From contig NZ_JAUASX010000004.1 of assembly GCF_030345715.1 (NCBI RefSeq), positions 1 to 64,000 of the forward strand: a stretch of DNA of 64,000 bases. The letters run 5' to 3'. Below the pieces are notes generated by a model. That model was not told the origin of the DNA. It saw only the letters and a list, made by a program, of their open reading frames with translations, and made no database searches. How positions within the stretch are numbered: the first letter of the stretch is position 1; each line of letters opens with the position of its first letter. Position numbers and translations under genes: made by a program. Positions 1-64,000 of this stretch are shown here, piece after piece. Origin of the DNA: Solimonas sp. SE-A11. GTDB lineage: Bacteria > Pseudomonadota > Gammaproteobacteria > Nevskiales > Nevskiaceae.

Positions 1-246
1 ATGCAGCTGGCGCAGGACAACGGCCTGAAGATCGTGGAGCGCCGCATCACGCGTGACGAGGTCTACGTGGCCGACGAGGCCTTCTTCACCGGCACCGCCG
101 CCGAAGTGACCCCGATCCGCGAAGTGGACAACCGCCCCATCGGCAGCGGCTCGCGCGGGCCGATCACCGAGAAGCTGCAGAAGCAGTACCTGCAACTGGT
201 CAAGGGCGAGAGCAGCCAGTACCCGGAGTGGCTCAGCCACATCTGA
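1..246 (+). CDS. ilvE: Branched-chain amino acid aminotransferase, C-terminal part (gene begins before the window)
   Basis: The first 81 codons read as the C-terminal part of a class IV PLP-dependent aminotransferase. The segment EAFFTGTAAEVTPI followed by R-x-I-G-x-G-x-x-G-P-I-T is the hallmark cofactor-phosphate loop of IlvE near its C-terminus. IlvE transaminates Leu, Ile and Val with 2-oxoglutarate in the cytoplasm. The family is about 300 residues, so roughly 220 residues lie upstream of the window and the ATG at base 1 is internal. The stop is at 244-246, and a LysE-type exporter follows 34 bp downstream on the same strand. Confidence 0.9.
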   Translation: MQLAQDNGLKIVERRITRDEVYVADEAFFTGTAAEVTPIREVDNRPIGSGSRGPITEKLQKQYLQLVKGESSQYPEWLSHI

Positions 247-280
247 GCCGTTCGCCATCCTGACCGGGCACCTGGGAGTC

Positions 281-898
281 GTGAACCACCTTGCCCTGTT
301 CGGTGCCGCAGCCCTGGCGCATCTGCTTGCCGTGATGTCGCCAGGGCCTGATTTCGCAATCGTTTCGCGCCAGGCCCTGTTGCATGGACGCAGCGCGGGC
401 CTGTGGACCGCCTGGGGGATCGCTAGCGGCATCGTTGCCCATGTGGCCTTGGGCCTGTTCGGACTGGGCTGGTTGCTGGAGCGCCTGCCTTCACTGCTGG
501 AATGGCTGCGCTACGGCGGCGCCGCCTTCCTGATCTGGATGGGATACGGCAGCTGGCGTGCATCCAGCACTCCGGGCAGCGAGACCGCGGTCAACGCCGC
601 GCCGGCCCCGAGGAGAAGCTATCTCCTCGGCGTCGCCACCAACCTGTTGAATCCCAAGGCCGCCCTGTTCTGTGCGGCGCTGTTCTCGGCAACCCTGACC
701 GCCGGCGCGCCCGCCTCGCTGAACATCCTGCTGGGCGCCTGGATCATCCTCAGCACCGGCACCTGGTTCAGCCTGATCTCATTGGCGATCGCTCATCCGC
801 GCATCCGCCAGCACCTGCTGTCTCGAGCCAGGCTCATCGATCGCGCGATGGCCGTGCTGCTGGTATCCCTGGCCCTGCTCTTACTGTTTTCGCCCTAG
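281..898 (+). CDS. LysE/RhtB-family amino acid exporter
   Basis: A 205-residue, very hydrophobic protein with about six predicted membrane segments. The N-terminal motif M-S-P-G-P-D-F (residues about 19-25) and the later N-L-L-N-P-K-A pattern are typical of LysE/RhtB exporters, which expel amino acids such as homoserine, threonine or lysine across the inner membrane. The start is a GTG at 281, preceded by a GGGAG stretch. It lies 34 bp behind ilvE and could be co-transcribed with it, so a role in exporting branched-chain or related amino acids is plausible but inferred. It is convergent with the FAD oxidase gene on the other strand. Confidence 0.85.
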   Translation: MNHLALFGAAALAHLLAVMSPGPDFAIVSRQALLHGRSAGLWTAWGIASGIVAHVALGLFGLGWLLERLPSLLEWLRYGGAAFLIWMGYGSWRASSTPGSETAVNAAPAPRRSYLLGVATNLLNPKAALFCAALFSATLTAGAPASLNILLGAWIILSTGTWFSLISLAIAHPRIRQHLLSRARLIDRAMAVLLVSLALLLLFSP

Positions 899-1032
899 CC
901 AGCGATCAACCGTTCAGCGCCGGCCGTATCGTCCATGAGGCCGAGCGCGCCCAGCCGGTGACCTTGACACGGTCCCTGCGGATTCACGACGTGCCGTACG
1001 CCGCCTCGCGCCCCCGCCCCCCCCCGCACACG

Positions 1033-2415
1033 TCATGCCGTCTCCAGGACCTTGCCCGGATTCAGAATGCCCTTCGGATCCAGGCTGCGCTTGAGCACGT
1101 GCATCAGCGCGATCTCGTCGGCCGAACGCGAGATGCCCAGCTTGCCGCGCTTCTCGGTACCGATGCCGTGCTCGGCGGAAATCGAACCGCCGATGGGTTC
1201 CAGCGGCGCGTAGACCTCGACATCGGACTGCTCGTGCTGCCCCTCGCCTTCGCAGCCGGGGTGGACAAACAGGTGAAGGTTACCGTCACCGATATGCCCG
1301 ATCACGTCGCAGCGGCTGTTGGGCCAGCGCTGCTTCAGGCGCTGCTGCACGGCCGCGATGTAGGCTTCCATCTCGCGGATCGGCAGGCTCACGTCGTAGA
1401 GGAAGATCGGCTTTCGCTGGTACAGCGCCGAGAAATTCTCGCGGATCTCCCACAGCGCCCGGCGCTCGGTATCGGACTGGGGGATCACCGCGTCGGCCAC
1501 CAGCCCCTCTTCCAGCGCCTGCGCCATCACCGCCTCGAACTGCTCGCGATCGGCCCCGGGGTTGGCACCCTCGGCCTCCAGTACCACGTAGTAGGCATGC
1601 TCGCGCTCCATCGGCGCGCGGTGCCAGCCCGGCGCCGTCACCTCGCGGAAGTAGTCGCCCCACATTACCTCGTAGGCGCTGAGCTGCCCGCCCAGGGACT
1701 GCTGCAGGCGCTTCAGCAGGCCGGTCACGTGACCGAAGCTGGCCAGGGCTACCATCGCGGTATTGCGGCTCACCGGCAGCTCCTCCAGCCGCACCACCAC
1801 GCGCGTGACCACGCCCAGCGTGCCCTCGCTGCCGATGAACAGTTGCTTGAGGTCGTAGCCCGCGTTGTTCTTCAGCATGTGGTTCATCGAGGAGATCACG
1901 GTGCCGTCCGCCAGCACCGCCTCCAGGCCCAGCACGCGGCTGCGCATCATGCCGTAGCGGATCACGTTGATGCCGCCGGCATTGGTGGCGACGTTGCCGC
2001 CCACCGTGCAGGAGCCACGCGCGCCGAGGTCCACCGGGAACATCAGCCCCTGCTCGCGCACCGCCTCCTGCAGCCGCTGCAGCACCACACCGGCCTGCAC
2101 CGTCGCCGTGCGGCCGACCGAGTCGATGTCCTCGATCGCGGTCATGCGCTCCAGCGATATCACCACGCTGGAGGCGTCGGTGGTGGCGCCCTCGACGCAG
2201 CCGGTAAGCCCGCCCTGCGTCACCACCGGCTGGCCGCGCTCGTGGCAGATCTGCATCAGCCGGGAAAGCTCGGCCGTGCTGCGCGGCCGCACCAGCGCCG
2301 CGGCGCGCATCGGCGACGGGTCCCAGTAGCTGTTGGCCCGGTCGGCCACGCGCTCCGGCGGCAGCACGGCATCGGCGCCCAGGGCTGTAGTCAGGACTTC
2401 GAGAATGCTGCTCAT
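1033..2415 (-). CDS. GlcD/D-lactate dehydrogenase-type FAD-linked oxidase
   Basis: A 460-residue flavoprotein with the PCMH-type FAD-binding fold in its N-terminal half (P-V-V-T-Q-G-G-L-T-G and G-x-x-G-x-C-T-V-G-G-N-V-A-T-N-A-G-G) and the FAD_oxidase_C domain in its C-terminal half (H-I-G-D-G-N-L-H, G-S-I-S-A-E-H-G-I-G, ending N-P-G-K-V-L). The family oxidises D-2-hydroxy acids such as D-lactate, glycolate or D-2-hydroxyglutarate. An in-frame start 75 bp further upstream would run into the preceding gene. The ATG at 2415 has a GAGGGG ribosome-binding sequence and sits 13 bp after the stop of the esterase-like gene, which indicates an operon TBDR, esterase, oxidase. The substrate cannot be read from sequence. 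Confidence 0.88.
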   Translation of the reverse strand: MSSILEVLTTALGADAVLPPERVADRANSYWDPSPMRAAALVRPRSTAELSRLMQICHERGQPVVTQGGLTGCVEGATTDASSVVISLERMTAIEDIDSVGRTATVQAGVVLQRLQEAVREQGLMFPVDLGARGSCTVGGNVATNAGGINVIRYGMMRSRVLGLEAVLADGTVISSMNHMLKNNAGYDLKQLFIGSEGTLGVVTRVVVRLEELPVSRNTAMVALASFGHVTGLLKRLQQSLGGQLSAYEVMWGDYFREVTAPGWHRAPMEREHAYYVVLEAEGANPGADREQFEAVMAQALEEGLVADAVIPQSDTERRALWEIRENFSALYQRKPIFLYDVSLPIREMEAYIAAVQQRLKQRWPNSRCDVIGHIGDGNLHLFVHPGCEGEGQHEQSDVEVYAPLEPIGGSISAEHGIGTEKRGKLGISRSADEIALMHVLKRSLDPKGILNPGKVLETA

Positions 2416-2428
2416 GGAATCTTGCCCC

Positions 2429-4144
2429 TCAGGCAGCGACCGGACGGCCGATCGCGGTATCGGAAACATGGTCGGAAACAGTGCTGGCAACAGCGTACCC
2501 CGCCCTCAGCGACAGGGCGACGGCGCGAGGATAGACACTGCTGTGAGTCTCACCCTCCAGGCATTCGCAGCGCAGTTCCAGCGCCGGTCGCTGCTCGCGC
2601 AGGCGCTGGCCCCACTCCTCGGTACGGTCGATACCGGCCATGCGGTTGAACGCATTGTCCCTCTCCAGACTGCCTAGTGTCAGCACCGCCAGGCCGGCAC
2701 GCGGTGCCATGTCGCCGGGCTGCGCATGGTTCAGCAGCCAGGAGTCGCTGATGCCGACGCCGGGGCTGATGGCGAAGTAGCGCCGGAATGGCGAGTCCGG
2801 CCGATACAGCGCATAGCCGACGAAGGTTCCGCCGGCAGAGTGGCCCAGCAGGCCCAGGTCGCCGGCATCGATCGGCAACTGCCGCTGCAGCAGCGGCAGC
2901 AGTTCATCGACGATGAAGCGGAAGAACTTCGGCGCCCGGCCCAGGCGTCGTCGGGCATCCTGGCCACGCAGCGCGAACAGACTGCGGAACACGCGCCCGA
3001 GATCGTCACCGCAGGCATAGGCCCGGGGAGCCGGCGGCGAGAACTCCTCGAAGCGGCGGAAGGCGAACTCCATCGGCCCTTCACTGCGCGGGGTACCGAT
3101 GCCGATCACGATGGTCTCGGCGATCTCGCCGGCCGCCGCCATGCGCGCGGCGGCTTCAGCCACTGTGGAGAATTCGATGTTGGCATCCAGCACCAGCAGC
3201 GCCGGGTAGCGGCGCAGGCTGGCCGGCGCATACGACGCTGGCAGCGACACGAAGATCTCGAAATTGCGCGCCATCTGCTCCGCGCGCAGCAACTGCCGGT
3301 TGGCAGGGTTGAACGCCGTGGGCGGCCGGCGCCGCAGGCGCCGGAAGACCGGAGACAGCAGTCCCAGCAGGCCGCTGACGGCCCGCTTGCCCATCGGCAC
3401 GACGTTGTCGCCGTAGTTCTTGCCGGTGCCCCAGAGGCTGCGCAGGCCATCCAGCAGCGCCGGCATGGCCAGCGTGCTGGCGCCCAGCCCGGCCTGCCAG
3501 CGCAGCGACACCGCGGCACCGCCGGCTGCTTTGGAGAGCGCCTTGCCGAGTTCCTGCCAATCCACCTCGCCGGCTCGGCCGGTGGCGGTGATGGACAGCT
3601 TGCGGCCGGCGCCGCGCTCGGCCGGTAGGTCCCTAAAGCGGCGCAACACCGCGCTGGCCCGCGCCAGGTCGTGCTCGCCGGCGATGAAGCGGCCGATACC
3701 CTCGACGCCGCCCAGCAGCGCCTGCAGCACCACGCCGGCCGCGGCATTGCAGCCGTACAGCGCTACCTCGTCTTCCTCGACGCGGTAGCGCTCGCGGCAC
3801 CAAGCCAGGATTTCGCCGCCGATCATTGCCGCGAGCCGGCCTGCGGCCTCGGCGGAGCCGTCGCCACCCAGGTCCGGCAACCCCACCACGATGCACTCGC
3901 GGTTCTCGCTGGTATCCGACATCAGGCGGCTCATCTCCACCGCCGAGCCGAACAGCCCCTCCGCATCCAGAACGAACAGCAGCGGGTAGCGTTGCCGGCG
4001 CGAGCCTTCGTAGCTCTTGGGCAGGGCCACGCGCAGTTCACGCAAGGCACCGCCGGCCTCGACCGCATGGCGCTCCACCGCATCAAGACGATCGGCGGCA
4101 TCATCGCCCCCAAGGACGAAGAGCGGGCTTTTTTCAGAAGTCAT
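2429..4144 (-). CDS. Two-lobed esterase-like alpha/beta hydrolase (Fes/EstD-type, PF00756-like), copy 1
   Basis: A 571-residue protein made of two related halves. The C-terminal half carries the nucleophile elbow G-H-S-A-G-G (residues 434-439, Ser436), a preceding R-Y-P-A-L-L-V-L-D-A-N strand (about 312-322) and a late G-E-T-H-S-S that probably holds the catalytic His. This matches the putative-esterase family that includes enterochelin esterases. The N-terminal half repeats the same landmarks (R-Y-P-L-L-F-V-L-D-A at about 53-62, E-C-I-V-V-G-L-P at 83-90), but its elbow is G-C-N-A-A-A-G, so this lobe looks catalytically dead. No signal peptide is visible. Its start overlaps the end of the TBDR gene by 11 bp, so the two are translationally linked. 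The paralogue is at 15639-17294. Confidence 0.82.
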   Translation of the reverse strand: MTSEKSPLFVLGGDDAADRLDAVERHAVEAGGALRELRVALPKSYEGSRRQRYPLLFVLDAEGLFGSAVEMSRLMSDTSENRECIVVGLPDLGGDGSAEAAGRLAAMIGGEILAWCRERYRVEEDEVALYGCNAAAGVVLQALLGGVEGIGRFIAGEHDLARASAVLRRFRDLPAERGAGRKLSITATGRAGEVDWQELGKALSKAAGGAAVSLRWQAGLGASTLAMPALLDGLRSLWGTGKNYGDNVVPMGKRAVSGLLGLLSPVFRRLRRRPPTAFNPANRQLLRAEQMARNFEIFVSLPASYAPASLRRYPALLVLDANIEFSTVAEAAARMAAAGEIAETIVIGIGTPRSEGPMEFAFRRFEEFSPPAPRAYACGDDLGRVFRSLFALRGQDARRRLGRAPKFFRFIVDELLPLLQRQLPIDAGDLGLLGHSAGGTFVGYALYRPDSPFRRYFAISPGVGISDSWLLNHAQPGDMAPRAGLAVLTLGSLERDNAFNRMAGIDRTEEWGQRLREQRPALELRCECLEGETHSSVYPRAVALSLRAGYAVASTVSDHVSDTAIGRPVAA

Positions 4145-6620
4145 AGCTGAGCCTCAGGCCGATCACGCGCGGCGTGATGACCGTATACTGGGCGATGGGA
4201 GCGGAGATGGCGACGACGGCGCGCTTGTCGGTGAGGTTGTCGCCGAACAGCTGCAGGCGCCAGCTCTGGCGGCTGATGCCGATGCTGGCCTTCAGCTGGT
4301 CGTAAGCGTCGATGACGATGTCGTCCACGCCCTCGGAGCGGAAGATCACCGACTGCTTGTCGATGTACGAATACGTGGCCGAGAACTCGCCCTGCAGGTC
4401 CATCGGCAGCAGCCAGGTGTAGGCCAGCGTGCTGCTCCAGGTGAGCTTGGGGCTGTTCGGCAGCGCCGAGCCCTTGACCACGTGGCTGTTCTCGCGCGGC
4501 TTGGTCACCTCGCCGTCGTTGTAGCCCAGGTTCAGGCTCAGCATCAGCCCCTCCAGCGGCATCCAGTTGATGCCCAGTTCTGCGCCCAGCAGCTTCGAGT
4601 CGCCGGCATTGGCCAGGTAGGCGAAGTCGGTCGGCACGATTCCCAGGCGCGCGGTTCCCACCACAGTGCCTTGCATGTCCTCCCAGTCGATGCGGTAGAG
4701 CGCCAGGTTCGCGATCAGCGTGCCATCCAGCCAACTCGACTTCAGGCCGATCTCCTTGTTCCAGACATAGTCCGGATCGACGATCGGCGGGCCGCTGGCC
4801 AGTGCCGCGTAGACGTTCGGCGTGCCGGAGCGGAAGCCGCGCGCCACGGTGGCATAGGCCATGTGGTCGTCGGTGATGTGCCAGGACAGCGAGACCTTCG
4901 GCAGGATGCCCTGCGTGCGCAGTGCCTGGCTGAAGTACTTTCTCGCGGTGCCCGTCTGCGGGTCGATGTTGCGCGGGTCGGTGGCCAGCAGGAAGGCCTC
5001 CACGCCGTAGAACTGCGTATCGATGAAGAACGACACATCCTCGCGGAAGGCACGCAGGCCGCCGATCAGCTCCAGCTTGCCGGGCACCAGTTCCCAGTTC
5101 ACCTCGCCGTAGGCCGCGATCTGCTTGAAGGTCTCGTCGCCGAAACCCTGCTCCTGCCGCCCCTGGATCGGGTTGAAGCCGCGCAGGATGCCGTTGAACA
5201 GGCCGGTTGGATCGTCGGGGATCACATCCTCGCGCTTCTCCTGGTCGAAGCCCTGGCTGCGGTCTCGGTAGAACAGGCCGCCGATCCAGTCGAAGCGCTC
5301 GTCGCCGGCCGACACCAGGCGCAGCTCCTGCGAAAATGACTCCAGCTGCGTCAGCACCTGGGTGGAGGCATTCGAGAAGATGTCCGGCGCCGTCAGTCCC
5401 AACTGCCCGAACTGCGTCTGCAGCAGCGACTGCAGCACCGGCGTGCGGCGGCGGCTGTCGCGGTCGGTGTTGTAGAAGGCACTGACCGCAGTCAGCTGCG
5501 CGAAGGACAGGTCCCAGCGCACCGTCAGCGCGTGGATGTCGAACTCCGTCAGGGCGTACTGGTCCTCGCGCCGCGAGTTGGTCAGCGCCTCCTGCTTGCC
5601 TGGATCCACGGTCGGGAACTGGTCGCGGTCGGTCTTCTCGTAGAAGTACATGTACTCCAGCTCGAATGCGTCCCAGGGCTTGTAGGACAGGATCGCGCGC
5701 AGCGAGCGGTCATCCTCCGAATCTGCGTCCTCGCGGTCCAGGGCCGTGTAGTCGACGTAGCCGCCGGTGTGGCGCATCGTGCCGACGATGCGCGCCGCCA
5801 GCCGGTCCTCCAGGATCGGCACGTTCACCGCGCCACGGAAGTCTCGGCTGGGCGCACCGTCGGAGGTCACCGAATACATGGCGGCGGTGCGGAACACCCA
5901 CTCGTCCATGTCCGGCGCCATGGTGATCATCTTGATCGCGCCGCCCATCGAGCCCTCGCCGTACAGCGTGCCCTGCGGGCCCTTGAGGATCTCCACGCGG
6001 TTCAGGTCGAACAGGTTGAGATCCGGGAACACGCCGGAACCCTGGATCGCCACGTCATTCAGATAAACGCCCGTGGTCGGCGAGCCGGCGCCGTAGCCGA
6101 GATCCGAGGCATTGACGTTGGAGATGCCACGGATGCTGATCTTGGACGAGCCGTTGCCCGACTTCTGCAGCGACACGCTCGGCACCTCCAGCAGGTAGTC
6201 CTGCATGCCCTTGGCGCCGGCCTTGTCCAGGCCCTCGCCACCGAAGACCTGCGCGCCGCCGACCACGTCCTGGATGCTCTGCTCGCGGTAGGCCGCCGTC
6301 ACTACGATCTCCTCCACCTGGCGGCTGGAGGGTGCCGCAGCCATGGCCGGCACCGGCTGCGGTTTCTGCGCCACCGGAATCACGTCCAGTTCCTCGCCCG
6401 GATCCGCCGCGGCCGGCGCAGCCTCGTCGCTGGCTGCGGCGGTAGCCTGCGGCGCCTCGGGAGCCGCAGGTGGCGGCGCCGGCTCGGCCATCAGTTCATC
6501 GAGGAAATCCGCGTCCTCTGCCCCGGCGTCCCCCCCGGGCGCCTCCTGCGCCACGGCGGTGGTGGCCACCGTCAGCACGACAATCGCGGCCGCAGCGCGC
6601 GACAGCCCGAAAATCTTCAT
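4134..6620 (-). CDS. TonB-dependent outer-membrane receptor, copy 1
   Basis: An 828-residue receptor. Residues 1-24 form a signal peptide ending A-V-A-Q. About 80 residues of Ala/Pro-rich acidic linker follow, containing the motif F-L-D-E-L. Then come a TonB box E-E-I-V-V-T-A, a plug domain (A-G-A-K-G-M-Q-D-Y-L, I-R-G-I-S-N, G-P-Q-G-T-L-Y-G) and a beta-barrel ending R-L-S-Y-D-F with the terminal aromatic expected for BAM recognition. It would import a bulky ligand using TonB energy. It is divergent from a TetR gene 108 bp away and followed by an esterase and an oxidase, so the ligand is probably an ester or acylated compound rather than a simple siderophore. This is inference from context. 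Confidence 0.92.
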   Translation of the reverse strand: MKIFGLSRAAAAIVVLTVATTAVAQEAPGGDAGAEDADFLDELMAEPAPPPAAPEAPQATAAASDEAAPAAADPGEELDVIPVAQKPQPVPAMAAAPSSRQVEEIVVTAAYREQSIQDVVGGAQVFGGEGLDKAGAKGMQDYLLEVPSVSLQKSGNGSSKISIRGISNVNASDLGYGAGSPTTGVYLNDVAIQGSGVFPDLNLFDLNRVEILKGPQGTLYGEGSMGGAIKMITMAPDMDEWVFRTAAMYSVTSDGAPSRDFRGAVNVPILEDRLAARIVGTMRHTGGYVDYTALDREDADSEDDRSLRAILSYKPWDAFELEYMYFYEKTDRDQFPTVDPGKQEALTNSRREDQYALTEFDIHALTVRWDLSFAQLTAVSAFYNTDRDSRRRTPVLQSLLQTQFGQLGLTAPDIFSNASTQVLTQLESFSQELRLVSAGDERFDWIGGLFYRDRSQGFDQEKREDVIPDDPTGLFNGILRGFNPIQGRQEQGFGDETFKQIAAYGEVNWELVPGKLELIGGLRAFREDVSFFIDTQFYGVEAFLLATDPRNIDPQTGTARKYFSQALRTQGILPKVSLSWHITDDHMAYATVARGFRSGTPNVYAALASGPPIVDPDYVWNKEIGLKSSWLDGTLIANLALYRIDWEDMQGTVVGTARLGIVPTDFAYLANAGDSKLLGAELGINWMPLEGLMLSLNLGYNDGEVTKPRENSHVVKGSALPNSPKLTWSSTLAYTWLLPMDLQGEFSATYSYIDKQSVIFRSEGVDDIVIDAYDQLKASIGISRQSWRLQLFGDNLTDKRAVVAISAPIAQYTVITPRVIGLRLSYDF

Positions 6621-6728
6621 GACGCTCTCCTCACAGCAGCGCTACACTAATATGCAGCGTCTATTAATACTCTGTGATTTTCAATATATGATGTATTTAA
6701 TTGGCTCGCAAGGGGAACCCGCCAAGTC
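6621..6728. promoter_or_regulatory. Divergent promoter region between TBDR copy 1 and tetR copy 1
   Basis: This 108-bp spacer is distinctly AT-rich compared with the flanking genes and separates two divergent starts. It contains the arms T-A-A-T-A and T-A-T-T-A around an 8-bp core near 6648-6668, and an imperfect dyad A-T-A-T-A-T-G-A-T-G-T-A-T near 6681-6693. Either could be the operator of the TetR protein, but neither is as clean as the 32-bp palindrome at the equivalent place in copy 2. Confidence 0.45.
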
Positions 6729-7370
6729 ATGAAAACCGCAAAACCCGAGCTGGCCGGCAAGCCGCGGCTGTCGCGCGCCGAGCAGAAGCTGCAGCGCAGC
6801 CAGGACCTGCTTCAGGCCGCGCGCATCAAGTTCATGGAGAAGGGCTATGAGGCCGTCACCATCGACGACGTCGCCGAGTACGCCGGCATGTCGCGCATGC
6901 CGGTCTATTCGTTGTTCGGCGACAAGCAGAACCTGTTTTTCGAGCTCTGGCACAGCACGGTCGGCCAGTTGTCCAAGCGCCTGGTCGGCGTCTCCGCCCC
7001 GGGCCAGCCGCTGCGAAGCAAGCTCACGGCCCTGGCCGACCTGATCGGCCAGGGCGATGCCGCCGCCTCCGCCGACGACCCCGGCATGAACCTGTTCTTC
7101 GTGGTGCAGACCATCGCGCTGAGCCGGCCGGAGATCGCCGCCAAGCTACGCGCCACCGCGCAGGAGATCGTCGCCGACTTCACCGCCTTCATCCGCGACG
7201 CCACCCACGTCAAGGGCGAACGCCTGCGCAGCGATCCGGAGACCGTCGCGGTCCACATCGTCGCCCACATCAACGGCCTGTCCACCGCCCAGTTCCAGAC
7301 CGGCAAGCGCTACCTCGATCCGCGAGAGCTGGCCGAGATCTTCATCGGCATCGCCATCCGGACCGCATGA
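6729..7370 (+). CDS. TetR/AcrR-family regulator, copy 1
   Basis: A 213-residue protein with a classic N-terminal TetR helix-turn-helix: a helix ending F-M-E-K-G-Y-E-A-V-T-I-D-D-V-A, then A-G-M-S-R-M-P-V-Y-S-L-F-G-D-K. The C-terminal ligand domain is poorly conserved apart from blocks shared with its paralogue at 19856-20494 (F-F-V-V-Q-T-I-A-L-S-R-P, H-I-N-G-L-S-x-x-Q-F-Q-T-G). It is divergent from TBDR copy 1 and overlaps the mannitol-dehydrogenase start by 4 bp (ATGA). It therefore probably controls both the receptor operon and the polyol operon in response to the imported compound. The effector is unknown. Confidence 0.88.
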   Translation: MKTAKPELAGKPRLSRAEQKLQRSQDLLQAARIKFMEKGYEAVTIDDVAEYAGMSRMPVYSLFGDKQNLFFELWHSTVGQLSKRLVGVSAPGQPLRSKLTALADLIGQGDAAASADDPGMNLFFVVQTIALSRPEIAAKLRATAQEIVADFTAFIRDATHVKGERLRSDPETVAVHIVAHINGLSTAQFQTGKRYLDPRELAEIFIGIAIRTA

Positions 7371-8860
7371 GCGCAGGCCTGCCGCTGCGCAACGCCACGC
7401 TGGAGCGGGTCGCGCAGATCACCGTTGACGGCGCCGCCGTGGACACGCCGCGGTATGCGCGGCAGATGAGCCAGCGCATCTGCCACCTCGGCGTCGGCGG
7501 CTTCCACCGCGCGCACCAAGCACTGGTGCTGCACCGCCTGCTGCAGCAGGGCCTGGCCGACGGCTGGGGCATCTGCGGCATCGGCCTGCGTGCCGCCGAC
7601 CGCCCCATGCACCAGGCCCTGCAGGCCCAGGACGGTCTCTACTCGCTGTGGGAACTGGAAGGCAATCAGCGCCGCGTCACCGTGGTCGGCTCGATCATGG
7701 ATCACCTCGACGCCAGCGACGACAGCCGCGCCGCCGTGGCCCTGCTGGCCGACGCGAACACCTTCATCGTCTCACTGACCGTCACCGAGGCCGGCTACTG
7801 CCTGGATGCCGCCGGTGCCCTGGATACCCTGCACCCCGACATCATCCACGACCTCGTCCAGCCCGCCCGCCCGCGCAGCGCGCCGGGCCTGCTGGTCGCC
7901 GCCCTGTCCGCGCGCCGCGCCGCCGGTATCGGCGGATTCACGGCCATGTCCTGCGACAACTTGGTCGGCAACGGCCACCGCCTGCAGGCCGCCGTGCTGG
8001 GCCTCGCTGCGCGCCTCGATCCGGCGCTGGCCCAGTGGATCGGTGCCGAGGCCAGTTTCCCCTGCTCGATGGTCGACCGCATCACGCCGGCCGCCGATCC
8101 TGCGCGCAGCGCCCGCCTCTGCGCCGACTGGGGTGTGGACGACCGCATCCCCGTGGTCTGCGAGCCCTGGCTGCAATGGGTGATGGAAGACCGATTCATC
8201 GCCGGCAGGCCACCGTTCGAGCAGGACGGCGTGGTGTTCTCCGACGCAGTCGAGCGCTACGAGGACATGAAGGTCGGCCTGCTCAACGGCGGCCACAGCG
8301 CCCTCTCGCACCTTGGCCTGCTGCTCGGCTACACGAGGGTGCATGAGGCGCTGGCCGATCCCCTGGTGCGTGACTGGCATCTCGGCTACATGCAGGAAGT
8401 GGCGGCCACGCTGCAGCCGCTGGGCGGCGTCGATTACCGCGCCTACCAGGCCTCGCTGGCACAGCGCTTCGCCAACGCCGCCATCGAGGACCGCCTGCTG
8501 CGGCTGGCCATGGACAGCTCTACCAAGTTTCCCCAGGTACTGCTGCCACCAACGATCCGGCGCCTGCAGGCCGGGCAGCCGATCGACCACCTGGCCACCG
8601 CCATCGCGCTGTGGATCGTCTACCTTGACGCCCTCGCACAGGACGCGGCGCAGCGCCGCGAGTACGTGGACCATGACCGCGACGGATTGATCGCACTGGC
8701 CGTCGCCGCGGTGGCGAGCCGCCAGGCCGACACGTTCCTGGCCTCGAAGCTATCATTGCCGCCCACCCTGGCCACCCCGTTCGCAGACGCTGTCACGCAG
8801 CAACTGCGTTCACTGCTCCAGTGCACACCCCGCGACCACATCCGGAGCCTCGCGCAATGA
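7367..8860 (+). CDS. Mannitol dehydrogenase-family polyol/uronate oxidoreductase
   Basis: A 497-residue member of the long-chain mannitol dehydrogenase family (mannitol 2-dehydrogenase or fructuronate reductase). The N-terminal NAD-binding part reads H-L-G-V-G-G-F-H-R-A-H. The catalytic motif at about 300-311 is E-D-M-K-V-G-L-L-N-G-G-H-S, with Lys302, Asn307 and His310 in the family positions. It interconverts mannitol and fructose or mannonate and fructuronate with NAD. The start overlaps tetR by 4 bp and its stop overlaps the downstream sugar kinase by 4 bp, so the three genes form one tight operon. The adjacent kinase favours a mannitol/arabitol-type substrate over uronates, but this is not proven. 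Confidence 0.88.
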   Translation: MSAGLPLRNATLERVAQITVDGAAVDTPRYARQMSQRICHLGVGGFHRAHQALVLHRLLQQGLADGWGICGIGLRAADRPMHQALQAQDGLYSLWELEGNQRRVTVVGSIMDHLDASDDSRAAVALLADANTFIVSLTVTEAGYCLDAAGALDTLHPDIIHDLVQPARPRSAPGLLVAALSARRAAGIGGFTAMSCDNLVGNGHRLQAAVLGLAARLDPALAQWIGAEASFPCSMVDRITPAADPARSARLCADWGVDDRIPVVCEPWLQWVMEDRFIAGRPPFEQDGVVFSDAVERYEDMKVGLLNGGHSALSHLGLLLGYTRVHEALADPLVRDWHLGYMQEVAATLQPLGGVDYRAYQASLAQRFANAAIEDRLLRLAMDSSTKFPQVLLPPTIRRLQAGQPIDHLATAIALWIVYLDALAQDAAQRREYVDHDRDGLIALAVAAVASRQADTFLASKLSLPPTLATPFADAVTQQLRSLLQCTPRDHIRSLAQ

Positions 8861-9765
8861 CCGCCTCTTCCTCGCCCGCCCTGGTAGTCTTCGGCGAGGC
8901 CCTGACCGACTTCGTGCACCACGGTGACGGCCGCTGGCAGAGCGCGGCCGGCGGCGCCTGCTGGAACGTGGCGCGCGTCGCGGCGACGCTGGGCATCCCC
9001 ACCGCCTGGGCGGGCGCGGTCAGCAACGATGCTTTCGGGCAGCAGATCGTCGACCTGTCGCGCGTCGCCGGGCTGGACCTGGACTACATCCAGGTGGTGG
9101 ACAAGCCGCCCCTGCTGGCCATGGTCACGCAGATCGACCCGCCGCGTTACCTGTTCGTGGGCAACGACGCAGCCGACCTCGCCTTCGACGAAACGCGGAT
9201 GCCGGCCGGCTGGCAGTCCGGCTGCCGGATCGCGCACTTCGGCTGCATCAGCCTGGTGCGGCAACCGCTGGGCGAGCGCCTGCTGCGCATCGCCGAGTCG
9301 CTCAAGCAGGCCGGCGTGCAGATCAGCTTCGACCCCAACCACCGTGCCCTGATGGGCCCGGACTACCCGGCGCTGTTCGAGCGCCTGGCCGCCATCGCCG
9401 ACATCCTCAAGGTGTCCGACGAGGACCTCGCCGGCATCTATCCCGGCCTGCCGCTGGATGCCGCGCTCGGCAAGGTGCTGGAACGGGCCCCCACGGCCCG
9501 CGTGATCCACACCCACGGCGCCGCCGGCATGACGCTGCACTACGCCGGCCTGCGCCTGGCCCAGGCCTCCTTCCCGGTGCAGGTGGCGGACACCGTCGGC
9601 GCCGGCGATGCCTGCATGGGCGCCTTCCTGGCCCATCGCCTGGCCGAGCCGGACGCGCCGCCCGCCGCCGCCCTGCGCTACGCCGCGGCCTCGGGCGCGT
9701 CCGCCTGCGCCCGGGTCGGCGCCCACGCCCCCACCGCCGACGAGCTGCGCCGCATCCTGGGCTAG
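8857..9765 (+). CDS. PfkB/ribokinase-family sugar kinase, probable fructokinase
   Basis: A 302-residue kinase when started at the ATG at 8857, which overlaps the upstream stop as ATGA and has a GGAG sequence upstream. A longer reading from a GTG at 8821 is less likely. PfkB signatures are clear: N-terminal V-F-G-E-A-L-T-D-F and G-G-A-C-W-N-V-A-R, and the C-terminal anion-hole and catalytic base D-T-V-G-A-G-D-A-C-M-G-A-F. The family phosphorylates fructose or related sugars with ATP. Directly following a mannitol dehydrogenase, it would convert the resulting fructose to fructose 6-phosphate. Confidence 0.86.
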   Translation: MTASSSPALVVFGEALTDFVHHGDGRWQSAAGGACWNVARVAATLGIPTAWAGAVSNDAFGQQIVDLSRVAGLDLDYIQVVDKPPLLAMVTQIDPPRYLFVGNDAADLAFDETRMPAGWQSGCRIAHFGCISLVRQPLGERLLRIAESLKQAGVQISFDPNHRALMGPDYPALFERLAAIADILKVSDEDLAGIYPGLPLDAALGKVLERAPTARVIHTHGAAGMTLHYAGLRLAQASFPVQVADTVGAGDACMGAFLAHRLAEPDAPPAAALRYAAASGASACARVGAHAPTADELRRILG

Positions 9766-9887
9766 GGCCTCTCGGCCCTGGCAGTCCCCGGGGTGAGGCG
9801 AACGCCACCCGGAGCCGTCATGCTTCGGCGTTCCCGGTGCGCGGAGGCGCGCCGGATGCCCGATGACGCGCTCGAACAGGTGAAGCA

Positions 9888-10595
9888 ATGAAGACCTTCC
9901 TCCGGATCCTGGTGCTGGCCCTGTGGCTGCCGCTGGGCATCGCCCAGGCCTCGCCCGCCGACGAAGTACTGCAGCGCCATATCGAAGCACTCGGTGGCCA
10001 CGACAAACTGGCGCGCATCCAGACGCGCGTCATGGAAGCCAAGATTTCGGTCGGCTGGTTCAGCGCCAAGATGAAGTCACGCCTGATCCGCCCGAACATC
10101 TACGAGGCGGAGGCCACCATCCTCGGCCAGGGCGGCGGCAGCGGCTATGACGGCACCACCGGCTGGGTCCGCAAGGGCAGCAAGATCAGCGTCGCCCCGG
10201 ACAAGGAGCTCAAGCGCATGCTGCGCGGCAACAGCCTGGACTGGGACCGCAAGTTCAAGCAGTTCTACCCCACGCGGCGCCTGCTGCCCGACGAGACCAT
10301 CGACGGCAAGAGCGTCAAGGTGGTGGAACTGATCGCCGACAACGGCGACCGCGAGATTTGGCGCTTCGACACCGCCACCGGCCTGCTCAAGCAGCTGGAG
10401 GCCACCAAGCAGGACGAGGAGAATCCCGAGCCGGTCAAGGTGATCTCCAACGTCAGCGACTACCGCGAGATCAACGGCATCCTGGTCGCCCACAAGATCA
10501 CCGGCCTGGAAGGCAAGCGCGAATTCTCGATGGAGCTGCTGTCGGTGGTGTTCAATCAGCCGGTCGCGCCGATCCGCTTCCCCGGCACCAAGTAG
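9888..10595 (+). CDS. Exported protein resembling lipoprotein-sorting (LolA-like fold) proteins
   Basis: A 235-residue protein with a signal peptide at residues 1-22 (hydrophobic core L-V-L-A-L-W-L-P-L-G-I, cleavage after A-Q-A). The mature part starts with A-D-E-V-L-Q-R-H-I-E-A-L-G-G, a start common in periplasmic proteins annotated as outer-membrane lipoprotein-sorting-like. Alternating polar strands follow, including W-R-F-D-T-A-T-G-L-L-K and D-Y-R-E-I-N-G-I-L-V, the usual pattern of this beta-sheet fold in which a hydrophobic cleft binds lipid. A periplasmic lipid or ligand carrier role is possible. The gene stands alone between the sugar kinase and the convergent Lrp gene. Confidence 0.6.
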   Translation: MKTFLRILVLALWLPLGIAQASPADEVLQRHIEALGGHDKLARIQTRVMEAKISVGWFSAKMKSRLIRPNIYEAEATILGQGGGSGYDGTTGWVRKGSKISVAPDKELKRMLRGNSLDWDRKFKQFYPTRRLLPDETIDGKSVKVVELIADNGDREIWRFDTATGLLKQLEATKQDEENPEPVKVISNVSDYREINGILVAHKITGLEGKREFSMELLSVVFNQPVAPIRFPGTK

Positions 10596-10606
10596 TCGCT
10601 AGCGAG

Positions 10607-11068
10607 CTACAGCTCCGGCCCGCGGCGGCGGATCACCGACTTCAGCGCAAAGCTCGACTGGATGTGGGCGACGCCGGGAATGCGCGTCAGCTTCGACAGC
10701 AGTTGCTGGTAGTGGTCCAGGTCGCGCACCACCACGCGCAGCGTGTAATCCGCGCCGCCGGACATCAGGAAGCAGCTCATCACCTCCGGCAGCGCGGTCA
10801 CGCGCTGCTCGAAGCGCGCCAGCACCTCTTCCACCTGCCGCTCCAGCGTCACCGAGACGAAGGCGCTCATCGCGCCCATCAGCCGCTTCTCGTCCAGGTG
10901 CGCGCTGTAGCCCTCGATATAGCCCTCTTCCTCCAGGCGCCGGACCCGGCGCAGCGTCGGCGTCAGCGACAAGCCGATGTCGTCGGCCAGACTGCGCCAG
11001 CTCATGCGCCCGTCCCGCACCAGGGCGCGCAGGATCTTCATATCGTAGGAATCGAGATCTTCAGCCAT
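10607..11068 (-). CDS. Lrp/AsnC-family transcriptional regulator
   Basis: A 153-residue regulator. The N-terminal winged helix reads D-S-Y-D-M-K-I-L-R-A-L-V-R-D-G-R-M-S with a recognition segment L-S-L-T-P-T-L-R-R-V-R-R-L-E. The C-terminal half is the RAM/AsnC ligand-binding domain (V-S-V-T-L-E-R-Q, S-G-G-A-D-Y-T-L-R-V-V-V-R-D). Such proteins sense amino acids as octamers. It is divergent from the indolepyruvate ferredoxin oxidoreductase gene, and two inverted repeats lie between them, so it probably controls that gene in response to an aromatic or branched amino acid. Confidence 0.9.
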   Translation of the reverse strand: MAEDLDSYDMKILRALVRDGRMSWRSLADDIGLSLTPTLRRVRRLEEEGYIEGYSAHLDEKRLMGAMSAFVSVTLERQVEEVLARFEQRVTALPEVMSCFLMSGGADYTLRVVVRDLDHYQQLLSKLTRIPGVAHIQSSFALKSVIRRRGPEL

Positions 11069-11076
11069 ATAAAACC

Positions 11077-11141
11077 AACAATTTATTGTTTATTGGTTCA
11101 TTCATACTAAAACATCCCGATTCCAAAGTTAAATTTGGAAT
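11077..11141. promoter_or_regulatory. Two inverted repeats between lrp-like and ior genes (candidate Lrp operators)
   Basis: In the 143-bp divergent intergenic region, 11077-11090 is A-A-C-A-A-T, a 2-bp spacer, then A-T-T-G-T-T. The segment 11120-11141 is A-T-T-C-C-A-A-A, a 6-bp spacer, then T-T-T-G-G-A-A-T. Both sets of arms are perfect. The sequence is AT-rich as expected for Lrp-type binding, and the two dyads are about 43-47 bp apart, roughly four helical turns, which suits an Lrp oligomer. Confidence 0.55.
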
Positions 11142-11211
11142 CCTGTACTCCGGCCCCGGACCTAAGATTTCCGTACGCAGAGGCGCCATTGGCGCACCCA
11201 CGGAGAGTCCG

Positions 11212-14200
11212 ATGTCCGCCGCACCGATCCTGGCCCAGCCCGACTTCAGCTACGACGACGTGTATGCCCGCGCCGACGGGCCGATCTTCATGACCGGCAT
11301 CCAGGCCCTGGTGCGCCTGCCGATGGCGCAGCGCCGCTTCGACCGCGCCCGCGGCCTCAGCACTGCGGGCCTGGTGTCCGGCTACCGCGGCTCGCCGCTG
11401 GGCGCCTACGACCAGCAACTGTGGAAGGCCCAGAAGCACCTGGATGCGCACGACGTGAAATTCCAGCCCGGCCTCAACGAGGACCTGGCCGCCACCGCGC
11501 TGTGGGGCGCGCAGATGCACAAGGCCTTCGGCCAGACCAAGGTCGATGGCGTCTTCGGCGTCTGGTACGGCAAGGGCCCCGGCGTGGATCGCACCGGCGA
11601 TGTCTTCCGCAACGCCAACATCCTCGGCACCTCGCGCCTGGGCGGCGTACTCGCGGTAGCCGGCGACGACCATGCCGCGCAGTCCTCCATGTTCCCTCAC
11701 CAGACCGACGGCATATTCCAGTCGGTGATGATGCCGATCATCCAGCCCGCCAGCGTCGAGGAAATCCTCTCGCTGGGCCTGGCCGGCTTCGAGCTGTCGC
11801 GCTACTCCGGCCTGTGGGTGGCAATGAAGACCATCGCCGAGGTGGTGGAAAGCGCCTCGTCCTTCCTGCTGCCCGCCGCCGCCCCGCTCTTCATCGAGCC
11901 CGAGGGTGCGCCCGCGCACGGCCTCAACTGGGACCCGGGCATCGCCTGGCCGGCGCAGCGCGCCGAGCTGGAGCGCCGCCTGGTGGACGAGCGCCTCCCC
12001 GCCGCCCTGGCCTGGGCCCGCGCCAACGCCCTCAACCGCCCGGTGGTGCGCGCGCGCCAGGCACGCCTGTGCATCGTCACCGTCGGCAAGGCGCACCAGG
12101 ACCTGATGCAGGCCCTGGCCGACCTGGGCCTGCGCGACAACGACCTGCAGGCCCTGGGCATCTCGGTGTTCAAGGTCGCCATGAGCTGGCCGCTGGAAGC
12201 CGGCTCGCTGCTCGACTTCGCCGACGGTTGCGACGAGCTGCTGGTGATCGAAGAGAAGCAGCCCATCGTCGAGTCGCAGGTCAAGAACGCGCTGTACCAC
12301 CGCCCCGCCGCACGTCGCCCGCGCGTTACCGGCAAGACCGATCCGGAAGGCCGCCCGCTGCTGCCGGTGGTCTCCGAGTTCACCCCGCTGATGGTGGCGC
12401 GCGTGCTGCGCGGCCGCCTCGCCGCCATGGGCGAGACGCTGGCGCTGTCGGGCCGCATGGCGGAGATCGAGGCGCGCAGCGGCGCCAGCTCGGTTACTCC
12501 GATGCCGGCACGCAAGCCCTTCTTCTGCTCCGGCTGCCCGCATGGCACCTCCACCAAGACGCCGGAAGGCTCGATGACCGGCGGCGGCATCGGTTGCCAC
12601 ATCATGGCGCTGTCGCAGCCGGCGCTGAAGACGCCGACCTTCAGCCAGATGGGCGGTGAAGGCCTGCAGTGGGTGGGCGCCGCGCCGTTCTCGGAGACGC
12701 CGCATATCTTCCAGAACCTGGGCGACGGCACCTACCAGCATTCCGGCCTGCTGGCCGTTCGCGCCGCCGTGGCCGCCAAAACCCGCATCACCTTCAAGAT
12801 CCTCTACAACGACGCCGTCGCCATGACCGGCGGCCAGCCCGCCGAGGGCAGCATCGACCCCGCGCGCATCACCCGGCAGCTGGCCGCCGAAGGCGTCGGC
12901 CGCATCGCTCTGGTCAGCGACGATCCCGCCCGCTGGCAGAAGGCCGAAGGCCTGGCCGAGGGCGTCGAGATCCATCACCGCGACGCGCTGGACGCCGTGC
13001 AGCGCGACCTGCGCGAGCAGGAAGGCGTCACCGCCATCATATACGAGCAGACCTGCGCCGCCGAGAAGCGCCGCCGCCGCAAGAAGAAGATCCTGCCCGC
13101 CTCCAGCCGCCGCCTGTTCATCAATCCCCGCGTCTGCGAAGGCTGCGGCGACTGCTCGGTGCAGTCCAGCTGCATCGCCGTGGAGCCGATGGAAACCGGC
13201 TACGGCCGCAAGCGCCGCATCAACCAGTCCAGCTGCAACACCGACCTGTCCTGCGTGAAGGGCTTCTGCCCGAGCTTCGTCGAGATCGACGCGCCGGTGC
13301 TGCGCAAGCCGGACCCGGATCGTCTCAAGTCCTTCGAGGCACAGACCTTCGCGCAGTTGCCGGACACCGCCTTGCCGGCGCTGGACGGCGTCTGCAACGT
13401 CTACGTCGCCGGCGTCGGCGGCACCGGCGTGCTGACCGTCGGCGCGCTGCTGGGCAGCGCCGCCTACTTCGACGGCCGCCACGCCTCGGTGCTGGACTTC
13501 ACCGGCCTGGCGCAGAAGAACGGTGCCGTGGTCAGCCAGGTGCGCATCGCCGCCACCGCCGGCGAGATCCACGCTGTGCGCATCGGCGCCGCCGACATCG
13601 ACCTTCTGCTGGGTGCCGACTTCGTCAGCGCCGCTGCGCCGGACGCGCTGCAGAAGCTGGCGCCCGGCCGCTCCGCCGTGGTGCTGAACACCGACGAGAC
13701 GCCGACCGCCGACATCGTCGCCGACCGCGACGCCCGCCTGCCCTCGCAGCGCATGATCGACCTGGTACTGTCGCGCGCCGCCGCGGACAAGCGTCACGCG
13801 CTGCAGGCCCACCGCATCGCCGAGGGCCTGTTCGGCGACACCGTGGCCGCCAACACCCTGCTGCTGGGCTACGCCTGGCAACAGGGCCTGGTGCCGCTGT
13901 CGCTGGCCGCCATCCGCCACGCCATCAAGGTCAACGGCGCGGCGGTCGGCCTGAACCTGCGCGCGCTGGACTGGGGCCGCCTGGCCGCCATCGACCTGGG
14001 CAAGGTCGAGCAGATGGCCGGCCTGGTCGAGGCCGAGGAAAGCGAAACCCTGGAGCAGTCCATCGAGCGCCGCGCCACGGACCTGGTGGCCTACCAGGGC
14101 CCGCAGCACGCCGAACGCTACCGCGCGCTGCTGCAGCGCGTGCGCAGCGCTGCCACGCCGCTGGGCGAGGCCGGTCAGGACTTCATCGCCGCCGTCGCCG

Positions 14201-14715
14201 CCAATGCCTACAAGCTGATGGCCTACAAGGACGAGTACGAGGTGGCGCGCCTGTACGTGGAGCCCGCCTTCCGCAGCGCGCTGGACCAGCAGTTCGCCGA
14301 TGCCGGCAAGGTCTCGGTGTGGCTGGCTCCGCCGCTGCTGTCGCCCATCGACGCGCGCACCGGCCGCCCGCAGAAGCGCCGCTTCGGTCCCTGGATCTTC
14401 CGTGCCTTCGCGCTGCTGGCCAAGCTGAAGTTCCTGCGCGGCACGCCGCTGGACCCCTTCGGCTACAGCGAGGAGCGCCGCGCCGAGCGCCGCCTGGCCA
14501 AGGAATACATCGAGACCATCGAGGCGCAGTCCGCCACGCTGTCGGCGGCCACGCTATCCACCGCCATCGAGCTGGCGACGCTGCCGCAACAGATCCGTGG
14601 TTACGGGCCGGTGAAGATGGAAGCCATCGCCAAGGCCGATGTCCGCCGCATCGAGCTGCTGTCGGCACCGGCGAAGCTGCCGCCGCCGGCACGCATCTAC
14701 AACGCCGCCGCCTGA
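11212..14715 (+). CDS. Indolepyruvate ferredoxin oxidoreductase, fused alpha/gamma subunits
   Basis: An 1167-residue single-chain enzyme of the proteobacterial type that oxidatively decarboxylates aryl or branched-chain 2-oxo acids to acyl-CoA with ferredoxin as acceptor. The N-terminal part is the pyrimidine domain (G-L-V-S-G-Y-R-G-S-P-L-G). The TPP region contains C-S-G-C-P-H-G-T-S-T and Y-N-D-A-V-A-M-T-G-G-Q-P. An Fe-S segment has C-E-G-C-G-D-C-S-V-Q-S-S-C, and the gamma domain begins V-A-G-V-G-G-T-G-V-L-T-V-G. The ATG at 11212 follows a CGGAGAG sequence. An in-frame start at 11086 would add 42 residues that overlap the operator region, so it is rejected. Divergent Lrp control fits amino acid catabolism. 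Confidence 0.92.
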   Translation: MSAAPILAQPDFSYDDVYARADGPIFMTGIQALVRLPMAQRRFDRARGLSTAGLVSGYRGSPLGAYDQQLWKAQKHLDAHDVKFQPGLNEDLAATALWGAQMHKAFGQTKVDGVFGVWYGKGPGVDRTGDVFRNANILGTSRLGGVLAVAGDDHAAQSSMFPHQTDGIFQSVMMPIIQPASVEEILSLGLAGFELSRYSGLWVAMKTIAEVVESASSFLLPAAAPLFIEPEGAPAHGLNWDPGIAWPAQRAELERRLVDERLPAALAWARANALNRPVVRARQARLCIVTVGKAHQDLMQALADLGLRDNDLQALGISVFKVAMSWPLEAGSLLDFADGCDELLVIEEKQPIVESQVKNALYHRPAARRPRVTGKTDPEGRPLLPVVSEFTPLMVARVLRGRLAAMGETLALSGRMAEIEARSGASSVTPMPARKPFFCSGCPHGTSTKTPEGSMTGGGIGCHIMALSQPALKTPTFSQMGGEGLQWVGAAPFSETPHIFQNLGDGTYQHSGLLAVRAAVAAKTRITFKILYNDAVAMTGGQPAEGSIDPARITRQLAAEGVGRIALVSDDPARWQKAEGLAEGVEIHHRDALDAVQRDLREQEGVTAIIYEQTCAAEKRRRRKKKILPASSRRLFINPRVCEGCGDCSVQSSCIAVEPMETGYGRKRRINQSSCNTDLSCVKGFCPSFVEIDAPVLRKPDPDRLKSFEAQTFAQLPDTALPALDGVCNVYVAGVGGTGVLTVGALLGSAAYFDGRHASVLDFTGLAQKNGAVVSQVRIAATAGEIHAVRIGAADIDLLLGADFVSAAAPDALQKLAPGRSAVVLNTDETPTADIVADRDARLPSQRMIDLVLSRAAADKRHALQAHRIAEGLFGDTVAANTLLLGYAWQQGLVPLSLAAIRHAIKVNGAAVGLNLRALDWGRLAAIDLGKVEQMAGLVEAEESETLEQSIERRATDLVAYQGPQHAERYRALLQRVRSAATPLGEAGQDFIAAVAANAYKLMAYKDEYEVARLYVEPAFRSALDQQFADAGKVSVWLAPPLLSPIDARTGRPQKRRFGPWIFRAFALLAKLKFLRGTPLDPFGYSEERRAERRLAKEYIETIEAQSATLSAATLSTAIELATLPQQIRGYGPVKMEAIAKADVRRIELLSAPAKLPPPARIYNAAA

Positions 14716-14752
14716 CGAGACCGGCGCCGGGGCCATCCGGCGCCCGCTGGCC

Positions 14753-15655
14753 TCAACGGTACAGCCGCGCCATCCAGTCGCGGATGTCCGCCAGCGCCTG
14801 GTCGTGCGCCGCCGTCGGCTCCAGGCCGACGAAGCCGTGCTTCTGGCCGGGGTAGCTCTTCACCTGCACGTCGTTGCCGGCCTCTTGCATGCGGCCGGCG
14901 TAGGCCCGGCCCTCGTCGCACAGCAGGTCTTCCTCGGCCAGCAGCACCAGGGCCGGCGGCAGGCCGGAGAGATCGGCCACGCGCTGCGGCGTCGCCAGCT
15001 CATGGGTGTTGGAGGCTGGCCACTCGGAGCTGTCGGCGGTATACCAGCGCCACAGGTCGGCCAGGCTTTCGCGCGTCAGCGGATAGGGCTTGCGGCCGTA
15101 GCGCGCATAGGACGGCCAGTCGCCGGAGACATGGTCGGTGACCGGATAGATCAGCACTTGGCCCTTGAGCACGCCAGGGTGGCGGCTGCGTGCCTGCAAG
15201 GCCACCACCGCGGCCAGGTTGCCGCCAGCGCTGTCGCCGCCGATGCTGATGCGCTGCGGGTCCGCGCCAATGCGGGCCGCGTTGGCCACCAGCCAGTCGA
15301 GCGCCGCCAGGCAATCCTGCACGCCGGCCGGGAACGGATGCTCCGGCGCCAGGCGGTAGTCCACCGAGATGACGATATGCCCGCTGCGGCGGCAGATGTC
15401 CCGGCACAGCGCATCATGGGTATCGAGGTTGAAGCCCACCCAGCCGCCGCCGTGGAAATACAGCATCACCGGCAGCGCGCGATGATCACCCGCCGGGGTA
15501 TAGCGCCGCGCCGGGACCCAGGTCTCGCCGAAGGCGATTCCCAGCGGCTCAGCCGTCACACCGGCAGGCACCTTGCCGCGCCACTTCAGCCGGATCACCG
15601 GCACCAGAAGCCGCCGCAGGATCCTCAGCTTGATCAGTTCAAACATGGGGGACAT
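14753..15655 (-). CDS. HSL-type (hormone-sensitive-lipase family) carboxylesterase
   Basis: A 300-residue alpha/beta hydrolase. It shows the oxyanion-hole motif H-G-G-G-W-V (about residues 70-75), the following D-Y-R-L-A-P-E-H-P-F-P, and the nucleophile motif G-G-D-S-A-G-G-N-L. These are diagnostic for the HSL/bHSL family that cleaves short- to medium-chain acyl esters. A late H-G-F supplies the catalytic His. Its start overlaps the 3' end of the two-lobed esterase gene by 17 bp, so it belongs to the TBDR copy 2 operon. A second ATG at 15646 is an equally possible start. No export signal is evident, so it should act in the cytoplasm. Confidence 0.88.
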   Translation of the reverse strand: MSPMFELIKLRILRRLLVPVIRLKWRGKVPAGVTAEPLGIAFGETWVPARRYTPAGDHRALPVMLYFHGGGWVGFNLDTHDALCRDICRRSGHIVISVDYRLAPEHPFPAGVQDCLAALDWLVANAARIGADPQRISIGGDSAGGNLAAVVALQARSRHPGVLKGQVLIYPVTDHVSGDWPSYARYGRKPYPLTRESLADLWRWYTADSSEWPASNTHELATPQRVADLSGLPPALVLLAEEDLLCDEGRAYAGRMQEAGNDVQVKSYPGQKHGFVGLEPTAAHDQALADIRDWMARLYR

Positions 15656-17294
15656 CTCTCGCTTTCTTCGGATGGAAGCGTGTCAGCAGCAGCGCATAGG
15701 CACGTGCCAGCACGGTGGTATGGGTCTCGCCGTCCAGGCAGGCATAGTCGATGCTGCCCGCCTGGCCGCGCTGCCGCAGCGCCTCGGCATAGTGCTCGGC
15801 CTGCGGGATGCCGGCCAGGCGGTTGAATGCGTTGTCCTGCTCCTCCCCGCCCATGGTCACCAGCAGCTTGCCGGCGCGGGGCATCACCGCCAGGCCGTCC
15901 TCCGGCGCGAGCATCCAGTCGCGGCTGATCGCCACCCCCGGGCTGAGCGAGCCGATGCCGGCGAACGGCGTATCGGCCTGCGCGCGCTCGTACGCCGCGT
16001 AGGTGCCGCCGGCGGAGTGCCCCACCAGGGACAGGCGCTCGGGATCGATCGGCAGGCTTCGCATCAGCTGCGGCAACAGTTCCTCGGAGAGGAACCGGTG
16101 GAACAGCGGCGCCCCGCCGAAATGCTGGCGCGCATCGCGGCCGAACAGCGAGAAGATCGACAGGAAGAAACGCCCCAGGGCACCCTCGAAGGCCCCCTCG
16201 GCCGGCGGCGAGAACTCCTCGAAGCGGCGCAGGCCGAAGGCCACCTCGCCCTCGGCGCGCGGCACGCCGATGCCAACGGTGATGAGGTCCTCGATCTCGC
16301 CGGCGTCGATCATGCGCGCCGCGATCTCGGAGATGCAGGACCAGGTGGAGTTCGCGTCCAGCGCCAGCACCGCGGGATAGCGGCCGCCCGCACTGGGCCG
16401 ACCGCGCGGCAGGCCGACGAAGATCTCGAAGTCGCGATCCATGATCTGCGAGCGCAGCACATGGCGGCTGGCACCGCCCACCGGCACGGCTGGCTCGCGG
16501 CGCAGGCGGCGGATCAGCGGCGACGCCGTGCGCAGCAGGCGTTCCACCAGCGGGCGGCTCAAGGGCATCACGTCATCGCCATAGGCGCGGCCGGAACCCC
16601 AGAAGCTGCGGATGCCATGGCACAGGGCCGGCACCGCCAGGCCCTCGCCCGTGGATTCCGGCAAGCGCTTGACGGCAACACTCGCCGGCGCGTCGCACGC
16701 CGGCGTGTCATTGGTGGCCCAGGCGACTCGGGGGCGCCCCCGGTGCAGGCCCGCGGGCCAGGGCAGGCTCGCGGCCTCGGCACCGGCCACGATCCAGCGA
16801 TCGATGGCCGTATCGGGCTGCCGCAGCAATTCGCGCGTGCAGGCCAGGCTGCGGCCCGCCGCAAACAAGGCGACCTCGCCCGGCTTCACGCGGTAGTGCA
16901 GCTGGCACCACTGCAGGATGCGCCCGATGCGTTCGGCCTGCACCGCGGCGTCGGCGCGAGCCAGCCAGGGATCGTCATGGCTCACCACGATGCACTCGCC
17001 CGCTTCCTTGGTGGCGACCAGCACGCGTGCCATCTCGATGCTGGCTCCCAGCATGCGGGTGCCGTCGGCCAGCAGCAGCAGCGGATAGCGCCGCAGCCCT
17101 CGTTCCCGGAACGACAGCGGCAACGCCACGGTGAGCCGGAAGCCATCCGCCGGCCCAGCGCCATGCACGGCATGGCTCTCCACCCGCGGAAAGCGCAGGC
17201 GCGCGGAATCGTCGGTGCCGATGACGAAGCGGCAATGGTCCAGGGGGGGGGCCAGGCGGGCGGCGTTGATCGGCTGGTTCAGGGCACTCAGCAT
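15639..17294 (-). CDS. Two-lobed esterase-like alpha/beta hydrolase, copy 2
   Basis: A 551-residue paralogue of the protein at 2429-4144, with the same two-lobe plan. The C-terminal lobe carries G-H-S-A-G-G-T-Y and a late G-E-T-H-T-T, whereas the N-terminal lobe repeats R-Y-P-L-L-L-L-A-D-G and E-C-I-V-V but has A-A-G-R-S-L-A where the serine elbow would be. Both proteins share R-R-F-E-E-F-S-P-P and E-Q-D-N-A-F-N-R-L-A-G-I type blocks in the active lobe. It starts 10 bp after the TBDR stop and overlaps the HSL-esterase gene, so the operon is TBDR, two-lobed hydrolase, HSL esterase. Substrate unknown; an ester or lactone delivered by the receptor is the natural inference. Confidence 0.82.
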   Translation of the reverse strand: MLSALNQPINAARLAPPLDHCRFVIGTDDSARLRFPRVESHAVHGAGPADGFRLTVALPLSFRERGLRRYPLLLLADGTRMLGASIEMARVLVATKEAGECIVVSHDDPWLARADAAVQAERIGRILQWCQLHYRVKPGEVALFAAGRSLACTRELLRQPDTAIDRWIVAGAEAASLPWPAGLHRGRPRVAWATNDTPACDAPASVAVKRLPESTGEGLAVPALCHGIRSFWGSGRAYGDDVMPLSRPLVERLLRTASPLIRRLRREPAVPVGGASRHVLRSQIMDRDFEIFVGLPRGRPSAGGRYPAVLALDANSTWSCISEIAARMIDAGEIEDLITVGIGVPRAEGEVAFGLRRFEEFSPPAEGAFEGALGRFFLSIFSLFGRDARQHFGGAPLFHRFLSEELLPQLMRSLPIDPERLSLVGHSAGGTYAAYERAQADTPFAGIGSLSPGVAISRDWMLAPEDGLAVMPRAGKLLVTMGGEEQDNAFNRLAGIPQAEHYAEALRQRGQAGSIDYACLDGETHTTVLARAYALLLTRFHPKKARDVPHV

Positions 17295-17304
17295 GGGGAC
17301 GCGC

Positions 17305-19746
17305 TCAGAAGCTCAGGCCGATGCGCGCGACGAAGGTGCGCGGGCGGATGTAGCCATGGTCCTTGGCGAATTGCGGGTTGTTGACGCCGCTGACCACGCC
17401 GCGCTCGTCGGTGAGATTGACCAGGGACAGCGACAACTCGGGCCTGCCGCTGATCGCGTCGTTGCCCAGCGTGAGAACGGCATCGAGCGTCTCGTAGCCG
17501 AACACACTGTCGAGATAGGCCAGCGTATTGGGTGCGGAACTGATCGTGGTGTAGGTCAGCGCGCCGCCGCCATTCCAGGCACCGGCCAGCGGGCGCGCAT
17601 AGCTCAGCGTGGCAGCGGTCTGCCATTCCGCCGCCAGCGGCCAGCGCGTGCCGGGCTCGATCTCGTCGCCGTTGTTGGCGGTGAAAGGCTTGGTTGTGAC
17701 GGTGTCCACCCAGGAGCCGGAGAAGGCCAGGGCCAGGCCGGGCAGCGGCGTGAGGTAGCGCAATGCCAGCTCCACACCACGCGAGCGAGCGCCGCCGACG
17801 TTGTCGAAGTAGGCGCCTACGCCGCTGGAGTCGGACTGCTGCAACTGCGGATCGATCCAGTCGAGCTGGAACGGCGTGATGTCGATCTGAAGGGTGTCAT
17901 CCAGCCACTGCGTGCGCAGGCCGAGTTCGTAGCTCCAGATGGTGTCGGACTTGTAGGTATCCGGTGCGCGCGACGTCAGCGTGCCCACCAGCACCTGTGC
18001 GCCGCCGAAGCGGAAGCCCCGGCTCACCGCGCCATAGACGCCGACGTTCTCGTTGACCTGGTACTTGACCGCGATCTTGGGATTCAGGCCCTGCTCTTCC
18101 AGCCGGCCCTCCTTCACCGCCTGCAGGCTGCCATTGGGCAAGGTCTGGTTGGCAGCCAGCGCGCCGGAGAAGATCACGCGGCTGTCGGACACGGCACGGA
18201 ACGCGCGCAGGCCCAGCGTGACCTCCAGCGAACCCCAGAAGACCCCGGTGGTCTCGCCGAACAGCGCCGTCTCCTCGACCACGATGGGATCGGCGTTGCC
18301 GCGCACCAGGTTGACCTGGCCATTCTCCGTGATGGTGCCGCCGAGCCCCGGCAGCGCACGGCCCAGCGCTTGCAGCAGCGCCGGCGGCAGCGGCAGCGTG
18401 ACATCGGTGAGCAGGTCCGTGGTCTCCACCATGCGCAGGCGGCGGTAGAACGCACCGCCCAGCAGCTTCCAGCGATCGCTGAAGCCGTCGTTGGAGGTGA
18501 AGCGCAGTTCCTGCATGAAGCTCTTGGACTCATTGTCGTTGGCCGTGGTGGCCAGCGGCGGCGGCCGGTCCATCAGGTTGGCGATGCGCGACACGTCGAT
18601 CCGCGCGTGGAATTCCTTGTAGGTACGGCTGGTCTGCGACAGCAGGTCGAAGCGCTCGAAGGAATATTGGATGCCGAGCGTCTCCAGGTCGTAGCGCGTG
18701 TTAGTCGGACTGGCCTTGGGCGTGTTCGAGCGGCTCAGGCGCCCTTCGCGGTTGTCGGTGACGGCGGAGTCGAGCACGTCGGTCTCCTGCAGCACCGCCA
18801 TGCCGCTGATCTTCCAGCGCTCGGACGGCTGCCACAGGCCCAGCACGCGGCCGCCGCGCTGCTCCACCTCGTTGACGTCGTCCAGGCCGCGCTGCAGGTC
18901 GTCCACCCAGCCCGGCGAGCCGCGGTCGAAGCCCACCACGCGCAGCGCGAAGGTCTCACCCACGGGGATGTTCACCGCGGCGCCATAGATCTGCCCCATG
19001 CCGCCCTCATGCACCAGCTCGGTCTGCGCGAAGGTCTTGAGCTCCCACTGCTCCAGGCGCGGCTCCTGCGGCACGTAGCGCACCGCGCCGTTGAGCGCGG
19101 AACCACCGAACAGCGTGCCCTGCGGCCCCTTGAGCACCTCGATGCGTGCGAAGTCGAAGGGATTGGGGTCCAATGTCACGCGCGGCAGCACCGGATCGTC
19201 GAAGGGCACGTCGCCCAGGAACACACCCGTGGTGCTGCTGGTATTGAGGTCGGCGCCGATGCCGCGGAAGGTGATGCGGCTGGCGTTGATGGAGTCGTTG
19301 GTGAAGGTCACGCCCGGCACCAGCTTGAGGAAATCCTCCTGCCCCTGCGCGCCGCGCATCTCCAGTTCCTGTGCGCCCAGCGCCGTGACGCTACCCGGCA
19401 GATCGCGCGGATTGGCCTCGCGCTTGGTGGCGGTGACCACGATCTCTTCCAGCAGGCCGGCGGGAGCGCGGGCCGTTTTCAACGCCGGCACGGTTTCCGT
19501 CCTGGCGGCCACCGGGATGGTCGGCAGCGATTCCGGCGCGACGGGGGGCTCCGATTCGCCCCGCGCGGCTTGCGCGTCCTGCTCCCCGCTCGCCTCACCT
19601 GCTGTTTGGGGCTCCAGGAGTTCGTCCAGCAGGACATCGTCCGGCGTGGCCGGAGACGAGTCGGCGAGCGCAGTCATGGGCAGCAGGCAGCACAGCGCGC
19701 AAAGGCCCGCCCCCGCTATTCCGTGCTTCATCCGGCGCTGCCGCAT
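17305..19746 (-). CDS. TonB-dependent outer-membrane receptor, copy 2
   Basis: An 813-residue receptor with a signal peptide (core A-G-L-C-A-L-C-C-L-L, cleavage near T-A-L-A-D). An Ala/Glu/Pro-rich linker contains the motif V-L-L-D-E-L-L-E-P. A TonB box E-E-I-V-V-T-A-T-K-R, a plug (I-T-F-R-G-I-G, G-P-Q-G-T-L-F-G-G-S) and a barrel ending I-G-L-S-F follow. It is more like the decayed receptor at 50668-51440 than like copy 1 (shared T-A-N-D-N-E-S-K-S-F-M-Q-E-L-R-type block). It is divergent from a TetR regulator with a strong palindrome in between, and heads an operon of two hydrolases. Confidence 0.92.
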   Translation of the reverse strand: MRQRRMKHGIAGAGLCALCCLLPMTALADSSPATPDDVLLDELLEPQTAGEASGEQDAQAARGESEPPVAPESLPTIPVAARTETVPALKTARAPAGLLEEIVVTATKREANPRDLPGSVTALGAQELEMRGAQGQEDFLKLVPGVTFTNDSINASRITFRGIGADLNTSSTTGVFLGDVPFDDPVLPRVTLDPNPFDFARIEVLKGPQGTLFGGSALNGAVRYVPQEPRLEQWELKTFAQTELVHEGGMGQIYGAAVNIPVGETFALRVVGFDRGSPGWVDDLQRGLDDVNEVEQRGGRVLGLWQPSERWKISGMAVLQETDVLDSAVTDNREGRLSRSNTPKASPTNTRYDLETLGIQYSFERFDLLSQTSRTYKEFHARIDVSRIANLMDRPPPLATTANDNESKSFMQELRFTSNDGFSDRWKLLGGAFYRRLRMVETTDLLTDVTLPLPPALLQALGRALPGLGGTITENGQVNLVRGNADPIVVEETALFGETTGVFWGSLEVTLGLRAFRAVSDSRVIFSGALAANQTLPNGSLQAVKEGRLEEQGLNPKIAVKYQVNENVGVYGAVSRGFRFGGAQVLVGTLTSRAPDTYKSDTIWSYELGLRTQWLDDTLQIDITPFQLDWIDPQLQQSDSSGVGAYFDNVGGARSRGVELALRYLTPLPGLALAFSGSWVDTVTTKPFTANNGDEIEPGTRWPLAAEWQTAATLSYARPLAGAWNGGGALTYTTISSAPNTLAYLDSVFGYETLDAVLTLGNDAISGRPELSLSLVNLTDERGVVSGVNNPQFAKDHGYIRPRTFVARIGLSF

Positions 19747-19771
19747 GGCTCTCCTCCACGCTCCTATTTTT

Positions 19772-19803
19772 GGAACGTTGTGTTCTGCAGAACATTATGT
19801 TCC
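19772..19803. promoter_or_regulatory. 32-bp palindrome, candidate TetR operator
   Basis: Arms G-G-A-A-C at 19772-19776 and G-T-T-C-C at 19799-19803 flank, after 4-bp gaps, the perfect 14-bp palindrome TGTTCTGCAGAACA at 19781-19794. It lies midway between the divergent starts of TBDR copy 2 (19746) and tetR copy 2 (19856), the expected position for autoregulation and receptor control by that TetR protein. Confidence 0.7.
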
Positions 19804-19855
19804 CATTATCAGCGGCAGATGCGATCAAATGCAAGCCTCGAATCCTGGAAGCCCG

Positions 19856-20494
19856 ATGAACACGCCTGCAAAGCCGAGACGCCAGCGCCTGAACCGAGGA
19901 GAGCAGAAGGAGATCCGTAGCCAGGAACTGCTGGACGCTGCCTGGGAGCTGTTCTGCGAGCGTGGCTACGAGGCGGTAACCATCGACCAGGTGGCGGAAC
20001 TGGCGGGCTATTCGCGCAAGCCGGTGTACACCCTGTTCGGTGACAAGCAGACCCTGTTCTTCGAACTCTGGTCGCGCATGTTCATCGGCATGGCGGACCT
20101 CACGGTCTCGCTGTTCGACCCCCGCCAGACGCTGCGCACCAACCTCAAGCGCGTCGCCGAGCTTGGCGCGGAACGCGGCAGCCAGGAGCGCTCGCGCAAG
20201 GTGGAAGGGCTGCTTTTCTTCGTGATCCAGACCATCACGCTGAGCCGGCCCGACCTGGAGAAGCGCGTGCAGCCGCTGTTCGAGGACGCTCAGAGCCGCC
20301 TGGCGCAGGCCATTCGCAGCTGCCCGCTGGACCGCAAGGAGCGCCTGCGCGGGTCGGCGGAACAGGTGGCCGCGCACCTGGCAGCACACATCAATGGGCT
20401 CTCCCTGCTGCAGTTCCAGACCGGCCGGAACTATATGCAGGCGCAGGACCTGTACGACCTGTTCGTGTACATGGCCATCGTGCGCGAGGAGTGA
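19856..20494 (+). CDS. TetR/AcrR-family regulator, copy 2
   Basis: A 212-residue TetR protein started at the ATG at 19856, with a GGAAG sequence 7 bp upstream. A start at 19829 would add nine residues. The helix-turn-helix (C-E-R-G-Y-E-A-V-T-I-D-Q-V-A, A-G-Y-S-R-K-P-V-Y-T-L-F-G-D-K-Q) is nearly identical to copy 1 at 6729-7370, and the ligand domains share F-F-V-I-Q-T-I-T-L-S-R-P and H-I-N-G-L-S-L-L-Q-F-Q-T-G. The two TetR proteins probably arose by duplication with their receptors. The adjacent palindrome at 19772-19803 is its likely binding site. Confidence 0.9.
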   Translation: MNTPAKPRRQRLNRGEQKEIRSQELLDAAWELFCERGYEAVTIDQVAELAGYSRKPVYTLFGDKQTLFFELWSRMFIGMADLTVSLFDPRQTLRTNLKRVAELGAERGSQERSRKVEGLLFFVIQTITLSRPDLEKRVQPLFEDAQSRLAQAIRSCPLDRKERLRGSAEQVAAHLAAHINGLSLLQFQTGRNYMQAQDLYDLFVYMAIVREE

Positions 20495-20519
20495 TGCGCG
20501 CCAGCGCCGCTGAGGCCAC

Positions 20520-20630
20520 TCAGGGGATCAGGACTTCCAGATAGCTGTCGCTGTCGTCGATGCCGAATTCGATCCACATCGGCAGGTGGTCGCTCCTGCG
20601 GTCCTGATCGGCCAGCTGTCCCGATCCTAC
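20520..20630 (-). pseudogene. C-terminal fragment of an endonuclease/exonuclease/phosphatase-family protein
   Basis: The last ~27 codons before a TGA at 20520-20522 encode D-R-R-S-D-H-L-P-M-W-I-E-F-G-I-D followed by D-S-D-S-Y-L-E. This is the characteristic C-terminus of endonuclease/exonuclease/phosphatase (DNase I-like) proteins, where S-D-H-L-P is the catalytic block. Nothing recognisable precedes it on the minus strand, so only the tail remains. The 324-bp stretch between tetR copy 2 and the membrane-protein gene contains this remnant and otherwise nothing I can identify. Confidence 0.55.
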
Positions 20631-20818
20631 GCACGCCGCGGTGGCGCCCACCACCTCGCACGCACGATATCCCGCATGAAAATGAGACCTGCGACGCATT
20701 CCCGGCGGGGTTTCAGGACGAGCGGAGCACAGGCCGCCCCTTGGACAAGGACGCCCGTATCCACCACAGTGGCAGGCCACCCCGCCCACACGCACCCGGA
20801 TTCCCGGACAGACAGACC

Positions 20819-21460
20819 ATGCTCGAGTCGCTGGCGTACACACCGATTCCCCTGGGCCTGCAGCTGGCCTACACCGGCTTCATGGCCGTACTGGTGCCGG
20901 TTTACCTGCGCAAGTACGGCCCCACCAACTTCCTTTACTTCTGCGATGTGGCATTGTTGCTCACGCTGGCAGGCATCTGGCTGGAAGATGCCCTGCTGCT
21001 CTCGATCGCGGCGGTCGGCATCCTCGTCGCCCAGCTGTTCTGGCTGTTGTCCTTCCTGGCCCATCTCTGCAGGCGCAGGATCAGCGGCATGACGGACTAC
21101 ATGTTCGACAGCGGCCGATCGCGTTTCCTGCGAGGGCTGTCGCTATTCCATGGCTGGCTGCCAGTGCTGCTCATCTACCTGCTACTGCACACCGGCTACG
21201 ATGCCCGCGCCCTGCCGATCTGGACCGGCCTGGGCACACTGCTGGTGCTGGTCTGCTATTTCTTCATGCCGCCGCCTTCGCCCCAGCGGGGCCTGGCGCC
21301 AGTCAACATCAATTACGTCTACGGCCTCGACAGCGACAAGCCCCAGCGCTGGATGCCGGAGCGCACCTGGCTGGCCACGGTGCTGATCGGTTTTCCGCTG
21401 CTGCTCTATCTCCCGGCTCACTTGCTGCTGGACCGGCTCATGCCGGCCGCTCTCCGCTGA
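20819..21460 (+). CDS. Conserved integral membrane protein of unknown function
   Basis: A 213-residue protein with about six hydrophobic segments, for example L-Q-L-A-Y-T-G-F-M-A-V-L, V-A-L-L-L-T-L-A-G-I-W-L, V-A-Q-L-F-W-L-L-S-F-L and L-L-I-Y-L-L-L-H-T-G-Y. A polar loop N-I-N-Y-V-Y-G-L near the C-terminus looks conserved. I do not recognise a named family. The ATG at 20819 is preferred because the alternative upstream start (20741) is a TTG with a polar, Pro/Arg-rich leader. No strong ribosome-binding sequence is visible. The gene stands alone, upstream of the dksA-like gene. Confidence 0.65.
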   Translation: MLESLAYTPIPLGLQLAYTGFMAVLVPVYLRKYGPTNFLYFCDVALLLTLAGIWLEDALLLSIAAVGILVAQLFWLLSFLAHLCRRRISGMTDYMFDSGRSRFLRGLSLFHGWLPVLLIYLLLHTGYDARALPIWTGLGTLLVLVCYFFMPPPSPQRGLAPVNINYVYGLDSDKPQRWMPERTWLATVLIGFPLLLYLPAHLLLDRLMPAALR

Positions 21461-21623
21461 GCTTGCCCCCGTCCTCAGGCCGTTCGCTCCGGTGCTTCGC
21501 AGCAGCCCCCATACGGGCCGAAGGATCATTCGGAATTGATTGACCCCACCCCCCCGGGGGTGTATAAACCCCGACTTTGTTCGACTTTGCATCGCAAAGG
21601 CAGATGGCATTAGATTGATCCAA

Positions 21624-22475
21624 ATGAAAGCCAAAACGACGAAAAGCCCGGCAAAATCGGCTCCTGCGAAAGCAGCGGCCCCCAAGTCCGGCGGTTCCAA
21701 GAGTGCTCCTGGATTGCTCAGCAAGCTCAAGGGTGCGTTGACCAGCAAGAAGCCCGCCCCCGTCGCCAAGGCGCCGGCCAAGGCTGTCGCTAAGCCTGCC
21801 GCCAAGGCGGCTCCGGCCAAGGCTGTCGCTAAGCCTGCCGCCAAGGCGGCTCCGGCCAAGCCTGCGGCGCCTGCCAAACCAGCTGCTGCGGCCAAAACCG
21901 CCGCGGCCAAGCCCCCCATTACTTCCCCCTCGATGAAATCCGCCAGCACCGACAAGAGCAGCAAAGCCGCACCCGCCCCGGCCCCGGCCAAGAAGGCCGC
22001 CGCTCCGGCGCCCGTCCCGAAGAAGCCGACACCGCGCAAGCCCGTCGCGCCGATGAGCTTCGATGGCCTGCCAACCGAAGACCAGCTCCGCGCCATGTCG
22101 GACGACGACTACATGAACGACGTCCAGCTGGAGTTCTTCCGCCACCGCCTGCTGCAGATGCGTGCCGAGGTGCTGGAGCGCGAAGTGGACGTCAAGGAAC
22201 GCCTGCATCAGCGCGAGGTGTTCGCCGACCCGGCCGACCGCGCCACCGCCGAGGAAGAGCACTGGCTCGACCTGCGCCTGCGCGAGCGTGAGTCGCTGTT
22301 GCTGCGCAAGATCGACGACGCCCTGCGCCGCCTGGAGAACCGCGAGTACGGCTACTGCGAGAAGACCGGTGACCCTATCGGCATCCCGCGCCTGCTGGCG
22401 CGACCCACCGCCACCGTCTGCGTGGACGTTAAGGGCCAGGACGAGCGCGTGGAAGCGCAGTTCCGCGACCGCTGA
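21624..22475 (+). CDS. dksA: DksA/TraR-family RNA polymerase-binding protein with long KAP-rich N-terminus
   Basis: A 283-residue protein. Residues 1-140 are a low-complexity Lys/Ala/Pro-rich tail with a perfect 13-residue (39-bp) tandem repeat. Residues about 165-283 are a DksA core: a coiled-coil (R-L-L-Q-M-R-A-E-V-L-E-R through E-R-E-S-L-L-L-R-K-I-D-D-A-L) and the globular end Y-G-Y-C-E-K-T-G with I-G-I-P-R-L-L-A-R-P-T-A-T-V-C-V-D-V. Only two of the four zinc-finger cysteines remain (C-x2-T-x17-C-x2-V), the arrangement described for zinc-independent DksA2-type proteins. It should bind the secondary channel of RNA polymerase and modify the stringent response. Start ATG 21624; a terminator follows at 22499. 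Confidence 0.88.
   Translation: MKAKTTKSPAKSAPAKAAAPKSGGSKSAPGLLSKLKGALTSKKPAPVAKAPAKAVAKPAAKAAPAKAVAKPAAKAAPAKPAAPAKPAAAAKTAAAKPPITSPSMKSASTDKSSKAAPAPAPAKKAAAPAPVPKKPTPRKPVAPMSFDGLPTEDQLRAMSDDDYMNDVQLEFFRHRLLQMRAEVLEREVDVKERLHQREVFADPADRATAEEEHWLDLRLRERESLLLRKIDDALRRLENREYGYCEKTGDPIGIPRLLARPTATVCVDVKGQDERVEAQFRDR
21778..21855 (+). repeat. 39-bp tandem repeat, two copies, inside the dksA-like gene
   Basis: Two back-to-back copies of a 39-bp unit encode the 13-residue unit K-A-V-A-K-P-A-A-K-A-A-P-A. The copies appear identical at the DNA level, which suggests recent expansion by slippage in the basic N-terminal tail. Confidence 0.8.
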
Positions 22476-22498
22476 GGCATTCCGCTGCAAACCAAAGA

Positions 22499-22526
22499 AG
22501 CCCTGGAGCGATCCAGGGCTTTTTTG
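22499..22526 (+). terminator. Rho-independent terminator of the dksA-like gene
   Basis: A perfect 9-bp stem (AGCCCTGGA at 22499-22507 pairing with TCCAGGGCT at 22512-22520), a GCGA tetraloop and a run of six T residues, 24 bp after the stop codon. Confidence 0.9.
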
Positions 22527-22544
22527 TTGCCGCTCCGGACAGGT

Positions 22545-22571
22545 CAGATTTTGAGTCTGCTGCGTCTACCG
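22545..22571 (-). pseudogene. tRNA-Leu-like fragment (D-loop to anticodon arm, CAA)
   Basis: Read on the minus strand, 22571-22545 gives C-G-G-T-A-G-A-C-G-C-A followed by G-C-A-G-A-C-T-C-A-A-A-A-T-C-T-G. This matches the second half of a tRNA-Leu D-arm plus a closed anticodon arm with anticodon CAA. No acceptor stem, variable arm or T-arm follows, so it is a remnant. It sits between the terminator of dksA and that of the intact tRNA-Leu gene. Confidence 0.5.
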
Positions 22572-22584
22572 CCCACCTGAACGA

Positions 22585-22610
22585 CAAAAGCCCCGGATCG
22601 CTCCGGGGCT
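22585..22610 (-). terminator. Terminator of the tRNA-Cys/tRNA-Leu transcript
   Basis: On the minus strand a 9-bp stem AGCCCCGGA / TCCGGGGCT (22610-22602 with 22597-22589) with a four-base loop is followed by TTTTG. It begins about 35 bp past the CCA end of tRNA-Leu. Confidence 0.75.
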
Positions 22611-22644
22611 CTCATGTCGCTCTTGTACTGGCGGCAGGTCCGCC

Positions 22645-22729
22645 TGGTGCCCATGGCCGGACTCGAACCGGCACGCCTCACGGCGCAAGATTTTAAGTCT
22701 CGTGCGTCTACCGATTCCGCCACACGGGC
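22645..22729 (-). tRNA. tRNA-Leu (TAA)
   Basis: An 85-nt class II tRNA with encoded CCA (22645-22647). The acceptor GCCCGTG pairs with CATGGGC with one G-T wobble. The anticodon loop A-C-T-T-A-A-A-A contains TAA, a long variable arm (T-G-C-G-C-C-G-T-G-A-G-G-C-G) is present, and the T-arm G-C-C-G-G-T-T-C-G-A-G-T-C-C-G-G-C is canonical. It lies 3' of the tRNA-Cys-like gene in the cys-leu order found in other gammaproteobacteria. Confidence 0.93.
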
Positions 22730-22749
22730 TACGGGAAATGTACGGTAAA

Positions 22750-22837
22750 TGGAGGCCAGGGTCGGAATTGAACCGGCGTACGCGGATTTGCAGTCGGTTG
22801 CCTTCGCCCTGCAAAATCTTACGGATGCCGCCAAGCC
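22750..22837 (-). tRNA. tRNA-Cys (GCA)-like gene with abnormal 5' half, possibly decayed
   Basis: The 3' half is clear: anticodon loop C-T-G-C-A-A-A (GCA), T-C-C-G-C, a T-loop T-T-C-A-A-T-T, the acceptor strand C-C-T-G-G-C-C and T-C-C-A. The 5' end G-G-C-T-T-G-G can pair with that acceptor strand with one wobble and one mismatch. However, the gene is about 88 nt, some 13 nt too long for a class I tRNA. The D-arm cannot be drawn, the 5' strand of the anticodon stem does not pair properly, and the T-stem has a C-A mismatch. The extra segment resembles an inverted copy of the anticodon arm. Either a rearranged pseudogene or a damaged gene next to an island. Confidence 0.55.
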
Positions 22838-23012
22838 TTCGATAACTTTAAGGTTTTCTCTCCCGATTGTTCCCGGGAGAACCCGCTAGTACCTGTTCAT
22901 TGTAGCAAAAAATGGCTTCAATCCGGCCAACAAACCGGCCACGGCGTGCTCCCCCGCTTGTGCTTTCCGGAAACCCGGATACCGCGACTCGGTAAGATAA
23001 CCGAGTCAAGCC

Positions 23013-23243
23013 ATGACGAATGACGTTGATGTGGTCGATGCAGAAGTGGTTGCGCGGACCTGCGGCTGGACGTTGAAGACCCTCTGGAACCGGCGGTCAG
23101 CCGGAATGCCGACGCCTCCGAGCGTGCAAGTTCCGGGGATGAAACGACCAGTATGGCTCAGGCGCGACTTGATCGAATGGCTTGAAATGCACCGGGTCCG
23201 GCCCGCTCGTCGGGGCCGTCCAAGGAAAGGCGTTCCTTCGTGA
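23013..23243 (+). CDS. Small AlpA/excisionase-like helix-turn-helix protein
   Basis: A 76-residue protein with a winged-helix/MerR-like segment: V-A-R-T-C-G-W-T-L-K-T-L-W-N-R-R-S-A-G-M-P-T-P, then V-P-G-M-K-R-P-V-W-L-R-R-D-L-I-E-W-L. This is the layout of AlpA-type and excisionase-type DNA-binding proteins (recognition helix, proline-containing wing, R-x-D-L-x-x-W-L end). A basic tail R-R-G-R-P-R-K follows. Such genes commonly sit at the edge of integrated elements and control integrase expression. It lies about 175 bp from the tRNA genes, at the left edge of the island. Confidence 0.65.
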   Translation: MTNDVDVVDAEVVARTCGWTLKTLWNRRSAGMPTPPSVQVPGMKRPVWLRRDLIEWLEMHRVRPARRGRPRKGVPS

Positions 23244-23263
23244 GGGCTGTGCACACTGGTCAT

Positions 23264-24304
23264 TTATGGGGAGTCTAGGTGCGCAGCAAGGCGCTCACGG
23301 CAGAGCTTTATCGCCGCCGCCGAGCGATCCGAGAGCAGCGCCGCACAACCGAGCCGCACGGCCGCAGCACCGGTGGTGCCGCTGCCCGCCGTCGGATCGA
23401 TCACCAAATCCCCGGGCTTGGTCGTCATGCGTAGCAAAGGTTCAATCACCGATTCCGGCTTCTGATACCGAAATCCTGTCTGCTCCGAACGTTTGATGAA
23501 TCCCGAGAGAAGCGCCTCCTGGAAAACGCTGTAGGGGGTCATCTTGAATTCGAGGCGATTCGCCGCCGCAAGCGCCCGGTGCTTCTCCGAGTAGAAGTGT
23601 TCGGGATACAGCTTTCCGTCGCGTCTTCGCAGGTGCAGACAGGTCTGCTGGGAGGGCCGCCACGATTTGGACCGTGACGGAGCATTTTTGAAGAACCAGG
23701 TCAGCCACCCCTCCAGCTTCAAGTGCGAAGGCCAATGGTCTACAAGCCTCGCTACTGACTCTGGAAATCCCCAGATAAAGATGTGAGGGGCGACCTGACT
23801 CGCCGCAGTAATCAGCGGGATCGTTTCGGCAAGGTAGGCAGCCCGTCCTGGCACATTCTTGTTCCTGTACATCGGATCCAGAACGACAGCACGTGCCTTC
23901 ACGCCGGCGGCATGGAGCTGCGCGAGCAGCTCAAGGGCCCCGATTGGACCACGGACCAAAGCCCGGCCGGGTCGTGGAAGCACGAGTTGCTCTGGCGTTG
24001 GATCGACGGCCGCTATCCTGCTTGCCGCAGTATCAGCCCGGGACCGATTATGGGCCGCCAGCAATTCGGACACCTCTCCAAGAAGGCTCAAAGGAACCCG
24101 GACGCTCCGCGCAGGTTCTCCAAATCGCCCCGAGCCTAGTGGTCGCCCCGACCCGGTTCTACGTCCACCCTTTGGCACGTGAATTTGTCTTCTGATTGTC
24201 TGGCGACAATCATAGGGCATGAAACCCGGTAGGAGCAGTTCAAGGACTAGAAGGTTAAAGGCACGATCCGCAGTCCGGCATCCGGTTTGGGGCTGTTGAT
24301 GCAA
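23264..24304 (-). CDS. Orphan DNA methyltransferase (beta-class N4/N6) with an N-terminal basic DNA-binding-like segment
   Basis: A 346-residue protein. The catalytic motif IV appears as V-L-D-P-M-Y (about residues 141-146), in place of D-P-P-Y. The SAM-binding motif I is near the C-terminus, V-I-D-P-T-A-G-S-G-T-T-G-A-A-A-V-R-L-G. Motif IV before motif I is the beta-class order of N4-cytosine/N6-adenine methylases. Before these, V-P-K-G-G-R-R-T-G-S-G-R-P and F-G-E-P-A-R-S-V-R-V-P-L-S-L look like a basic arm and a ribbon-helix-helix strand. An alternative start is the ATG at 24220. No restriction endonuclease is adjacent, so it may be a solitary methyltransferase or an anti-restriction remnant. 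Confidence 0.72.
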   Translation of the reverse strand: MHQQPQTGCRTADRAFNLLVLELLLPGFMPYDCRQTIRRQIHVPKGGRRTGSGRPLGSGRFGEPARSVRVPLSLLGEVSELLAAHNRSRADTAASRIAAVDPTPEQLVLPRPGRALVRGPIGALELLAQLHAAGVKARAVVLDPMYRNKNVPGRAAYLAETIPLITAASQVAPHIFIWGFPESVARLVDHWPSHLKLEGWLTWFFKNAPSRSKSWRPSQQTCLHLRRRDGKLYPEHFYSEKHRALAAANRLEFKMTPYSVFQEALLSGFIKRSEQTGFRYQKPESVIEPLLRMTTKPGDLVIDPTAGSGTTGAAAVRLGCAALLSDRSAAAIKLCRERLAAHLDSP

Positions 24305-24368
24305 GGCAAAGCAGGCTATGCCGCAAAATTTTGATCGCTGGTCGAAAAGTCTATTGCCCGTACAGCGG

Positions 24369-24638
24369 TCAATGCCACATCCGATATTTGACCGACTCGG
24401 CAGACGCTTCAGGCTTTGGGACAGTGCCCCGAACTAGTCCACGGTTTAATGTAACCCGTACCTCGGAATTCGGGCCAACACTGATTTCTTGCCAATTTGC
24501 CTCAAAATCACCGGCGAACAATGCATATAGTGCATTGATTTTAAAATGTTTTTCAATAAACGCTGTTACACTTATGATAATAGCCCTTATCGTAAGTTGG
24601 GGGTCCGGACCAATCAAATACTGTACTTTTGACCCCAC
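24369..24638 (-). CDS. Possible small hypothetical protein (89 residues)
   Basis: The 436-bp stretch between the methyltransferase and DUF1232 genes is unusually AT-rich. This GTG-started frame has a balanced composition (V-Q-Y-L-I-G-P-D-P-Q-L, I-I-I-S-V-T-A-F-I-E-K-H-F-K-I-N-A-L-Y) unlike the shadow frames around it. I recognise no family and see no clear ribosome-binding site. The remainder of the stretch holds nothing I can identify. Confidence 0.3.
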   Translation of the reverse strand: MGSKVQYLIGPDPQLTIRAIIISVTAFIEKHFKINALYALFAGDFEANWQEISVGPNSEVRVTLNRGLVRGTVPKPEASAESVKYRMWH

Positions 24639-24740
24639 TTTTGTGTCTCAAGAACCGCGCAGTCGGCCTTGGCCTAGCATCGCTCCTGCCTCGGTATCCT
24701 GTGTCTCACGCAGGGGCCGGCAAAGGCAACACACTGAAGT

Positions 24741-25130
24741 TCAAGCGTTGGAAAAAGCACTGACCACCCAATCGGCCGCCACCCAGGCAAGGAACAGCCA
24801 CAACGCTACAAAACACGTTGCGGCGGTATAACTGACGGGCCTGCTCGCGGCTTGCCGTGCTTGCACCCGGGCCGACTCTAGGATTTCTGGGGGAGTGAGC
24901 CGGACGACCAGGGCCAGACCCAGAGGGATCAACACTAGGTCATCAAGGTAGCCTAGGACGGGAATGAAATCCGGGATGAGGTCGATCGGGCTGAGGGCAT
25001 ATGCCGCCACAACCAGAGCCACTAGACGGACATGAAATGGCGTGCGGGGATCACGCGCGGCGAAGTACACCGTCAAGGTTTGTTGCTTGAGCTGCTTGGC
25101 TTGAGCCTTCAGGGAATCCAGAACTCTCAC
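24741..25130 (-). CDS. DUF1232/YkvA-family membrane protein
   Basis: A 129-residue protein with the DUF1232 signature [22 protein letters not shown] (about residues 44-65), followed by a hydrophobic [10 protein letters not shown] and a C-terminal transmembrane helix [12 protein letters not shown]. The start is a GTG at 25130. The function of the family is unresolved; it is found both in chromosomes and as a passenger in mobile islands. Confidence 0.85.
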
Positions 25131-25196
25131 TGGCCGTACTTCGTTGATGTTTGCGCGCCGAACATTGGGAGTGACCAGCGTACCACTCGTTGAGAA

Positions 25197-26225
25197 TCAA
25201 GCGCTGCCCGGCTCACTGGATTTGGCCTTCTGCAGCCGCCGGATTTCTGCTCTGGCTTCTTCCAACTGGCCCTGCAGCGCCGAAAGCTTCCCATCGAGCT
25301 TCGCTGCTTCCCGGAGGGCTTCATCGCGATCCCGCTTGTGTTGCTCAAGCGCGGCCGTCAACTGCTCGATCTCGGCGCGCGCCCGATCCAGCTCAGCGTG
25401 GCGCAGCGCCTGATCCTTGGTGGCCTGCTCCTGGGCCCGCTGCAGGGCGTTCTCGGCGGCTACCACAGCGTCCTGGCGCTTGGCGAGGTCGCGCTGGGTG
25501 GTCGTCAGCTCGGCCCGGAGCGAGGCATTCAGCTTGGCGGCCTCCGAAACCGAAGTTTCAAGAGTTGCCGCATGCTTGGCAGCGGCCGCCGTTTCACGCT
25601 CCCGGTCCTGCACCAGGCGTTGCAACTGGGCCTTTTGTTCGTCGATGCGACCCAGCAGATGACGCTCGTTGCCCTCAGCCTGGTCGCGTAGTCGCTGCAG
25701 TTCGCCAGCATGCTTCTGGGCGGCGCGTTCGCGCTCGGCCTCGGAGGCGCGGGCCTGGGCCTCGGCGGTGGTCGCGCGGGTCGTCTGGCTCCCCAGTTCT
25801 TTCTCGGTGCTGGCGAGCTTGGCTGAGGTGGCTTTGAGCTGCTCCCGGTGACGTTCGAGATCGGCGTTCAGGTCGGCCACCCGCTGATGGAACGCCGTGC
25901 GCTCGACTTCGAAGTCCCGACGCTCCTGGGCCAGGGCCTCACGGCCCGCAGCCAGCTCGCCCTCGGCTGCCGCTCGCTCCTTCTCGAGCTCCTCGCGGGC
26001 GGTGGCCTGCACCTGCTCGTAGAGCTCGGCGGCCGCCGTCGCGATCGGCGCCGGCAGGTTCAAGCGCGCCTGCAGCGACTGGAAATACTGCTTCAGCAGC
26101 GCGTTCACTGTCGCGGGCGAGCCGGTGCCGAGGAGGCGCCGGATGCCGTCAATCGTGGGCCGTTCGCCGTCGGCGAGGAGCTGGTCCGCGGCGCGGGTGA
26201 TGTCGTCGATCGTTACACCGCGCAC
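25197..26225 (-). CDS. KfrA-like DNA-binding coiled-coil protein
   Basis: A 342-residue protein. Residues 1-75 match the KfrA N-terminal DNA-binding domain (I-T-R-A-A-D-Q-L-L-A-D-G-E-R-P-T-I-D-G-I-R, G-T-G-S-P-A-T-V-N-A-L-L-K-Q). The rest is a long uninterrupted coiled coil very rich in Glu, Ala, Gln, Arg and Lys. KfrA proteins of plasmids repress themselves and act in segregation. Here the gene is divergent from a tyrosine recombinase with a 9-7-9 bp palindrome between them, so it probably represses the recombinase. The start is a GTG at 26225. Confidence 0.82.
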   Translation of the reverse strand: MRGVTIDDITRAADQLLADGERPTIDGIRRLLGTGSPATVNALLKQYFQSLQARLNLPAPIATAAAELYEQVQATAREELEKERAAAEGELAAGREALAQERRDFEVERTAFHQRVADLNADLERHREQLKATSAKLASTEKELGSQTTRATTAEAQARASEAERERAAQKHAGELQRLRDQAEGNERHLLGRIDEQKAQLQRLVQDRERETAAAAKHAATLETSVSEAAKLNASLRAELTTTQRDLAKRQDAVVAAENALQRAQEQATKDQALRHAELDRARAEIEQLTAALEQHKRDRDEALREAAKLDGKLSALQGQLEEARAEIRRLQKAKSSEPGSA

Positions 26226-26318
26226 GGACGGTCCTGGCCGGCGGCTGGCGCCGATGTTGTGGTCAAAATTCCCATTTGGGGTCTCCCGATTCTCAAACCC
26301 CTACCCTTGCTTTTGTAC

Positions 26319-26343
26319 TCGTGATAAGAGATGTTTATCACGA
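26319..26343. promoter_or_regulatory. 25-bp palindrome between kfrA-like and integrase genes
   Basis: Perfect 9-bp arms TCGTGATAA (26319-26327) and TTATCACGA (26335-26343) separated by 7 bp, in the AT-rich divergent intergenic region. It is either the KfrA operator or the recombinase's own core site. Confidence 0.65.
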
Positions 26344-26397
26344 ATACGATAGATCGAACGTCGCATTTAATACATAGTACATAGGATTTATACCGAT

Positions 26398-27495
26398 ATG
26401 CCGACCGCTGAGCCACCGCGTCGACGCAGACCCAAATCCCGGGCAGTGACAGTTGTCGGCCCTGCAGAATTGATCTCGCCGTCCGAATTGGGCGACGCCG
26501 CGCGGCGGGCCGCTGAGGAAATCCTGGTCGCCGGCCAGGCCGAGAATACCGTCCGCAGCTATCGCAGCGCGCTGCGCTACTGGTGCGCCTGGGCCCAGGC
26601 CCGCTATGGCCAGCCGCTGGCCCTGCCCGTCGCCGTGCCGACCGTGCTGCAGTTCCTGGTCGACCATCTGGTGCGCGGCCCGATCGATCAGCCGGTCTGC
26701 GAACTGCCGACGACGATCGACGAGTTGCTGGTCCAGAGCGACTTCAAGCGACAGACCGGCCCGTTGAAGATGAACACAGTGGTCCACCGGCTGGCAGTGC
26801 TGTCGAAACTGCACCAGCTGCGTCGGCAGCCGAATCCCTGCGAAGACCCCCAGGTCCGCCAGCTGCTGTCGAGCGCCAAACGCGCGGCCTCCAAGCGTGG
26901 TGAAATCGTCACGAAGAAGACCGCCGCCACCCGGGAACCTCTGGAAGCGATGTTGGCCACCTGCGACGACTCGCTCGAAGGCATTCGGGACCGTGCGCTG
27001 CTGCTGTTTGCCTGGGCCAGTGGCGGCCGGCGCCGCTCGGAGGTGGCCGACGCCGTCGTAGAGCGCTTGGTCAAGGCGGATGGCAGCAACTATGCCTATC
27101 GGCTGCACCGGTCCAAGACCAACCAGGACGGGACGGTCAAGCAGCCGGATAAGCCGATTCGTGGCAAGGCAGCCGAAGCCCTCAAGACTTGGCTCGACGC
27201 GGCTTCCATTTCCGAGGGCGCGATCTTTCGGCGGCTTTGGAAGGCGCGGGTGGGCCCTCCCCTCACCCCGGAGTCCATCGCGAACATCGTACGTAAGCGC
27301 GCGCTGCTCGCCGGCCTGGACGGCGACTGGGCAGGCCACAGTATGCGGTCGGGGTTCGTCACCGAGGCTGGACGGAAGAACATCCCCGTGGGTGACGTCA
27401 TGGCGATGACCGAGCATCGGAAGGTGGAGACGGTGATGGGGTACTACCGCAGCGGAGAGCTGGCAACCAACGCTATTGGAAACCTGTTGGACTAA
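26398..27495 (+). CDS. Tyrosine recombinase/integrase paired with the KfrA-like protein
   Basis: A 365-residue site-specific recombinase. The N-terminal SAM-like core-binding domain contains A-E-N-T-V-R-S-Y-R-S-A-L-R-Y-W. The catalytic residues are all present: Arg in S-G-G-R-R-R-S-E-V, H-x-x-R in G-H-S-M-R-S-G-F, and H...Y in T-E-H-R-K-V-E-T-V-M-G-Y-Y. The N-terminus is basic (R-R-R-R-P-K-S-R). It is divergent from the KfrA-like gene, a pairing that recurs in small chromosomal islands. It is unrelated to the three recombinases at 31-36 kb. Confidence 0.88.
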   Translation: MPTAEPPRRRRPKSRAVTVVGPAELISPSELGDAARRAAEEILVAGQAENTVRSYRSALRYWCAWAQARYGQPLALPVAVPTVLQFLVDHLVRGPIDQPVCELPTTIDELLVQSDFKRQTGPLKMNTVVHRLAVLSKLHQLRRQPNPCEDPQVRQLLSSAKRAASKRGEIVTKKTAATREPLEAMLATCDDSLEGIRDRALLLFAWASGGRRRSEVADAVVERLVKADGSNYAYRLHRSKTNQDGTVKQPDKPIRGKAAEALKTWLDAASISEGAIFRRLWKARVGPPLTPESIANIVRKRALLAGLDGDWAGHSMRSGFVTEAGRKNIPVGDVMAMTEHRKVETVMGYYRSGELATNAIGNLLD

Positions 27496-27648
27496 GGCAG
27501 TTCCGTACGTGGAAGTATCCCGAGCAATACTCGGCAGATGTGGGAGGCTTGAGCTACTATCGAACTTGGCAAAGGCCGGAATCTGCAGGTCGAAGCCTTT
27601 GATTCAGAATAAAAAGACTCAAAAACGATCGAGGACCAAAGCGGCGCC

Positions 27649-28062
27649 ATGCCTATCGCCTTCATTCACCTCTCGGACATCCACTTCGGCCAGGAAAAAG
27701 GCGGAGCTGTCGCCGTCCACGACGATGTCAAGGAACGGCTGATTGAAGATGTCCAGGATCAGGTGGCACGTCTTCCCGGACAGCGAGCCAGCGGTGTTAT
27801 TGTTTGCGGGGATATCGCGTACGCTGGAAAGCGTGAACAGTATGCGGCCGCTGCGGCTTGGCTCGATCAGATCGCTGGCGCAGCCGGTTGTGCGAAAACC
27901 GACGTACAAATGGTGCCGGGCAACCATGATGTAGATCGCGCCAAGATTTCTGCAGCACTCACTTGGATGCTTGAAGAGATCAAGGTGAAGGGCGAGGCGA
28001 AACTTGACGAGTTTTTTGAGGCCGAGAACGACAGGACCCTCCTCTATAGCCGCTTCCAGCAG
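27649..28062 (+). pseudogene. Metallophosphoesterase, N-terminal fragment interrupted by intron/IS sequence
   Basis: About 138 codons encode the N-terminus of a calcineurin-like metallophosphoesterase. The metal-binding motifs are S-D-I-H-F-G (Asp10, His12), C-G-D-I-A-Y-A-G (Asp55) and P-G-N-H-D-V-D-R (Asn92, His93). The rest of the phosphatase is missing: after L-L-Y-S-R-F the frame runs without a stop into group II intron reverse-transcriptase sequence and then an IS256-type transposase. This subgroup often forms the N-terminal domain of large multidomain proteins linked to phage defence, so a disrupted defence gene is possible (inference). Confidence 0.7.
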
Positions 28063-28354
28063 GTAGAACCTTCGAGGGAGGAAATGCAAATGAACCTGGC
28101 AACAGCGTGTGCGTCCTCCGACGAGCAGGTCCCTTGGGACAGCATCGACTGGTCCAAGGTACATCGGCACGTCAGGAGGCTCCAAGCGCGTATCGTGAAG
28201 GCGTGGCAGGTTGGTGATCACGGCAAGGTGAAAGCCCTGCAATGGCTGCTGACCCACTCGTACAGCGGTCGTGCGTTGGCCGTGAAGCGGGTGACGGATA
28301 ATCGTGGCAAGAGAACGCCAGGAGTCGACGGGATGATTTGGTCGACGCCTGGGA
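28063..28354 (+). pseudogene. Group II intron reverse transcriptase/maturase, N-terminal fragment
   Basis: A GGGAGG sequence precedes ATGs at 28084 and 28090. The encoded segment I-D-W-S-K-V-H-R-H-V-R-R-L-Q-A-R-I-V-K-A, then K-V-K-A-L-Q-W-L-L-T-H-S and G-K-R-T-P-G-V-D-G, is the RT0/RT1 start of bacterial group II intron proteins (LtrA type). It stops at the left inverted repeat of the IS256-type element; no downstream RT domains remain. Upstream there is no room for ribozyme domains I-III, so the intron is truncated at both ends. Confidence 0.75.
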
Positions 28355-29660
28355 GCCTGTCAGGATTTTTGTGTGCTGAGCCATACACTGCCCTCTTGGG
28401 CAAGGAAGGACGTATGGCAAAGAAGGACGCGGGGCCGTTTACGGCGGAGCTTCTGGACTCGCTGCTGGCAGGGCGTGACCCCAAGACGATACTGGATTCT
28501 GGCGGCCTGCTCGGCGAGCTGAAGAAGGCCTTGGCGGAGCGCATGCTCAACGCCGAGATGGACGTTCATCTGGACGGCGAGGCCGAAGCAGGCCTGTCCA
28601 ATCACCGCAATGGCAGCAGCCCGAAGACAGTTCTGACGCCCGAAGGCGCGATCGAGTTGTCGATCCCGCGCGACCGGCACGGTCGCTTCGACCCGGCCCT
28701 GATCGCCAAGTATCGGCGCCGCTTCCCCGACTTCGACGACAAGATCATCGCCCTGTACGCCCGGGGCATGAGCACCCGGGACATCCAGGCGCACGTCCGC
28801 GAGCTATACGGCATCGAGGTCTCGCCGGTTACCGACTCGGTGATCGACGAGGTGACGGCCTGGCAGGCCCGGCCGCTGGAGTCGACCTACGCGATCGTGT
28901 TTTTCGACGCCCTGCGGGTCAAAATCCGCGATGAAGGCCTGGTCCGAAACAAGGCGGTGTACCTGGCCATTGGCATGCGTCCCTCCGGGCACAAGGAAGT
29001 GCTGGGCCTCTGGATCGAGCAGACCGAGGGCGCCAAGTTCTGGCTGCGCGTCATGAACGAGATCCGGGCCCGCGGTACGCAGGACATCCTGATTGCCGTC
29101 GTCGATGGCCTGAAGGGCTTCCCGGAGGCGATCACCGCGGCCTTTCCCGACGCCGTGGTCCAGACCTGCATCGTTCACCTGATCCGCTACTCGATGCAAT
29201 TTGCGTCCTGGAAGGAGCGCAAGGCCGTGGCCGCCGGTCTCAAGCCGATCTACCGGGCCGAAAGCGCCGAGGCCGCCGCCCGTGAACTGGACGCCTTCGA
29301 CCAGGGACCGTGGGGACGGAAATACCCGGTGATCGCCCAAAGCTGGCGGCGTAACTGGGAGGCGGTGATCCCGTTCTTCGCGTTTCCGGCGGACGTGCGC
29401 AAGATCATCTACACGACCAACGCCATCGAGAGCCTCAACGCTTCGGTACGCAAAGCCATCCGCAACAAGGGGCACTTCCCCAACGATCAGGCCGCCACCA
29501 AGCTGATCTGGCTGGCACTGCGACACATCACCGACAACTGGAAGAATCCACCCATCACGTGGCACTCTGCCCGGGCACAGCTGGCTATCCAGTTTGGCGA
29601 GCGCTTCACGCTGACCGATTGATTACACCAACCGGCTCACACACAGAATTTCTGACAGGC
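28355..29660 (+). mobile_element. IS256-family insertion sequence
   Basis: About 1.3 kb bounded by inverted repeats that both start GCCTGTCAG. The left end reads GCCTGTCAGGATTTTTGTGT from 28355; the right end, read inward from 29660, is GCCTGTCAGAAATTCTGTGT. It contains one transposase gene. The flanks (group II intron sequence at left, thioesterase upstream region at right) share no obvious 8-9 bp target duplication, so the junctions were probably altered by an IS-mediated deletion or recombination. Confidence 0.8.
28414..29622 (+). CDS. IS256-family (mutator-type) transposase
   Basis: A 402-residue DDE transposase started at the ATG at 28414; the frame is also open upstream through intron and phosphoesterase fragments. 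Catalytic blocks are visible: first Asp in I-V-F-F-D-A-L-R-V-K, second Asp in V-V-D-G-L-K-G-F-P-E-A-I, and Glu in Y-T-T-N-A-I-E-S-L-N-A. These, together with C-I-V-H-L-I-R-Y-S, are typical for the IS256/mutator family. It looks intact and would move the element by a copy-out circle mechanism. Confidence 0.93.
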   Translation: MAKKDAGPFTAELLDSLLAGRDPKTILDSGGLLGELKKALAERMLNAEMDVHLDGEAEAGLSNHRNGSSPKTVLTPEGAIELSIPRDRHGRFDPALIAKYRRRFPDFDDKIIALYARGMSTRDIQAHVRELYGIEVSPVTDSVIDEVTAWQARPLESTYAIVFFDALRVKIRDEGLVRNKAVYLAIGMRPSGHKEVLGLWIEQTEGAKFWLRVMNEIRARGTQDILIAVVDGLKGFPEAITAAFPDAVVQTCIVHLIRYSMQFASWKERKAVAAGLKPIYRAESAEAAARELDAFDQGPWGRKYPVIAQSWRRNWEAVIPFFAFPADVRKIIYTTNAIESLNASVRKAIRNKGHFPNDQAATKLIWLALRHITDNWKNPPITWHSARAQLAIQFGERFTLTD

Positions 29661-29703
29661 CCAAAACGCATGACCTCCCCCTTCCCTTCCGAGCATTGCC
29701 CGA

Positions 29704-30162
29704 ATGACTGACCACAATCACCCCGAAGCCTGGAACCAGTTTCTCGCCATCGCCCCCTACACCGGCCTGCTGCGCATGGAAGCCGCGTCGGCCTCCGACA
29801 GCGGCTGTGTCATCGCCCTGCCCTACCACGACGACTTGGTCGGCGACCCCGACAGTGGCGTGCTGCACGGCGGCGCCATCACCGCGCTGATGGACGTATG
29901 TTTTGGCTTTTCGGTGTACTTCCGTACCAGGAAGTTCGTGCCGATGGCCACGCTGGACCTGCGCATCGATTACCTGCGCCCGGCGCAGCCGCATCGCAAG
30001 GTCTACGCCACAGCCAACTGTTACAAGCTCACGCAGGACCTGGCCTTCGTCCGCGGCCACGCCTACGACGACGCCTCCGACAACCCAATCTCTACTAGCG
30101 TCGGCATATTCATGTTCACCGCCGGCAAACCCGCCTTCACCGAAACCAAAAAGTCCTCATGA
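29704..30162 (+). CDS. PaaI-family hotdog thioesterase
   Basis: A 152-residue hotdog-fold protein with the PaaI/acyl-CoA thioesterase signature G-D-P-D-S-G-V-L-H-G-G-A-I-T-A-L-M-D and the strand M-A-T-L-D-L-R-I-D-Y-L-R-P. The family hydrolyses aryl- or acyl-CoA. The start at 29704 is only 44 bp after the IS256 right repeat, so the native promoter is probably lost. It overlaps the next thioesterase by 4 bp (ATGA). Confidence 0.88.
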   Translation: MTDHNHPEAWNQFLAIAPYTGLLRMEAASASDSGCVIALPYHDDLVGDPDSGVLHGGAITALMDVCFGFSVYFRTRKFVPMATLDLRIDYLRPAQPHRKVYATANCYKLTQDLAFVRGHAYDDASDNPISTSVGIFMFTAGKPAFTETKKSS

Positions 30163-30590
30163 GCCTCGCCGAAACCCTCACCGACATCCGCGCACGCGCC
30201 GACTGGGCCGCGCTGCCGCGGGCCCTGCCCTTTGCCCGCATGCTGGGCCTGCGCGTGGAGGTGCGCGGTGAATCCTTCACCTGCGTGATGCCCTTCGAAC
30301 AAAAGCTCATCGGCAATCCGGCCCTGCCGGCCTTGCACGGCGGCGCCATCGGCGGCTACATGGAATGCGCCGGCATCCTGCATCTGCTGTGGAGCAGCGA
30401 AGCCTTGGCCGTGCCCAAAACCATCGACTTCACCATCGACTACCTGCTTTCCGGGCGCCCGCAGGATACCTACGCCAACGTCTACCCAATCAAGCTGGGC
30501 AAGCGCGTGAGCAACCTGCGCATCGAGGCCTGGCAGACGGCGCCCGCAAAGCCCATCGCGGTGGCCGTGATGAACATGCTGATGCGCTGA
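30159..30590 (+). CDS. PaaI-family hotdog thioesterase, second copy
   Basis: A 143-residue hotdog protein with the block N-P-A-L-P-A-L-H-G-G-A-I-G-G-Y-M-E and T-I-D-F-T-I-D-Y-L-L-S-G-R-P. It is only distantly related to the preceding gene, so the pair probably works as a heteromer or on different CoA esters, as tandem hotdog genes often do. The start overlaps the first thioesterase stop (ATGA); a GTG-started SDR gene follows 26 bp later. Confidence 0.87.
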   Translation: MSLAETLTDIRARADWAALPRALPFARMLGLRVEVRGESFTCVMPFEQKLIGNPALPALHGGAIGGYMECAGILHLLWSSEALAVPKTIDFTIDYLLSGRPQDTYANVYPIKLGKRVSNLRIEAWQTAPAKPIAVAVMNMLMR

Positions 30591-30616
30591 CCCATTTCAA
30601 TAGCCTAGGAGCTGTC

Positions 30617-31078
30617 GTGAAATACCGTTCCATCTATCATCCCGATCTATTCAAAAGCAAAACCGTGATCGTCACGGGCGGGGGCAGCGGCATCGGCCGC
30701 TGTACCGCGCACGAGCTCGCCAGCCTCGGCGCCAGCGTCGCCATCGTCGGCCGCAAGGTCGAAAAGCTGGACCGGGTACGCGGGGAAATCGAGGCCGCCG
30801 GGGGGCGCGTGAGCTGTCATGTCTGCGACATCCGCGAGGAGCCGATGGTGCGCCAGATGATCGCCGAGGTCATCGCGCGCCACGGCGGCATCCACGGCCT
30901 GGTCAACAACGCCGGCGGCCAGTACCCCTCGCCGGCCAGGGATCTGAGCACCAAGGGCTGGGAGGCGGTGATTCGCAACAATCTCACCGGCGGCTTCATC
31001 GTCGCACGCGAGGCGTACACCCAGTGGATGGAGGCGCACGGAGGCAGCATCGTCAACATCGTCGCCGCCAACGTATAG
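30617..31078 (+). pseudogene. Short-chain dehydrogenase/reductase, truncated by the recombinase-trio element
   Basis: The GTG at 30617, after AGGAG, opens an SDR resembling 2,4-dienoyl-CoA/trans-2-enoyl-CoA reductases. The cofactor motif T-G-G-G-S-G-I-G and the N-N-A-G-G motif are present. The frame reaches S-I-V-N-I-V-A-A-N-V at codon 153 and stops. The catalytic Y-x-x-x-K and the last ~110-130 residues are absent, so the product cannot be active. The stop is formed at the left end of the recombinase-trio element, whose first CTATGGACAT repeat begins at 31083. The missing 3' half is not found beyond the element's right end. Confidence 0.82.
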
Positions 31079-31095
31079 CACCCTATGGACATGCA

Positions 31096-31129
31096 CCCGG
31101 TGAATGTCATTCTATGGACATTCACCGGG
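31096..31129. repeat. loxP-like 13-8-13 bp perfect dyad at the element's left end
   Basis: CCCGGTGAATGTC (31096-31108), an 8-bp spacer ATTCTATG (31109-31116) and GACATTCACCGGG (31117-31129). All 13 positions of the arms are complementary. This geometry matches the core site of a tyrosine recombinase. No T-run follows, so it is not a terminator. Confidence 0.8.
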
Positions 31130-31202
31130 GCGTAGACAGGGTACGTGCATTTCCCGGGTGGAGGCTTATAGCTATTAAAGAGCCTAATCCGGGGAGGTGG
31201 TC

Positions 31203-32465
31203 GTGGCGTGTCTGGAGTACATCAATTACCAGCCGTGGCGGGATGTCGCGGTAGGGAAAAGCATCATTTGGGAACCGGACGCGATTGCTCCGGGAGTGCG
31301 CGGCCTCCCCCAGGTATTCTGGAAGAGTGGTGAGGGGTGGGCCGAAGCAAACCACTGGGCCTTGGAAAAGGTCATCAACCAAGGCGTCCACCTCGATACC
31401 GCCAAAGCGCTGCTAAAGCATCTCCATGCTTATGCCTGCTTCCTGGAAGAGAACGAGCTGGACTGGCGCCACTTCCCTACCCGCCTAGCTGATCGCGCCG
31501 TGGTGCGCTTCAGGGGCCACCTGGTGAGGGAAATCGAGCGAGATAGCTTGAAGTCGAGCACGGCTCGCTCTCGCATCAACGCGGTTGTTCAGTTCTATCG
31601 CCACGCCGCGGCTCACGACTTCGTTACCTCCACTACCCCGATGTGGCGCGAGCGCACCGTCGTAGTCCGGTACTACGACACGGTAGGCTTCCAGCGATCT
31701 CTGCTCCGCCTGACCACCGATCTGGCCATTCCCAACCGAGCCATACCAGGAGTGCGCCTGGAGGACGGCTTGTTGCCGATCACCGACTCGCACATGACTG
31801 AACTCCTAGAGTTCACCGCTGGCAAGGAGACTGCTGAACTGCATCTCATGCTGACGACGGGCTTCTTCACAGGAGCGCGCCTCGGCAGCATCACAACCCT
31901 GCGCATCGAAAACTTAGAGCATGCTCTCCCTGACCCATTGATGAAGGGCTTCTACCTGTTGCGGGTCGGACCCGGCACGAATGTCGCGACGAAGTTCAAC
32001 GTTGAGGGAAACCTGCTGGTCCCAAAGGCGCTGTTGGAGGAGTTGAAGCGGTACGCATACTCCACTGAACGCCTGAAGCGGGAAGCCCGGGCCACTGCCG
32101 CTCACCGGACCCTGCTGTTCCTCACATCGCGAGGAAAAGGCTACAGCGTCAATTCCGTGGGCCGGCTGATGACTGGACTGCGTCGGAAGGCAGTTCGCTC
32201 CAACCTGCGTTTCATGCAGCACTTCAAATTCCACCAGACAAGAGCAACCTACGGTACCTGGCTGATGAAGCTGGTGTTAGGGGTGACTACGGCCAGCGCG
32301 GCTGTAGAGTTCGTCAAGAACGCCATGCTACACAAGCACGAAGCAACGACGTTCAAATACGTTAAGTTCTTGGAGGACACCAAAGGCAAGCAGGAGGCCG
32401 CCCGCGCTTTCCATGAGGCTTTTACAGGCCTTAAGAGAAGGGACTGGGACGACGTCCATGCTTAA
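31203..32465 (+). CDS. Tyrosine recombinase 1 of the trio (TnpA-like)
   Basis: A 420-residue recombinase. The GTG at 31203 is preferred over the GTG at 31197 because the GGGGAGG sequence then sits 5 bp upstream. The catalytic set is complete: Arg in T-T-G-F-F-T-G-A-R-L-G-S-I, H-x-x-R in F-K-F-H-Q-T-R-A-T-Y-G-T-W, and H...Y in L-H-K-H-E-A-T-T-F-K-Y-V-K-F-L. The N-terminal half (L-L-K-H-L-H-A-Y-A-C-F-L-E-E-N) forms the core-binding domain. Its 3' end overlaps recombinase 2 by 8 bp, which indicates coupled translation of the set. Confidence 0.88.
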   Translation: MACLEYINYQPWRDVAVGKSIIWEPDAIAPGVRGLPQVFWKSGEGWAEANHWALEKVINQGVHLDTAKALLKHLHAYACFLEENELDWRHFPTRLADRAVVRFRGHLVREIERDSLKSSTARSRINAVVQFYRHAAAHDFVTSTTPMWRERTVVVRYYDTVGFQRSLLRLTTDLAIPNRAIPGVRLEDGLLPITDSHMTELLEFTAGKETAELHLMLTTGFFTGARLGSITTLRIENLEHALPDPLMKGFYLLRVGPGTNVATKFNVEGNLLVPKALLEELKRYAYSTERLKREARATAAHRTLLFLTSRGKGYSVNSVGRLMTGLRRKAVRSNLRFMQHFKFHQTRATYGTWLMKLVLGVTTASAAVEFVKNAMLHKHEATTFKYVKFLEDTKGKQEAARAFHEAFTGLKRRDWDDVHA

Positions 32466-34197
32466 CGACATAAAGCTTCCTGATCTGACATTCCCCGAAG
32501 TGAAGTTGGGCGAGCGTGAGACCCCTTGGAATCTCGCACCCCTGCTATTCAGGGGTGGCGCTGCCACACACACACGTCGGGTAGCCGAGCGGATAACCAA
32601 CGGCTCCCTCGGCGCCCCGCAACTCGATCGCATTCCGCTCGTAACGAAAATACATGAATCGATCAATGGCAAACTGGTAGGCGGAGGCAGCTTCTACTCG
32701 GCGAACGCATCGATAAACAACTTCCGCTACATGTTCACCTGGGCCGAGCGCACCGGTGAGAAAATAACTCTTGAGTCAGTGGAGAAGGTTTTCCTGGCTT
32801 GGACCGATTCACTGGTGCACAGGCAACAGGTGGTGAAGGACCTGGTGCAATGCTCTGCATACTCCAAGGCTTCTGTCGTCGGCAACATTCTGGACGATGT
32901 TCTACAACGGCCATTTCCCCTGATCACAATGACCCGGTTGCGGGTGCCCAATCGGCGTAAGCGGGCCCGTACAGCCAAAGCCGAGAAGCAGAATCTTGCC
33001 GAGACCTTCGAATTCGGGCATTTCCTACAGGACATCTGCGACGCCCTGCCAACCGATGTTGTCCTGCGCGGCGCCCTCCCGGTTCATATCCCGTTGCGAC
33101 GCGGAGGCGAGCTAATCGAGTGGTCAGGCTATTCAAACTGGAAATCGGTGCTTCACCACCGTGCAAACCCGCTCACTGACCAGGCCCCGGGAAAGCAACG
33201 GACGGCTCAGCGCAAGTGCTTGGCCTGCTTCGAGGCATGGGAGAGCGACGGCACACTCCGCACCCGACGTCCTCTCGCAAACAAGCGTTCAGAAGCTGAA
33301 CTCCTGTTGTTCATCGGCCAGACCGGAATGAACTTCACACAGGCCCACAAGCTCAAGCTGACGCATTTCTCGTATGCGAGTCATCTCGATGGCTATCTCG
33401 TCCGCGACCGGAAGGGCCGGCGCGGCGGAGATGTACTTTTTGAGATCTACAGAGAGTACAAACCTCACTTCGAGCGCTACCTTGATTGGCGACGCCAACT
33501 ATTTCCTGACTCCGATGACCTCTTTCCTCTGGAGGTGGAGCCTGGCCGCGCATTTCTGAAGCTTCCCCAGTTCGGACTCAGATATACCTGTGAGAGGATA
33601 GGACTCGCCTTCGTCTCGCCGCGAAAGTTGCGCAATACCCGTGTCAACTGGCTGCTCCGTCGGACCGGCGATCCGGACCTGACCGCAGCGATGGCTCAGC
33701 ACAGTAAGGAAACGCTGCTCGAAGTCTACGAACAGCCGAGCCAGCAGCGTGCGATGACGGAAGTCACCCACTTCTGGGCCCAGCATGATCCGTCATTGAG
33801 TACCTCATCGGCGGGGCCTGGGGAATGTGACGGAAACCCCGTGCCATTGAGAGACCTTCCGAAGGACGTCTTAATGCCAGATTGCATCCGACCATCCGGC
33901 TGCCTCTGGTGCGAGCACCATCGGGATATCGATAGCCAAGACTACGTTTGGTCGCTCGCTTGCTTCCGGCATCTGAAAATCATTGAGGTCTCCGTTTGGA
34001 CTCCTCCGAAAGGCCAGGGGCGGGAGAATCATCCCGCTCAACTCGTCGTGAACCGGATCACCGACAAACTGCGATGGTTCCGAGGCTCTAACCAGCGCCG
34101 CCAGGAATGGGTCGATGAAGCACTCGCGCGCGTTGAGGAAGGGAACTACCACCCCGACTGGAGCCGGAGAATCAACGCCATGGAGGGAGCCGCATGA
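32458..34197 (+). CDS. Tyrosine recombinase-like protein 2 of the trio (TnpB-like, altered active site)
   Basis: A 579-residue protein. The ATG at 32458 overlaps the stop of recombinase 1; an upstream in-frame ATG at 32413 is possible. The C-terminal catalytic region is recognisable (A-M-A-Q-H-S-K-E-T-L-L-E-V-Y-E with His and Tyr). However, the first Arg position reads G-Q-T-G-M-N-F-T-Q-A-H-K-L-K-L, with Asn where Arg is expected, and the H-x-x-R box is K-L-R-N-T-R. A Cys-rich tail (C-I-R-P-S-G-C-L-W-C-E-H-H plus a later C-F) could bind zinc. It probably acts as an accessory or structural partner. Confidence 0.75.
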   Translation: MLNDIKLPDLTFPEVKLGERETPWNLAPLLFRGGAATHTRRVAERITNGSLGAPQLDRIPLVTKIHESINGKLVGGGSFYSANASINNFRYMFTWAERTGEKITLESVEKVFLAWTDSLVHRQQVVKDLVQCSAYSKASVVGNILDDVLQRPFPLITMTRLRVPNRRKRARTAKAEKQNLAETFEFGHFLQDICDALPTDVVLRGALPVHIPLRRGGELIEWSGYSNWKSVLHHRANPLTDQAPGKQRTAQRKCLACFEAWESDGTLRTRRPLANKRSEAELLLFIGQTGMNFTQAHKLKLTHFSYASHLDGYLVRDRKGRRGGDVLFEIYREYKPHFERYLDWRRQLFPDSDDLFPLEVEPGRAFLKLPQFGLRYTCERIGLAFVSPRKLRNTRVNWLLRRTGDPDLTAAMAQHSKETLLEVYEQPSQQRAMTEVTHFWAQHDPSLSTSSAGPGECDGNPVPLRDLPKDVLMPDCIRPSGCLWCEHHRDIDSQDYVWSLACFRHLKIIEVSVWTPPKGQGRENHPAQLVVNRITDKLRWFRGSNQRRQEWVDEALARVEEGNYHPDWSRRINAMEGAA

Positions 34198-36239
34198 CCG
34201 CCCGACTTGACGTGTTCGGGCTGCGCCAGACCTCGGACTGGATGACGCCCCAACACCGATCGTTCCGGCCTCCGGCCTGGCCGCCGCCGAGGGATTGGGT
34301 GGTCAGCGAGGATCGCAATGGGACTGTCTTGTCACGGTGGGGCGACCCCGTCTGGGACATTACCCCGTGGGCTGGGCGTTCCATGATCTTGGACTTTGGT
34401 GATGACGCGCCGCAGACCACCAGAAAAGCCAAACCACTTAGCGCAGATAACGCTGACCTCCTCCGTATGATTGCCACCTGGCGGATGTGGGGGATAAAGG
34501 CGACATCGACGGCCAACACATTGAAGAGCGCGTTCCTCGGGCTGCGGCGGATCGTCGCGCTCTGCAACGATAACGGGATTCTCGCCAGCCAGCTTATGCG
34601 CTTCCCGCGGGTGTTCGAGCAATTGCCCGGCCTCATTCCACCCAGCGAGTATACAAAGACCATCGTCGAGCTACATCGGCTATGGGACGCTCGAAACTAC
34701 ATCGAATTCGTGATGGTTGATCCCGAGGGGATCAAACGGCTCGCGCTTGCAATGCCGAACCGCGAGATTGAGCAGACGGCGTTCATCCCTCCGCGAATCT
34801 GGACCTACCAGGTGAAACGCCTGAAGGCGTGCCTTGATGACTACTTGGCTCACAAGAGCGCAGTGGAGGACTGCTTCACTTTTTGCGTTGACGCATACGC
34901 ACACAATTTCGGGTCACTGGAGAAGGCCATGTCGGATTGGTCCCGGCATCGACTTCCATTCTGGACTCCGCCCTCCATTGGAAAGGGGTCAAAATCAGGC
35001 TGCATCTACCGCGGGCCGTTCAACCTCACAGCAGAGCGATATGGCATTGCGCAGTTGATCGAGCGGTGGACCGGCGTCCCTGTTGCAAAACAAGACATCC
35101 GCCAGTTCTCCGCCTACCTCACGCTCGTGCAAAGCACCGGCCTGGCCTACATCACAAACTTCACGCTACAGCGAGTGAGTGAAGCAGCCTCCTTGCGCAC
35201 CGACTGCCTGACCTGGGAGACGGATGAGAAGCTTGGACGCATCCCCATCATCACTGGCGAAACGACAAAGACCGATCCGGACAGCGATGCCCGTTGGCCC
35301 ACGAGCCCCAGCGTAAAAGCCGCTGTCGAGGCCATGGCAAGCATTGCCCGCCTCCGCATGCGCTGTGCTGCCGCCGATCCGAAGGTTAGCCCCTCTGCCG
35401 CCGACATCCAGAACCCACTCCTATACAACACCTCGTTTGAACCATGGAGCGGGAACGTAGCGAAGTCCTACGCGATCATGCCGCACTACGGCGCTTATCA
35501 GTCGATGGCAAAGCGGTTCGATCGGCTATTCGATGACGAGCAACTGCGGATCACGGAGGATGATCTTCGGATCGCACGCATGCTTACCCCAAATCTAAGT
35601 GAGGCGAGCGGTTTTGCGGTCGGCCGGGTCTGGCCGCTCGCATGGCATCAGTTGCGTCGCACCGGCGCAGTGAACATGTTTGCCAGCGGGCTTCTATCCG
35701 ATTCGAGCATGCAGTTCCAGATGAAGCATGCCTCTCGGTTGATGCCTCTCTACTATGGCCGAGGGCATGCCAAACTGCGCCTGAACGACGACGTGGAAGC
35801 AATCATCGTCGCGGCGATGTATGAGGCCATGGCGCACAAGCTCCACGCAGCTGTTGGCGACCGCTTCGTATCGCCGCTCGGCCCAGAGCGGAAGGAAGCA
35901 ATTCTGGTCAACATGGTCGGGGACAAGGAGTCGAAGCAACTCGCGGCCGAGAGCCGAAAAGGCAAGACCCACTTTCGGCCAATGAGACTTGGTGGATGCG
36001 TGCATCGCGGCACCTGCAAATACGGTGGTGTGGAGTCCATATCGCGGTGTGCCGGCGGCGACGGCGATGGCCCCTGTGCAGATGCCCTTTACGACCGCGA
36101 GAAAGCACCAGAGATCGAGAAGGACCTGGCGCTCATTAACGAAGAAATTTCATCAACCCTAGCTGGCAGCCCGCGCCATAAGGCTCTGCTCGCGGAACGC
36201 CAAGGCATGGAGAATTATCTGAATGTCGTCAAAGCCTGA
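34194..36239 (+). CDS. Tyrosine recombinase 3 of the trio (large, Cys-rich C-terminus)
   Basis: A 681-residue recombinase beginning in an ATGA overlap with recombinase 2. Catalytic residues are complete: Arg in F-T-L-Q-R-V-S-E-A-A-S-L-R, H-x-x-R in A-W-H-Q-L-R-R-T-G-A-V, and H...Y in M-K-H-A-S-R-L-M-P-L-Y-Y-G. After the domain comes a Cys-rich segment G-G-C-V-H-R-G-T-C-K-Y-G-G with S-R-C-A-G-G-D-G-D-G-P-C, suited to metal binding, and a helical tail. It is about twice the length of a simple integrase, as in large TnpB-type recombinases. Confidence 0.87.
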   Translation: MTARLDVFGLRQTSDWMTPQHRSFRPPAWPPPRDWVVSEDRNGTVLSRWGDPVWDITPWAGRSMILDFGDDAPQTTRKAKPLSADNADLLRMIATWRMWGIKATSTANTLKSAFLGLRRIVALCNDNGILASQLMRFPRVFEQLPGLIPPSEYTKTIVELHRLWDARNYIEFVMVDPEGIKRLALAMPNREIEQTAFIPPRIWTYQVKRLKACLDDYLAHKSAVEDCFTFCVDAYAHNFGSLEKAMSDWSRHRLPFWTPPSIGKGSKSGCIYRGPFNLTAERYGIAQLIERWTGVPVAKQDIRQFSAYLTLVQSTGLAYITNFTLQRVSEAASLRTDCLTWETDEKLGRIPIITGETTKTDPDSDARWPTSPSVKAAVEAMASIARLRMRCAAADPKVSPSAADIQNPLLYNTSFEPWSGNVAKSYAIMPHYGAYQSMAKRFDRLFDDEQLRITEDDLRIARMLTPNLSEASGFAVGRVWPLAWHQLRRTGAVNMFASGLLSDSSMQFQMKHASRLMPLYYGRGHAKLRLNDDVEAIIVAAMYEAMAHKLHAAVGDRFVSPLGPERKEAILVNMVGDKESKQLAAESRKGKTHFRPMRLGGCVHRGTCKYGGVESISRCAGGDGDGPCADALYDREKAPEIEKDLALINEEISSTLAGSPRHKALLAERQGMENYLNVVKA

Positions 36240-36651
36240 GTCTCTGACAGCCGAAGATCGTTTTCGGCAAGCATTTGAGCGGCTGAAGCTCAACAAGCCC
36301 AAGACGTTGCCGATCGGAACGCCGGTCTCTCAGAACAATGTGGCGAAGGAGGCTGACTGCGATCCATCAGCGCTCAAAAAAGCTCGCTTCCCATCGCTCG
36401 TTCGCGAGATACAGGCGTATATCGAAGTTCATGAGCAGGAGCGCCCGTCCAAGCGTAAAGAGCAGCTTAAGCAGCGCCAAGCCAGGGGCAGCCTTAGGGA
36501 CCGATTGAAGGATGTGGCTGAGCAGCGCGATAAGGCCCAATCGGAGCTGGTGAGTGCTCAGCGCCGCGTCGTTGAGCTGGCAACAGAACTCCAGGCTGTG
36601 AAGGAGGAGCTTGACCGTGTGCGGCCTCGCCCTACCGCGTTACGCCGATAA
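36223..36651 (+). CDS. Small basic coiled-coil protein of the recombinase operon (TnpC-like)
   Basis: A 142-residue protein whose start overlaps recombinase 3 by 17 bp. The N-terminal part (T-P-V-S-Q-N-N-V-A-K-E-A-D-C-D-P-S-A-L-K-K-A-R-F) resembles a small helix-turn-helix. The rest is a Lys/Arg/Gln/Glu-rich coiled coil ending in the heptad-like E-L-A-T-E-L-Q-A-V-K-E-E-L. A small helical protein after two or three recombinases is typical for TnpC of Tn554-type elements, where it influences the frequency and orientation of insertion. Role here inferred from position. Confidence 0.75.
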   Translation: MSSKPESLTAEDRFRQAFERLKLNKPKTLPIGTPVSQNNVAKEADCDPSALKKARFPSLVREIQAYIEVHEQERPSKRKEQLKQRQARGSLRDRLKDVAEQRDKAQSELVSAQRRVVELATELQAVKEELDRVRPRPTALRR

Positions 36652-36885
36652 AGTTCGCAAACACGCCTGGCGGGCTTCTATTTCTCCGACCGCTGGTTTG
36701 CAGAAAATCCGATATCGGGCTGAGGCTTTCCTTCACCTGACGGCAGAGTCAGGTTAGTGCCGCTTATCACGGGGTTCATTGATTATCATGTAACTGTCTC
36801 TTAGCATCAATCAGGGATGCAAAGCAGTCCGCCGCAAATCCATGCCGTAAGACGGACGTTATTCGGGCTGCCAAGAGGGGGACTT

Positions 36886-37461
36886 ATGGCACGAGACGGG
36901 GATAAACGAGTCACACGCGCACTGGTAGCATGGCTTTCTGGGGCGTTATCACTGATGGCTTGCAGCCAGGCCGCTGCGCAATGTAGCGCGCCTGAGGTTA
37001 AGAAAACGCTGGCGAAGGTGTTGGAGCCAGAAGTGACGAGTGCACTGCAAAGCACTCTGTTTTACGGCGCCTTGATAGATGGGATGATGTCGGATGACGG
37101 CGCTACTGCCACCCGGGAGATATTTGGCTGCGATACAGCCTTCGATCCGCTGAAATCCGGGCTTCCGCCGGAGGTTGCTTGGCAGCAACGGGAACAGTTG
37201 CAGAAGGAACAACGAGCAAAATGCGAGGCGCAGCATGGGACACAGAGTGCCCTGAACGCACAACCACGGATTACGGTTTCGGCTATCCGGTTCAGGGGAC
37301 GGGGCAAGGGCACCGACCGCGTGCTTTGCGCCGCACGCGTGACGGCGGCTCCGCAGGGGAGCCCGACTGACAGGGCGGATCTTGATTTCGAGATTACCTA
37401 TTCTGTCGAGGCTACTGAGGATGGAGAGAGTTATGTGACGATCTTGTCAGCAGACAAGTGA
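36886..37461 (+). CDS. Exported protein of unknown function (cargo gene 1)
   Basis: A 191-residue protein from the ATG at 36886, after AGAGGGGG. Its N-terminus is a signal peptide (V-A-W-L-S-G-A-L-S-L-M-A-C-S-Q-A-A-A-Q) that ends either at signal peptidase I (A-A-A-Q) or possibly as a lipoprotein (M-A-C). The mature part has a conserved-looking helical start E-V-K-K-T-L-A-K-V-L and a C-terminal beta-rich domain (R-I-T-V-S-A-I-R-F-R-G, L-D-F-E-I-T-Y-S-V-E-A). I recognise no family. The stop overlaps the next start (GTGA), so it is co-translated with the GIY-YIG-like gene. Confidence 0.7.
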   Translation: MARDGDKRVTRALVAWLSGALSLMACSQAAAQCSAPEVKKTLAKVLEPEVTSALQSTLFYGALIDGMMSDDGATATREIFGCDTAFDPLKSGLPPEVAWQQREQLQKEQRAKCEAQHGTQSALNAQPRITVSAIRFRGRGKGTDRVLCAARVTAAPQGSPTDRADLDFEITYSVEATEDGESYVTILSADK

Positions 37462-37853
37462 CATACGTGATTACGGAAATCCAGGGTGTTGAGGAACTGT
37501 TCCGAGCCGAATTCGGGACTCTCACGGAGAAGTTCACCGTTGTAGACCTGACGCGCGAAGAGGCACGCGCGTCAGATTCTAGGCGAGTGGCCATTCCCGG
37601 CGTATATGTTTGGTGGAACCCCGAGTCCAATGCCATCAAGATTGGAAAGTCATTCGATAACTCCAGAGCCCGCGCCTTCAAGCACTTTCGTGACGACACG
37701 GCCGGCAGGTTCGTGAAACTGGCCGATCACCCTTTGACGCGACTATTCTTATCTAATGTTTCCAACCCTGCGGATGCACATTGGGTGGCCGCATTGGAAA
37801 TCTTCCTTGAACACCGCTTGTCGCCGGCGATTCCGGCTCGAAGGATTGGGTGA
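37458..37853 (+). CDS. GIY-YIG-like nuclease domain protein (cargo gene 2)
   Basis: A 131-residue protein with no export signal. The block P-G-V-Y-V-W-W-N-P-E, then A-I-K-I-G-K-S-F-D-N-S-R-A-R-A-F-K-H-F, resembles the GIY-YIG core (G-V-Y-V in place of G-I-Y, K-I-G-K-S in place of Y-I-G, Arg on the following helix). A later E-I-F-L-E-H could carry the metal-binding Glu. The start is a GTG overlapping the upstream stop. GIY-YIG proteins cut DNA in homing, repair, restriction and toxin contexts. Embedding between an exported protein and a lipoprotein is unusual. Confidence 0.6.
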   Translation: MTYVITEIQGVEELFRAEFGTLTEKFTVVDLTREEARASDSRRVAIPGVYVWWNPESNAIKIGKSFDNSRARAFKHFRDDTAGRFVKLADHPLTRLFLSNVSNPADAHWVAALEIFLEHRLSPAIPARRIG

Positions 37854-37857
37854 AACG

Positions 37858-38973
37858 ATGCGCTATTCAGTATTGTTTTTAGCCGCTTCCACTGCATGGC
37901 TCTCTGGTTGCGTGGTTGAGCCTATCGTTGAAATGATCCCGGGTGGGCGCGATGCGCTCCAAAATGCCCTGTCGCCAGCGAAGACGGAGATGAAAGCGCC
38001 TGCAGTGCTGCAAGCCTCGCCCCAGCTGCTTCAAAAAGATACGAGGGTTTTCTGCTTCGGCCCCCAGAAGAGCACTGGAGGCAGGGTGACTCGAATCGAA
38101 TCGCCTCCGGGGTTCAGTGCCCAATCGGAGCGCGAAGCCCGCAGGCTTGCGGCGGACGCCCAGGGGAAGGCTGATGGACGTCCTGATTATGTGGCCCTAT
38201 TCGCTCAAAATCGCTCACTCGCAGAAGCCGGCGATGCAAAAGCCGGCTTCTGTTTAGGATTCATGTACTCCCAAAGCCTCGGGACATTCAAAGATGAGGG
38301 GCAGGCGGCGCGGTGGATCGGAAACACTGCCGAGCAAGGTCTGGCCGAGGCGCAGTACCGGATGGCAATGTCGGTGGGCGCTGAGGATCGACAAGGAACT
38401 GCGATGGTCGATTTTTCTACGAGTTCCAATTCTAGGTGGGTGTGGGATGAGGGGTGGCGGCGGCCTATGCGTGCAGGACGATCTGATAGTGGACTCCAAG
38501 TCTACTCGGTCGAAATGCAGGCCGCGCAGTGGCTGGAGAAGGTTGCGGCCCAGGGCTACGCGGATGCCCAGTATCAACTGGCATTACTTCTCAGCGGAAG
38601 TTGCGGCCTCATCGCAGCCTGCGGTAGCGACAATCCGGCAATAGTCGAGCGCGAGAAGCAGGCGCGTCAGTGGTGGGACAGAGCGATCGATCAGGGCTAC
38701 GTGCCCGCGATCGTCGCAAAGGCAGACCGCCTCAAAGAGACTGAAAAAGTCGAAGCTGCACGCCTCTACTGCAACGCGATGCAACAGCAGTATTGGAATA
38801 TCTACAATGCAGACATTGATGCTGCTCGATCACCGCAAGAAGAGTCTCAAAACAAATGGATGGAGCGCCAAAAAGAGGAGGCGTACTTCAATCGCATTTC
38901 AGCGAAACTACAAGAACTTAAGAGGTACGAACCCTCGGCACCATGGCCGGAATGCAAAGTCCGAAAGGAATGA
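37858..38973 (+). CDS. Sel1-repeat lipoprotein (cargo gene 3)
   Basis: A 371-residue protein from the ATG at 37858, 4 bp after the previous stop. A lipoprotein signal (S-V-L-F-L-A-A-S-T-A-W-L-S-G-C) places Cys18 as the lipid anchor. The mature part has tandem Sel1-like repeats: G-D-A-K-A-G-F-C-L-G-F-M-Y, Q-G-L-A-E-A-Q-Y-R-M-A-M, Q-G-Y-A-D-A-Q-Y-Q-L-A-L-L and Q-G-Y-V-P-A-I-V-A-K-A. Sel1 proteins act as protein-protein scaffolds. As the last gene of the cargo operon it may anchor or neutralise the exported partner. Confidence 0.8.
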   Translation: MRYSVLFLAASTAWLSGCVVEPIVEMIPGGRDALQNALSPAKTEMKAPAVLQASPQLLQKDTRVFCFGPQKSTGGRVTRIESPPGFSAQSEREARRLAADAQGKADGRPDYVALFAQNRSLAEAGDAKAGFCLGFMYSQSLGTFKDEGQAARWIGNTAEQGLAEAQYRMAMSVGAEDRQGTAMVDFSTSSNSRWVWDEGWRRPMRAGRSDSGLQVYSVEMQAAQWLEKVAAQGYADAQYQLALLLSGSCGLIAACGSDNPAIVEREKQARQWWDRAIDQGYVPAIVAKADRLKETEKVEAARLYCNAMQQQYWNIYNADIDAARSPQEESQNKWMERQKEEAYFNRISAKLQELKRYEPSAPWPECKVRKE

Positions 38974-39034
38974 CCGGGCGGCTGTTGGGACTTGAAAGCG
39001 CTACTCGGTCTGTATGCTATTGAGGCCCCAAAGG

Positions 39035-39055
39035 TATGGACATTGGGCGTCCATA
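39035..39055. repeat. Dyad TATGGAC-N7-GTCCATA at the element's right end
   Basis: TATGGAC at 39035-39041 and GTCCATA at 39049-39055 around a 7-bp spacer. The half-site T-A-T-G-G-A-C-A-T-T is the one repeated at the left end (31083, 31112) and again, inverted, at 39131-39141. It is the likely recombinase-binding counterpart of the left-end sites. Confidence 0.6.
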
Positions 39056-39186
39056 TTGGCCGAAATCCGCTATAGTTCCATGGACAAGCCAACACCCGCA
39101 GAAAACTGCACATCTGTCTGCGGTTAGCATAATGTCCATAGATGCCTAATCGCGGGTGCGGCGACAACGTGTAGTTCTCCTGCGCA

Positions 39187-39224
39187 AACGAAAAAGCCCC
39201 GGCAGATGCCGGGGCTTTTTCGTT
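39187..39224 (-). terminator. Bidirectional terminator behind the repeat lipoprotein gene
   Basis: A perfect 17-bp stem: AACGAAAAAGCCCCGGC at 39187-39203 pairs with GCCGGGGCTTTTTCGTT at 39208-39224 around an AGAT loop, with A5/T5 tracts on both sides. It ends transcription of the minus-strand lipoprotein gene whose stop lies 11 bp away. Confidence 0.9.
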
Positions 39225-39234
39225 GCCGGCAGCA

Positions 39235-41340
39235 TCAGGGCGTGCAGCTGCCCTGCTTGGTGCTCTGCACGCCGTTGGTGGTGGTGGAGATGCCGTAGAG
39301 CAGCGAGGACAGGCTGCCGTCACGGTTCAGGTAGGCATAGATCGATTTGCCGACGGCGCCAATGTAGATCTGGGACCGGTTGCCGCTACGGTCGCTGGCC
39401 GCATTGAACGTGGCGTGGTCGTCGAACTCGAAGAAGCGGAACTGCAGATAGTCCTCGGGCGTGATCGACAGGCTGCCCAGACTCGCCTTGCCGGCGGTGT
39501 CGATAACGAAGGTCTGCGCGCCGCTGATGGCTTCGCCGGTGCAGGTGACGTTGACCGAACGGGCATAGCTGGCCACCGTCTCCTGCAGCGGGAAGATCGG
39601 CAGGGTGGGACCGTTGGCCGTGCAGGCAATCGACTTGTTCGGCTGTTCGCTGATGGTGCCGCCGGTGAGCTTGCCGTTGTCGTCGGTGTACAGCAGGACC
39701 TTGGGCAGGCTCTGGCCGCCATCGTCGCGGAACAGGTTGATGATCTTGTTGACCACACTGACGAAGCCGGGGCTGTTGGGGCCCACGATCTGCGTGCTGT
39801 CCAGGCTGGCGCTGCCATTGGCGGCGATGGTAACGACACGGTCCTTGCGGCCGCTGCTGGTGCTGAAGTCCTCGCAGGACAGAGTGTAGCTGCCGACATA
39901 GGCCGCGCCGATCTTCTGCGCGATCTTCACGTTGGCGGGCTCCGGCGCTGGCGGCTCGGTGGTGGGGCCCGACACGCTGCAAGTGGCGTTGGTGCTGCCA
40001 CTGCGGTAGTTGACCTTCTTGATCGTGCTGGTCGGGCTGTCGACGGTGACCTCGACGGACTTGGGTGCACTGCCGCCGACCACGGCCAGCTTGAACGTGC
40101 CGTCGGCGAATACGGTGCTGCCTTCGGACTGCAGTGAATCGTGCGCGATCAGGCTGTTGGCCTCGGCCACGGTGACCGAGACGCCGGCGATGCTGAGCTT
40201 GCTGTCTTCACCGATGGTGAGAACCTTGGCGCCAGCGTCGCCGCAGCTCGCGGCATAGCTGCCCTTGAAGGTCTTGATGATCTGCGGCAGCGTGTAGACC
40301 GACGACACCTGGGTGCCGCTGCATTGCGTGAAGGTCTTGCCCTCGACCTTCTGGTCGGGCTGCGCGCCGGCACCTTGGCCGTTGTTCAGCATGAAGTGCA
40401 GCTGGGTGCCCTGCCCCACGCCGACCAGGATGTCCGCCGGGCGGCCGGGGCTGGCGTCGTAGTTGAAGAAGTAGTCCGCCGTGGTGGCGCTGTAGTTGCG
40501 CGTGCTGCCGTCGGCTTCCACCGAGAAGCTGCCGTTGGTGTTGAGCCTCAGCTTCAGCGGCGCGCCGCCGCAATCGAAGCTGTAGATGCCCTCCAGCATG
40601 GCCCAGTGGCGGCGGATATAGTGCGTTGCCGGCACGTCCGGCGCGGGGCCCGGCGTCATGACCGTGGCGGGGATGTCGCCGCCGTCGACGTAGCTGGCGC
40701 GGAATTCCTCGAACGACTGACCCGCGGCCGCCAAGGCGGCGGCGACGGCTTCGAGCAGATCGTCGTAGAGATCGCAGGCAAGGGCCTGGAAGACATCCCT
40801 GAAGAGGTCGAGGCCTTCAGGCACGTTGTAGCCGCGATCACGCAACTCCGTCAGCAGTGCCGCCTGGGCGGCGACGATGCGGGCGGTGACCTGCTCCGCG
40901 GAGGGTGCGCCTGCCGCATACCAGTCGGCGAGGCTGCGGCCGTCGGCGGCGCGCACCGCCTGGGCCATGGCCAGGTCGGTCAGCGGGGTGATGTTGGAGA
41001 CCAGCGTGCTGCCTTCGCCCACTGCGACGGAGTACAGCACGGTGGTGTTGGTGGTGCCGCCGTTGATGCGGCCGCCGTCCACGCGCACGGCACAGGGCAG
41101 CGCGGCGCTGGGCACGAGCACGCTCCAGGAGCCAGTGGCCGAGGTGATGGCGCTGCGCGTGACGCTACCGCGGCAGACCAGGCGCACGTCGGCTCCGGTG
41201 AGCGGCGAGCCGATGGCCGCGACGCCGCCGACTGAGCTGGTGGGCGCCGGGGTGGTGCCGTTGTCGTCATTGTCGCTGCAGGCGGACAGCGCCAGCAGCA
41301 GGGCCGCGGCGCAGGCGGCGGCAGGAATGCGGAAGTTCAT
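39235..41340 (-). CDS. Large lipoprotein with four Cys-bounded repeats
   Basis: A 701-residue predicted lipoprotein (L-L-L-A-L-S-A-C, lipid anchor Cys21). The first ~240 residues include G-S-P-L-T-G-A-D-V, a beta-sandwich-like opening, and a helical part. From residue 250 four diverged repeats of about 100-120 residues follow. Each starts with an aromatic strand and Cys (Cys257, Cys366, Cys489, Cys600) and ends with a second Cys (Cys340, Cys454, Cys573, Cys699), so four disulphide-closed modules are expected. Repeats 2-4 share a pattern like G-S-Y-x-x-x-C followed by V-x-T-I-x-x-x-G-x-x-S. I do not recognise the family; a surface or periplasmic binding role is a guess. Confidence 0.78.
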   Translation of the reverse strand: MNFRIPAAACAAALLLALSACSDNDDNGTTPAPTSSVGGVAAIGSPLTGADVRLVCRGSVTRSAITSATGSWSVLVPSAALPCAVRVDGGRINGGTTNTTVLYSVAVGEGSTLVSNITPLTDLAMAQAVRAADGRSLADWYAAGAPSAEQVTARIVAAQAALLTELRDRGYNVPEGLDLFRDVFQALACDLYDDLLEAVAAALAAAGQSFEEFRASYVDGGDIPATVMTPGPAPDVPATHYIRRHWAMLEGIYSFDCGGAPLKLRLNTNGSFSVEADGSTRNYSATTADYFFNYDASPGRPADILVGVGQGTQLHFMLNNGQGAGAQPDQKVEGKTFTQCSGTQVSSVYTLPQIIKTFKGSYAASCGDAGAKVLTIGEDSKLSIAGVSVTVAEANSLIAHDSLQSEGSTVFADGTFKLAVVGGSAPKSVEVTVDSPTSTIKKVNYRSGSTNATCSVSGPTTEPPAPEPANVKIAQKIGAAYVGSYTLSCEDFSTSSGRKDRVVTIAANGSASLDSTQIVGPNSPGFVSVVNKIINLFRDDGGQSLPKVLLYTDDNGKLTGGTISEQPNKSIACTANGPTLPIFPLQETVASYARSVNVTCTGEAISGAQTFVIDTAGKASLGSLSITPEDYLQFRFFEFDDHATFNAASDRSGNRSQIYIGAVGKSIYAYLNRDGSLSSLLYGISTTTNGVQSTKQGSCTP

Positions 41341-41376
41341 GGGAGTGTTCCCTGCAGTGCTGGGTGAGAGGCGAAA

Positions 41377-42390
41377 TCAGAGGGCGCTGCCGAGGCTCTG
41401 CACCATGCCGGCGGCGCTTTCGCCGATCAGCTTCTGGATGGCCTCGCTATAGGCGCCCTCGCTCTGCGGCATGACCTGGCTGGACTTGCGCTTCTGGCCG
41501 AAGCCGCCCACCAGGGAGCCGAAGGCGTTGGTGATGGCATCACCCTTCTTCGATTCAGTGGTCGTGGTGTCCTCGACGCCAAAGATGCCGGGGCCGGCAC
41601 TCAGGGGTTCCTTCAGGTAAACGGCACCGGTATGGCGCGGACGGCGGCTGTTGGTGAAGGTGCGGAAACCGGCGTCGGTGACGAACTGGATTTCGGTCTC
41701 TTCCGGGAACAGCACCAGCTGCGGCTCGATGGCCGCGCGGGCGACGCCGGCGATGCCGGCCAGCACGCCGTTCTTGGTGCCCGACACCAGGCCGAAGCTG
41801 GCGAGGTAATGAATATGCAGCAGTGTCACATCCAGCGATTTGGCGAGGTCGCCTTCCTTCTTGCCGCGGCCCTGATTCTGCGAGTCGGTGCGCTGGCCGA
41901 AGTCGCCGCGGGTGTTGCTGGAGGAGAAGAAGGCCGGCATGCCGGCGGGCGCGAAGATCTTGCTGATCGAGGGCGCGCCTTCCACCAGCTTGTCGTCGGT
42001 GAAGGTCAGCGGCGAGGCGGCGCCGTATTTCTTCGCCAGCTCCTGGTACAGCGGGCTGGCCTCCAGCGCGCTGCGCTCCATGACCTCGAAGCCGGCCTGG
42101 GTCAGGGCAGCCACGGTGTCCTTGTAGGCTTGCTCGGTAATCGCCTGGAAGGCGGCGTCGCTGACACCGGCCAGCGTGGTGGTGACCTGGGCATTGCTGC
42201 CGCCTGCGCGCCCCTCGCTGTGCAGCTGGGTGTAGAACTCGACGCCGAACTCGGCGATCACCACCTTGCGGTGTCCCTTGATCGCGGAGACGTTGTCCGT
42301 GCCGATGGCAGGGGCGGCGGCCGCAGGAAGCATGGCGCAGGCCAGCAGCAGGGACGTGGACAGCAGCGCGATGCGTGAAACACGATTCAT
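41377..42390 (-). CDS. Exported protein of unknown function
   Basis: A 337-residue protein from the ATG at 42390, preceded by GGAGCTCCTC. A signal peptide (I-A-L-L-S-T-S-L-L-L-A-C-A-M-L-P-A-A-A-A) precedes a mature part beginning with K-V-V-I-A-E-F-G-V-E-F-Y-T-Q. It has an alternating hydrophobic strand and helix pattern including A-Y-K-D-T-V-A-A-L-T-Q-A-G-F-E-V-M-E-R, which recalls CsgG/TolB-type N-terminal folds, but I cannot assign it. It lies 36 bp upstream of the repeat lipoprotein on the same strand, so the two are probably one operon. Confidence 0.7.
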   Translation of the reverse strand: MNRVSRIALLSTSLLLACAMLPAAAAPAIGTDNVSAIKGHRKVVIAEFGVEFYTQLHSEGRAGGSNAQVTTTLAGVSDAAFQAITEQAYKDTVAALTQAGFEVMERSALEASPLYQELAKKYGAASPLTFTDDKLVEGAPSISKIFAPAGMPAFFSSSNTRGDFGQRTDSQNQGRGKKEGDLAKSLDVTLLHIHYLASFGLVSGTKNGVLAGIAGVARAAIEPQLVLFPEETEIQFVTDAGFRTFTNSRRPRHTGAVYLKEPLSAGPGIFGVEDTTTTESKKGDAITNAFGSLVGGFGQKRKSSQVMPQSEGAYSEAIQKLIGESAAGMVQSLGSAL

Positions 42391-42609
42391 GAGGAGCTCC
42401 GGGAAGGACGGGGCATTGTCCCTAGCGCTCCGCTGGCGACGTACCCCTCCGTGGTAGGGATGGGGAAAGCCCGACACGCGGAACTCCTACCCCGCGGAAG
42501 GCGTCTTTCCCTTGCCCTTTGCATGAAAACCGGCAAGGATTTCGCGGCAGCCGCGCCCAGACGCGGCCCCTGACTATTTCTTCACCCCCAAGAACGAGGA
42601 GTACACCCG

Positions 42610-44244
<1,635 letters not shown>

Positions 44245-44308
44245 CGGGTTCCGGAGGCCGGCCTTGGGGGTTCCCGGGCCGGTCAGGCATGAAAAGCCCC
44301 CGGAAAAC

Positions 44309-44332
44309 AAAAAACCCAGCAATTACGCTGAG
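44309..44332 (-). terminator. Terminator of tRNA-Met
   Basis: On the minus strand CTCAGC and GCTGGG pair around a six-base loop, followed by six T residues (44314-44309), 36 bp beyond the tRNA 3' end. It is nested within a 13-bp inverted repeat CCCGGAAAACAAA/TTTGTTTTCCGGG (44299-44311 with 44336-44348). Confidence 0.75.
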
Positions 44333-44367
44333 TTATTTGTTTTCCGGGACTTCTGGGAAGTCAAAAA

Positions 44368-44444
44368 TGGTGGTGATGAGTGGAATCGAACCACCGACCT
44401 CAGCATTATGAGTGCCGCGCTCTAACCGTCTGAGCTACATCACC
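44368..44444 (-). tRNA. tRNA-Met (CAT, elongator type)
   Basis: A 77-nt cloverleaf with encoded CCA. The acceptor GGTGATG pairs with CATCACC, the D-arm is T-A-G-C-T-C-A-G-A-C-G-G-T-T-A-G-A-G-C, the anticodon loop is C-T-C-A-T-A-A (CAT) and the T-arm G-G-T-G-G-T-T-C-G-A-T-T-C-C-A-C-T is canonical. The lack of initiator features (no C1-A72 mismatch) makes it elongator Met; tRNA-Ile2 with modified CAT is the alternative but less likely. Confidence 0.92.
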
Positions 44445-44631
44445 GGGGGCGCGCATTGTAAGTGGTTGGAAACGCCACGTAAATGCCGGGCGGGGGACTA
44501 GCATCGGACCGGAAGCAGGCCGACACCGCGATCGTCATCCCGTAGCGCGTACCCTGCTTCAAGCACGCCCGACTCATGGCCAGTTCCTTCGCCCATGGCA
44601 GCAGACGACTCACAATCTGCTCCTTGGGATT

Positions 44632-45252
44632 TCAAGGACGGCGGTCCTCAGGCAGGGTGAACACAGGCAGGGTCAGACCGAAGACGATCGCCGCGATGCG
44701 CATCATCGCGACCAGGATCATACCTGCGGCGGCGGCGGCCGGCGCCGCGATACCGACGTGCAGCAGCAGGACCATGAGCGCGCAGCCCGAGATCGCGGCC
44801 GTGGCGTAGATGTTGCCCTTCTGCAGGATCATGGGGATCTCGTTGCAGAGCACGTCGCGCAGCAGGCCGCCGAAGGCGCCGGTGATCGTGCCCATGACCA
44901 CGGCAATCAGGCCCGGCTTCTCCAGGGCGATGGAAACCTGTGCCCCCAGGATGCTGAAGAGCGCAAGGCCCAGCGCGTCGGCCAGTTCCAGCAGCTTCTC
45001 GGGCGGGCGGGCGAAGCGCACGTAGGGCACCGTCAGCAGGGCCGCGATCAGGGCCGCTACCAGGAACTGCGGTCGCTCCACCCAGAATACCGGGCGGTCC
45101 AGCAGCAGGTCGCGCAGGGTGCCGCCGCCGGTCGCCGTCACCCAGGCGATCACCACCACGCCCAGCAGGTCGAGCGACTTCCGCCCGGCCGCGAGCGCGC
45201 CGGATACCGCAAACACCGCCACGCCCGCCAGTTCGATCCAGGGTGCAATCAT
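44632..45252 (-). CDS. UPF0126/TRIC-type membrane channel family protein
   Basis: A 206-residue membrane protein made of two related halves of three helices. The signature appears twice: A-T-G-G-G-T-L-R-D-L-L-L in the first half and G-A-F-G-G-L-L-R-D-V-L in the second. This doubled G-G-x-x-R-D-x-L motif defines the YicG/UPF0126 family, related to trimeric intracellular cation channels. The start is the ATG at 45252. It follows leucine dehydrogenase on the same strand after 20 bp, which suggests co-transcription. Confidence 0.88.
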   Translation of the reverse strand: MIAPWIELAGVAVFAVSGALAAGRKSLDLLGVVVIAWVTATGGGTLRDLLLDRPVFWVERPQFLVAALIAALLTVPYVRFARPPEKLLELADALGLALFSILGAQVSIALEKPGLIAVVMGTITGAFGGLLRDVLCNEIPMILQKGNIYATAAISGCALMVLLLHVGIAAPAAAAAGMILVAMMRIAAIVFGLTLPVFTLPEDRRP

Positions 45253-45272
45253 CGTGGCGGCATGCTAACCGC

Positions 45273-46325
45273 TCAGTGCCGGGCCTGTCCGCCCGCCATG
45301 CGCTTCAGGGCCAGGGCGTCGGCGATCACATGCGGCGGCGTGCCGGATGCCTTCGACTCCGCGAAGATGCCGGCCAAGGTCTGCTCGATGCCGGCGACAC
45401 GCTTCCAGACCTCCTGCTCGCTGCCGCTGCGCAGGTACTCGGAGGCGACGCAGATGATGCCGCCGGCGTTGATGACATAGTCCGGCGCATACAGGATGCC
45501 GCGGGCGTGCAAGGCCAGACCGTCTTCCGGCGAAGCCAGCTGGTTGTTGGCACCCCCGGCAATCACCGAGGCGCGGATCCGCGGGATCGACTGCGGATTG
45601 AAGACGCCGCCCATCGCGCAGGGAGACAGCACCTCCACGTCCTGGAAGAGGATGTCCTCGGGGCTCACCACCTCAGCGCCGAAATGCTCGCGCAGGTTCT
45701 CGCAGGCTGCAGGATTGATGTCGGCCACCACCAGGCGGGCACCGGCCTTGTAGAGGTTTTCGCAGAGATGACGGCCGACGCTGCCCAGCCCCTGCACCGC
45801 CACGCGCAACCCCTCCAGATCCGAGCGGCCCAGGCGAGCCTTGGCCGCGGCGAGGATGCCACAGTAGACGCCGTAGGCCGTCTTGGGAGAAGGATCGCCG
45901 CCGGCGGTATCGCCGTGGCTGGAAATGCCGCTGACATACGGGGTGCTGCGCGCCACGCAGGCCATGTCGGCCACGCTGACGCCCACATCCTCCGCGGTGA
46001 CGTAGGCGCCGTGCAGGCGATCCACGACCCGCCCGAAGGCCTCGAACTGCGCCTCGGTCACCGGCTTGCCGGGCTCGCGGATGATGACCGCCTTGCCGCC
46101 GCCCATCGGCAGGCCCGCCACCGCGTTCTTGTAGCTCATGCCGCGCGACAGGCGCAGCACATCGTGCAGCGCCGCCTCCTCGCTCTCGTAGGCCCAGGCC
46201 CGGCAGCCACCCGCAGCAGGACCCAGCGCAGTGGAGTGGATCGCGATGATCCCCTTGAGGCCGCTGGCCGCGTCGGAGAAGAAGGTCACGCCTTCATGGC
46301 TGTCGAACGCTTTGCTGCTGAACAT
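45273..46325 (-). CDS. Leucine/branched-chain amino acid dehydrogenase (Glu/Leu/Phe/Val family)
   Basis: A 350-residue enzyme of the Glu/Leu/Phe/Val dehydrogenase family. The substrate and catalytic region reads G-G-C-R and L-P-M-G-G-G-K-A-V-I (Lys) with a later A-E-D-V-G catalytic Asp. The Rossmann part reads V-Q-G-L-G-S-V-G-R-H-L. Length and the G-P-A-A-G-G-C-R block fit leucine or valine dehydrogenase (oxidative deamination with NAD). Its position just downstream of two prolyl oligopeptidases suits use of amino acids released from peptides. A 225-bp gap upstream probably contains its own promoter; I see no clear element there. Confidence 0.9.
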   Translation of the reverse strand: MFSSKAFDSHEGVTFFSDAASGLKGIIAIHSTALGPAAGGCRAWAYESEEAALHDVLRLSRGMSYKNAVAGLPMGGGKAVIIREPGKPVTEAQFEAFGRVVDRLHGAYVTAEDVGVSVADMACVARSTPYVSGISSHGDTAGGDPSPKTAYGVYCGILAAAKARLGRSDLEGLRVAVQGLGSVGRHLCENLYKAGARLVVADINPAACENLREHFGAEVVSPEDILFQDVEVLSPCAMGGVFNPQSIPRIRASVIAGGANNQLASPEDGLALHARGILYAPDYVINAGGIICVASEYLRSGSEQEVWKRVAGIEQTLAGIFAESKASGTPPHVIADALALKRMAGGQARH

Positions 46326-46550
46326 GGAGGGTCTCTCGATGACTTTGTGGACGTCGGCTGGGTGAGAGCAGACTAGCCCTTCGAGCCCGGGATATGATTT
46401 CTTTTTTGCCTCGCTTTGATTGAAATCAGGGACGAATCCCGACCCAAGCCAGATTCCAGAAACACCTTGTCGAGCAGCACGGAGGCAGCAGCCGAGCCCC
46501 GTGCGGCACCGGCCGCGGCAGCCGGCGGCCGATGCCGGGACCGCCTCTGC

Positions 46551-48575
46551 TCAGGGGGCCAGGCCCAGCTGGTCGATGAAGAAGGCCAGCCAGTCGGCAC
46601 CCTGCGCGCGCTGCCCTGCCAGGTCCGCCGCGCCATGGCCCACGCCATCGCGTACGCGCATCAGGATCGGGTGCGGGCCCGCATTTGCCGGCTGCATGCG
46701 TGCCGCCTGCTTGCGGACATGCCAGGGCGGGCAGCGCAGGTCCTGCTTGCCCGCATCCAGCAGCAGCGCCGGATAGGCCGTGCCGTCCTTGACGTTGTGG
46801 TACGGGCTCCAGGCATGCAGCACCTCGGACATCTCCGCATCGTTGGGATCGCCGTAGTCCAGGGTGGACGCCATGCAGATGGCATCCCGCGCACGCGCCA
46901 GCGGGTCGGTGATCGGCACCTGCGCGATACTGGCGCGGAACAGGTCGGGCCGCTGCACGGCCACTGCCGAGGCCATGACACCGCCGTTGGAGCCGCCGAC
47001 CACGCCGAGCTTGCCGGCACTGCTGATGCCACGCGCGATCACATCCTCGCCGATGGCGAAGACATCATTGAACGAGTTCTGCTTGAGCTTGAGACGGCCC
47101 TGGTGCCACATGTCCGGGCCGAGCTCGCCGCCACCGCGCAGGTGCATCAGCACCAGCACACCACCGGCCTTCAGCCAGGCGCCCAACCAGGCTCCCGACC
47201 AGCCGGGAATCAGTGCTGCCTGGAAGCCACCGTAGCCGTACATCGCGGTGGGTTGCGGCCTGGACAGGTCCACGCCGGCATGGGCGATGACCTGGTAGGG
47301 CACGCGTGCGCCGTCGGCGCTGGTGGCGGAGTGGCTGCGGATCTGCCCTTCGAGCCGGAATAGCGGCTGCGTCAGCGCGGTCACTGCCAGCGTGCGCACG
47401 TTGACCTTGTACAAGGCCGGGGACTGCAGGGGCGAGGAGAACGGGAACAGCACGTCGCCGTCGGCACCCTTCCAGATCATGTCCATCATGCTGAAGATGG
47501 CGAACTGCGCAGCGCTCAGGGAGCCACGGCCCGGCAGGGCCACCTCGCCCTTGGGCCGGCCCTCGGTGTCGAACACACGCAGGCGCGACCAGGTCTCCAC
47601 CAGATCGACCAGCACGAGGCAGCCATCGATCGTCAGCAGCGTGCCGAGCACGTCACTGGAACCTGGCAGGAGTTCCTTCCAGGTACTGCGATCCTTCGGC
47701 GTGGCCAGCGGAATCGACACCAGGCGCCCGCAAGGCGCGCCGTCGCTGGTCACCGCGTAGTAGTGATCGCCGATGATGTCGCCGCGGAACTGTGCGGCCT
47801 CCCCCTTGAGGAAGGGACGCCAGCCACTGGCGGACGTCTCGTCGCGGATGTATTCCGGGCGGGGATTAAGGTGGTCCGCGATCAGCAGCATGTGCTTGCC
47901 GTCGGCGGAGGACTTCACCCACATCGTATCCGCGCTCCGCTCGTAGTCCTCGCGCGTGGAGTTGGGCGCCGCCCCCAGTGTATGCCGGTAGATCCAGGAG
48001 CCGTCCTGCATCGCGCCGGGATCCCGCCCCAGGATGTAGAAGCCGCTGCTGTCCGGCAGCCAGGCGGCGAAGAACGCATATACCTGCGGGATCGAGTCCA
48101 TCAATACCTTGCCGCTGTCCACCTCGAACACCCGCAGCTCGGCAAGCTCGACTCCGTCCACGCTGAACCCGATTACCGCCTTGCGCCCATCGGGCGACGG
48201 CACGAAGTTGTCGACCGACAGCATGCGGCCGTTCGCGAAATCCTGGAGATCGACGACCAGGCGCCAGGGGCCTTCGGAAGAGTCGGCCACCTCCACCACG
48301 TGCATCTTCCGCCCCTCCGGCGTGCGCTTGCGGAACCAGCGGCCACCACTGAACAGCGGGAAATCGTTCTCGATGTGCGGCATCGAGTCCATCAGCGCCT
48401 GGGCGCGGACCCCGGCGGGATTGCTGTTGAACCAAGCCCGGGTGAGACCATCCTGCAGGGCCTGGAATTCCAGCGACTCGGGACTGTCCTGCTCCAGCCA
48501 CTGGAAATCGTCGGTGTAGCTCACGCGGCCGAAGGTCACGGCGACGGGTTGGCGCTTGGCGGTGGGGTATTTCAT
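46551..48575 (-). CDS. Prolyl oligopeptidase-family serine peptidase (S9A-like), copy A
   Basis: A 674-residue S9 peptidase. The start is the ATG at 48575 after GGGAAC; a frame reaching 48608 overlaps the upstream gene. The N-terminal residues begin with the prolyl oligopeptidase opening (D-D-F-Q-W-L-E), followed by a beta-propeller, then the catalytic domain: nucleophile in V-G-G-S-N-G-G-V, Asp in L-L-L-D-A-G-K-Q-D, His in D-G-V-G-H-G. No signal peptide, so cytoplasmic. It lies 29 bp behind a paralogue and would cut short, probably proline-containing or cyclic, peptides. Confidence 0.9.
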   Translation of the reverse strand: MKYPTAKRQPVAVTFGRVSYTDDFQWLEQDSPESLEFQALQDGLTRAWFNSNPAGVRAQALMDSMPHIENDFPLFSGGRWFRKRTPEGRKMHVVEVADSSEGPWRLVVDLQDFANGRMLSVDNFVPSPDGRKAVIGFSVDGVELAELRVFEVDSGKVLMDSIPQVYAFFAAWLPDSSGFYILGRDPGAMQDGSWIYRHTLGAAPNSTREDYERSADTMWVKSSADGKHMLLIADHLNPRPEYIRDETSASGWRPFLKGEAAQFRGDIIGDHYYAVTSDGAPCGRLVSIPLATPKDRSTWKELLPGSSDVLGTLLTIDGCLVLVDLVETWSRLRVFDTEGRPKGEVALPGRGSLSAAQFAIFSMMDMIWKGADGDVLFPFSSPLQSPALYKVNVRTLAVTALTQPLFRLEGQIRSHSATSADGARVPYQVIAHAGVDLSRPQPTAMYGYGGFQAALIPGWSGAWLGAWLKAGGVLVLMHLRGGGELGPDMWHQGRLKLKQNSFNDVFAIGEDVIARGISSAGKLGVVGGSNGGVMASAVAVQRPDLFRASIAQVPITDPLARARDAICMASTLDYGDPNDAEMSEVLHAWSPYHNVKDGTAYPALLLDAGKQDLRCPPWHVRKQAARMQPANAGPHPILMRVRDGVGHGAADLAGQRAQGADWLAFFIDQLGLAP

Positions 48576-48604
48576 GGTGTTCCCGGCATGGATGAGGCAG
48601 CCGC

Positions 48605-50650
48605 TCAAGGCACGAGGCCGAGCTGGTCAATGAAGAAGGTAAGGAAGTCCGCGCCCTCGGAGCGCTGGCCTTGGGGCGTACGCTCGCCGTGGCCGCTGCC
48701 CTCGCGGATACGCAGCAGCACCGGATTCGGGCCGGCATTGGCGGGCTGCATGCGTGCGGCCATCTTGCGCACATGCCAGGCCGGGGTGCGGTCGTCCTTA
48801 TCGCCGGAGTCCATCAGGAATGCCGGGTAGACGGTGCCATCCTTGACGTTGCTGTAGGGGCTGTAGGCCGCCTGGACCTCCGACAGTTCAGGGTCCTCGG
48901 GGTCGCCGCCATCCAGGGTTGCACCGAGACAGATCGGATCACGCCCGCGTGCCAGCAGATCGGGGGCGGCGGCGTAGGCCGCTGCGGCGCGGAACAGGTC
49001 CGGCCGTTGCACCACGACCACGCAGGCCATCACACCGCCATAGGAGCCGCCGGTCACGCCGAGTTGCGCCGTGGTGGTGATGCCGCGCGCGATCAGGTCA
49101 TCGGCAATGGCGTAGACGTCGTTGAAGGTATTCTGCTTGTGCCGGAGGCGGCCCTGGTGCCACATGTCCGGGCCCAGTTCACCACCGCCACGCAGGTGCC
49201 CCAGCACCAGCACGCCTCCGGCCTGAACCCAGGCGGCGTACTGCGCACTGGACCAGCCCGGGACCAGCGAAACGGCGAATCCGCCGTAGCCGTAGATGAT
49301 GGCCGGCTGCGGTTTCGACAGGTCCAGGTCCGCTCGTGCGATCACGCGATAGGGCACGCGCACCCCATCGGCGCTGGTGGTGGCATAGTCATGCAAGTGG
49401 GCATCGAGCCGGACCGCCGGCTGCATCAGCGCGGTCACCTCGCGCGTATGGATATTGGCCTTGTACAGTCCTGGCGACTGCACCGGCGACGAGAAGGCGA
49501 ACAACACCTCGCCCTGCCCGCCCTTCCACATCATGTCGATCATGTTGAAGAGGACGAATTGCAGGGTGCTGATGGAACCGCGCCCCGGCAGGGCGACCTC
49601 GCCCTTCAATCGCCCCTCGATGTCGAGCACGCGCAGGCGCGAGTAGGTATCCACCAGGTCCGTCAACACCAGGTGCCCATCGATGATCAGCAGCGTGCCG
49701 AGCACGGCATCCGATCCCGGCACCAGTTCCTTCCAGGTGCTGCGGTCGGCAGGCGTCGCCAGAGGAATCGACACCAGGCGTCCGCACTTGGCACCATCGT
49801 CGGTCACGGCGTAGTAGTGGTCGCCGATGATGTCGCCGCGGAACAAGGCGGTTTCGCCCTGCAGGAAGGGTTTCCAGGCGCCTCCACCCGTGCCTTCGCG
49901 GATGTACTCAGGGCGAGGATTCAGGTGATCGGCGATCAGCAGCACATGCCGGCCGTCTGCGGCCGCCTTCGCCCACATCAGCGAGTGAGTGGTCTCGAAC
50001 TCCTCCGGCTGGGTGACGGGTGCCTCGCCCAGCACCTGGCGATAGACCCGCGACTGGAACAGCGAGACCGTGGGATCCCAGGCCGCGTAGTAGAGGCCGC
50101 TGCTGTCGGGAAACCAGGACGGGAAGATCGGTCGCACCTGGCGGATCGACTCCAGCAGCATCTCGCCGCTATCGACATCGATTACGCGGAACTCCGCCAT
50201 CTCACGGCCGTCGATGCCCCAGCCGAAAGCCAGCTTGCGCCCGTCCGGTGACGGGACGAAGGTATCGGCGACCAGCGACTGTCCGCTGCTCATGGCGTTG
50301 AAATCCACCACGATGCGCCAGGGGCCGTCGATCGCCCCCGCCACTTCGAGCACCTCCAGGTTCTTGCCCTCCGGCACACGCTTGCGGAACCAGCGGCCAC
50401 CGCTGTAGCTCGGAAGATCGACACTGACGCGCGACATCGCGTCGATCAATGCCTCGGCGCGCGCGCGCGCCGGACGGCTCGCCATCCAGTCCAGGGTGTA
50501 ACGATTCTGCCGGGCCTGAAAGTCCAGCGACTCGGGGGTATTTTCTTCCAGCCACTGGTAATCGTCGGTATAGCTGACGCGACCGTGGGTAACGGGCGTG
50601 GGTTGCGGCTTGGCGATCGGGTAGTTCATCGAGAGTGTTGTCGTGTTCAT
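48605..50650 (-). CDS. Prolyl oligopeptidase-family serine peptidase (S9A-like), copy B
   Basis: A 681-residue paralogue of the downstream gene, strongly similar end to end (shared H-L-N-P-R-P-E-Y-I-R, G-R-L-V-S-I-P-L-A-T-P, L-R-G-G-G-E-L-G-P-D-M-W-H). Catalytic residues are Ser in T-G-G-S-Y-G-G-V, Asp in M-D-S-G-D-K-D-D and His in G-S-G-H-G-E. The start at 50650 has no purine-rich site on its own strand, and an internal ATG at 50629 matches the N-terminus of copy A better, so the start is uncertain. It begins 18 bp after the stop of a decayed TBDR gene and was probably co-transcribed with it. Confidence 0.9.
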   Translation of the reverse strand: MNTTTLSMNYPIAKPQPTPVTHGRVSYTDDYQWLEENTPESLDFQARQNRYTLDWMASRPARARAEALIDAMSRVSVDLPSYSGGRWFRKRVPEGKNLEVLEVAGAIDGPWRIVVDFNAMSSGQSLVADTFVPSPDGRKLAFGWGIDGREMAEFRVIDVDSGEMLLESIRQVRPIFPSWFPDSSGLYYAAWDPTVSLFQSRVYRQVLGEAPVTQPEEFETTHSLMWAKAAADGRHVLLIADHLNPRPEYIREGTGGGAWKPFLQGETALFRGDIIGDHYYAVTDDGAKCGRLVSIPLATPADRSTWKELVPGSDAVLGTLLIIDGHLVLTDLVDTYSRLRVLDIEGRLKGEVALPGRGSISTLQFVLFNMIDMMWKGGQGEVLFAFSSPVQSPGLYKANIHTREVTALMQPAVRLDAHLHDYATTSADGVRVPYRVIARADLDLSKPQPAIIYGYGGFAVSLVPGWSSAQYAAWVQAGGVLVLGHLRGGGELGPDMWHQGRLRHKQNTFNDVYAIADDLIARGITTTAQLGVTGGSYGGVMACVVVVQRPDLFRAAAAYAAAPDLLARGRDPICLGATLDGGDPEDPELSEVQAAYSPYSNVKDGTVYPAFLMDSGDKDDRTPAWHVRKMAARMQPANAGPNPVLLRIREGSGHGERTPQGQRSEGADFLTFFIDQLGLVP

Positions 50651-50667
50651 TGTTTGAAAGGAGGCAT

Positions 50668-51440
50668 CTAGAAGCTGCCGCTCAGGCGCAGCACGAAGAT
50701 GCGCGGCGCAACGTAGGTAACGGTGTCGCGGGCGGGAAACGGGTTGGTGGTGATGTTCCCAGCGCTCGCCCAGTTCGCGTGTCAGTTCACCGAAAATCGG
50801 CCGCTTCCAGGTCGATCTCACCGCGAAGCTGGCCGATATCGAGCATGCTGGCCATCTTGCTGGCATTGCCGGGACAAGGCGTGGCCAGGATGCCGTTGAG
50901 CAGCGGAGGTATAGACAGTGTCGGCAGCCCCCTCGGCCGCACCGATTTCCGAGCAGTCGTAGAGCTGCATGCCTTAGTAGAAGCCGCCGAGGAGCCGCCT
51001 CCAGGGACCGTCGCCCGGTGCCGAGACCGCGCGCAGCTCCTGCGTGAAGCCCTTGCTATGGTTGTCGTTGGCGCCCGCCAGCAGCGGCAACAGGCCGCCC
51101 AGCGCTCGCGAAGCCTCGATGAATATCTCGAACCGCTTCTTGACGTACGAGGTCTGCGAGATCAGGGCGCCCCAGTCGAAGCGTCGCTCGATGGAGAGGT
51201 TGGCGAGGTCGTAGCCGGACTTGCCAGGACTGGCCCGTGGCGAGTCGCCGTGCTCCAGCCGGCCATCGTAGTTGTCGGCATAAGCGATGTCGTCGTCCTC
51301 GGTCCGTTGGGTGGCACCCAACAGCGGGAACTTCCAACGGTCGTCCGGCTCCCAGGCAAGGATGCCGCGCAGGCCGTATTGCGAGGCCGTATTGATGTCG
51401 CGACGGCCGTTGGCACTTGAACCACCACGGATATTCATCA
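50668..51440 (-). pseudogene. TonB-dependent receptor, 5'-truncated and frame-broken
   Basis: Two blocks of receptor sequence survive. 51440-50974 encodes barrel sequence colinear with TBDR copy 2 (Y-D-L-A-N-L-S-I-E-R-R-F-D-W, then A-N-D-N-H-S-K-G-F-T-Q-E-L-R) and stops after L-L-G-G-F-Y. About 300 bp later a receptor C-terminus appears (T-V-T-Y-V-A-P-R-I-F-V-L-R-L-S-G-S-F, stop at 50668-50670). Roughly the first 270 residues (signal, TonB box, plug) and some 300 residues of barrel are missing or frameshifted. The 5' end is fused to the last codons of the tetR gene. Confidence 0.85.
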
Positions 51441-52097
51441 GCTTGCGCTCCTGCGAGAGGCCGGGGACAGGCCCGGCAGGACGAGATCGATCATGGCGTC
51501 GAGATACTGCTCGAAGCCGTATTGCTCGACCGGGTCGGCAGAGGGCCTGGCAGGGATGCTGCGCAGACGCTTCTCGTACTCCGCCCCCAGCCGACGCTCG
51601 GCCTCCACGGCCAACGCCACCGTCGACAGCAGGGCGCCCAACGCCAGGTGGACGGTCTTGCGGTCTGGCGCGTATGCCAGCAGTGCGCCTTGCCATCGGT
51701 CGCCGACCTGCATGAAGGTCTGCGCGGCCGCGGAGTCGTGACGGGACAGCATCACTCCGGGGTGATGCAGCATCAGGCGACGGGACGCAACCAGGAAGGC
51801 GATCAGTTCCACGCGCAGCTCCGGCACGGAGCTGGATTGGGGCAACGGCAATTGGTCCGTCAGCCGGTGGACCGCCTTGTCCTCGATCTCCTCGATGGCG
51901 CCAATGTAGTTGTAGAGCGTGGTGTGGCTGGTCCCCAGCTCCGCGGCCAGGGACCGGATGGTCAGGGCGGCATAGCCCTCGCGCTCCATCACCCGCAGCG
52001 CCGCCTCCACCAGCAACTCGTCCGAATACTTGCGCGGACGCCCCCTAGGGTTGCGCTGCTCCGCTGCCGCCGTCTGCCATTCACCCATCGCCGCCAC
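51438..52097 (-). CDS. TetR-family regulator next to the decayed receptor
   Basis: A 219-residue protein beginning with a basic segment R-N-P-R-G-R-P-R-K-Y-S-D-E-L-L and a TetR helix-turn-helix (A-L-T-I-R-S-L-A-A-E-L-G-T-S-H-T-T-L-Y-N-Y-I). The C-terminal domain is unlike the two TetR proteins at 6.7 and 19.9 kb. It is divergent from the MFS transporter gene, and its 3' end runs directly into the receptor remnant. The remnant's deletion may have replaced its last codons, as the final S-R-R-S-A-S-stop lies at the joint. It probably regulates the transporter-peptidase operon. Confidence 0.87.
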   Translation of the reverse strand: MAAMGEWQTAAAEQRNPRGRPRKYSDELLVEAALRVMEREGYAALTIRSLAAELGTSHTTLYNYIGAIEEIEDKAVHRLTDQLPLPQSSSVPELRVELIAFLVASRRLMLHHPGVMLSRHDSAAAQTFMQVGDRWQGALLAYAPDRKTVHLALGALLSTVALAVEAERRLGAEYEKRLRSIPARPSADPVEQYGFEQYLDAMIDLVLPGLSPASRRSAS

Positions 52098-52175
52098 TCC
52101 CCATCACCTTGCGAGGCCATCCACCACCCGGATGAATTTATTTCCATTGTGGTCGTAAATTAAGTGTAATATACA

Positions 52176-52189
52176 TACACATATGTATA
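52176..52189. promoter_or_regulatory. Palindrome and TATAAT box between tetR and the MFS gene
   Basis: TACACATATGTATA at 52176-52189 is palindromic with a single mismatched pair and overlaps a perfect -10 hexamer TATAAT (52186-52191) for the plus-strand gene. This would let the divergent TetR protein block the promoter of the transporter operon. Confidence 0.5.
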
Positions 52190-52226
52190 ATGGCAAGACG
52201 CATAATCCTGGGATGGACGGATCACT

Positions 52227-53639
52227 GTGAATTCCGCGACGCAACAAATGAATGCAGGCACCTCCGCACCCCTGCGGCGTGACCTCCTCATCACCTTCAC
52301 CCTGCCGACCCTGATCCTGGGCGTCATGCATGGGCCAGAAGGCCAGATCCAGGCGATCTACGCCAAGCACGCCGGCCTGTCCCTCACCGCGCTGGCCCTG
52401 GCGATGCTGATCACCAAGATGTTCGACGCGATCACCTATCCGCTGATCGGCCACCTGTCGGACCGCAGCTATGCACGCAGCGGCACGCGCCGCAGCTGGA
52501 CCATCGCCGGCACCCTGCTGTCCGTGGCCGGCACCTGGTTCCTGCTGCGTCCGCCCGAGGACGTGACCGTGCTCTACTTCGGCATCTGGACCGCGGTGCT
52601 GTACCTGGGCTGGAAGACCATCGAGATCCCGCTGCAGGCCTGGAGCTACGGCCTGTCCCCCGACTACGCACAGCGCGCCCGCGTGCAGGCCTGGCGTGCG
52701 ATGTCGCAGATGGCGGGCAACCTGCTGTTCTTCGCCACGCCCTTCATCGCGATGAAGCTCGGCTATTCCGACAGCACCGAGCTGGATTTCCGCAGCCTGG
52801 GCGTGGCCGCTGTGATCTGCGTGCTGGCCCTGCCACTGGCCACCACCCTGCTGATCCTGCGCGTACCCAGCGGCGATTACGTGCCGCCGCCCGTGCAGCC
52901 GCGCCACGGGATCAAGGAGATCATCGTGGCGGTACGCGACAACCCACCCCTGCTGCGCCTGTTCGCCGCCTTCCTGCCGGTGAACCTCCTGGCCGGCATG
53001 AGCGGCGGCGTCGCCTACTTCTACATGGACACCTACCTGGGACTAAGCAAGGAATTCCCGGCCATCATGATCGTGTCCATGCTGCTGACCTTCGTCGGCA
53101 TCCCGTTCTGGACCTTCCTGTCCGCACGCTACGAGCGTCACCGCGTGTGGGCCAGCGGCCTGGCAGTGGGCGGCATGGCCTGCATCGGCTTCGCGCTGCT
53201 CACGCCGGGCCCCTCGGCGCTGATGATGTGCTTCCTGCTCTATCCGCTGATCATCCTGGCCCTGGTCGGCACAGTCATCGTCTACACCATGTCCGCCGAC
53301 ATCGTGGATTACGGCAAGCTGCACACCGGCGAAGATCATGGCGGTCTCTACGGCTCGCTGTTCGCCTTCCTGCAGAAGTCCTTGCAGGGGGTGTCGGCCG
53401 CCGCCGGCGTCGCCCTGGTCGGCGCCTTCGGCTTCGACGCCACCGCCACCGCGCAGACCGCCAACGGCGTGCTGGGCCTGAAGCTCGCCATGGCCATCGC
53501 CCCGGCAGCCGGCCTGATCGGCGGCGCCCTGATCATCTGGAACTACCCGCTGACCCGCGCGCGCGTGGCGGAAATCCAGGCCACCCTGGCGGAACGCGAG
53601 CGGGCCGCCCTGCAGTCCGCCGCCGCCGCGAAGGCCTGA
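52227..53639 (+). CDS. MFS transporter of the GPH (glycoside-pentoside-hexuronide:cation) type
   Basis: A 470-residue protein with about 12 membrane helices. The loop D-A-I-T-Y-P-L-I-G-H-L-S-D-R followed by S-G-T-R-R-S-W is the GPH/MelB signature, and D-I-V-D-Y-G-K-L-H-T-G-E-D-H-G-G-L-Y-G is the conserved late block of that family. The start is a GTG at 52227 with GGACGG upstream; an ATG at 52248 has none. GPH proteins classically move sugars, but members in peptide and natural-product clusters are common. The peptidase gene starts 8 bp after its stop, so peptide or dipeptide uptake is the likely role (inference). Confidence 0.87.
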   Translation: MNSATQQMNAGTSAPLRRDLLITFTLPTLILGVMHGPEGQIQAIYAKHAGLSLTALALAMLITKMFDAITYPLIGHLSDRSYARSGTRRSWTIAGTLLSVAGTWFLLRPPEDVTVLYFGIWTAVLYLGWKTIEIPLQAWSYGLSPDYAQRARVQAWRAMSQMAGNLLFFATPFIAMKLGYSDSTELDFRSLGVAAVICVLALPLATTLLILRVPSGDYVPPPVQPRHGIKEIIVAVRDNPPLLRLFAAFLPVNLLAGMSGGVAYFYMDTYLGLSKEFPAIMIVSMLLTFVGIPFWTFLSARYERHRVWASGLAVGGMACIGFALLTPGPSALMMCFLLYPLIILALVGTVIVYTMSADIVDYGKLHTGEDHGGLYGSLFAFLQKSLQGVSAAAGVALVGAFGFDATATAQTANGVLGLKLAMAIAPAAGLIGGALIIWNYPLTRARVAEIQATLAERERAALQSAAAAKA

Positions 53640-53647
53640 GACCCGGC

Positions 53648-56020
53648 ATGAGAATGCAGGACCGCTACGCCGCCGCCGAGAAACTGCTGCCCTCGGTCTT
53701 CCTGCCCAAGCTGCACAACCTCTCGCCGACGCTGCGCTGGGTGGGTCAGACCGACCAGTGCTGGTACCAGCACACGAGCGCGGAAGGACATCAATGGCTG
53801 CTGGTCGACGCCGCTACCGGCTCGCGCCGCCCGGCCTTCGACCACCAGCATCTGGCGGATGCGCTGCGGGCGCTCGGCCATGCGGCCGAACCCTCGAAGC
53901 TGCCGATCGCGGTCACCCGCATCACACCGGATGCCGTCGAGCTCTCCCACGACAAGACCCGCTATCGCTATGCGGGCAATGAACTGAGCGCGATCGGGGA
54001 GACCGAATCGGGCCACGGTCCGTTGCGCTCGCCCGACGGCCGGTGGGCACTGAGTCAGCACGACGGCAACCTGTGGCTGGCCGAGGCCGGCGGTGAGCCG
54101 CAGCAGATCACCCATGACGGCTCGCCCGATGATGGCTATGCCATCTACCACGGCAACTTCAAGGCCGGGCACGTGCCGCGCAGCCGCGTGACCGCCAATG
54201 GCCGCCCCGCCGGCATCGTCTGGGCGCCCGACAGCAGCAAGCTGATCGTCTGGCGCATCGACCAGCGCCATGTCGCGCCCTATCCGATGCTTGAAAGCGC
54301 GCCGCAGGACGGAAGCTTCCGGCCCAAGGTCCATCTGCCGCGCATGCCCTTGACCGGCGAAGCGCCTCCCACCATCCGCTGGCTGTGCCTGGACCTGGCC
54401 ACGGGCCGGCTGGTGCCGCTGCAGCTGCCGGACGACCAGCTGCACCTGCACCAGGACTGGGAGGCGGTGCGGCGCTGGATGTGGAGTCCCGACTGCCGCC
54501 GCGCCTGGGCCGTGATGTTCGGCGAGCATCAGAAGACCGCGTACCTGCTGGACATTGACCTCGCCAGCGGCGCTTCACGCATCGTCGTCTCGGAAAAAGA
54601 CGAGCCCCGCGTCGAGCTCAACACCACCTCCTACAGCCAGGTCGCCGTCGAGGTCATCGGCGACATGGAGCAGGTCATCTGGTACAGCCACCGCTCGGGC
54701 TGGGGACACCTGTACCGCTACGATGGCCAGACCGGCCAGTTGCTGAACGCCGTCACGCAAGGCGAGTGGCTGGTGCGTGACCTGATCGACGTGGATGCCC
54801 GCAGCGGGCGCGTACTGTTCACCGCCTGCGGGCGTGAAGGCGGCAACCCTTACCTGCGCTCGCTGTACGCGGTGAACGCGGACGGCAGCGGGTTACGCCG
54901 CATCACGCCGGCCGGCCTGGATGCCGACATCAATCCCGGCCTCACCGCGATCTCCAAGACCAGGGAATTCGTCCGGCAGCCGTCACCCAGCGGCGAGTTC
55001 CTGGTCTACACGCGCTCTACCGTCTCGGTTCCGCCGCAGACCGTGGCGGTGCGCCTGAAGGATGGCCGCGAGCAACTGATCGAGCAGACCGATATATCCG
55101 CGCTGCTCGCCGCCGGCTACGTCCCGCCCGAGGAGTTCGTCACGCTCGCCGCCGACGGCCAGACCGAGATCCACGGCCTGCTGTATCGGCCGCCGGTCCT
55201 GCCCGCCGATGGCAAGGCGCCGGTCCTGGTGGCACAGTACGCCAGCCCGCTGATGGCGGCCTGCCCGCGCACCTACCTGGCCGCGTCCGCCAGCCCCGGC
55301 GTCTGGATTCCGCCGGCTGCCTATGCCGCGCTGGGCTGCGCGGTGATCGCGCTCGATGCGCGCGGCACCACCGGCCGCAGCCGGGCGTTCGCCACGGCCG
55401 GTCAGGGCAAGCTCAACCTCATCGGCCTGGACGACTACGTTGCAGCGATCCAGCAGCTCGGCCAGCGGCATTCCTGGATCGACACGCGACGCGTCGGCAT
55501 CCAGGGTGGCTCTTACGGCGGCTACACCACGCTCCGCGCCATGCTGGAGTTCCCCGAGGTTTTCACCGTGGGCATCGCCGCCGCGCCGTTCGTCTCGGTG
55601 CACAACATGTATCCCGACTACCACTGGACCGGCTGGCAGGGCGTGCCGGACTACGGCAACGGTCGCGGCGAGCGGCCGACCGCCACCGCGCGGCCCGTCA
55701 ACTATGAGTCGATGGACGCGATCCAGCAGGTGCCGCGGCTCAAGGGCCAATTGCTGGTCGTGGCGGGAGAGCTGGACGAGAACTGCCCGCTGGGCCCGAT
55801 CCTGCAGCTCTACGACGCAGCGGTGGAGGCCGACGTGCCCATGGAGCTGATGGTGCTGCCCAACCGCAACCACTACACGCTGGGGCGCACGCGCCACACG
55901 CTGCGCCGGGCCATGGACCATTTCTGCCAGCACCTGCTGAACAAGGCACCGCCGCGCAGATTCAGGTTCAGCTTGGTGCCGCAGCCGCCCGAGCCGGCGG
56001 ATCGCGAGACCGCGTGGTGA
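53648..56020 (+). CDS. Dipeptidyl-peptidase IV-like S9B serine peptidase
   Basis: A 790-residue S9B peptidase started at the ATG at 53648, 8 bp after the transporter stop; the open frame extends upstream inside the transporter gene as a shadow. The N-terminal beta-propeller (S-P-D-G-R-W-A-L, W-A-P-D-S-S-K-L) is followed by the hydrolase domain with nucleophile I-Q-G-G-S-Y-G-G-Y, Asp in G-E-L-D-E-N-C and His in N-R-N-H-Y. There is no signal peptide. It would remove N-terminal X-Pro or X-Ala dipeptides in the cytoplasm. Confidence 0.92.
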   Translation: MRMQDRYAAAEKLLPSVFLPKLHNLSPTLRWVGQTDQCWYQHTSAEGHQWLLVDAATGSRRPAFDHQHLADALRALGHAAEPSKLPIAVTRITPDAVELSHDKTRYRYAGNELSAIGETESGHGPLRSPDGRWALSQHDGNLWLAEAGGEPQQITHDGSPDDGYAIYHGNFKAGHVPRSRVTANGRPAGIVWAPDSSKLIVWRIDQRHVAPYPMLESAPQDGSFRPKVHLPRMPLTGEAPPTIRWLCLDLATGRLVPLQLPDDQLHLHQDWEAVRRWMWSPDCRRAWAVMFGEHQKTAYLLDIDLASGASRIVVSEKDEPRVELNTTSYSQVAVEVIGDMEQVIWYSHRSGWGHLYRYDGQTGQLLNAVTQGEWLVRDLIDVDARSGRVLFTACGREGGNPYLRSLYAVNADGSGLRRITPAGLDADINPGLTAISKTREFVRQPSPSGEFLVYTRSTVSVPPQTVAVRLKDGREQLIEQTDISALLAAGYVPPEEFVTLAADGQTEIHGLLYRPPVLPADGKAPVLVAQYASPLMAACPRTYLAASASPGVWIPPAAYAALGCAVIALDARGTTGRSRAFATAGQGKLNLIGLDDYVAAIQQLGQRHSWIDTRRVGIQGGSYGGYTTLRAMLEFPEVFTVGIAAAPFVSVHNMYPDYHWTGWQGVPDYGNGRGERPTATARPVNYESMDAIQQVPRLKGQLLVVAGELDENCPLGPILQLYDAAVEADVPMELMVLPNRNHYTLGRTRHTLRRAMDHFCQHLLNKAPPRRFRFSLVPQPPEPADRETAW

Positions 56021-56084
56021 TCCCCCGGCCCCTGCATTCATTCATCCTGTGGTATAGCCGCAGGCGCTTCATCGGAGAGTCCAC

Positions 56085-57323
56085 ATGAGCATCAAGATCC
56101 TCAGGAACGGCCTGGTCTTCGACGGCCGCAACGAAGCCCTGATCGAGGGCGGCAGCATCGTCATCGAGAACGACCGCATTCGTGAAGTGGCCGCCGGCGA
56201 CGTGAGCATCGCCGGAGCCGACGTCATCGACATGGGCGGCCGCTTCGTCATGCCCGGATTGCTGGACCTGCATTTCCACGTCTACAGCATCTCGCTCAAC
56301 ATGAGCCTGATCGACAACATGACGCTGCCGCTCAAGGTCGCGTATGCCGCGCGCCTGCTCAGGGGCACCCTGCACCGCGGCTACACTACCGTGCGCGATC
56401 CGGGCGGCGGCGAGATCGGCCTGCACCTGGCCATCAGCCAGGGCCTGATGGAAGGCCCGCGCCTCTACTACGGCGGCAAGGCCCTGTCGCAGACCGGCGG
56501 CCATGGCGACATGCGCCCCGAGCACCACCACGACAGCCCCTGCGGCTGCGCCGCCAACAACACCTTCGCCGAGGTGGTCGACGGCGTCGAGAACGTGCGC
56601 AAGTTCTGCCGCAACGAACTGCGCAAGGGCGCCGACCACATCAAGCTGTTCATCTCCGGTGGTGTCGCCTCGCCTACCGACCCGATCTGGATGCCGCAGT
56701 ACACCAACGAGGAAATCCTGGCCGCGGTCTACGAGGCCAGCACGCGCCGCAAGTACGTGGTGGCGCACTGCCATACCGACGACGGCGCGCGCCGCTGCCT
56801 GGAGACCGGCATCCGCTCCATTGATCATTGCACCATCATCACCCAGGAGACAGCGCAACTGATCGCGGCCGCCGACGGCAAGACCTACGCCGTGCCGACC
56901 ATCGCCGTGCAGGAGCAGATCATGCGCCACGGCCCCGAGCTGGGCGTGTTCGGTGAGAGCCTGGAGAAGATCAAGGTGGCGCACGCGGCGGCTTACCAGT
57001 CGATGGAGTACCTGAAGCGTGCAGGCGCGCGCGTCGGCATGGGCACCGACCTGTTCGAGGAGCGCTTCCACCCGATGCAGAACCAGGAGTTCAGCTTCCG
57101 CTCCGACATCTTCACGCCGATCGAACTGCTGCGCTCGGCCACCAGCATCAATGCCGAGATCATGCAGAAGAGCGGCCTGGTCGGCAGCCTCGAGCCCGGC
57201 GCCTACGCCGACCTCATCGCCATCGACCGCAACCCGCTGAAGGACATCCACGTCATGGCCCAGCCCGACGAGCACTTCAGCGTGATCATGAAAGGCGGCG
57301 AATTCGTGCGTAACCGCCTGTAG
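56085..57323 (+). CDS. Amidohydrolase-family protein (imidazolonepropionase/Xaa-Pro dipeptidase-like)
   Basis: A 412-residue metal-dependent hydrolase. Metal ligands are visible in order: H-x-H in L-D-L-H-F-H-V, a lysine in D-H-I-K-L-F-I-S-G-G, His in V-A-H-C-H-T-D and I-D-H-C-T, and Asp in G-M-G-T-D-L-F. The terminal segment G-A-Y-A-D-L-I-A-I-D-R-N-P-L is the standard end of this family. Subgroups with this Lys-bridged centre include prolidase-like enzymes acting on Xaa-Pro, Xaa-Arg or acyl-amino acids. It follows the DPP-IV-like gene by 64 bp and could finish peptide breakdown. Confidence 0.88.
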   Translation: MSIKILRNGLVFDGRNEALIEGGSIVIENDRIREVAAGDVSIAGADVIDMGGRFVMPGLLDLHFHVYSISLNMSLIDNMTLPLKVAYAARLLRGTLHRGYTTVRDPGGGEIGLHLAISQGLMEGPRLYYGGKALSQTGGHGDMRPEHHHDSPCGCAANNTFAEVVDGVENVRKFCRNELRKGADHIKLFISGGVASPTDPIWMPQYTNEEILAAVYEASTRRKYVVAHCHTDDGARRCLETGIRSIDHCTIITQETAQLIAAADGKTYAVPTIAVQEQIMRHGPELGVFGESLEKIKVAHAAAYQSMEYLKRAGARVGMGTDLFEERFHPMQNQEFSFRSDIFTPIELLRSATSINAEIMQKSGLVGSLEPGAYADLIAIDRNPLKDIHVMAQPDEHFSVIMKGGEFVRNRL

Positions 57324-57375
57324 GACCGTCCGGACCGATTACCGGGGCTGCCGGCCTCTGGCCCCATCCATTATT

Positions 57376-57389
57376 ATGCATAACTGCAT
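57376..57389. promoter_or_regulatory. Dyad ATGCATAACTGCAT upstream of the LuxR-type gene
   Basis: ATGCA and TGCAT arms around a 4-bp centre (TAAC), 26 bp before the luxR-type start. Thirteen of 14 bases recur at 62055-62068 upstream of purU, so a shared regulator is possible. Confidence 0.45.
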
Positions 57390-57414
57390 GTTTTAAGCGT
57401 CTCGAGGTACTGAA

Positions 57415-58083
57415 ATGAGAAGCACAAGCGAATCCTGCCTGGGTAGTGCCGAAGATTGGGAAGCTCCCGCCGGGACGGCGGCAGCTTCCCGCACCCGGGT
57501 CGTCGAGTATCTGCAGCGGCCGGCCGGCCCTGCCTTGCCGCAACTGCAGTCGCTGGACCAGGCACGCAACCTGAGCCTGCTGCTGCAGGGCTACCTGCAG
57601 AAATCGCCGGAGGCGCTGGTGTTCCTCGATGGCGGCGGAACCATTCTTTACAAGAGCGCCAACGGAGACGCACAGTTCGACCGCTGGAACCGCACGCTGG
57701 TGCGCGGCCAGGAGTCCAGCAGCCTGCCGGCCGCCCTGCGCCCGGCCGTTCTCGGCGGTGATCGTCCCCTGAAGTTGCAGCACCCCCAGCTGCCGGGGCT
57801 ATCGGCCACCCTGGAGCCGATCCCCGGCGGCTTCGTGCTGCGCCTGACGGACGACCAGACCCTGGGCCGTTCGGGCGAACTGTCGGCACAGGCGCTGGCG
57901 GCACTGAAGAAGCTCTCGACGTCGGAGCAGCGCGTCGCACGCCTGGCGGTCGAAGGCTTGCGCAACGACCAGATCGCCAAGCGCCTGTCGCGCTCGCCGC
58001 GAACCATCGAATTCCAGCTGCACTGCAGCTTCCGCAAGCTGGGCGTCAGCAACCGCGTCCAGCTGTCGCGCCTGCTGAGCTGA
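57415..58083 (+). CDS. LuxR-type transcriptional regulator
   Basis: A 222-residue protein. The C-terminal 60 residues are a LuxR/GerE helix-turn-helix: L-S-T-S-E-Q-R-V-A-R-L-A-V-E-G-L-R-N-D-Q-I-A-K-R-L, S-P-R-T-I-E-F-Q-L-H, then F-R-K-L-G-V-S-N-R. The N-terminal 130 residues contain a PAS-like stretch (S-P-E-A-L-V-F-L-D-G-G-G-T-I-L-Y-K-S-A-N), which suggests a sensory domain. It follows the amidohydrolase and is convergent with the TetR gene. Confidence 0.87.
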   Translation: MRSTSESCLGSAEDWEAPAGTAAASRTRVVEYLQRPAGPALPQLQSLDQARNLSLLLQGYLQKSPEALVFLDGGGTILYKSANGDAQFDRWNRTLVRGQESSSLPAALRPAVLGGDRPLKLQHPQLPGLSATLEPIPGGFVLRLTDDQTLGRSGELSAQALAALKKLSTSEQRVARLAVEGLRNDQIAKRLSRSPRTIEFQLHCSFRKLGVSNRVQLSRLLS

Positions 58084-58093
58084 GCCCTCCCGC

Positions 58094-58759
58094 TCAGGCG
58101 GCGCGAGGTTCCGACTTCTTCAGCGCATCGAGGTACTTCTGGCCACCGAGTAGCTGGTGGAAGAACTCGAGGTTTTGCTCGCGATACTCCAGAGGGTCTT
58201 CGACGCCGAGGGCGTAATATCCGATCTGCTGCCAGTAGAACAGCTTGCCGCGCAGCTCGGCCTCCTGAGGCGCATAGCCCAGGCCGACGAAGACGGCCTG
58301 CAATGCCTTGACGCGGTCGGCATCCACCTCGTGCACCACGTCCGCCACCGGCTGCGAGATACGCGCCCACTCGCGGACGGCCATGTCGAACTGCGGATCG
58401 AAGCCGCGCTCGTGCACCAGGTTGTCCGTCATTTGCTTGAACACATCGATCGCGGCACGCGGCGACGAGGCATCGGCGTTCTTGGGGATGAAGCAGTTGT
58501 TGACGCGCCAATCGTCCAGCAAGGCCTGCAGCAGCTTGTGATGGCTGCTGAAGTGGTAATAGAAACCACCGCGCGTCACCTTCAGCCGCTTGGCCAGGCG
58601 ATCCACCTTGATGCCGGCCAGGCCCTCTTCGATCAGCAGCACCCGGGCGCAGCTGATCCAGCCTTCCATGGGCACCTTGATGTTGCCCTTGCGGCTGGGG
58701 GGTTCAAAGCTGAGTACCCGCTTCTGCCGGCGGGTGGAATTGAGACGCTTGGCGGCCAT
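58094..58759 (-). CDS. TetR-family regulator at the end of the symporter/one-carbon operon
   Basis: A 221-residue protein with a basic N-terminus and a TetR helix-turn-helix (I-E-E-G-L-A-G-I-K-V-D-R-L-A-K-R-L-K-V-T-R-G-G-F-Y-Y-H-F). The ligand domain (R-E-W-A-R-I-S-Q-P-V-A, F-Y-W-Q-Q-I-G-Y-Y-A-L) is typical for regulators of lipid or amine metabolism. It begins 45 bp after the symporter stop on the same strand, so it is probably co-transcribed and may control the sox/purU/folD set. Confidence 0.88.
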   Translation of the reverse strand: MAAKRLNSTRRQKRVLSFEPPSRKGNIKVPMEGWISCARVLLIEEGLAGIKVDRLAKRLKVTRGGFYYHFSSHHKLLQALLDDWRVNNCFIPKNADASSPRAAIDVFKQMTDNLVHERGFDPQFDMAVREWARISQPVADVVHEVDADRVKALQAVFVGLGYAPQEAELRGKLFYWQQIGYYALGVEDPLEYREQNLEFFHQLLGGQKYLDALKKSEPRAA

Positions 58760-58804
58760 TCAGGGGCGATCCGGAGGATGAGACAGACCTGAATCATACA
58801 CTTT

Positions 58805-60235
58805 TCAGAAAACATTCCTGGCCGCATCGCTCGGCGCCGCCAGGCGCAAGGCCAGGACGCCCGCCGCAATGCCGGCGGCCGCCTGGTTGACCAGGGGATC
58901 AAGCCCGGCGAGTTTCCAGAGACCTGCAGCAGTCAGCCCCGCCAGCACCGAGAGGATCAGCGAGCGAGCGTCGTGCCGCCATCCGAGTGCCTTGGCCATC
59001 ACCGCCGGAGCGATGCCGGCCGCCATCATCGCGACCGAGCCCAGGGCCACCTGCATGACACTGCCATGGAGCAGCAGCGACAGTCCCATGGTGAGGGCGC
59101 CCATCAACACGCAACCCCAGGCGATCGAAAAGCGCCTCCCCGGCATGGAGCGCGGCAGCAGATCGTGGCTCAGGGTCTGCGCCATGGCCACCAGCAGGGC
59201 ATTGGAGGTCGCCGCGATCGTCGCGAAGACGTCGGCGACGATGATGCCAGTGGCCACTGCGTTCATGCGCTGGCTGAAGAACAGGCTCAACCCGGCCTCG
59301 GGGTCCTGCAGGTCCGGCATCACCCCGCGCAGCATCACGCCAAATACGGTCATGGAAATCCAGGTGAACTGGACGAAGCCCATGTAGATCCACCAGGCGG
59401 AGCGCGTCTCGGCCGGGCTGGCCCCGGCCAGGTAGCGCGAGACGATGTGAGGCTGTCCCAGGCCGAACCCCAGCGCAGCGGCGCCAAAGCCCAGCAGGAA
59501 TCCGGCTGTCGCCGGCCAGCCGCCTGCCGGCAGCAGGCTGAGGAAGCCTGGCCCGGCGGCGGCAAGATTCTGTTGCACGATCGCCCCATCCTCGCGGGCG
59601 ACCCAGAACACGGAGAGCAAGGCCAGGGCCGTGCCGATGATGCGGATGACCGCCTGCAGGCTGTCGACATAGACCGAGCCACGGAAGCCGCCGATGCCGG
59701 TATAGGCAATAATCAGCACGGCGAAGAGCGCCAGGGCGCCGAGGCCGGAGACGGGGAAGGCGCCGGCGATGAACTTCTGGCCGGCCAGCCATTGCGCCGA
59801 TACGTAGCCGGACAGGCACAACAGGATCAGCAGGCCGCAGATCAGCACCAGTATCGTGGCACCGCGGCCCTGCAGCCCATGGGTCAGGAGTTCCGGCAGC
59901 GTCGTCGCGCGCGAACGTCGGCCGAAATCATTCAGCCGCTGCGGGAATAACGTCCAGAAGACGATATCGCCTACCAGCCAGGACAGCGGCAGCAGCACCC
60001 ATTGCATGCCGTACGCATAGCCCAGGCCCACGGCACCCGTGACGATGAATCCGCTGTTGGCGGCGGCGCCCGCCGACAGGCCGATCAGCCAGCGATTGAG
60101 CTTCTGCTCCGCCAGACCGCCATGGTCAGACCCGCCATGACGCCGGCCAAGCCAGGCCATCAGGAAGGTGGCCGCGAGCGTCAGCCCGAAGACCGCAATC
60201 GAGATACTGGAATAGCTACTGGACATGCCGTACAT
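58805..60235 (-). CDS. Sodium:solute symporter (SSS family)
   Basis: A 476-residue membrane protein with about 13 helices. SSS-family landmarks are the early G-L-S-A-G-A-A-A-N-S-G-F, Y-T-G-I-G-G-F-R-G-S-V-Y-V-D-S-L-Q-A, and the I-A-A-T-S-N-A-L-L-V-A helix with its Ser/Asn sodium-site residues. The family imports proline, pantothenate, sugars or methylamines with sodium. Downstream of folD/purU and the sarcosine oxidase genes, a sarcosine, proline or betaine-type substrate is likely. A second ATG three codons in (60226) is possible. Confidence 0.9.
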   Translation of the reverse strand: MYGMSSSYSSISIAVFGLTLAATFLMAWLGRRHGGSDHGGLAEQKLNRWLIGLSAGAAANSGFIVTGAVGLGYAYGMQWVLLPLSWLVGDIVFWTLFPQRLNDFGRRSRATTLPELLTHGLQGRGATILVLICGLLILLCLSGYVSAQWLAGQKFIAGAFPVSGLGALALFAVLIIAYTGIGGFRGSVYVDSLQAVIRIIGTALALLSVFWVAREDGAIVQQNLAAAGPGFLSLLPAGGWPATAGFLLGFGAAALGFGLGQPHIVSRYLAGASPAETRSAWWIYMGFVQFTWISMTVFGVMLRGVMPDLQDPEAGLSLFFSQRMNAVATGIIVADVFATIAATSNALLVAMAQTLSHDLLPRSMPGRRFSIAWGCVLMGALTMGLSLLLHGSVMQVALGSVAMMAAGIAPAVMAKALGWRHDARSLILSVLAGLTAAGLWKLAGLDPLVNQAAAGIAAGVLALRLAAPSDAARNVF

Positions 60236-60269
60236 CCCCCCGGACGTCGCTGAGTCCTCGATCTTGCCT

Positions 60270-61139
60270 CTACTCGCCAGTTCCCGCCTGCCGGCGCAAC
60301 TCGGCCGCCTGCAGCGTGTTGCGCATCAGCATCGCCACCGTCATGGGCCCCACGCCACCCGGCACGGGCGTGATCCAGGCAGCGCGCTCGCGCGCCGCCT
60401 GGAATTCCACGTCGCCGCGCAGCTTGCCGTCGGCGCAGCGGTTGATGCCCACGTCGATGACGGTGGCGCCGGGCTTGATCCACTCACCCTTCACCAGCCC
60501 AGGCTTGCCGGCGGCCACCACCAGGATGTCCGCGGTGCCCACGTCCTCTGCCAGGCTGCGGGTGAAGCGATGGGTCACGGTGACGATGGAGCCGGCCAGC
60601 AGCAGTTCCATCGACATGGGGCGCCCGACGATGTTGGAGGCGCCGACGATCACGGCGCGGCGCCCGTAGAAGCTCTCGCCGATCTCGCGCAGCAACTCGA
60701 TCACGCCATAGGGCGTGCAGGGCCGCAGGCGCGGGATGCGCTGCATCAGGCGCCCGACATTGAAGGGATGGAAGCCGTCCACGTCCTTGTCCGGGTGGAT
60801 GCGCTCGATCACCGCAGTGGCATCGATCGGTGCCGGCAGCGGCAGTTGCACGAGGATGCCGTCCACCGACGGATCCTGGTTGAGCCGGCCGATGATCCCC
60901 AGCAGTTCTGCCTCGCCGGTCTCGGCCGGCAGCTCGTGCGGCCGCGCGTCGATGCCGACCTTGCGGCAGGCCTCCACCTTGTTGCGCACGTAGACCGCGG
61001 AAGCCGGGTCCGCGCCGACGATCACAGTCGCCAGGCAAGGCGCGCGCCATCCTCCGGCACGCTCCGCGGCGATGCGGCGGGAAACCTCCTCCAGCACGCC
61101 GGCGGCAACCGCCTTGCCATCGATCAGGGTCGCGCTCAT
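60270..61139 (-). CDS. folD: Bifunctional methylenetetrahydrofolate dehydrogenase/cyclohydrolase
   Basis: A 289-residue FolD. The catalytic Y-V-R-N-K region ([11 protein letters not shown]), [10 protein letters not shown], and the NADP-binding [10 protein letters not shown] are all intact, as is the end [10 protein letters not shown]. It oxidises 5,10-methylene-THF to 10-formyl-THF. Its start is 7 bp after the purU stop. In this operon it handles the methylene-THF produced by sarcosine oxidase. Confidence 0.96.
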
Positions 61140-61146
61140 CGCTGTC

Positions 61147-62007
61147 CTAGGCGAAGACGATGGTCTTGGGCCAGTTCGGGATCACGCGATGCTCGACGTG
61201 CCAGCGTACCGCCCGCGCCAGCACGCGGGCTTCCACGTCGCGTCCCAGGTTGGCCATTTCCTCGGCGCTGATCGCATGGTTCACGCGCACCACGTCCTGC
61301 TCGATGATCGGACCCTCGTCCAGGTCCGAGGTGACGTAGTGCGCCGTGGCGCCCACCAGCTTCACGCCGCGCTCGTAGGCGCGCTTGTAGGGGCTGGCGC
61401 CCTTGAAGCTGGGCAGGAAGGAGTGATGGATGTTGATGCAGCGGCCATCCAGCGCGCGGCACATGTCCTGCGACAGAACCTGCATGTAGCGCGCCAGCAC
61501 CAGCAGGTCGACCTGTTCCTTCTCCATCAAGTCGAGGATCTGCGCCTCCTGCTGCGGCTTGGTCTCCGCCGTGATCGGAAAATGGTGGAACGGCAGGCCG
61601 TGCCACTCAGTCAGGCTGCGCATGTCCGGGTGGTTGGAGACCACGCCCACGATGTCGGTGTGCAGCAGGCCCGAGCGCCAGCGGTGAAGCAAGTCGTTGA
61701 GGCAATGGCCGAACTTGGACACCGCGATCAGCGTGCGCAGCTTGCGGTTCCAGGGCGCGATCTTCCATTCCAGCAGGCGATCGCGGGCGATCGGCGCCAG
61801 CTCGTCGCGGATCTGTTCCTGGCTGAGCGACACCGGCGAAGCCAGGTGCATGCGGATGAAGAACGCGCCCGTGTCGGGATCGCCGAACTGCGCGCCATCG
61901 CGGATATCGCAGCCGGCGCGATACAGCGCCGAGGTCACCGCCGCCATGATGCCGGGGCGGTCCGGGGCGCGGAAGGTCAGGATGTGATCGTGGGTGGCTT
62001 CGGTCAT
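61147..62007 (-). CDS. purU: Formyltetrahydrofolate deformylase
   Basis: A 286-residue PurU with an N-terminal ACT domain ([16 protein letters not shown]) and a C-terminal formyl-transferase fold ([23 protein letters not shown] with catalytic Asn/His, and D-E-G-P-I-I-E-Q-D with catalytic Asp). It hydrolyses 10-formyl-THF to formate and THF, freeing folate during heavy one-carbon flux from demethylation. It is followed by folD after 7 bp. Confidence 0.96.
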
Positions 62008-62054
62008 GGCAGGGCTTCGGTCGCAGGAAAGGCGGGAGCTACGGCGTCATTACA

Positions 62055-62068
62055 ATACATAACTGCAT
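62055..62068. promoter_or_regulatory. Dyad-like ATACATAACTGCAT upstream of purU
   Basis: Lies in the 98-bp gap between soxG and purU, 48 bp before the purU start, and matches 13 of 14 bases of the element at 57376-57389. It suggests a second promoter or operator in the operon. Confidence 0.45.
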
Positions 62069-62105
62069 TATTCTCGGCAGGGCCGGCTGGGTACGCAGCA
62101 GCGCC

Positions 62106-62681
62106 CTACTCCAGTGCCGCCGTCAGCCGGCCGGCATCCGCCAGCCAGGACGACAGATATCCCGCCAAGCTGACGTCGATCAGCAGGCGGTAGTCGTCGT
62201 CGGCGAGACGCTGCACCAGCACCGGCACGGTCTCCGCGAACAGCGTGCGCGTGAACCCCGATGGCGGCAGGCTCACCGACGTGGCCGCCGCCAGCACCGC
62301 CGGCGCACGCGCGCCGTGGAGGCGGACACTGGCCAGCCGCGAAGACAGGTCGGTCACCACCCAGGCATCCGTGCTTCCCGGCAGCGCCCGCGGCGCGACG
62401 GAGATCAGCATCCAGGCATTCGGCTCGAAGCGCGCCAGCGACGAGGCCGCGTCGCCGGTCCAGCCGTTCGGCGTGGCCGGCAGGTCGAACGGCAGGGCTC
62501 CTAACGCCGCGGCGCGGTCCGCCTTGCGTGACAGGCGCAGGCTGGCCAGCTGCAGGAAGGTCTCCTCAACCACGCGCAGGCCCACGCCCTGGGCGATGAC
62601 CTGCGGCGCGGCGCCCGGCGCTGTGCCCAGCGGGGAAACGGCCTGGAGCCTGAGGGCGGTCGGCAGAGTGTTCTGGTTCAT
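62106..62681 (-). CDS. soxG: Sarcosine oxidase gamma subunit
   Basis: A 191-residue protein of the SoxG family, recognised by its position directly after soxA and by the pattern F-E-P-N-A-W-M-L-I-S, V-T-D-L-S-S-R-L-A-S-V-R-L and T-R-T-L-F-A-E-T-V-P-V-L. SoxG has a truncated aminomethyltransferase-like fold and is a structural subunit of heterotetrameric sarcosine oxidase. The ATG at 62681 is 5 bp past the soxA stop; a GTG at 62690 overlapping that stop is an alternative start. Confidence 0.88.
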   Translation of the reverse strand: MNQNTLPTALRLQAVSPLGTAPGAAPQVIAQGVGLRVVEETFLQLASLRLSRKADRAAALGALPFDLPATPNGWTGDAASSLARFEPNAWMLISVAPRALPGSTDAWVVTDLSSRLASVRLHGARAPAVLAAATSVSLPPSGFTRTLFAETVPVLVQRLADDDYRLLIDVSLAGYLSSWLADAGRLTAALE

Positions 62682-62686
62682 GTCGC

Positions 62687-64000
62687 TCACATCCGCAGCC
62701 TTTCGCCTTCGGGATCGTAGGCGGTCATGGAAACAATCCTGGCGGGCAGCAGCTTGCCGCCGTCGAAGACCTGCACTGGCTCGCCCAGGCGTTCGCGTCC
62801 GCGTTCGACCAGGGCAAGGGCCACCGGGCGTCCCAGCGTCGGACTCATGAACGAGGATGTCACCCAGCCCTGGGTATGCCCGGAAGCGGCCTTGAACGCC
62901 GCATCCACCACGTGCCCGCCGACCGGCAGCAACGAAGCCCCATCCACCGGAGCCAGGCCAACCAGCTGCCGGCGGTCCGTACGGCGGCCGTCGGGCGTCA
63001 TCGTGGAGCGGCGTCCGATGAAGTCTTCGGGCTTCTTGTCGATGATCGCCCCGAAGCCGACGTCCTGCGGCAGCGTCAGGCCATCGGTATCGGAGCCCAC
63101 GTGCAGGAAGCCCTTCTCGGTGCGCATCACCATGAGCGACTCGATACCGAAAGGAATGATGCCCAGCGGCTTGCCGGCATCCAGCAGGGCACTCCACAGC
63201 GACAGGCCATACTGCCAGGGCACGCTGATCTCGTAGCCCAGCTCACCGGTGAAGCTGACGCGCGCGACGCGCACCGGCACATCGCCGATGCGACCGTCGC
63301 GGGCGCTCATGTGCGGGAAGGACGCTGCGGCAAGATCAATGCCGCTGTCCAGGCGCGACAGCACCTCGCGCGCCTTGGGTCCGGCCAGCATCACCACCGC
63401 CCATTGCGTGGTCACCGATTCCACGGTGACGTCGAGGTCCACCCACTCGCACTGCAGCCACTCCTCCATCCATTCCACGATGCGGTCGGCCTGGCCGCTG
63501 GTGGTACCCACCAGGTAGCTGTTCTCCGACCAGCGCGTCAGCACGCCATCGTCCTTGACGATGCCGTCCTCACCCAGCATCAGGCCGTAGCGGCAGCCGC
63601 CGACCTTCAGCGTCCGGACGTTGTTGACGTAGACGCGCGTGAGGAATTCCGCTGCATCGGGGCCCTGCACCAGGATCTTGCCCAGCGGCGAGTAGTCCAG
63701 GATACCGACGCCGCCGCGCACCGACAGGACTTCGCGGTGTATCGTCGCGCTCTCGGTTTCGCCGGCCTGCGGATAGAAGGCCGGGCGCAGCCAGGCACCG
63801 TAGTCCTCCATCTTCGCTCCGGCGGCGTGGTGAGCCGCCTGCGCCGCCAGCTGGCGCAGCGGGCGATAGTAGGTGCCGACATTGCGGCCCGCGATGGCGC
63901 CGAAGGTGACCGGGTTGAACGGCGGACGGAAGCGCGTGGTGCCCACCTCTCCCGGCGCCTTGCCGAGCACGCCCGACAGTATGCCGATGGCGTTGACGTT
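62687..64000 (-). CDS. soxA: Sarcosine oxidase alpha subunit, C-terminal part (gene begins beyond the window)
   Basis: The frame is open to the window edge; the GTG at 63970 is not a real start because upstream codons (N-V-N-A-I-G-I-L-S-G) continue the known SoxA sequence. The visible ~437 residues contain the end of the central domain (P-P-F-N-P-V-T-F-G-A-I-A-G-R) and the folate-binding aminomethyltransferase-like domain (G-V-G-I-L-D-Y-S-P-L-G-K, F-T-G-E-L-G-Y-E-I-S-V-P, L-M-V-M-R-T-E-K-G-F). Full SoxA is about 1000 residues. It oxidatively demethylates sarcosine to glycine and methylene-THF, which feeds the downstream folD and purU products. Confidence 0.92.
   Translation of the reverse strand, partial: NVNAIGILSGVLGKAPGEVGTTRFRPPFNPVTFGAIAGRNVGTYYRPLRQLAAQAAHHAAGAKMEDYGAWLRPAFYPQAGETESATIHREVLSVRGGVGILDYSPLGKILVQGPDAAEFLTRVYVNNVRTLKVGGCRYGLMLGEDGIVKDDGVLTRWSENSYLVGTTSGQADRIVEWMEEWLQCEWVDLDVTVESVTTQWAVVMLAGPKAREVLSRLDSGIDLAAASFPHMSARDGRIGDVPVRVARVSFTGELGYEISVPWQYGLSLWSALLDAGKPLGIIPFGIESLMVMRTEKGFLHVGSDTDGLTLPQDVGFGAIIDKKPEDFIGRRSTMTPDGRRTDRRQLVGLAPVDGASLLPVGGHVVDAAFKAASGHTQGWVTSSFMSPTLGRPVALALVERGRERLGEPVQVFDGGKLLPARIVSMTAYDPEGERLRM

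Follow-up and report, generated by a model that had tools for sequence, protein, structure and literature searches.

Two copies of an SE in one genome: a probable natural record of copy-out/copy-in between ychF and an SDR gene

Introduction

The four-gene core intA-tfp-intB-srap was described for the mobile elements named SEs by Idola et al. 2023 (PMC10214605). The characters used for SEs are the gene order intA-tfp-intB, then srap, at the left end, the RHRY catalytic set in IntA and IntB and not in Tfp, the clustering of Tfp with other Tfp proteins, imperfect inverted repeats C and C' of 13–19 bp at the tips, a hexamer passed from donor to new copy, strand-biased circle formation that does not empty the donor site, and a host within the Gammaproteobacteria. 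The published host range comprises Gammaproteobacteria only, and SEs were reported absent from Betaproteobacteria; this range matters because members of the family carry last-resort antibiotic-resistance genes. So far, few experiments have captured SE movement. For SE-6945 and SE-6283, passages of the published accounts state that the six bases at the left of the donor come to lie at the right of the new copy (PMC9345347; PMC10214605), and the two prototypes are there said to share approximately 20–27% with each other (PMC9345347). The archetype of RIT elements, as listed in Table 1 of the SE paper, has proteins of 315–410 aa, all with the catalytic tyrosine, and 34-bp terminal repeats (PMC10214605).

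The 8-kilobase element analysed here is of this recently described kind, and a six-letter scar suggests which of its copies produced the other. It is likely to be a natural record of SE copy-out/copy-in, in which an SE specialised for ychF left a six-base tag with its daughter in an SDR gene, within an extensive SE lineage whose members come mostly from Betaproteobacteria.

Recombination genes

Four recombination genes, each overlapping the next, are present in one mobile element.

31203..32465, + strand, intA, tyrosine recombinase, 420 aa, catalytic R226 H344 R347 H377 Y386
32458..34197, + strand, tfp, tyrosine-recombinase-like protein, 579 aa, without the first catalytic Arg and His
34194..36239, + strand, intB, tyrosine recombinase with a long N-terminal region, 681 aa, R327 H485 R488 H512 Y520/Y521
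36223..36651, + strand, srap, auxiliary coiled-coil protein, 142 aa; Srap genes follow intB in relatives

The catalytic residues of IntA and of IntB were invariant in 56 of 56 rows compared. Tfp retains the positions of the second Arg, the second His and the Tyr (tyrosine Y424), but has Asn at the position of the first Arg (56/56) and no His at that of the first His (0/56). The element, for which the earlier note had proposed three tyrosine recombinases, is thus predicted to encode two catalytic recombinases, IntA and IntB, and one recombinase-like partner. IntA matched Pfam PF00589 (7.3e-6, slightly under its cut-off) and a PHROG integrase (4.2e-13); IntB, 38–65% identical to its relatives, was not itself matched by any model of Pfam, NCBIfam or PHROGs. 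None of IntA, Tfp and IntB matched NCBIfam at E up to 1, and a search against the sequences of solved structures yielded no reliable match for any of them. The predicted model of Tfp weakly resembles XerH/XerA, and its sequence shares approximately 45% identity with the Tfp named for SE-PaeBT2436 (WP_034039553.1, locus L010); by this pairwise identity it is placed with the SE Tfp proteins. Srap is 42–66% identical to the products of the Srap genes of relatives, and its Pfam matches are generic coiled-coil only.

Cargo genes

Three compact, overlapping or adjoining genes follow srap.

36886..37461, + strand, cargo 1, putative exported protein, 191 aa, N terminus resembling a signal peptide, judged from the sequence
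37458..37853, + strand, cargo 2, GIY-YIG-like small protein, 131 aa, Pfam GIY-YIG E 0.1, under cut-off
37858..38973, + strand, cargo 3, predicted Sel1-repeat lipoprotein, 371 aa, lipobox LSGC read from the sequence

Cargo 1 had one weak match among 368 other genomes of the class. Motif-like residues of cargo 2 are kept in two distant homologues, both without a Pfam match; no relative was found among viral contigs, and against the sequences of solved structures nothing was reliable, the CFA/I matches looking like chance. A single-sequence AlphaFold model of cargo 2 was discarded (pLDDT 37). Cargo 3 matched Sel1 (E 2.4e-5, under cut-off) and, partially, NCBIfam MerG (34.7 bits, cut-off 350).

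A compact set of genes for exported, nuclease-like and lipoprotein products would suit a phage-defence or envelope-immunity operon, and the listed defence system IetAS lies behind srap in the closest relative (L011). Such an operon is nevertheless doubtful, as none of the three proteins matched PADLOC at E up to 1 and neither a conserved companion nor a joint recurrence of the genes was found in the comparisons made. NCBIfam and PHROGs gave no match naming a defence function either, and a defence role of the cargo is unsupported. The cargo was found in 0 of 61 related loci compared. That it is undescribed, as suggested earlier, holds in a weak sense: the comparisons made of homologues and neighbourhoods gave no other place where these genes occur together.

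Bounds, ends and composition

The element lies where it had been placed before (31083–39141) within the window, the whole 64-kb stretch of DNA analysed, but its bounds were corrected to 31067–39159, with a six-base spacer on each side.

31061..31066, + strand, GTCGCC, attL spacer of the SDR insertion, formed by the host bases adjoining the left tip, from junction comparison and SDR paralogues
31067..39159, + strand, whole element (SE), 8093 bp, its ends shared without a mismatch by contigs C34 and C3 over 121 nt and by C34 and C28 over 122 nt
31083..31129, no strand, putative left-end recombinase-site region: CTATGGACAT, 13-nt inverted repeat, CTATGGACATT
39035..39141, no strand, putative right-end recombinase-site region: TATGGACATT / GTCCATA / AATGTCCATAG
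39160..39165, + strand, attR spacer GGCGAC of the ychF insertion, from junction comparison

The right boundary rests on the empty-site relative L075, where the match of the right flank ends at the junction though L075 runs on into ychF; the match of L094 from 39166 was not counted because the fetched L094 stretch ends there. From 39166, host DNA downstream of ychF matches the relative G003 at 93.1% over 5111 nt. The left tip may be three bases off in ancestry, since an extra GCC at this tip is absent from loci L011 and L025.

The left end has a perfect 13-nt inverted repeat (31096–31108/31117–31129) and the right end a perfect 10-nt one (39035–39044/39131–39140). The motif TATGGAC/GTCCATA occurs six times in the window, five of them within the two element ends, and 26 of 54 relatives have ATGGACA no more than 220 nt upstream of intA, versus 2.5% of random stretches. 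Inside the element 38 inverted repeats of at least 14 nt were counted, the first listed pairing the two ends; 31111–31139 pairs with 39114–39142 (72%, 29 nt). CTATGGACAT begins 16 nt (left) and 18 nt (right) inward of the tips, in inverted orientation. The two ends align with each other better (score 32) than any of 500 shuffles (highest 31), but with the right tip against 31093–31122, 26 nt inside the left tip; the outermost tips resemble each other only weakly. The element has a G+C content of 57.7%, compared with 66.7% elsewhere in the window. A consensus promoter scan gave one site where 2.6 were expected, and no promoter is claimed.

Two copies and the assembly of the window

The element matches at three places in the genome, contig C34 (whole), the end of C28 and the start of C3. 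These matches resolve into two copies, of which the first occupies the 3' end of ychF and the second interrupts an SDR gene, with four junctions: GTCGCC/element (attL) and element/CGCTTC (attR) at SDR, CGCTTC/element (attL) and element/GGCGAC (attR) at ychF. The same-genus relative G003 has an empty ychF site, CGCTTC followed by AACGTGTAG. At the insertion the C terminus of YchF reads FRFANV instead of FRFNV, so the gene is nearly intact. The empty SDR site was derived from paralogues with approximately 70% identical DNA, not from an orthologue; all five aligned lack the five residues ANVRF added by the junctions. With genes, overlaps and ends as previously claimed, two occupied sites and an empty one in a relative, the description as one mobile unit stands.

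The earlier note had also placed the element inside a broken SDR gene. This is correct for the left flank of the window; the right flank is DNA from downstream of ychF, and the 3' half of the SDR gene is on C28. The right flank lies beside ychF in only one of three same-genus relatives (G003), as far as the comparison of 1.5 kb reaches. Loci that are far apart can be joined in assemblies through repeats of this length, and the SDR-to-ychF join of the window is probably an error of this type. The join passes through an 8-kb repeat and lacks independent support, because C28 and C3 break inside the repeat; their ends stop 121–122 nt inside the element, as would commonly happen at a repeat if the assembly was built from short reads.

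An alternative is that the window is correctly assembled and that homologous recombination between the copies, by a deletion circle or a tandem duplication, joined the SDR 5' half, the element and the DNA downstream of ychF. The junction sequences are compatible with it, and in the single-contig relative G002 the left flank and ychF have the same orientation, approximately 145 kb apart, an arrangement from which recombination between direct copies could yield the join. The contig ends argue against this alternative, as does the fact that a plain deletion would remove a segment present in C34, and we consider it unlikely. No diverged second copy of the element genes was found in the genome; the second interior is unassembled, and we infer that the two interiors are identical.

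Donor and daughter

The hexamer CGCTTC at the left of the ychF copy is found again at the right of the SDR copy. By the SE rule this recurrence would make the ychF copy the donor, and SE copy-out/copy-in with the ychF copy as donor and the SDR copy as daughter is the preferred reading, with a probability of roughly 0.8. According to this reading, with the protein roles being those published for other SEs, IntA and IntB, aided by a catalytically dead Tfp and by Srap, would join the left and right ends. A circle would be copied out together with the six bases from the left of the donor, which would remain in place, and would insert elsewhere, so that the donor's six bases would now stand at the right of the new copy. 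The home copy would be that at the 3' end of ychF, with the gene kept nearly intact, and the daughter would have entered and disrupted the SDR gene. The two copies are compatible with strand-biased circle formation in which the donor site is not emptied. We infer the direction of movement, and copy-out over cut-and-paste.

That the element arrived twice independently and the six bases match by chance is improbable. Two random hexamers would match at the base composition here with a probability of 4.3e-4, a value per comparison that rises somewhat if several comparisons are allowed, and the same data contain a second coincidence: in reverse complement, the spacer GGCGAC at ychF attR reads as the spacer GTCGCC at SDR attL, a relation left unexplained by the copy-out/copy-in model. 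Against independent arrivals, the match of CGCTTC is the one foreseen by the published rule if the donor was at ychF, the element ends agree at every base over 121 and 122 nt, and the genome search gave no diverged second gene copy.

Under copy-out/copy-in, the tag gives the direction of movement from sequence alone, and a donor-daughter pair with a readable tag allows the proposed copying route to be tested independently on natural material.

Relatives and host range

Followed across genomes as had been proposed, the four-gene block was present with its order kept at 55 of 63 related loci; the succession catalytic, non-catalytic, catalytic, Srap was observed in 56 rows. L011 and L025 are also located at the 3' end of ychF by our reading of the upstream DNA, and no convincing right end was detected for L011 within the 10 kb searched. 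Viral contigs contained two distant SE relatives.

The 16S rRNA of this genome groups with the gamma rows, outside the beta group (8-row tree, no outgroup), in accordance with a host in the Gammaproteobacteria. Among genome contigs, 25 of 49 complete blocks have betaproteobacterial titles. Relatives with the four-gene block are, by these titles, common in Betaproteobacteria, which implies that the published host range is too narrow.

Comparison with known systems

No GMT name was among the matches listed for the proteins of the element. The gamma-mobile-trio, reportedly described by Mahata et al. in 2024, is said to have a trio of recombination genes. GMT elements carry offence and defence cargo, as stated in a passage of PMC12715929.

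RIT elements likewise have three adjacent recombinase-like genes, and are excluded by the sizes of 420, 579 and 681 aa, the fourth gene and the lack of a 34-nt inverted repeat between the ends. Since Tfp keeps Y424, the catalytic-tyrosine character alone does not exclude RIT. In Tn554, too, a hexamer that stands left of the donor is carried along and ends up on the right at the new site, as given in the SE paper (PMC10214605); Tn554 consists of two recombinases and TnpC (TnpA, TnpB and TnpC only) and is excluded by the extra Tfp gene. The earlier separation from RIT and Tn554 is thereby upheld.

That the element is a GInt (ginABCD genomic island; Bardaji et al. 2017; PMC5385486), an independently described relative with which it shares the four genes, three recombinase-like proteins, a small fourth protein, insertion at gene ends and variable cargo, is very improbable, since GinC, the third protein of GInt, is the one without the first catalytic arginine, whereas here the third has the full set (R327 in 56/56), the second lacks the first Arg and the first His (56/56) and is approximately 45% identical to a named SE Tfp, and most GinC proteins give no BLASTP match to Tfp according to the SE paper (PMC10214605). 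GInt had been our first assignment and was dropped on the catalytic pattern and the named Tfp.

By gene order, catalytic pattern, Tfp identity and hexamer (CGCTTC at ychF attL and SDR attR), the element is assigned to the SEs; a distinct unnamed branch, as once suggested, is not upheld, the four-gene core being that of SEs (PMC10214605). SE-PaeBT2436 and its relatives have intA-tfp-intB-srap in the same order and the ATGGACA site upstream of intA. They differ in protein identity (40–53%), in falling in the other main clade of the midpoint-rooted tree, and in their resistance cargo, including tmexCD-toprJ (Idola et al. 2023); several close relatives (e.g. L033–L035) lie, by our reading, behind a umuC-like frame, not ychF. 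The proteins studied here are probably very distant from those of SE-6945 and SE-6283 of Vibrio alfacsensis. These two share with the present element the hexamer rule, a similar size (7.2 and 13.8 kb) and a donor site that is not emptied.

Structure of the Element

The element is a genuine mobile element and joins the SE family, which is defined by an intA-tfp-intB-srap core (Idola et al. 2023), as a new member. The single mobile unit proposed in an earlier note is supported: the element has matches at three places of the genome, and a same-genus genome (G003) has an empty ychF site. Its chief interest lies in a natural pair of apparent donor and daughter copies with a hexamer tag, and in many betaproteobacterial relatives. 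Four overlapping genes (n = 4) are arranged head-to-tail, with three cargo genes 3' of them.

Features of the element and its junctions (window coordinates, forward strand)
31067-39159, whole element, 8093 bp
31203-32465, intA, IntA of 420 aa
32458-34197, tfp, Tfp of 579 aa
34194-36239, intB, IntB of 681 aa
36223-36651, srap, Srap of 142 aa
SDR left junction, GTCGCC / element
SDR right junction, element / CGCTTC / GACATC
ychF left junction, CGCTTC / element
ychF right junction, element / GGCGAC / AACGTG

The G+C content was 57.7% in the element versus 66.7% in the remaining window. Clusters of TATGGAC-type sites and inverted repeats were present at both ends. The end-to-end inverted repeat, the first listed for the whole element, covered 29 nt at 72%, and the best alignment of the right tip was to 31093-31122, which is 26 nt inward of the left tip, with a score of 32, reached by none of 500 shuffles (highest 31). 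The ends do not have a tidy inverted-repeat form.

Two Insertions and a Composite Window

With 31000-39200 as query, the own genome gave matches at three places. Besides the window itself, these were the terminal 125 bases of C28, a contig that leads on into the SDR 3' half, and the initial 122 bases of C3, a contig that leads on into ychF. In G003 an intact ychF is followed directly by the right flank of the window (locus L075; 93.1% over 5111 nt), and the match ends at the junction while L075 extends into ychF. The 1.5 kb adjoining ychF had no match to the right flank in either of the remaining same-genus genomes (n = 2). The left flank (9000-16000) maps elsewhere in G003, on another contig; in G002, a genome of one contig, the distance between parts of this flank and ychF is about 145 kb, and both have the same orientation. 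On the basis of this mapping in G003, G002, C28 and C3, the window comprises the left side of one insertion and the right side of the other. The element had been placed within a broken SDR gene; this holds for the left flank, but the right flank belongs to the ychF insertion, the SDR 3' half being on C28.

The same join could have been made in vivo, by recombination between direct copies. Since both C28 and C3 end after 121-122 nt of element sequence, we think that the join of SDR and ychF was the assembler's choice at a repeat.

Elsewhere in the window, one open frame (27649-29622) combines what we take, from its translation, to be a metallophosphoesterase start, a group II intron maturase-like start and an IS256-family transposase, apparently nested insertion remnants.

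Junctions of the Putative Donor and Daughter Copies

The empty ychF site in G003 reads CGCTTC/AACGTG, and five SDR paralogues are uninterrupted across the site, without the five extra residues. In SEs, the donor's left-hand hexamer travels in the circle and comes to lie to the right of the new copy (PMC9345347; PMC10214605). CGCTTC flanks the ychF copy on its left and the SDR copy on its right, which is the published SE pattern, with ychF as the putative donor; the probability of two random hexamers matching at this composition is 4.3e-4. The ychF right spacer GGCGAC (39160-39165) and the SDR left spacer GTCGCC (31061-31066), between which the element lies as assembled, are also perfect reverse complements of each other; the donor-daughter reading does not account for this, and it is treated as chance or the trace of an earlier donor.

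Target Sites and Nearest Relatives

The closest relative was L011, a Pseudomonas putida locus (IntB 65%). Both L011 and L025 (P. capeferrum) are also located at the 3' end of ychF, as read from the DNA upstream of intA, and insertion changes the YchF C-terminus from FRFNV to FRFANV, nothing more. In a concatenated-protein tree the element groups with L025, L007 and L011 (SH-aLRT 97). In L007, a P. aeruginosa plasmid locus, the relative lies directly 3' of a short efflux permease frame (about 6646-7016). Flank reading placed several of the SE-PaeBT2436 relatives (L033-L035 among them) behind a frame presumed to be umuC-like. ATGGACA was found upstream of intA in 26/54 relatives with 220 nt of upstream sequence (28/54 without it), versus 2.5% of random stretches.

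Host Range

A single genome_contigs scan, for which the IntB alignment served as query, yielded 57 loci, and 63 were examined in total, including four plasmid and two viral-contig loci. The earlier note had proposed to search for the recombinases as a syntenic block across genomes; the four genes were in order, at >75% length and without internal stop, in 55 of the 63 (L016 included, though its intA start is cut by a contig end). The other eight were L024, L036, L038, L042, L048, L055, L060 and L065, several cut by contig ends; L038 (Acidovorax sp. Leaf191) has a broken tfp, and about 6 kb separate its intA from the other block genes.

Among the complete genome_contigs blocks (n = 49), 25 had betaproteobacterial and 20 gammaproteobacterial titles and four had no class (L013, L015, L023, L047), classes being taken from record titles, with three genera checked. 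By 16S gene, four beta-titled hosts form one cluster, and the own genome falls with three gamma rows outside it (beta split support 100/100; eight rows, no outgroup). Azoarcus sp. L1K30 carries an SE and a 16S gene on the same 4.96-Mb scaffold. In the midpoint-rooted tree the element belongs to a 31-row group of 23 beta, five gamma and three rows without class. The SE recombination proteins of L047, a Streptomyces-titled contig, are identical to two Pseudomonas rows, and this contig is probably contamination; the title of the MAG L045, Bordetella parapertussis, may be wrong. Tfp/Srap homologues were reported as absent from Alpha- and Betaproteobacteria in PMC10214605, and, judged by title, none of the papers found under the SE name deals with Betaproteobacteria.

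Cargo Genes

The genes of cargo 1 (exported protein) and cargo 2 (GIY-YIG-like protein) overlap by four bases and that of cargo 3 (Sel1-repeat lipoprotein) begins four bases after cargo 2, and therefore the three probably form one operon. Each was absent from the 61 related SE loci of genome contigs and plasmids (L007-L067). Cargo 1 gave one weak match in 368 other genomes of the class, and no plasmid matched it at E up to 0.01. Cargo 2 gave no match in the 368 class genomes or in viral contigs, one in 57 other family genomes, and one on a plasmid of Shewanella, in the neighbourhood of parA and rep genes. Its residues G-V-x-V...K-x-G-x-S...R...H...E, which we take to resemble the GIY-YIG fold motif, are kept in two distant homologues, with weak Pfam support. 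With a limit of E 1e-8, cargo 3 had matches in 29 of the 368 class genomes, among those listed mostly in the Sel1-like middle part; no plasmid matched at E up to 1e-5. It also matched a PHROG without assigned function (3.9e-12) and, partially and far under the model's cut-off, the mercury protein MerG. An envelope-related trait is only a guess. In L011, 3' of srap at ychF (13527-19531), PADLOC identified an IetAS defence pair, beside a helicase-like gene; defence cargo thus occurs in the SE group of the element.

Affiliation of the Element

IntB relatives were found by tblastn in 114 of 72,556 plasmid records, every one at <60% identity. One, the Klebsiella plasmid locus L010, has the same four-gene block adjoining tmexCD1-toprJ1, and its second gene encodes WP_034039553.1, a protein named in the ID pair of SE-PaeBT2436 (Idola et al. 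2023, PMC10214605). Tfp of the element shared 45% identity with it over the alignment and 44% in tblastn. With this named relative and the SE gene order, the possible distinct branch of the earlier note gives way to membership of the SE family.

Three tyrosine recombinases had been described. This stands for IntA and IntB, with the R-H-R-H-Y set intact in 56/56 aligned rows, but Tfp has a non-catalytic pattern: the first arginine is Asn and the first-histidine position lacks His in 56/56 rows, R392, H415 and Y424 being kept in all 56. Its AlphaFold model (21 sequences, mean pLDDT 79) gave no PDB match at E up to 0.001; tyrosine recombinases ranked first, weakly (XerH 5jk0, E 1.9e-3, TM-score 0.29/0.44).

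By its catalytic pattern the element is unlikely to be a GInt, the four-gene ginABCD genomic island, since it is the third GInt protein that lacks the first arginine (PMC5385486), an arrangement from which the element differs; its own order, catalytic, non-catalytic, catalytic and auxiliary, agrees with that of the SEs.
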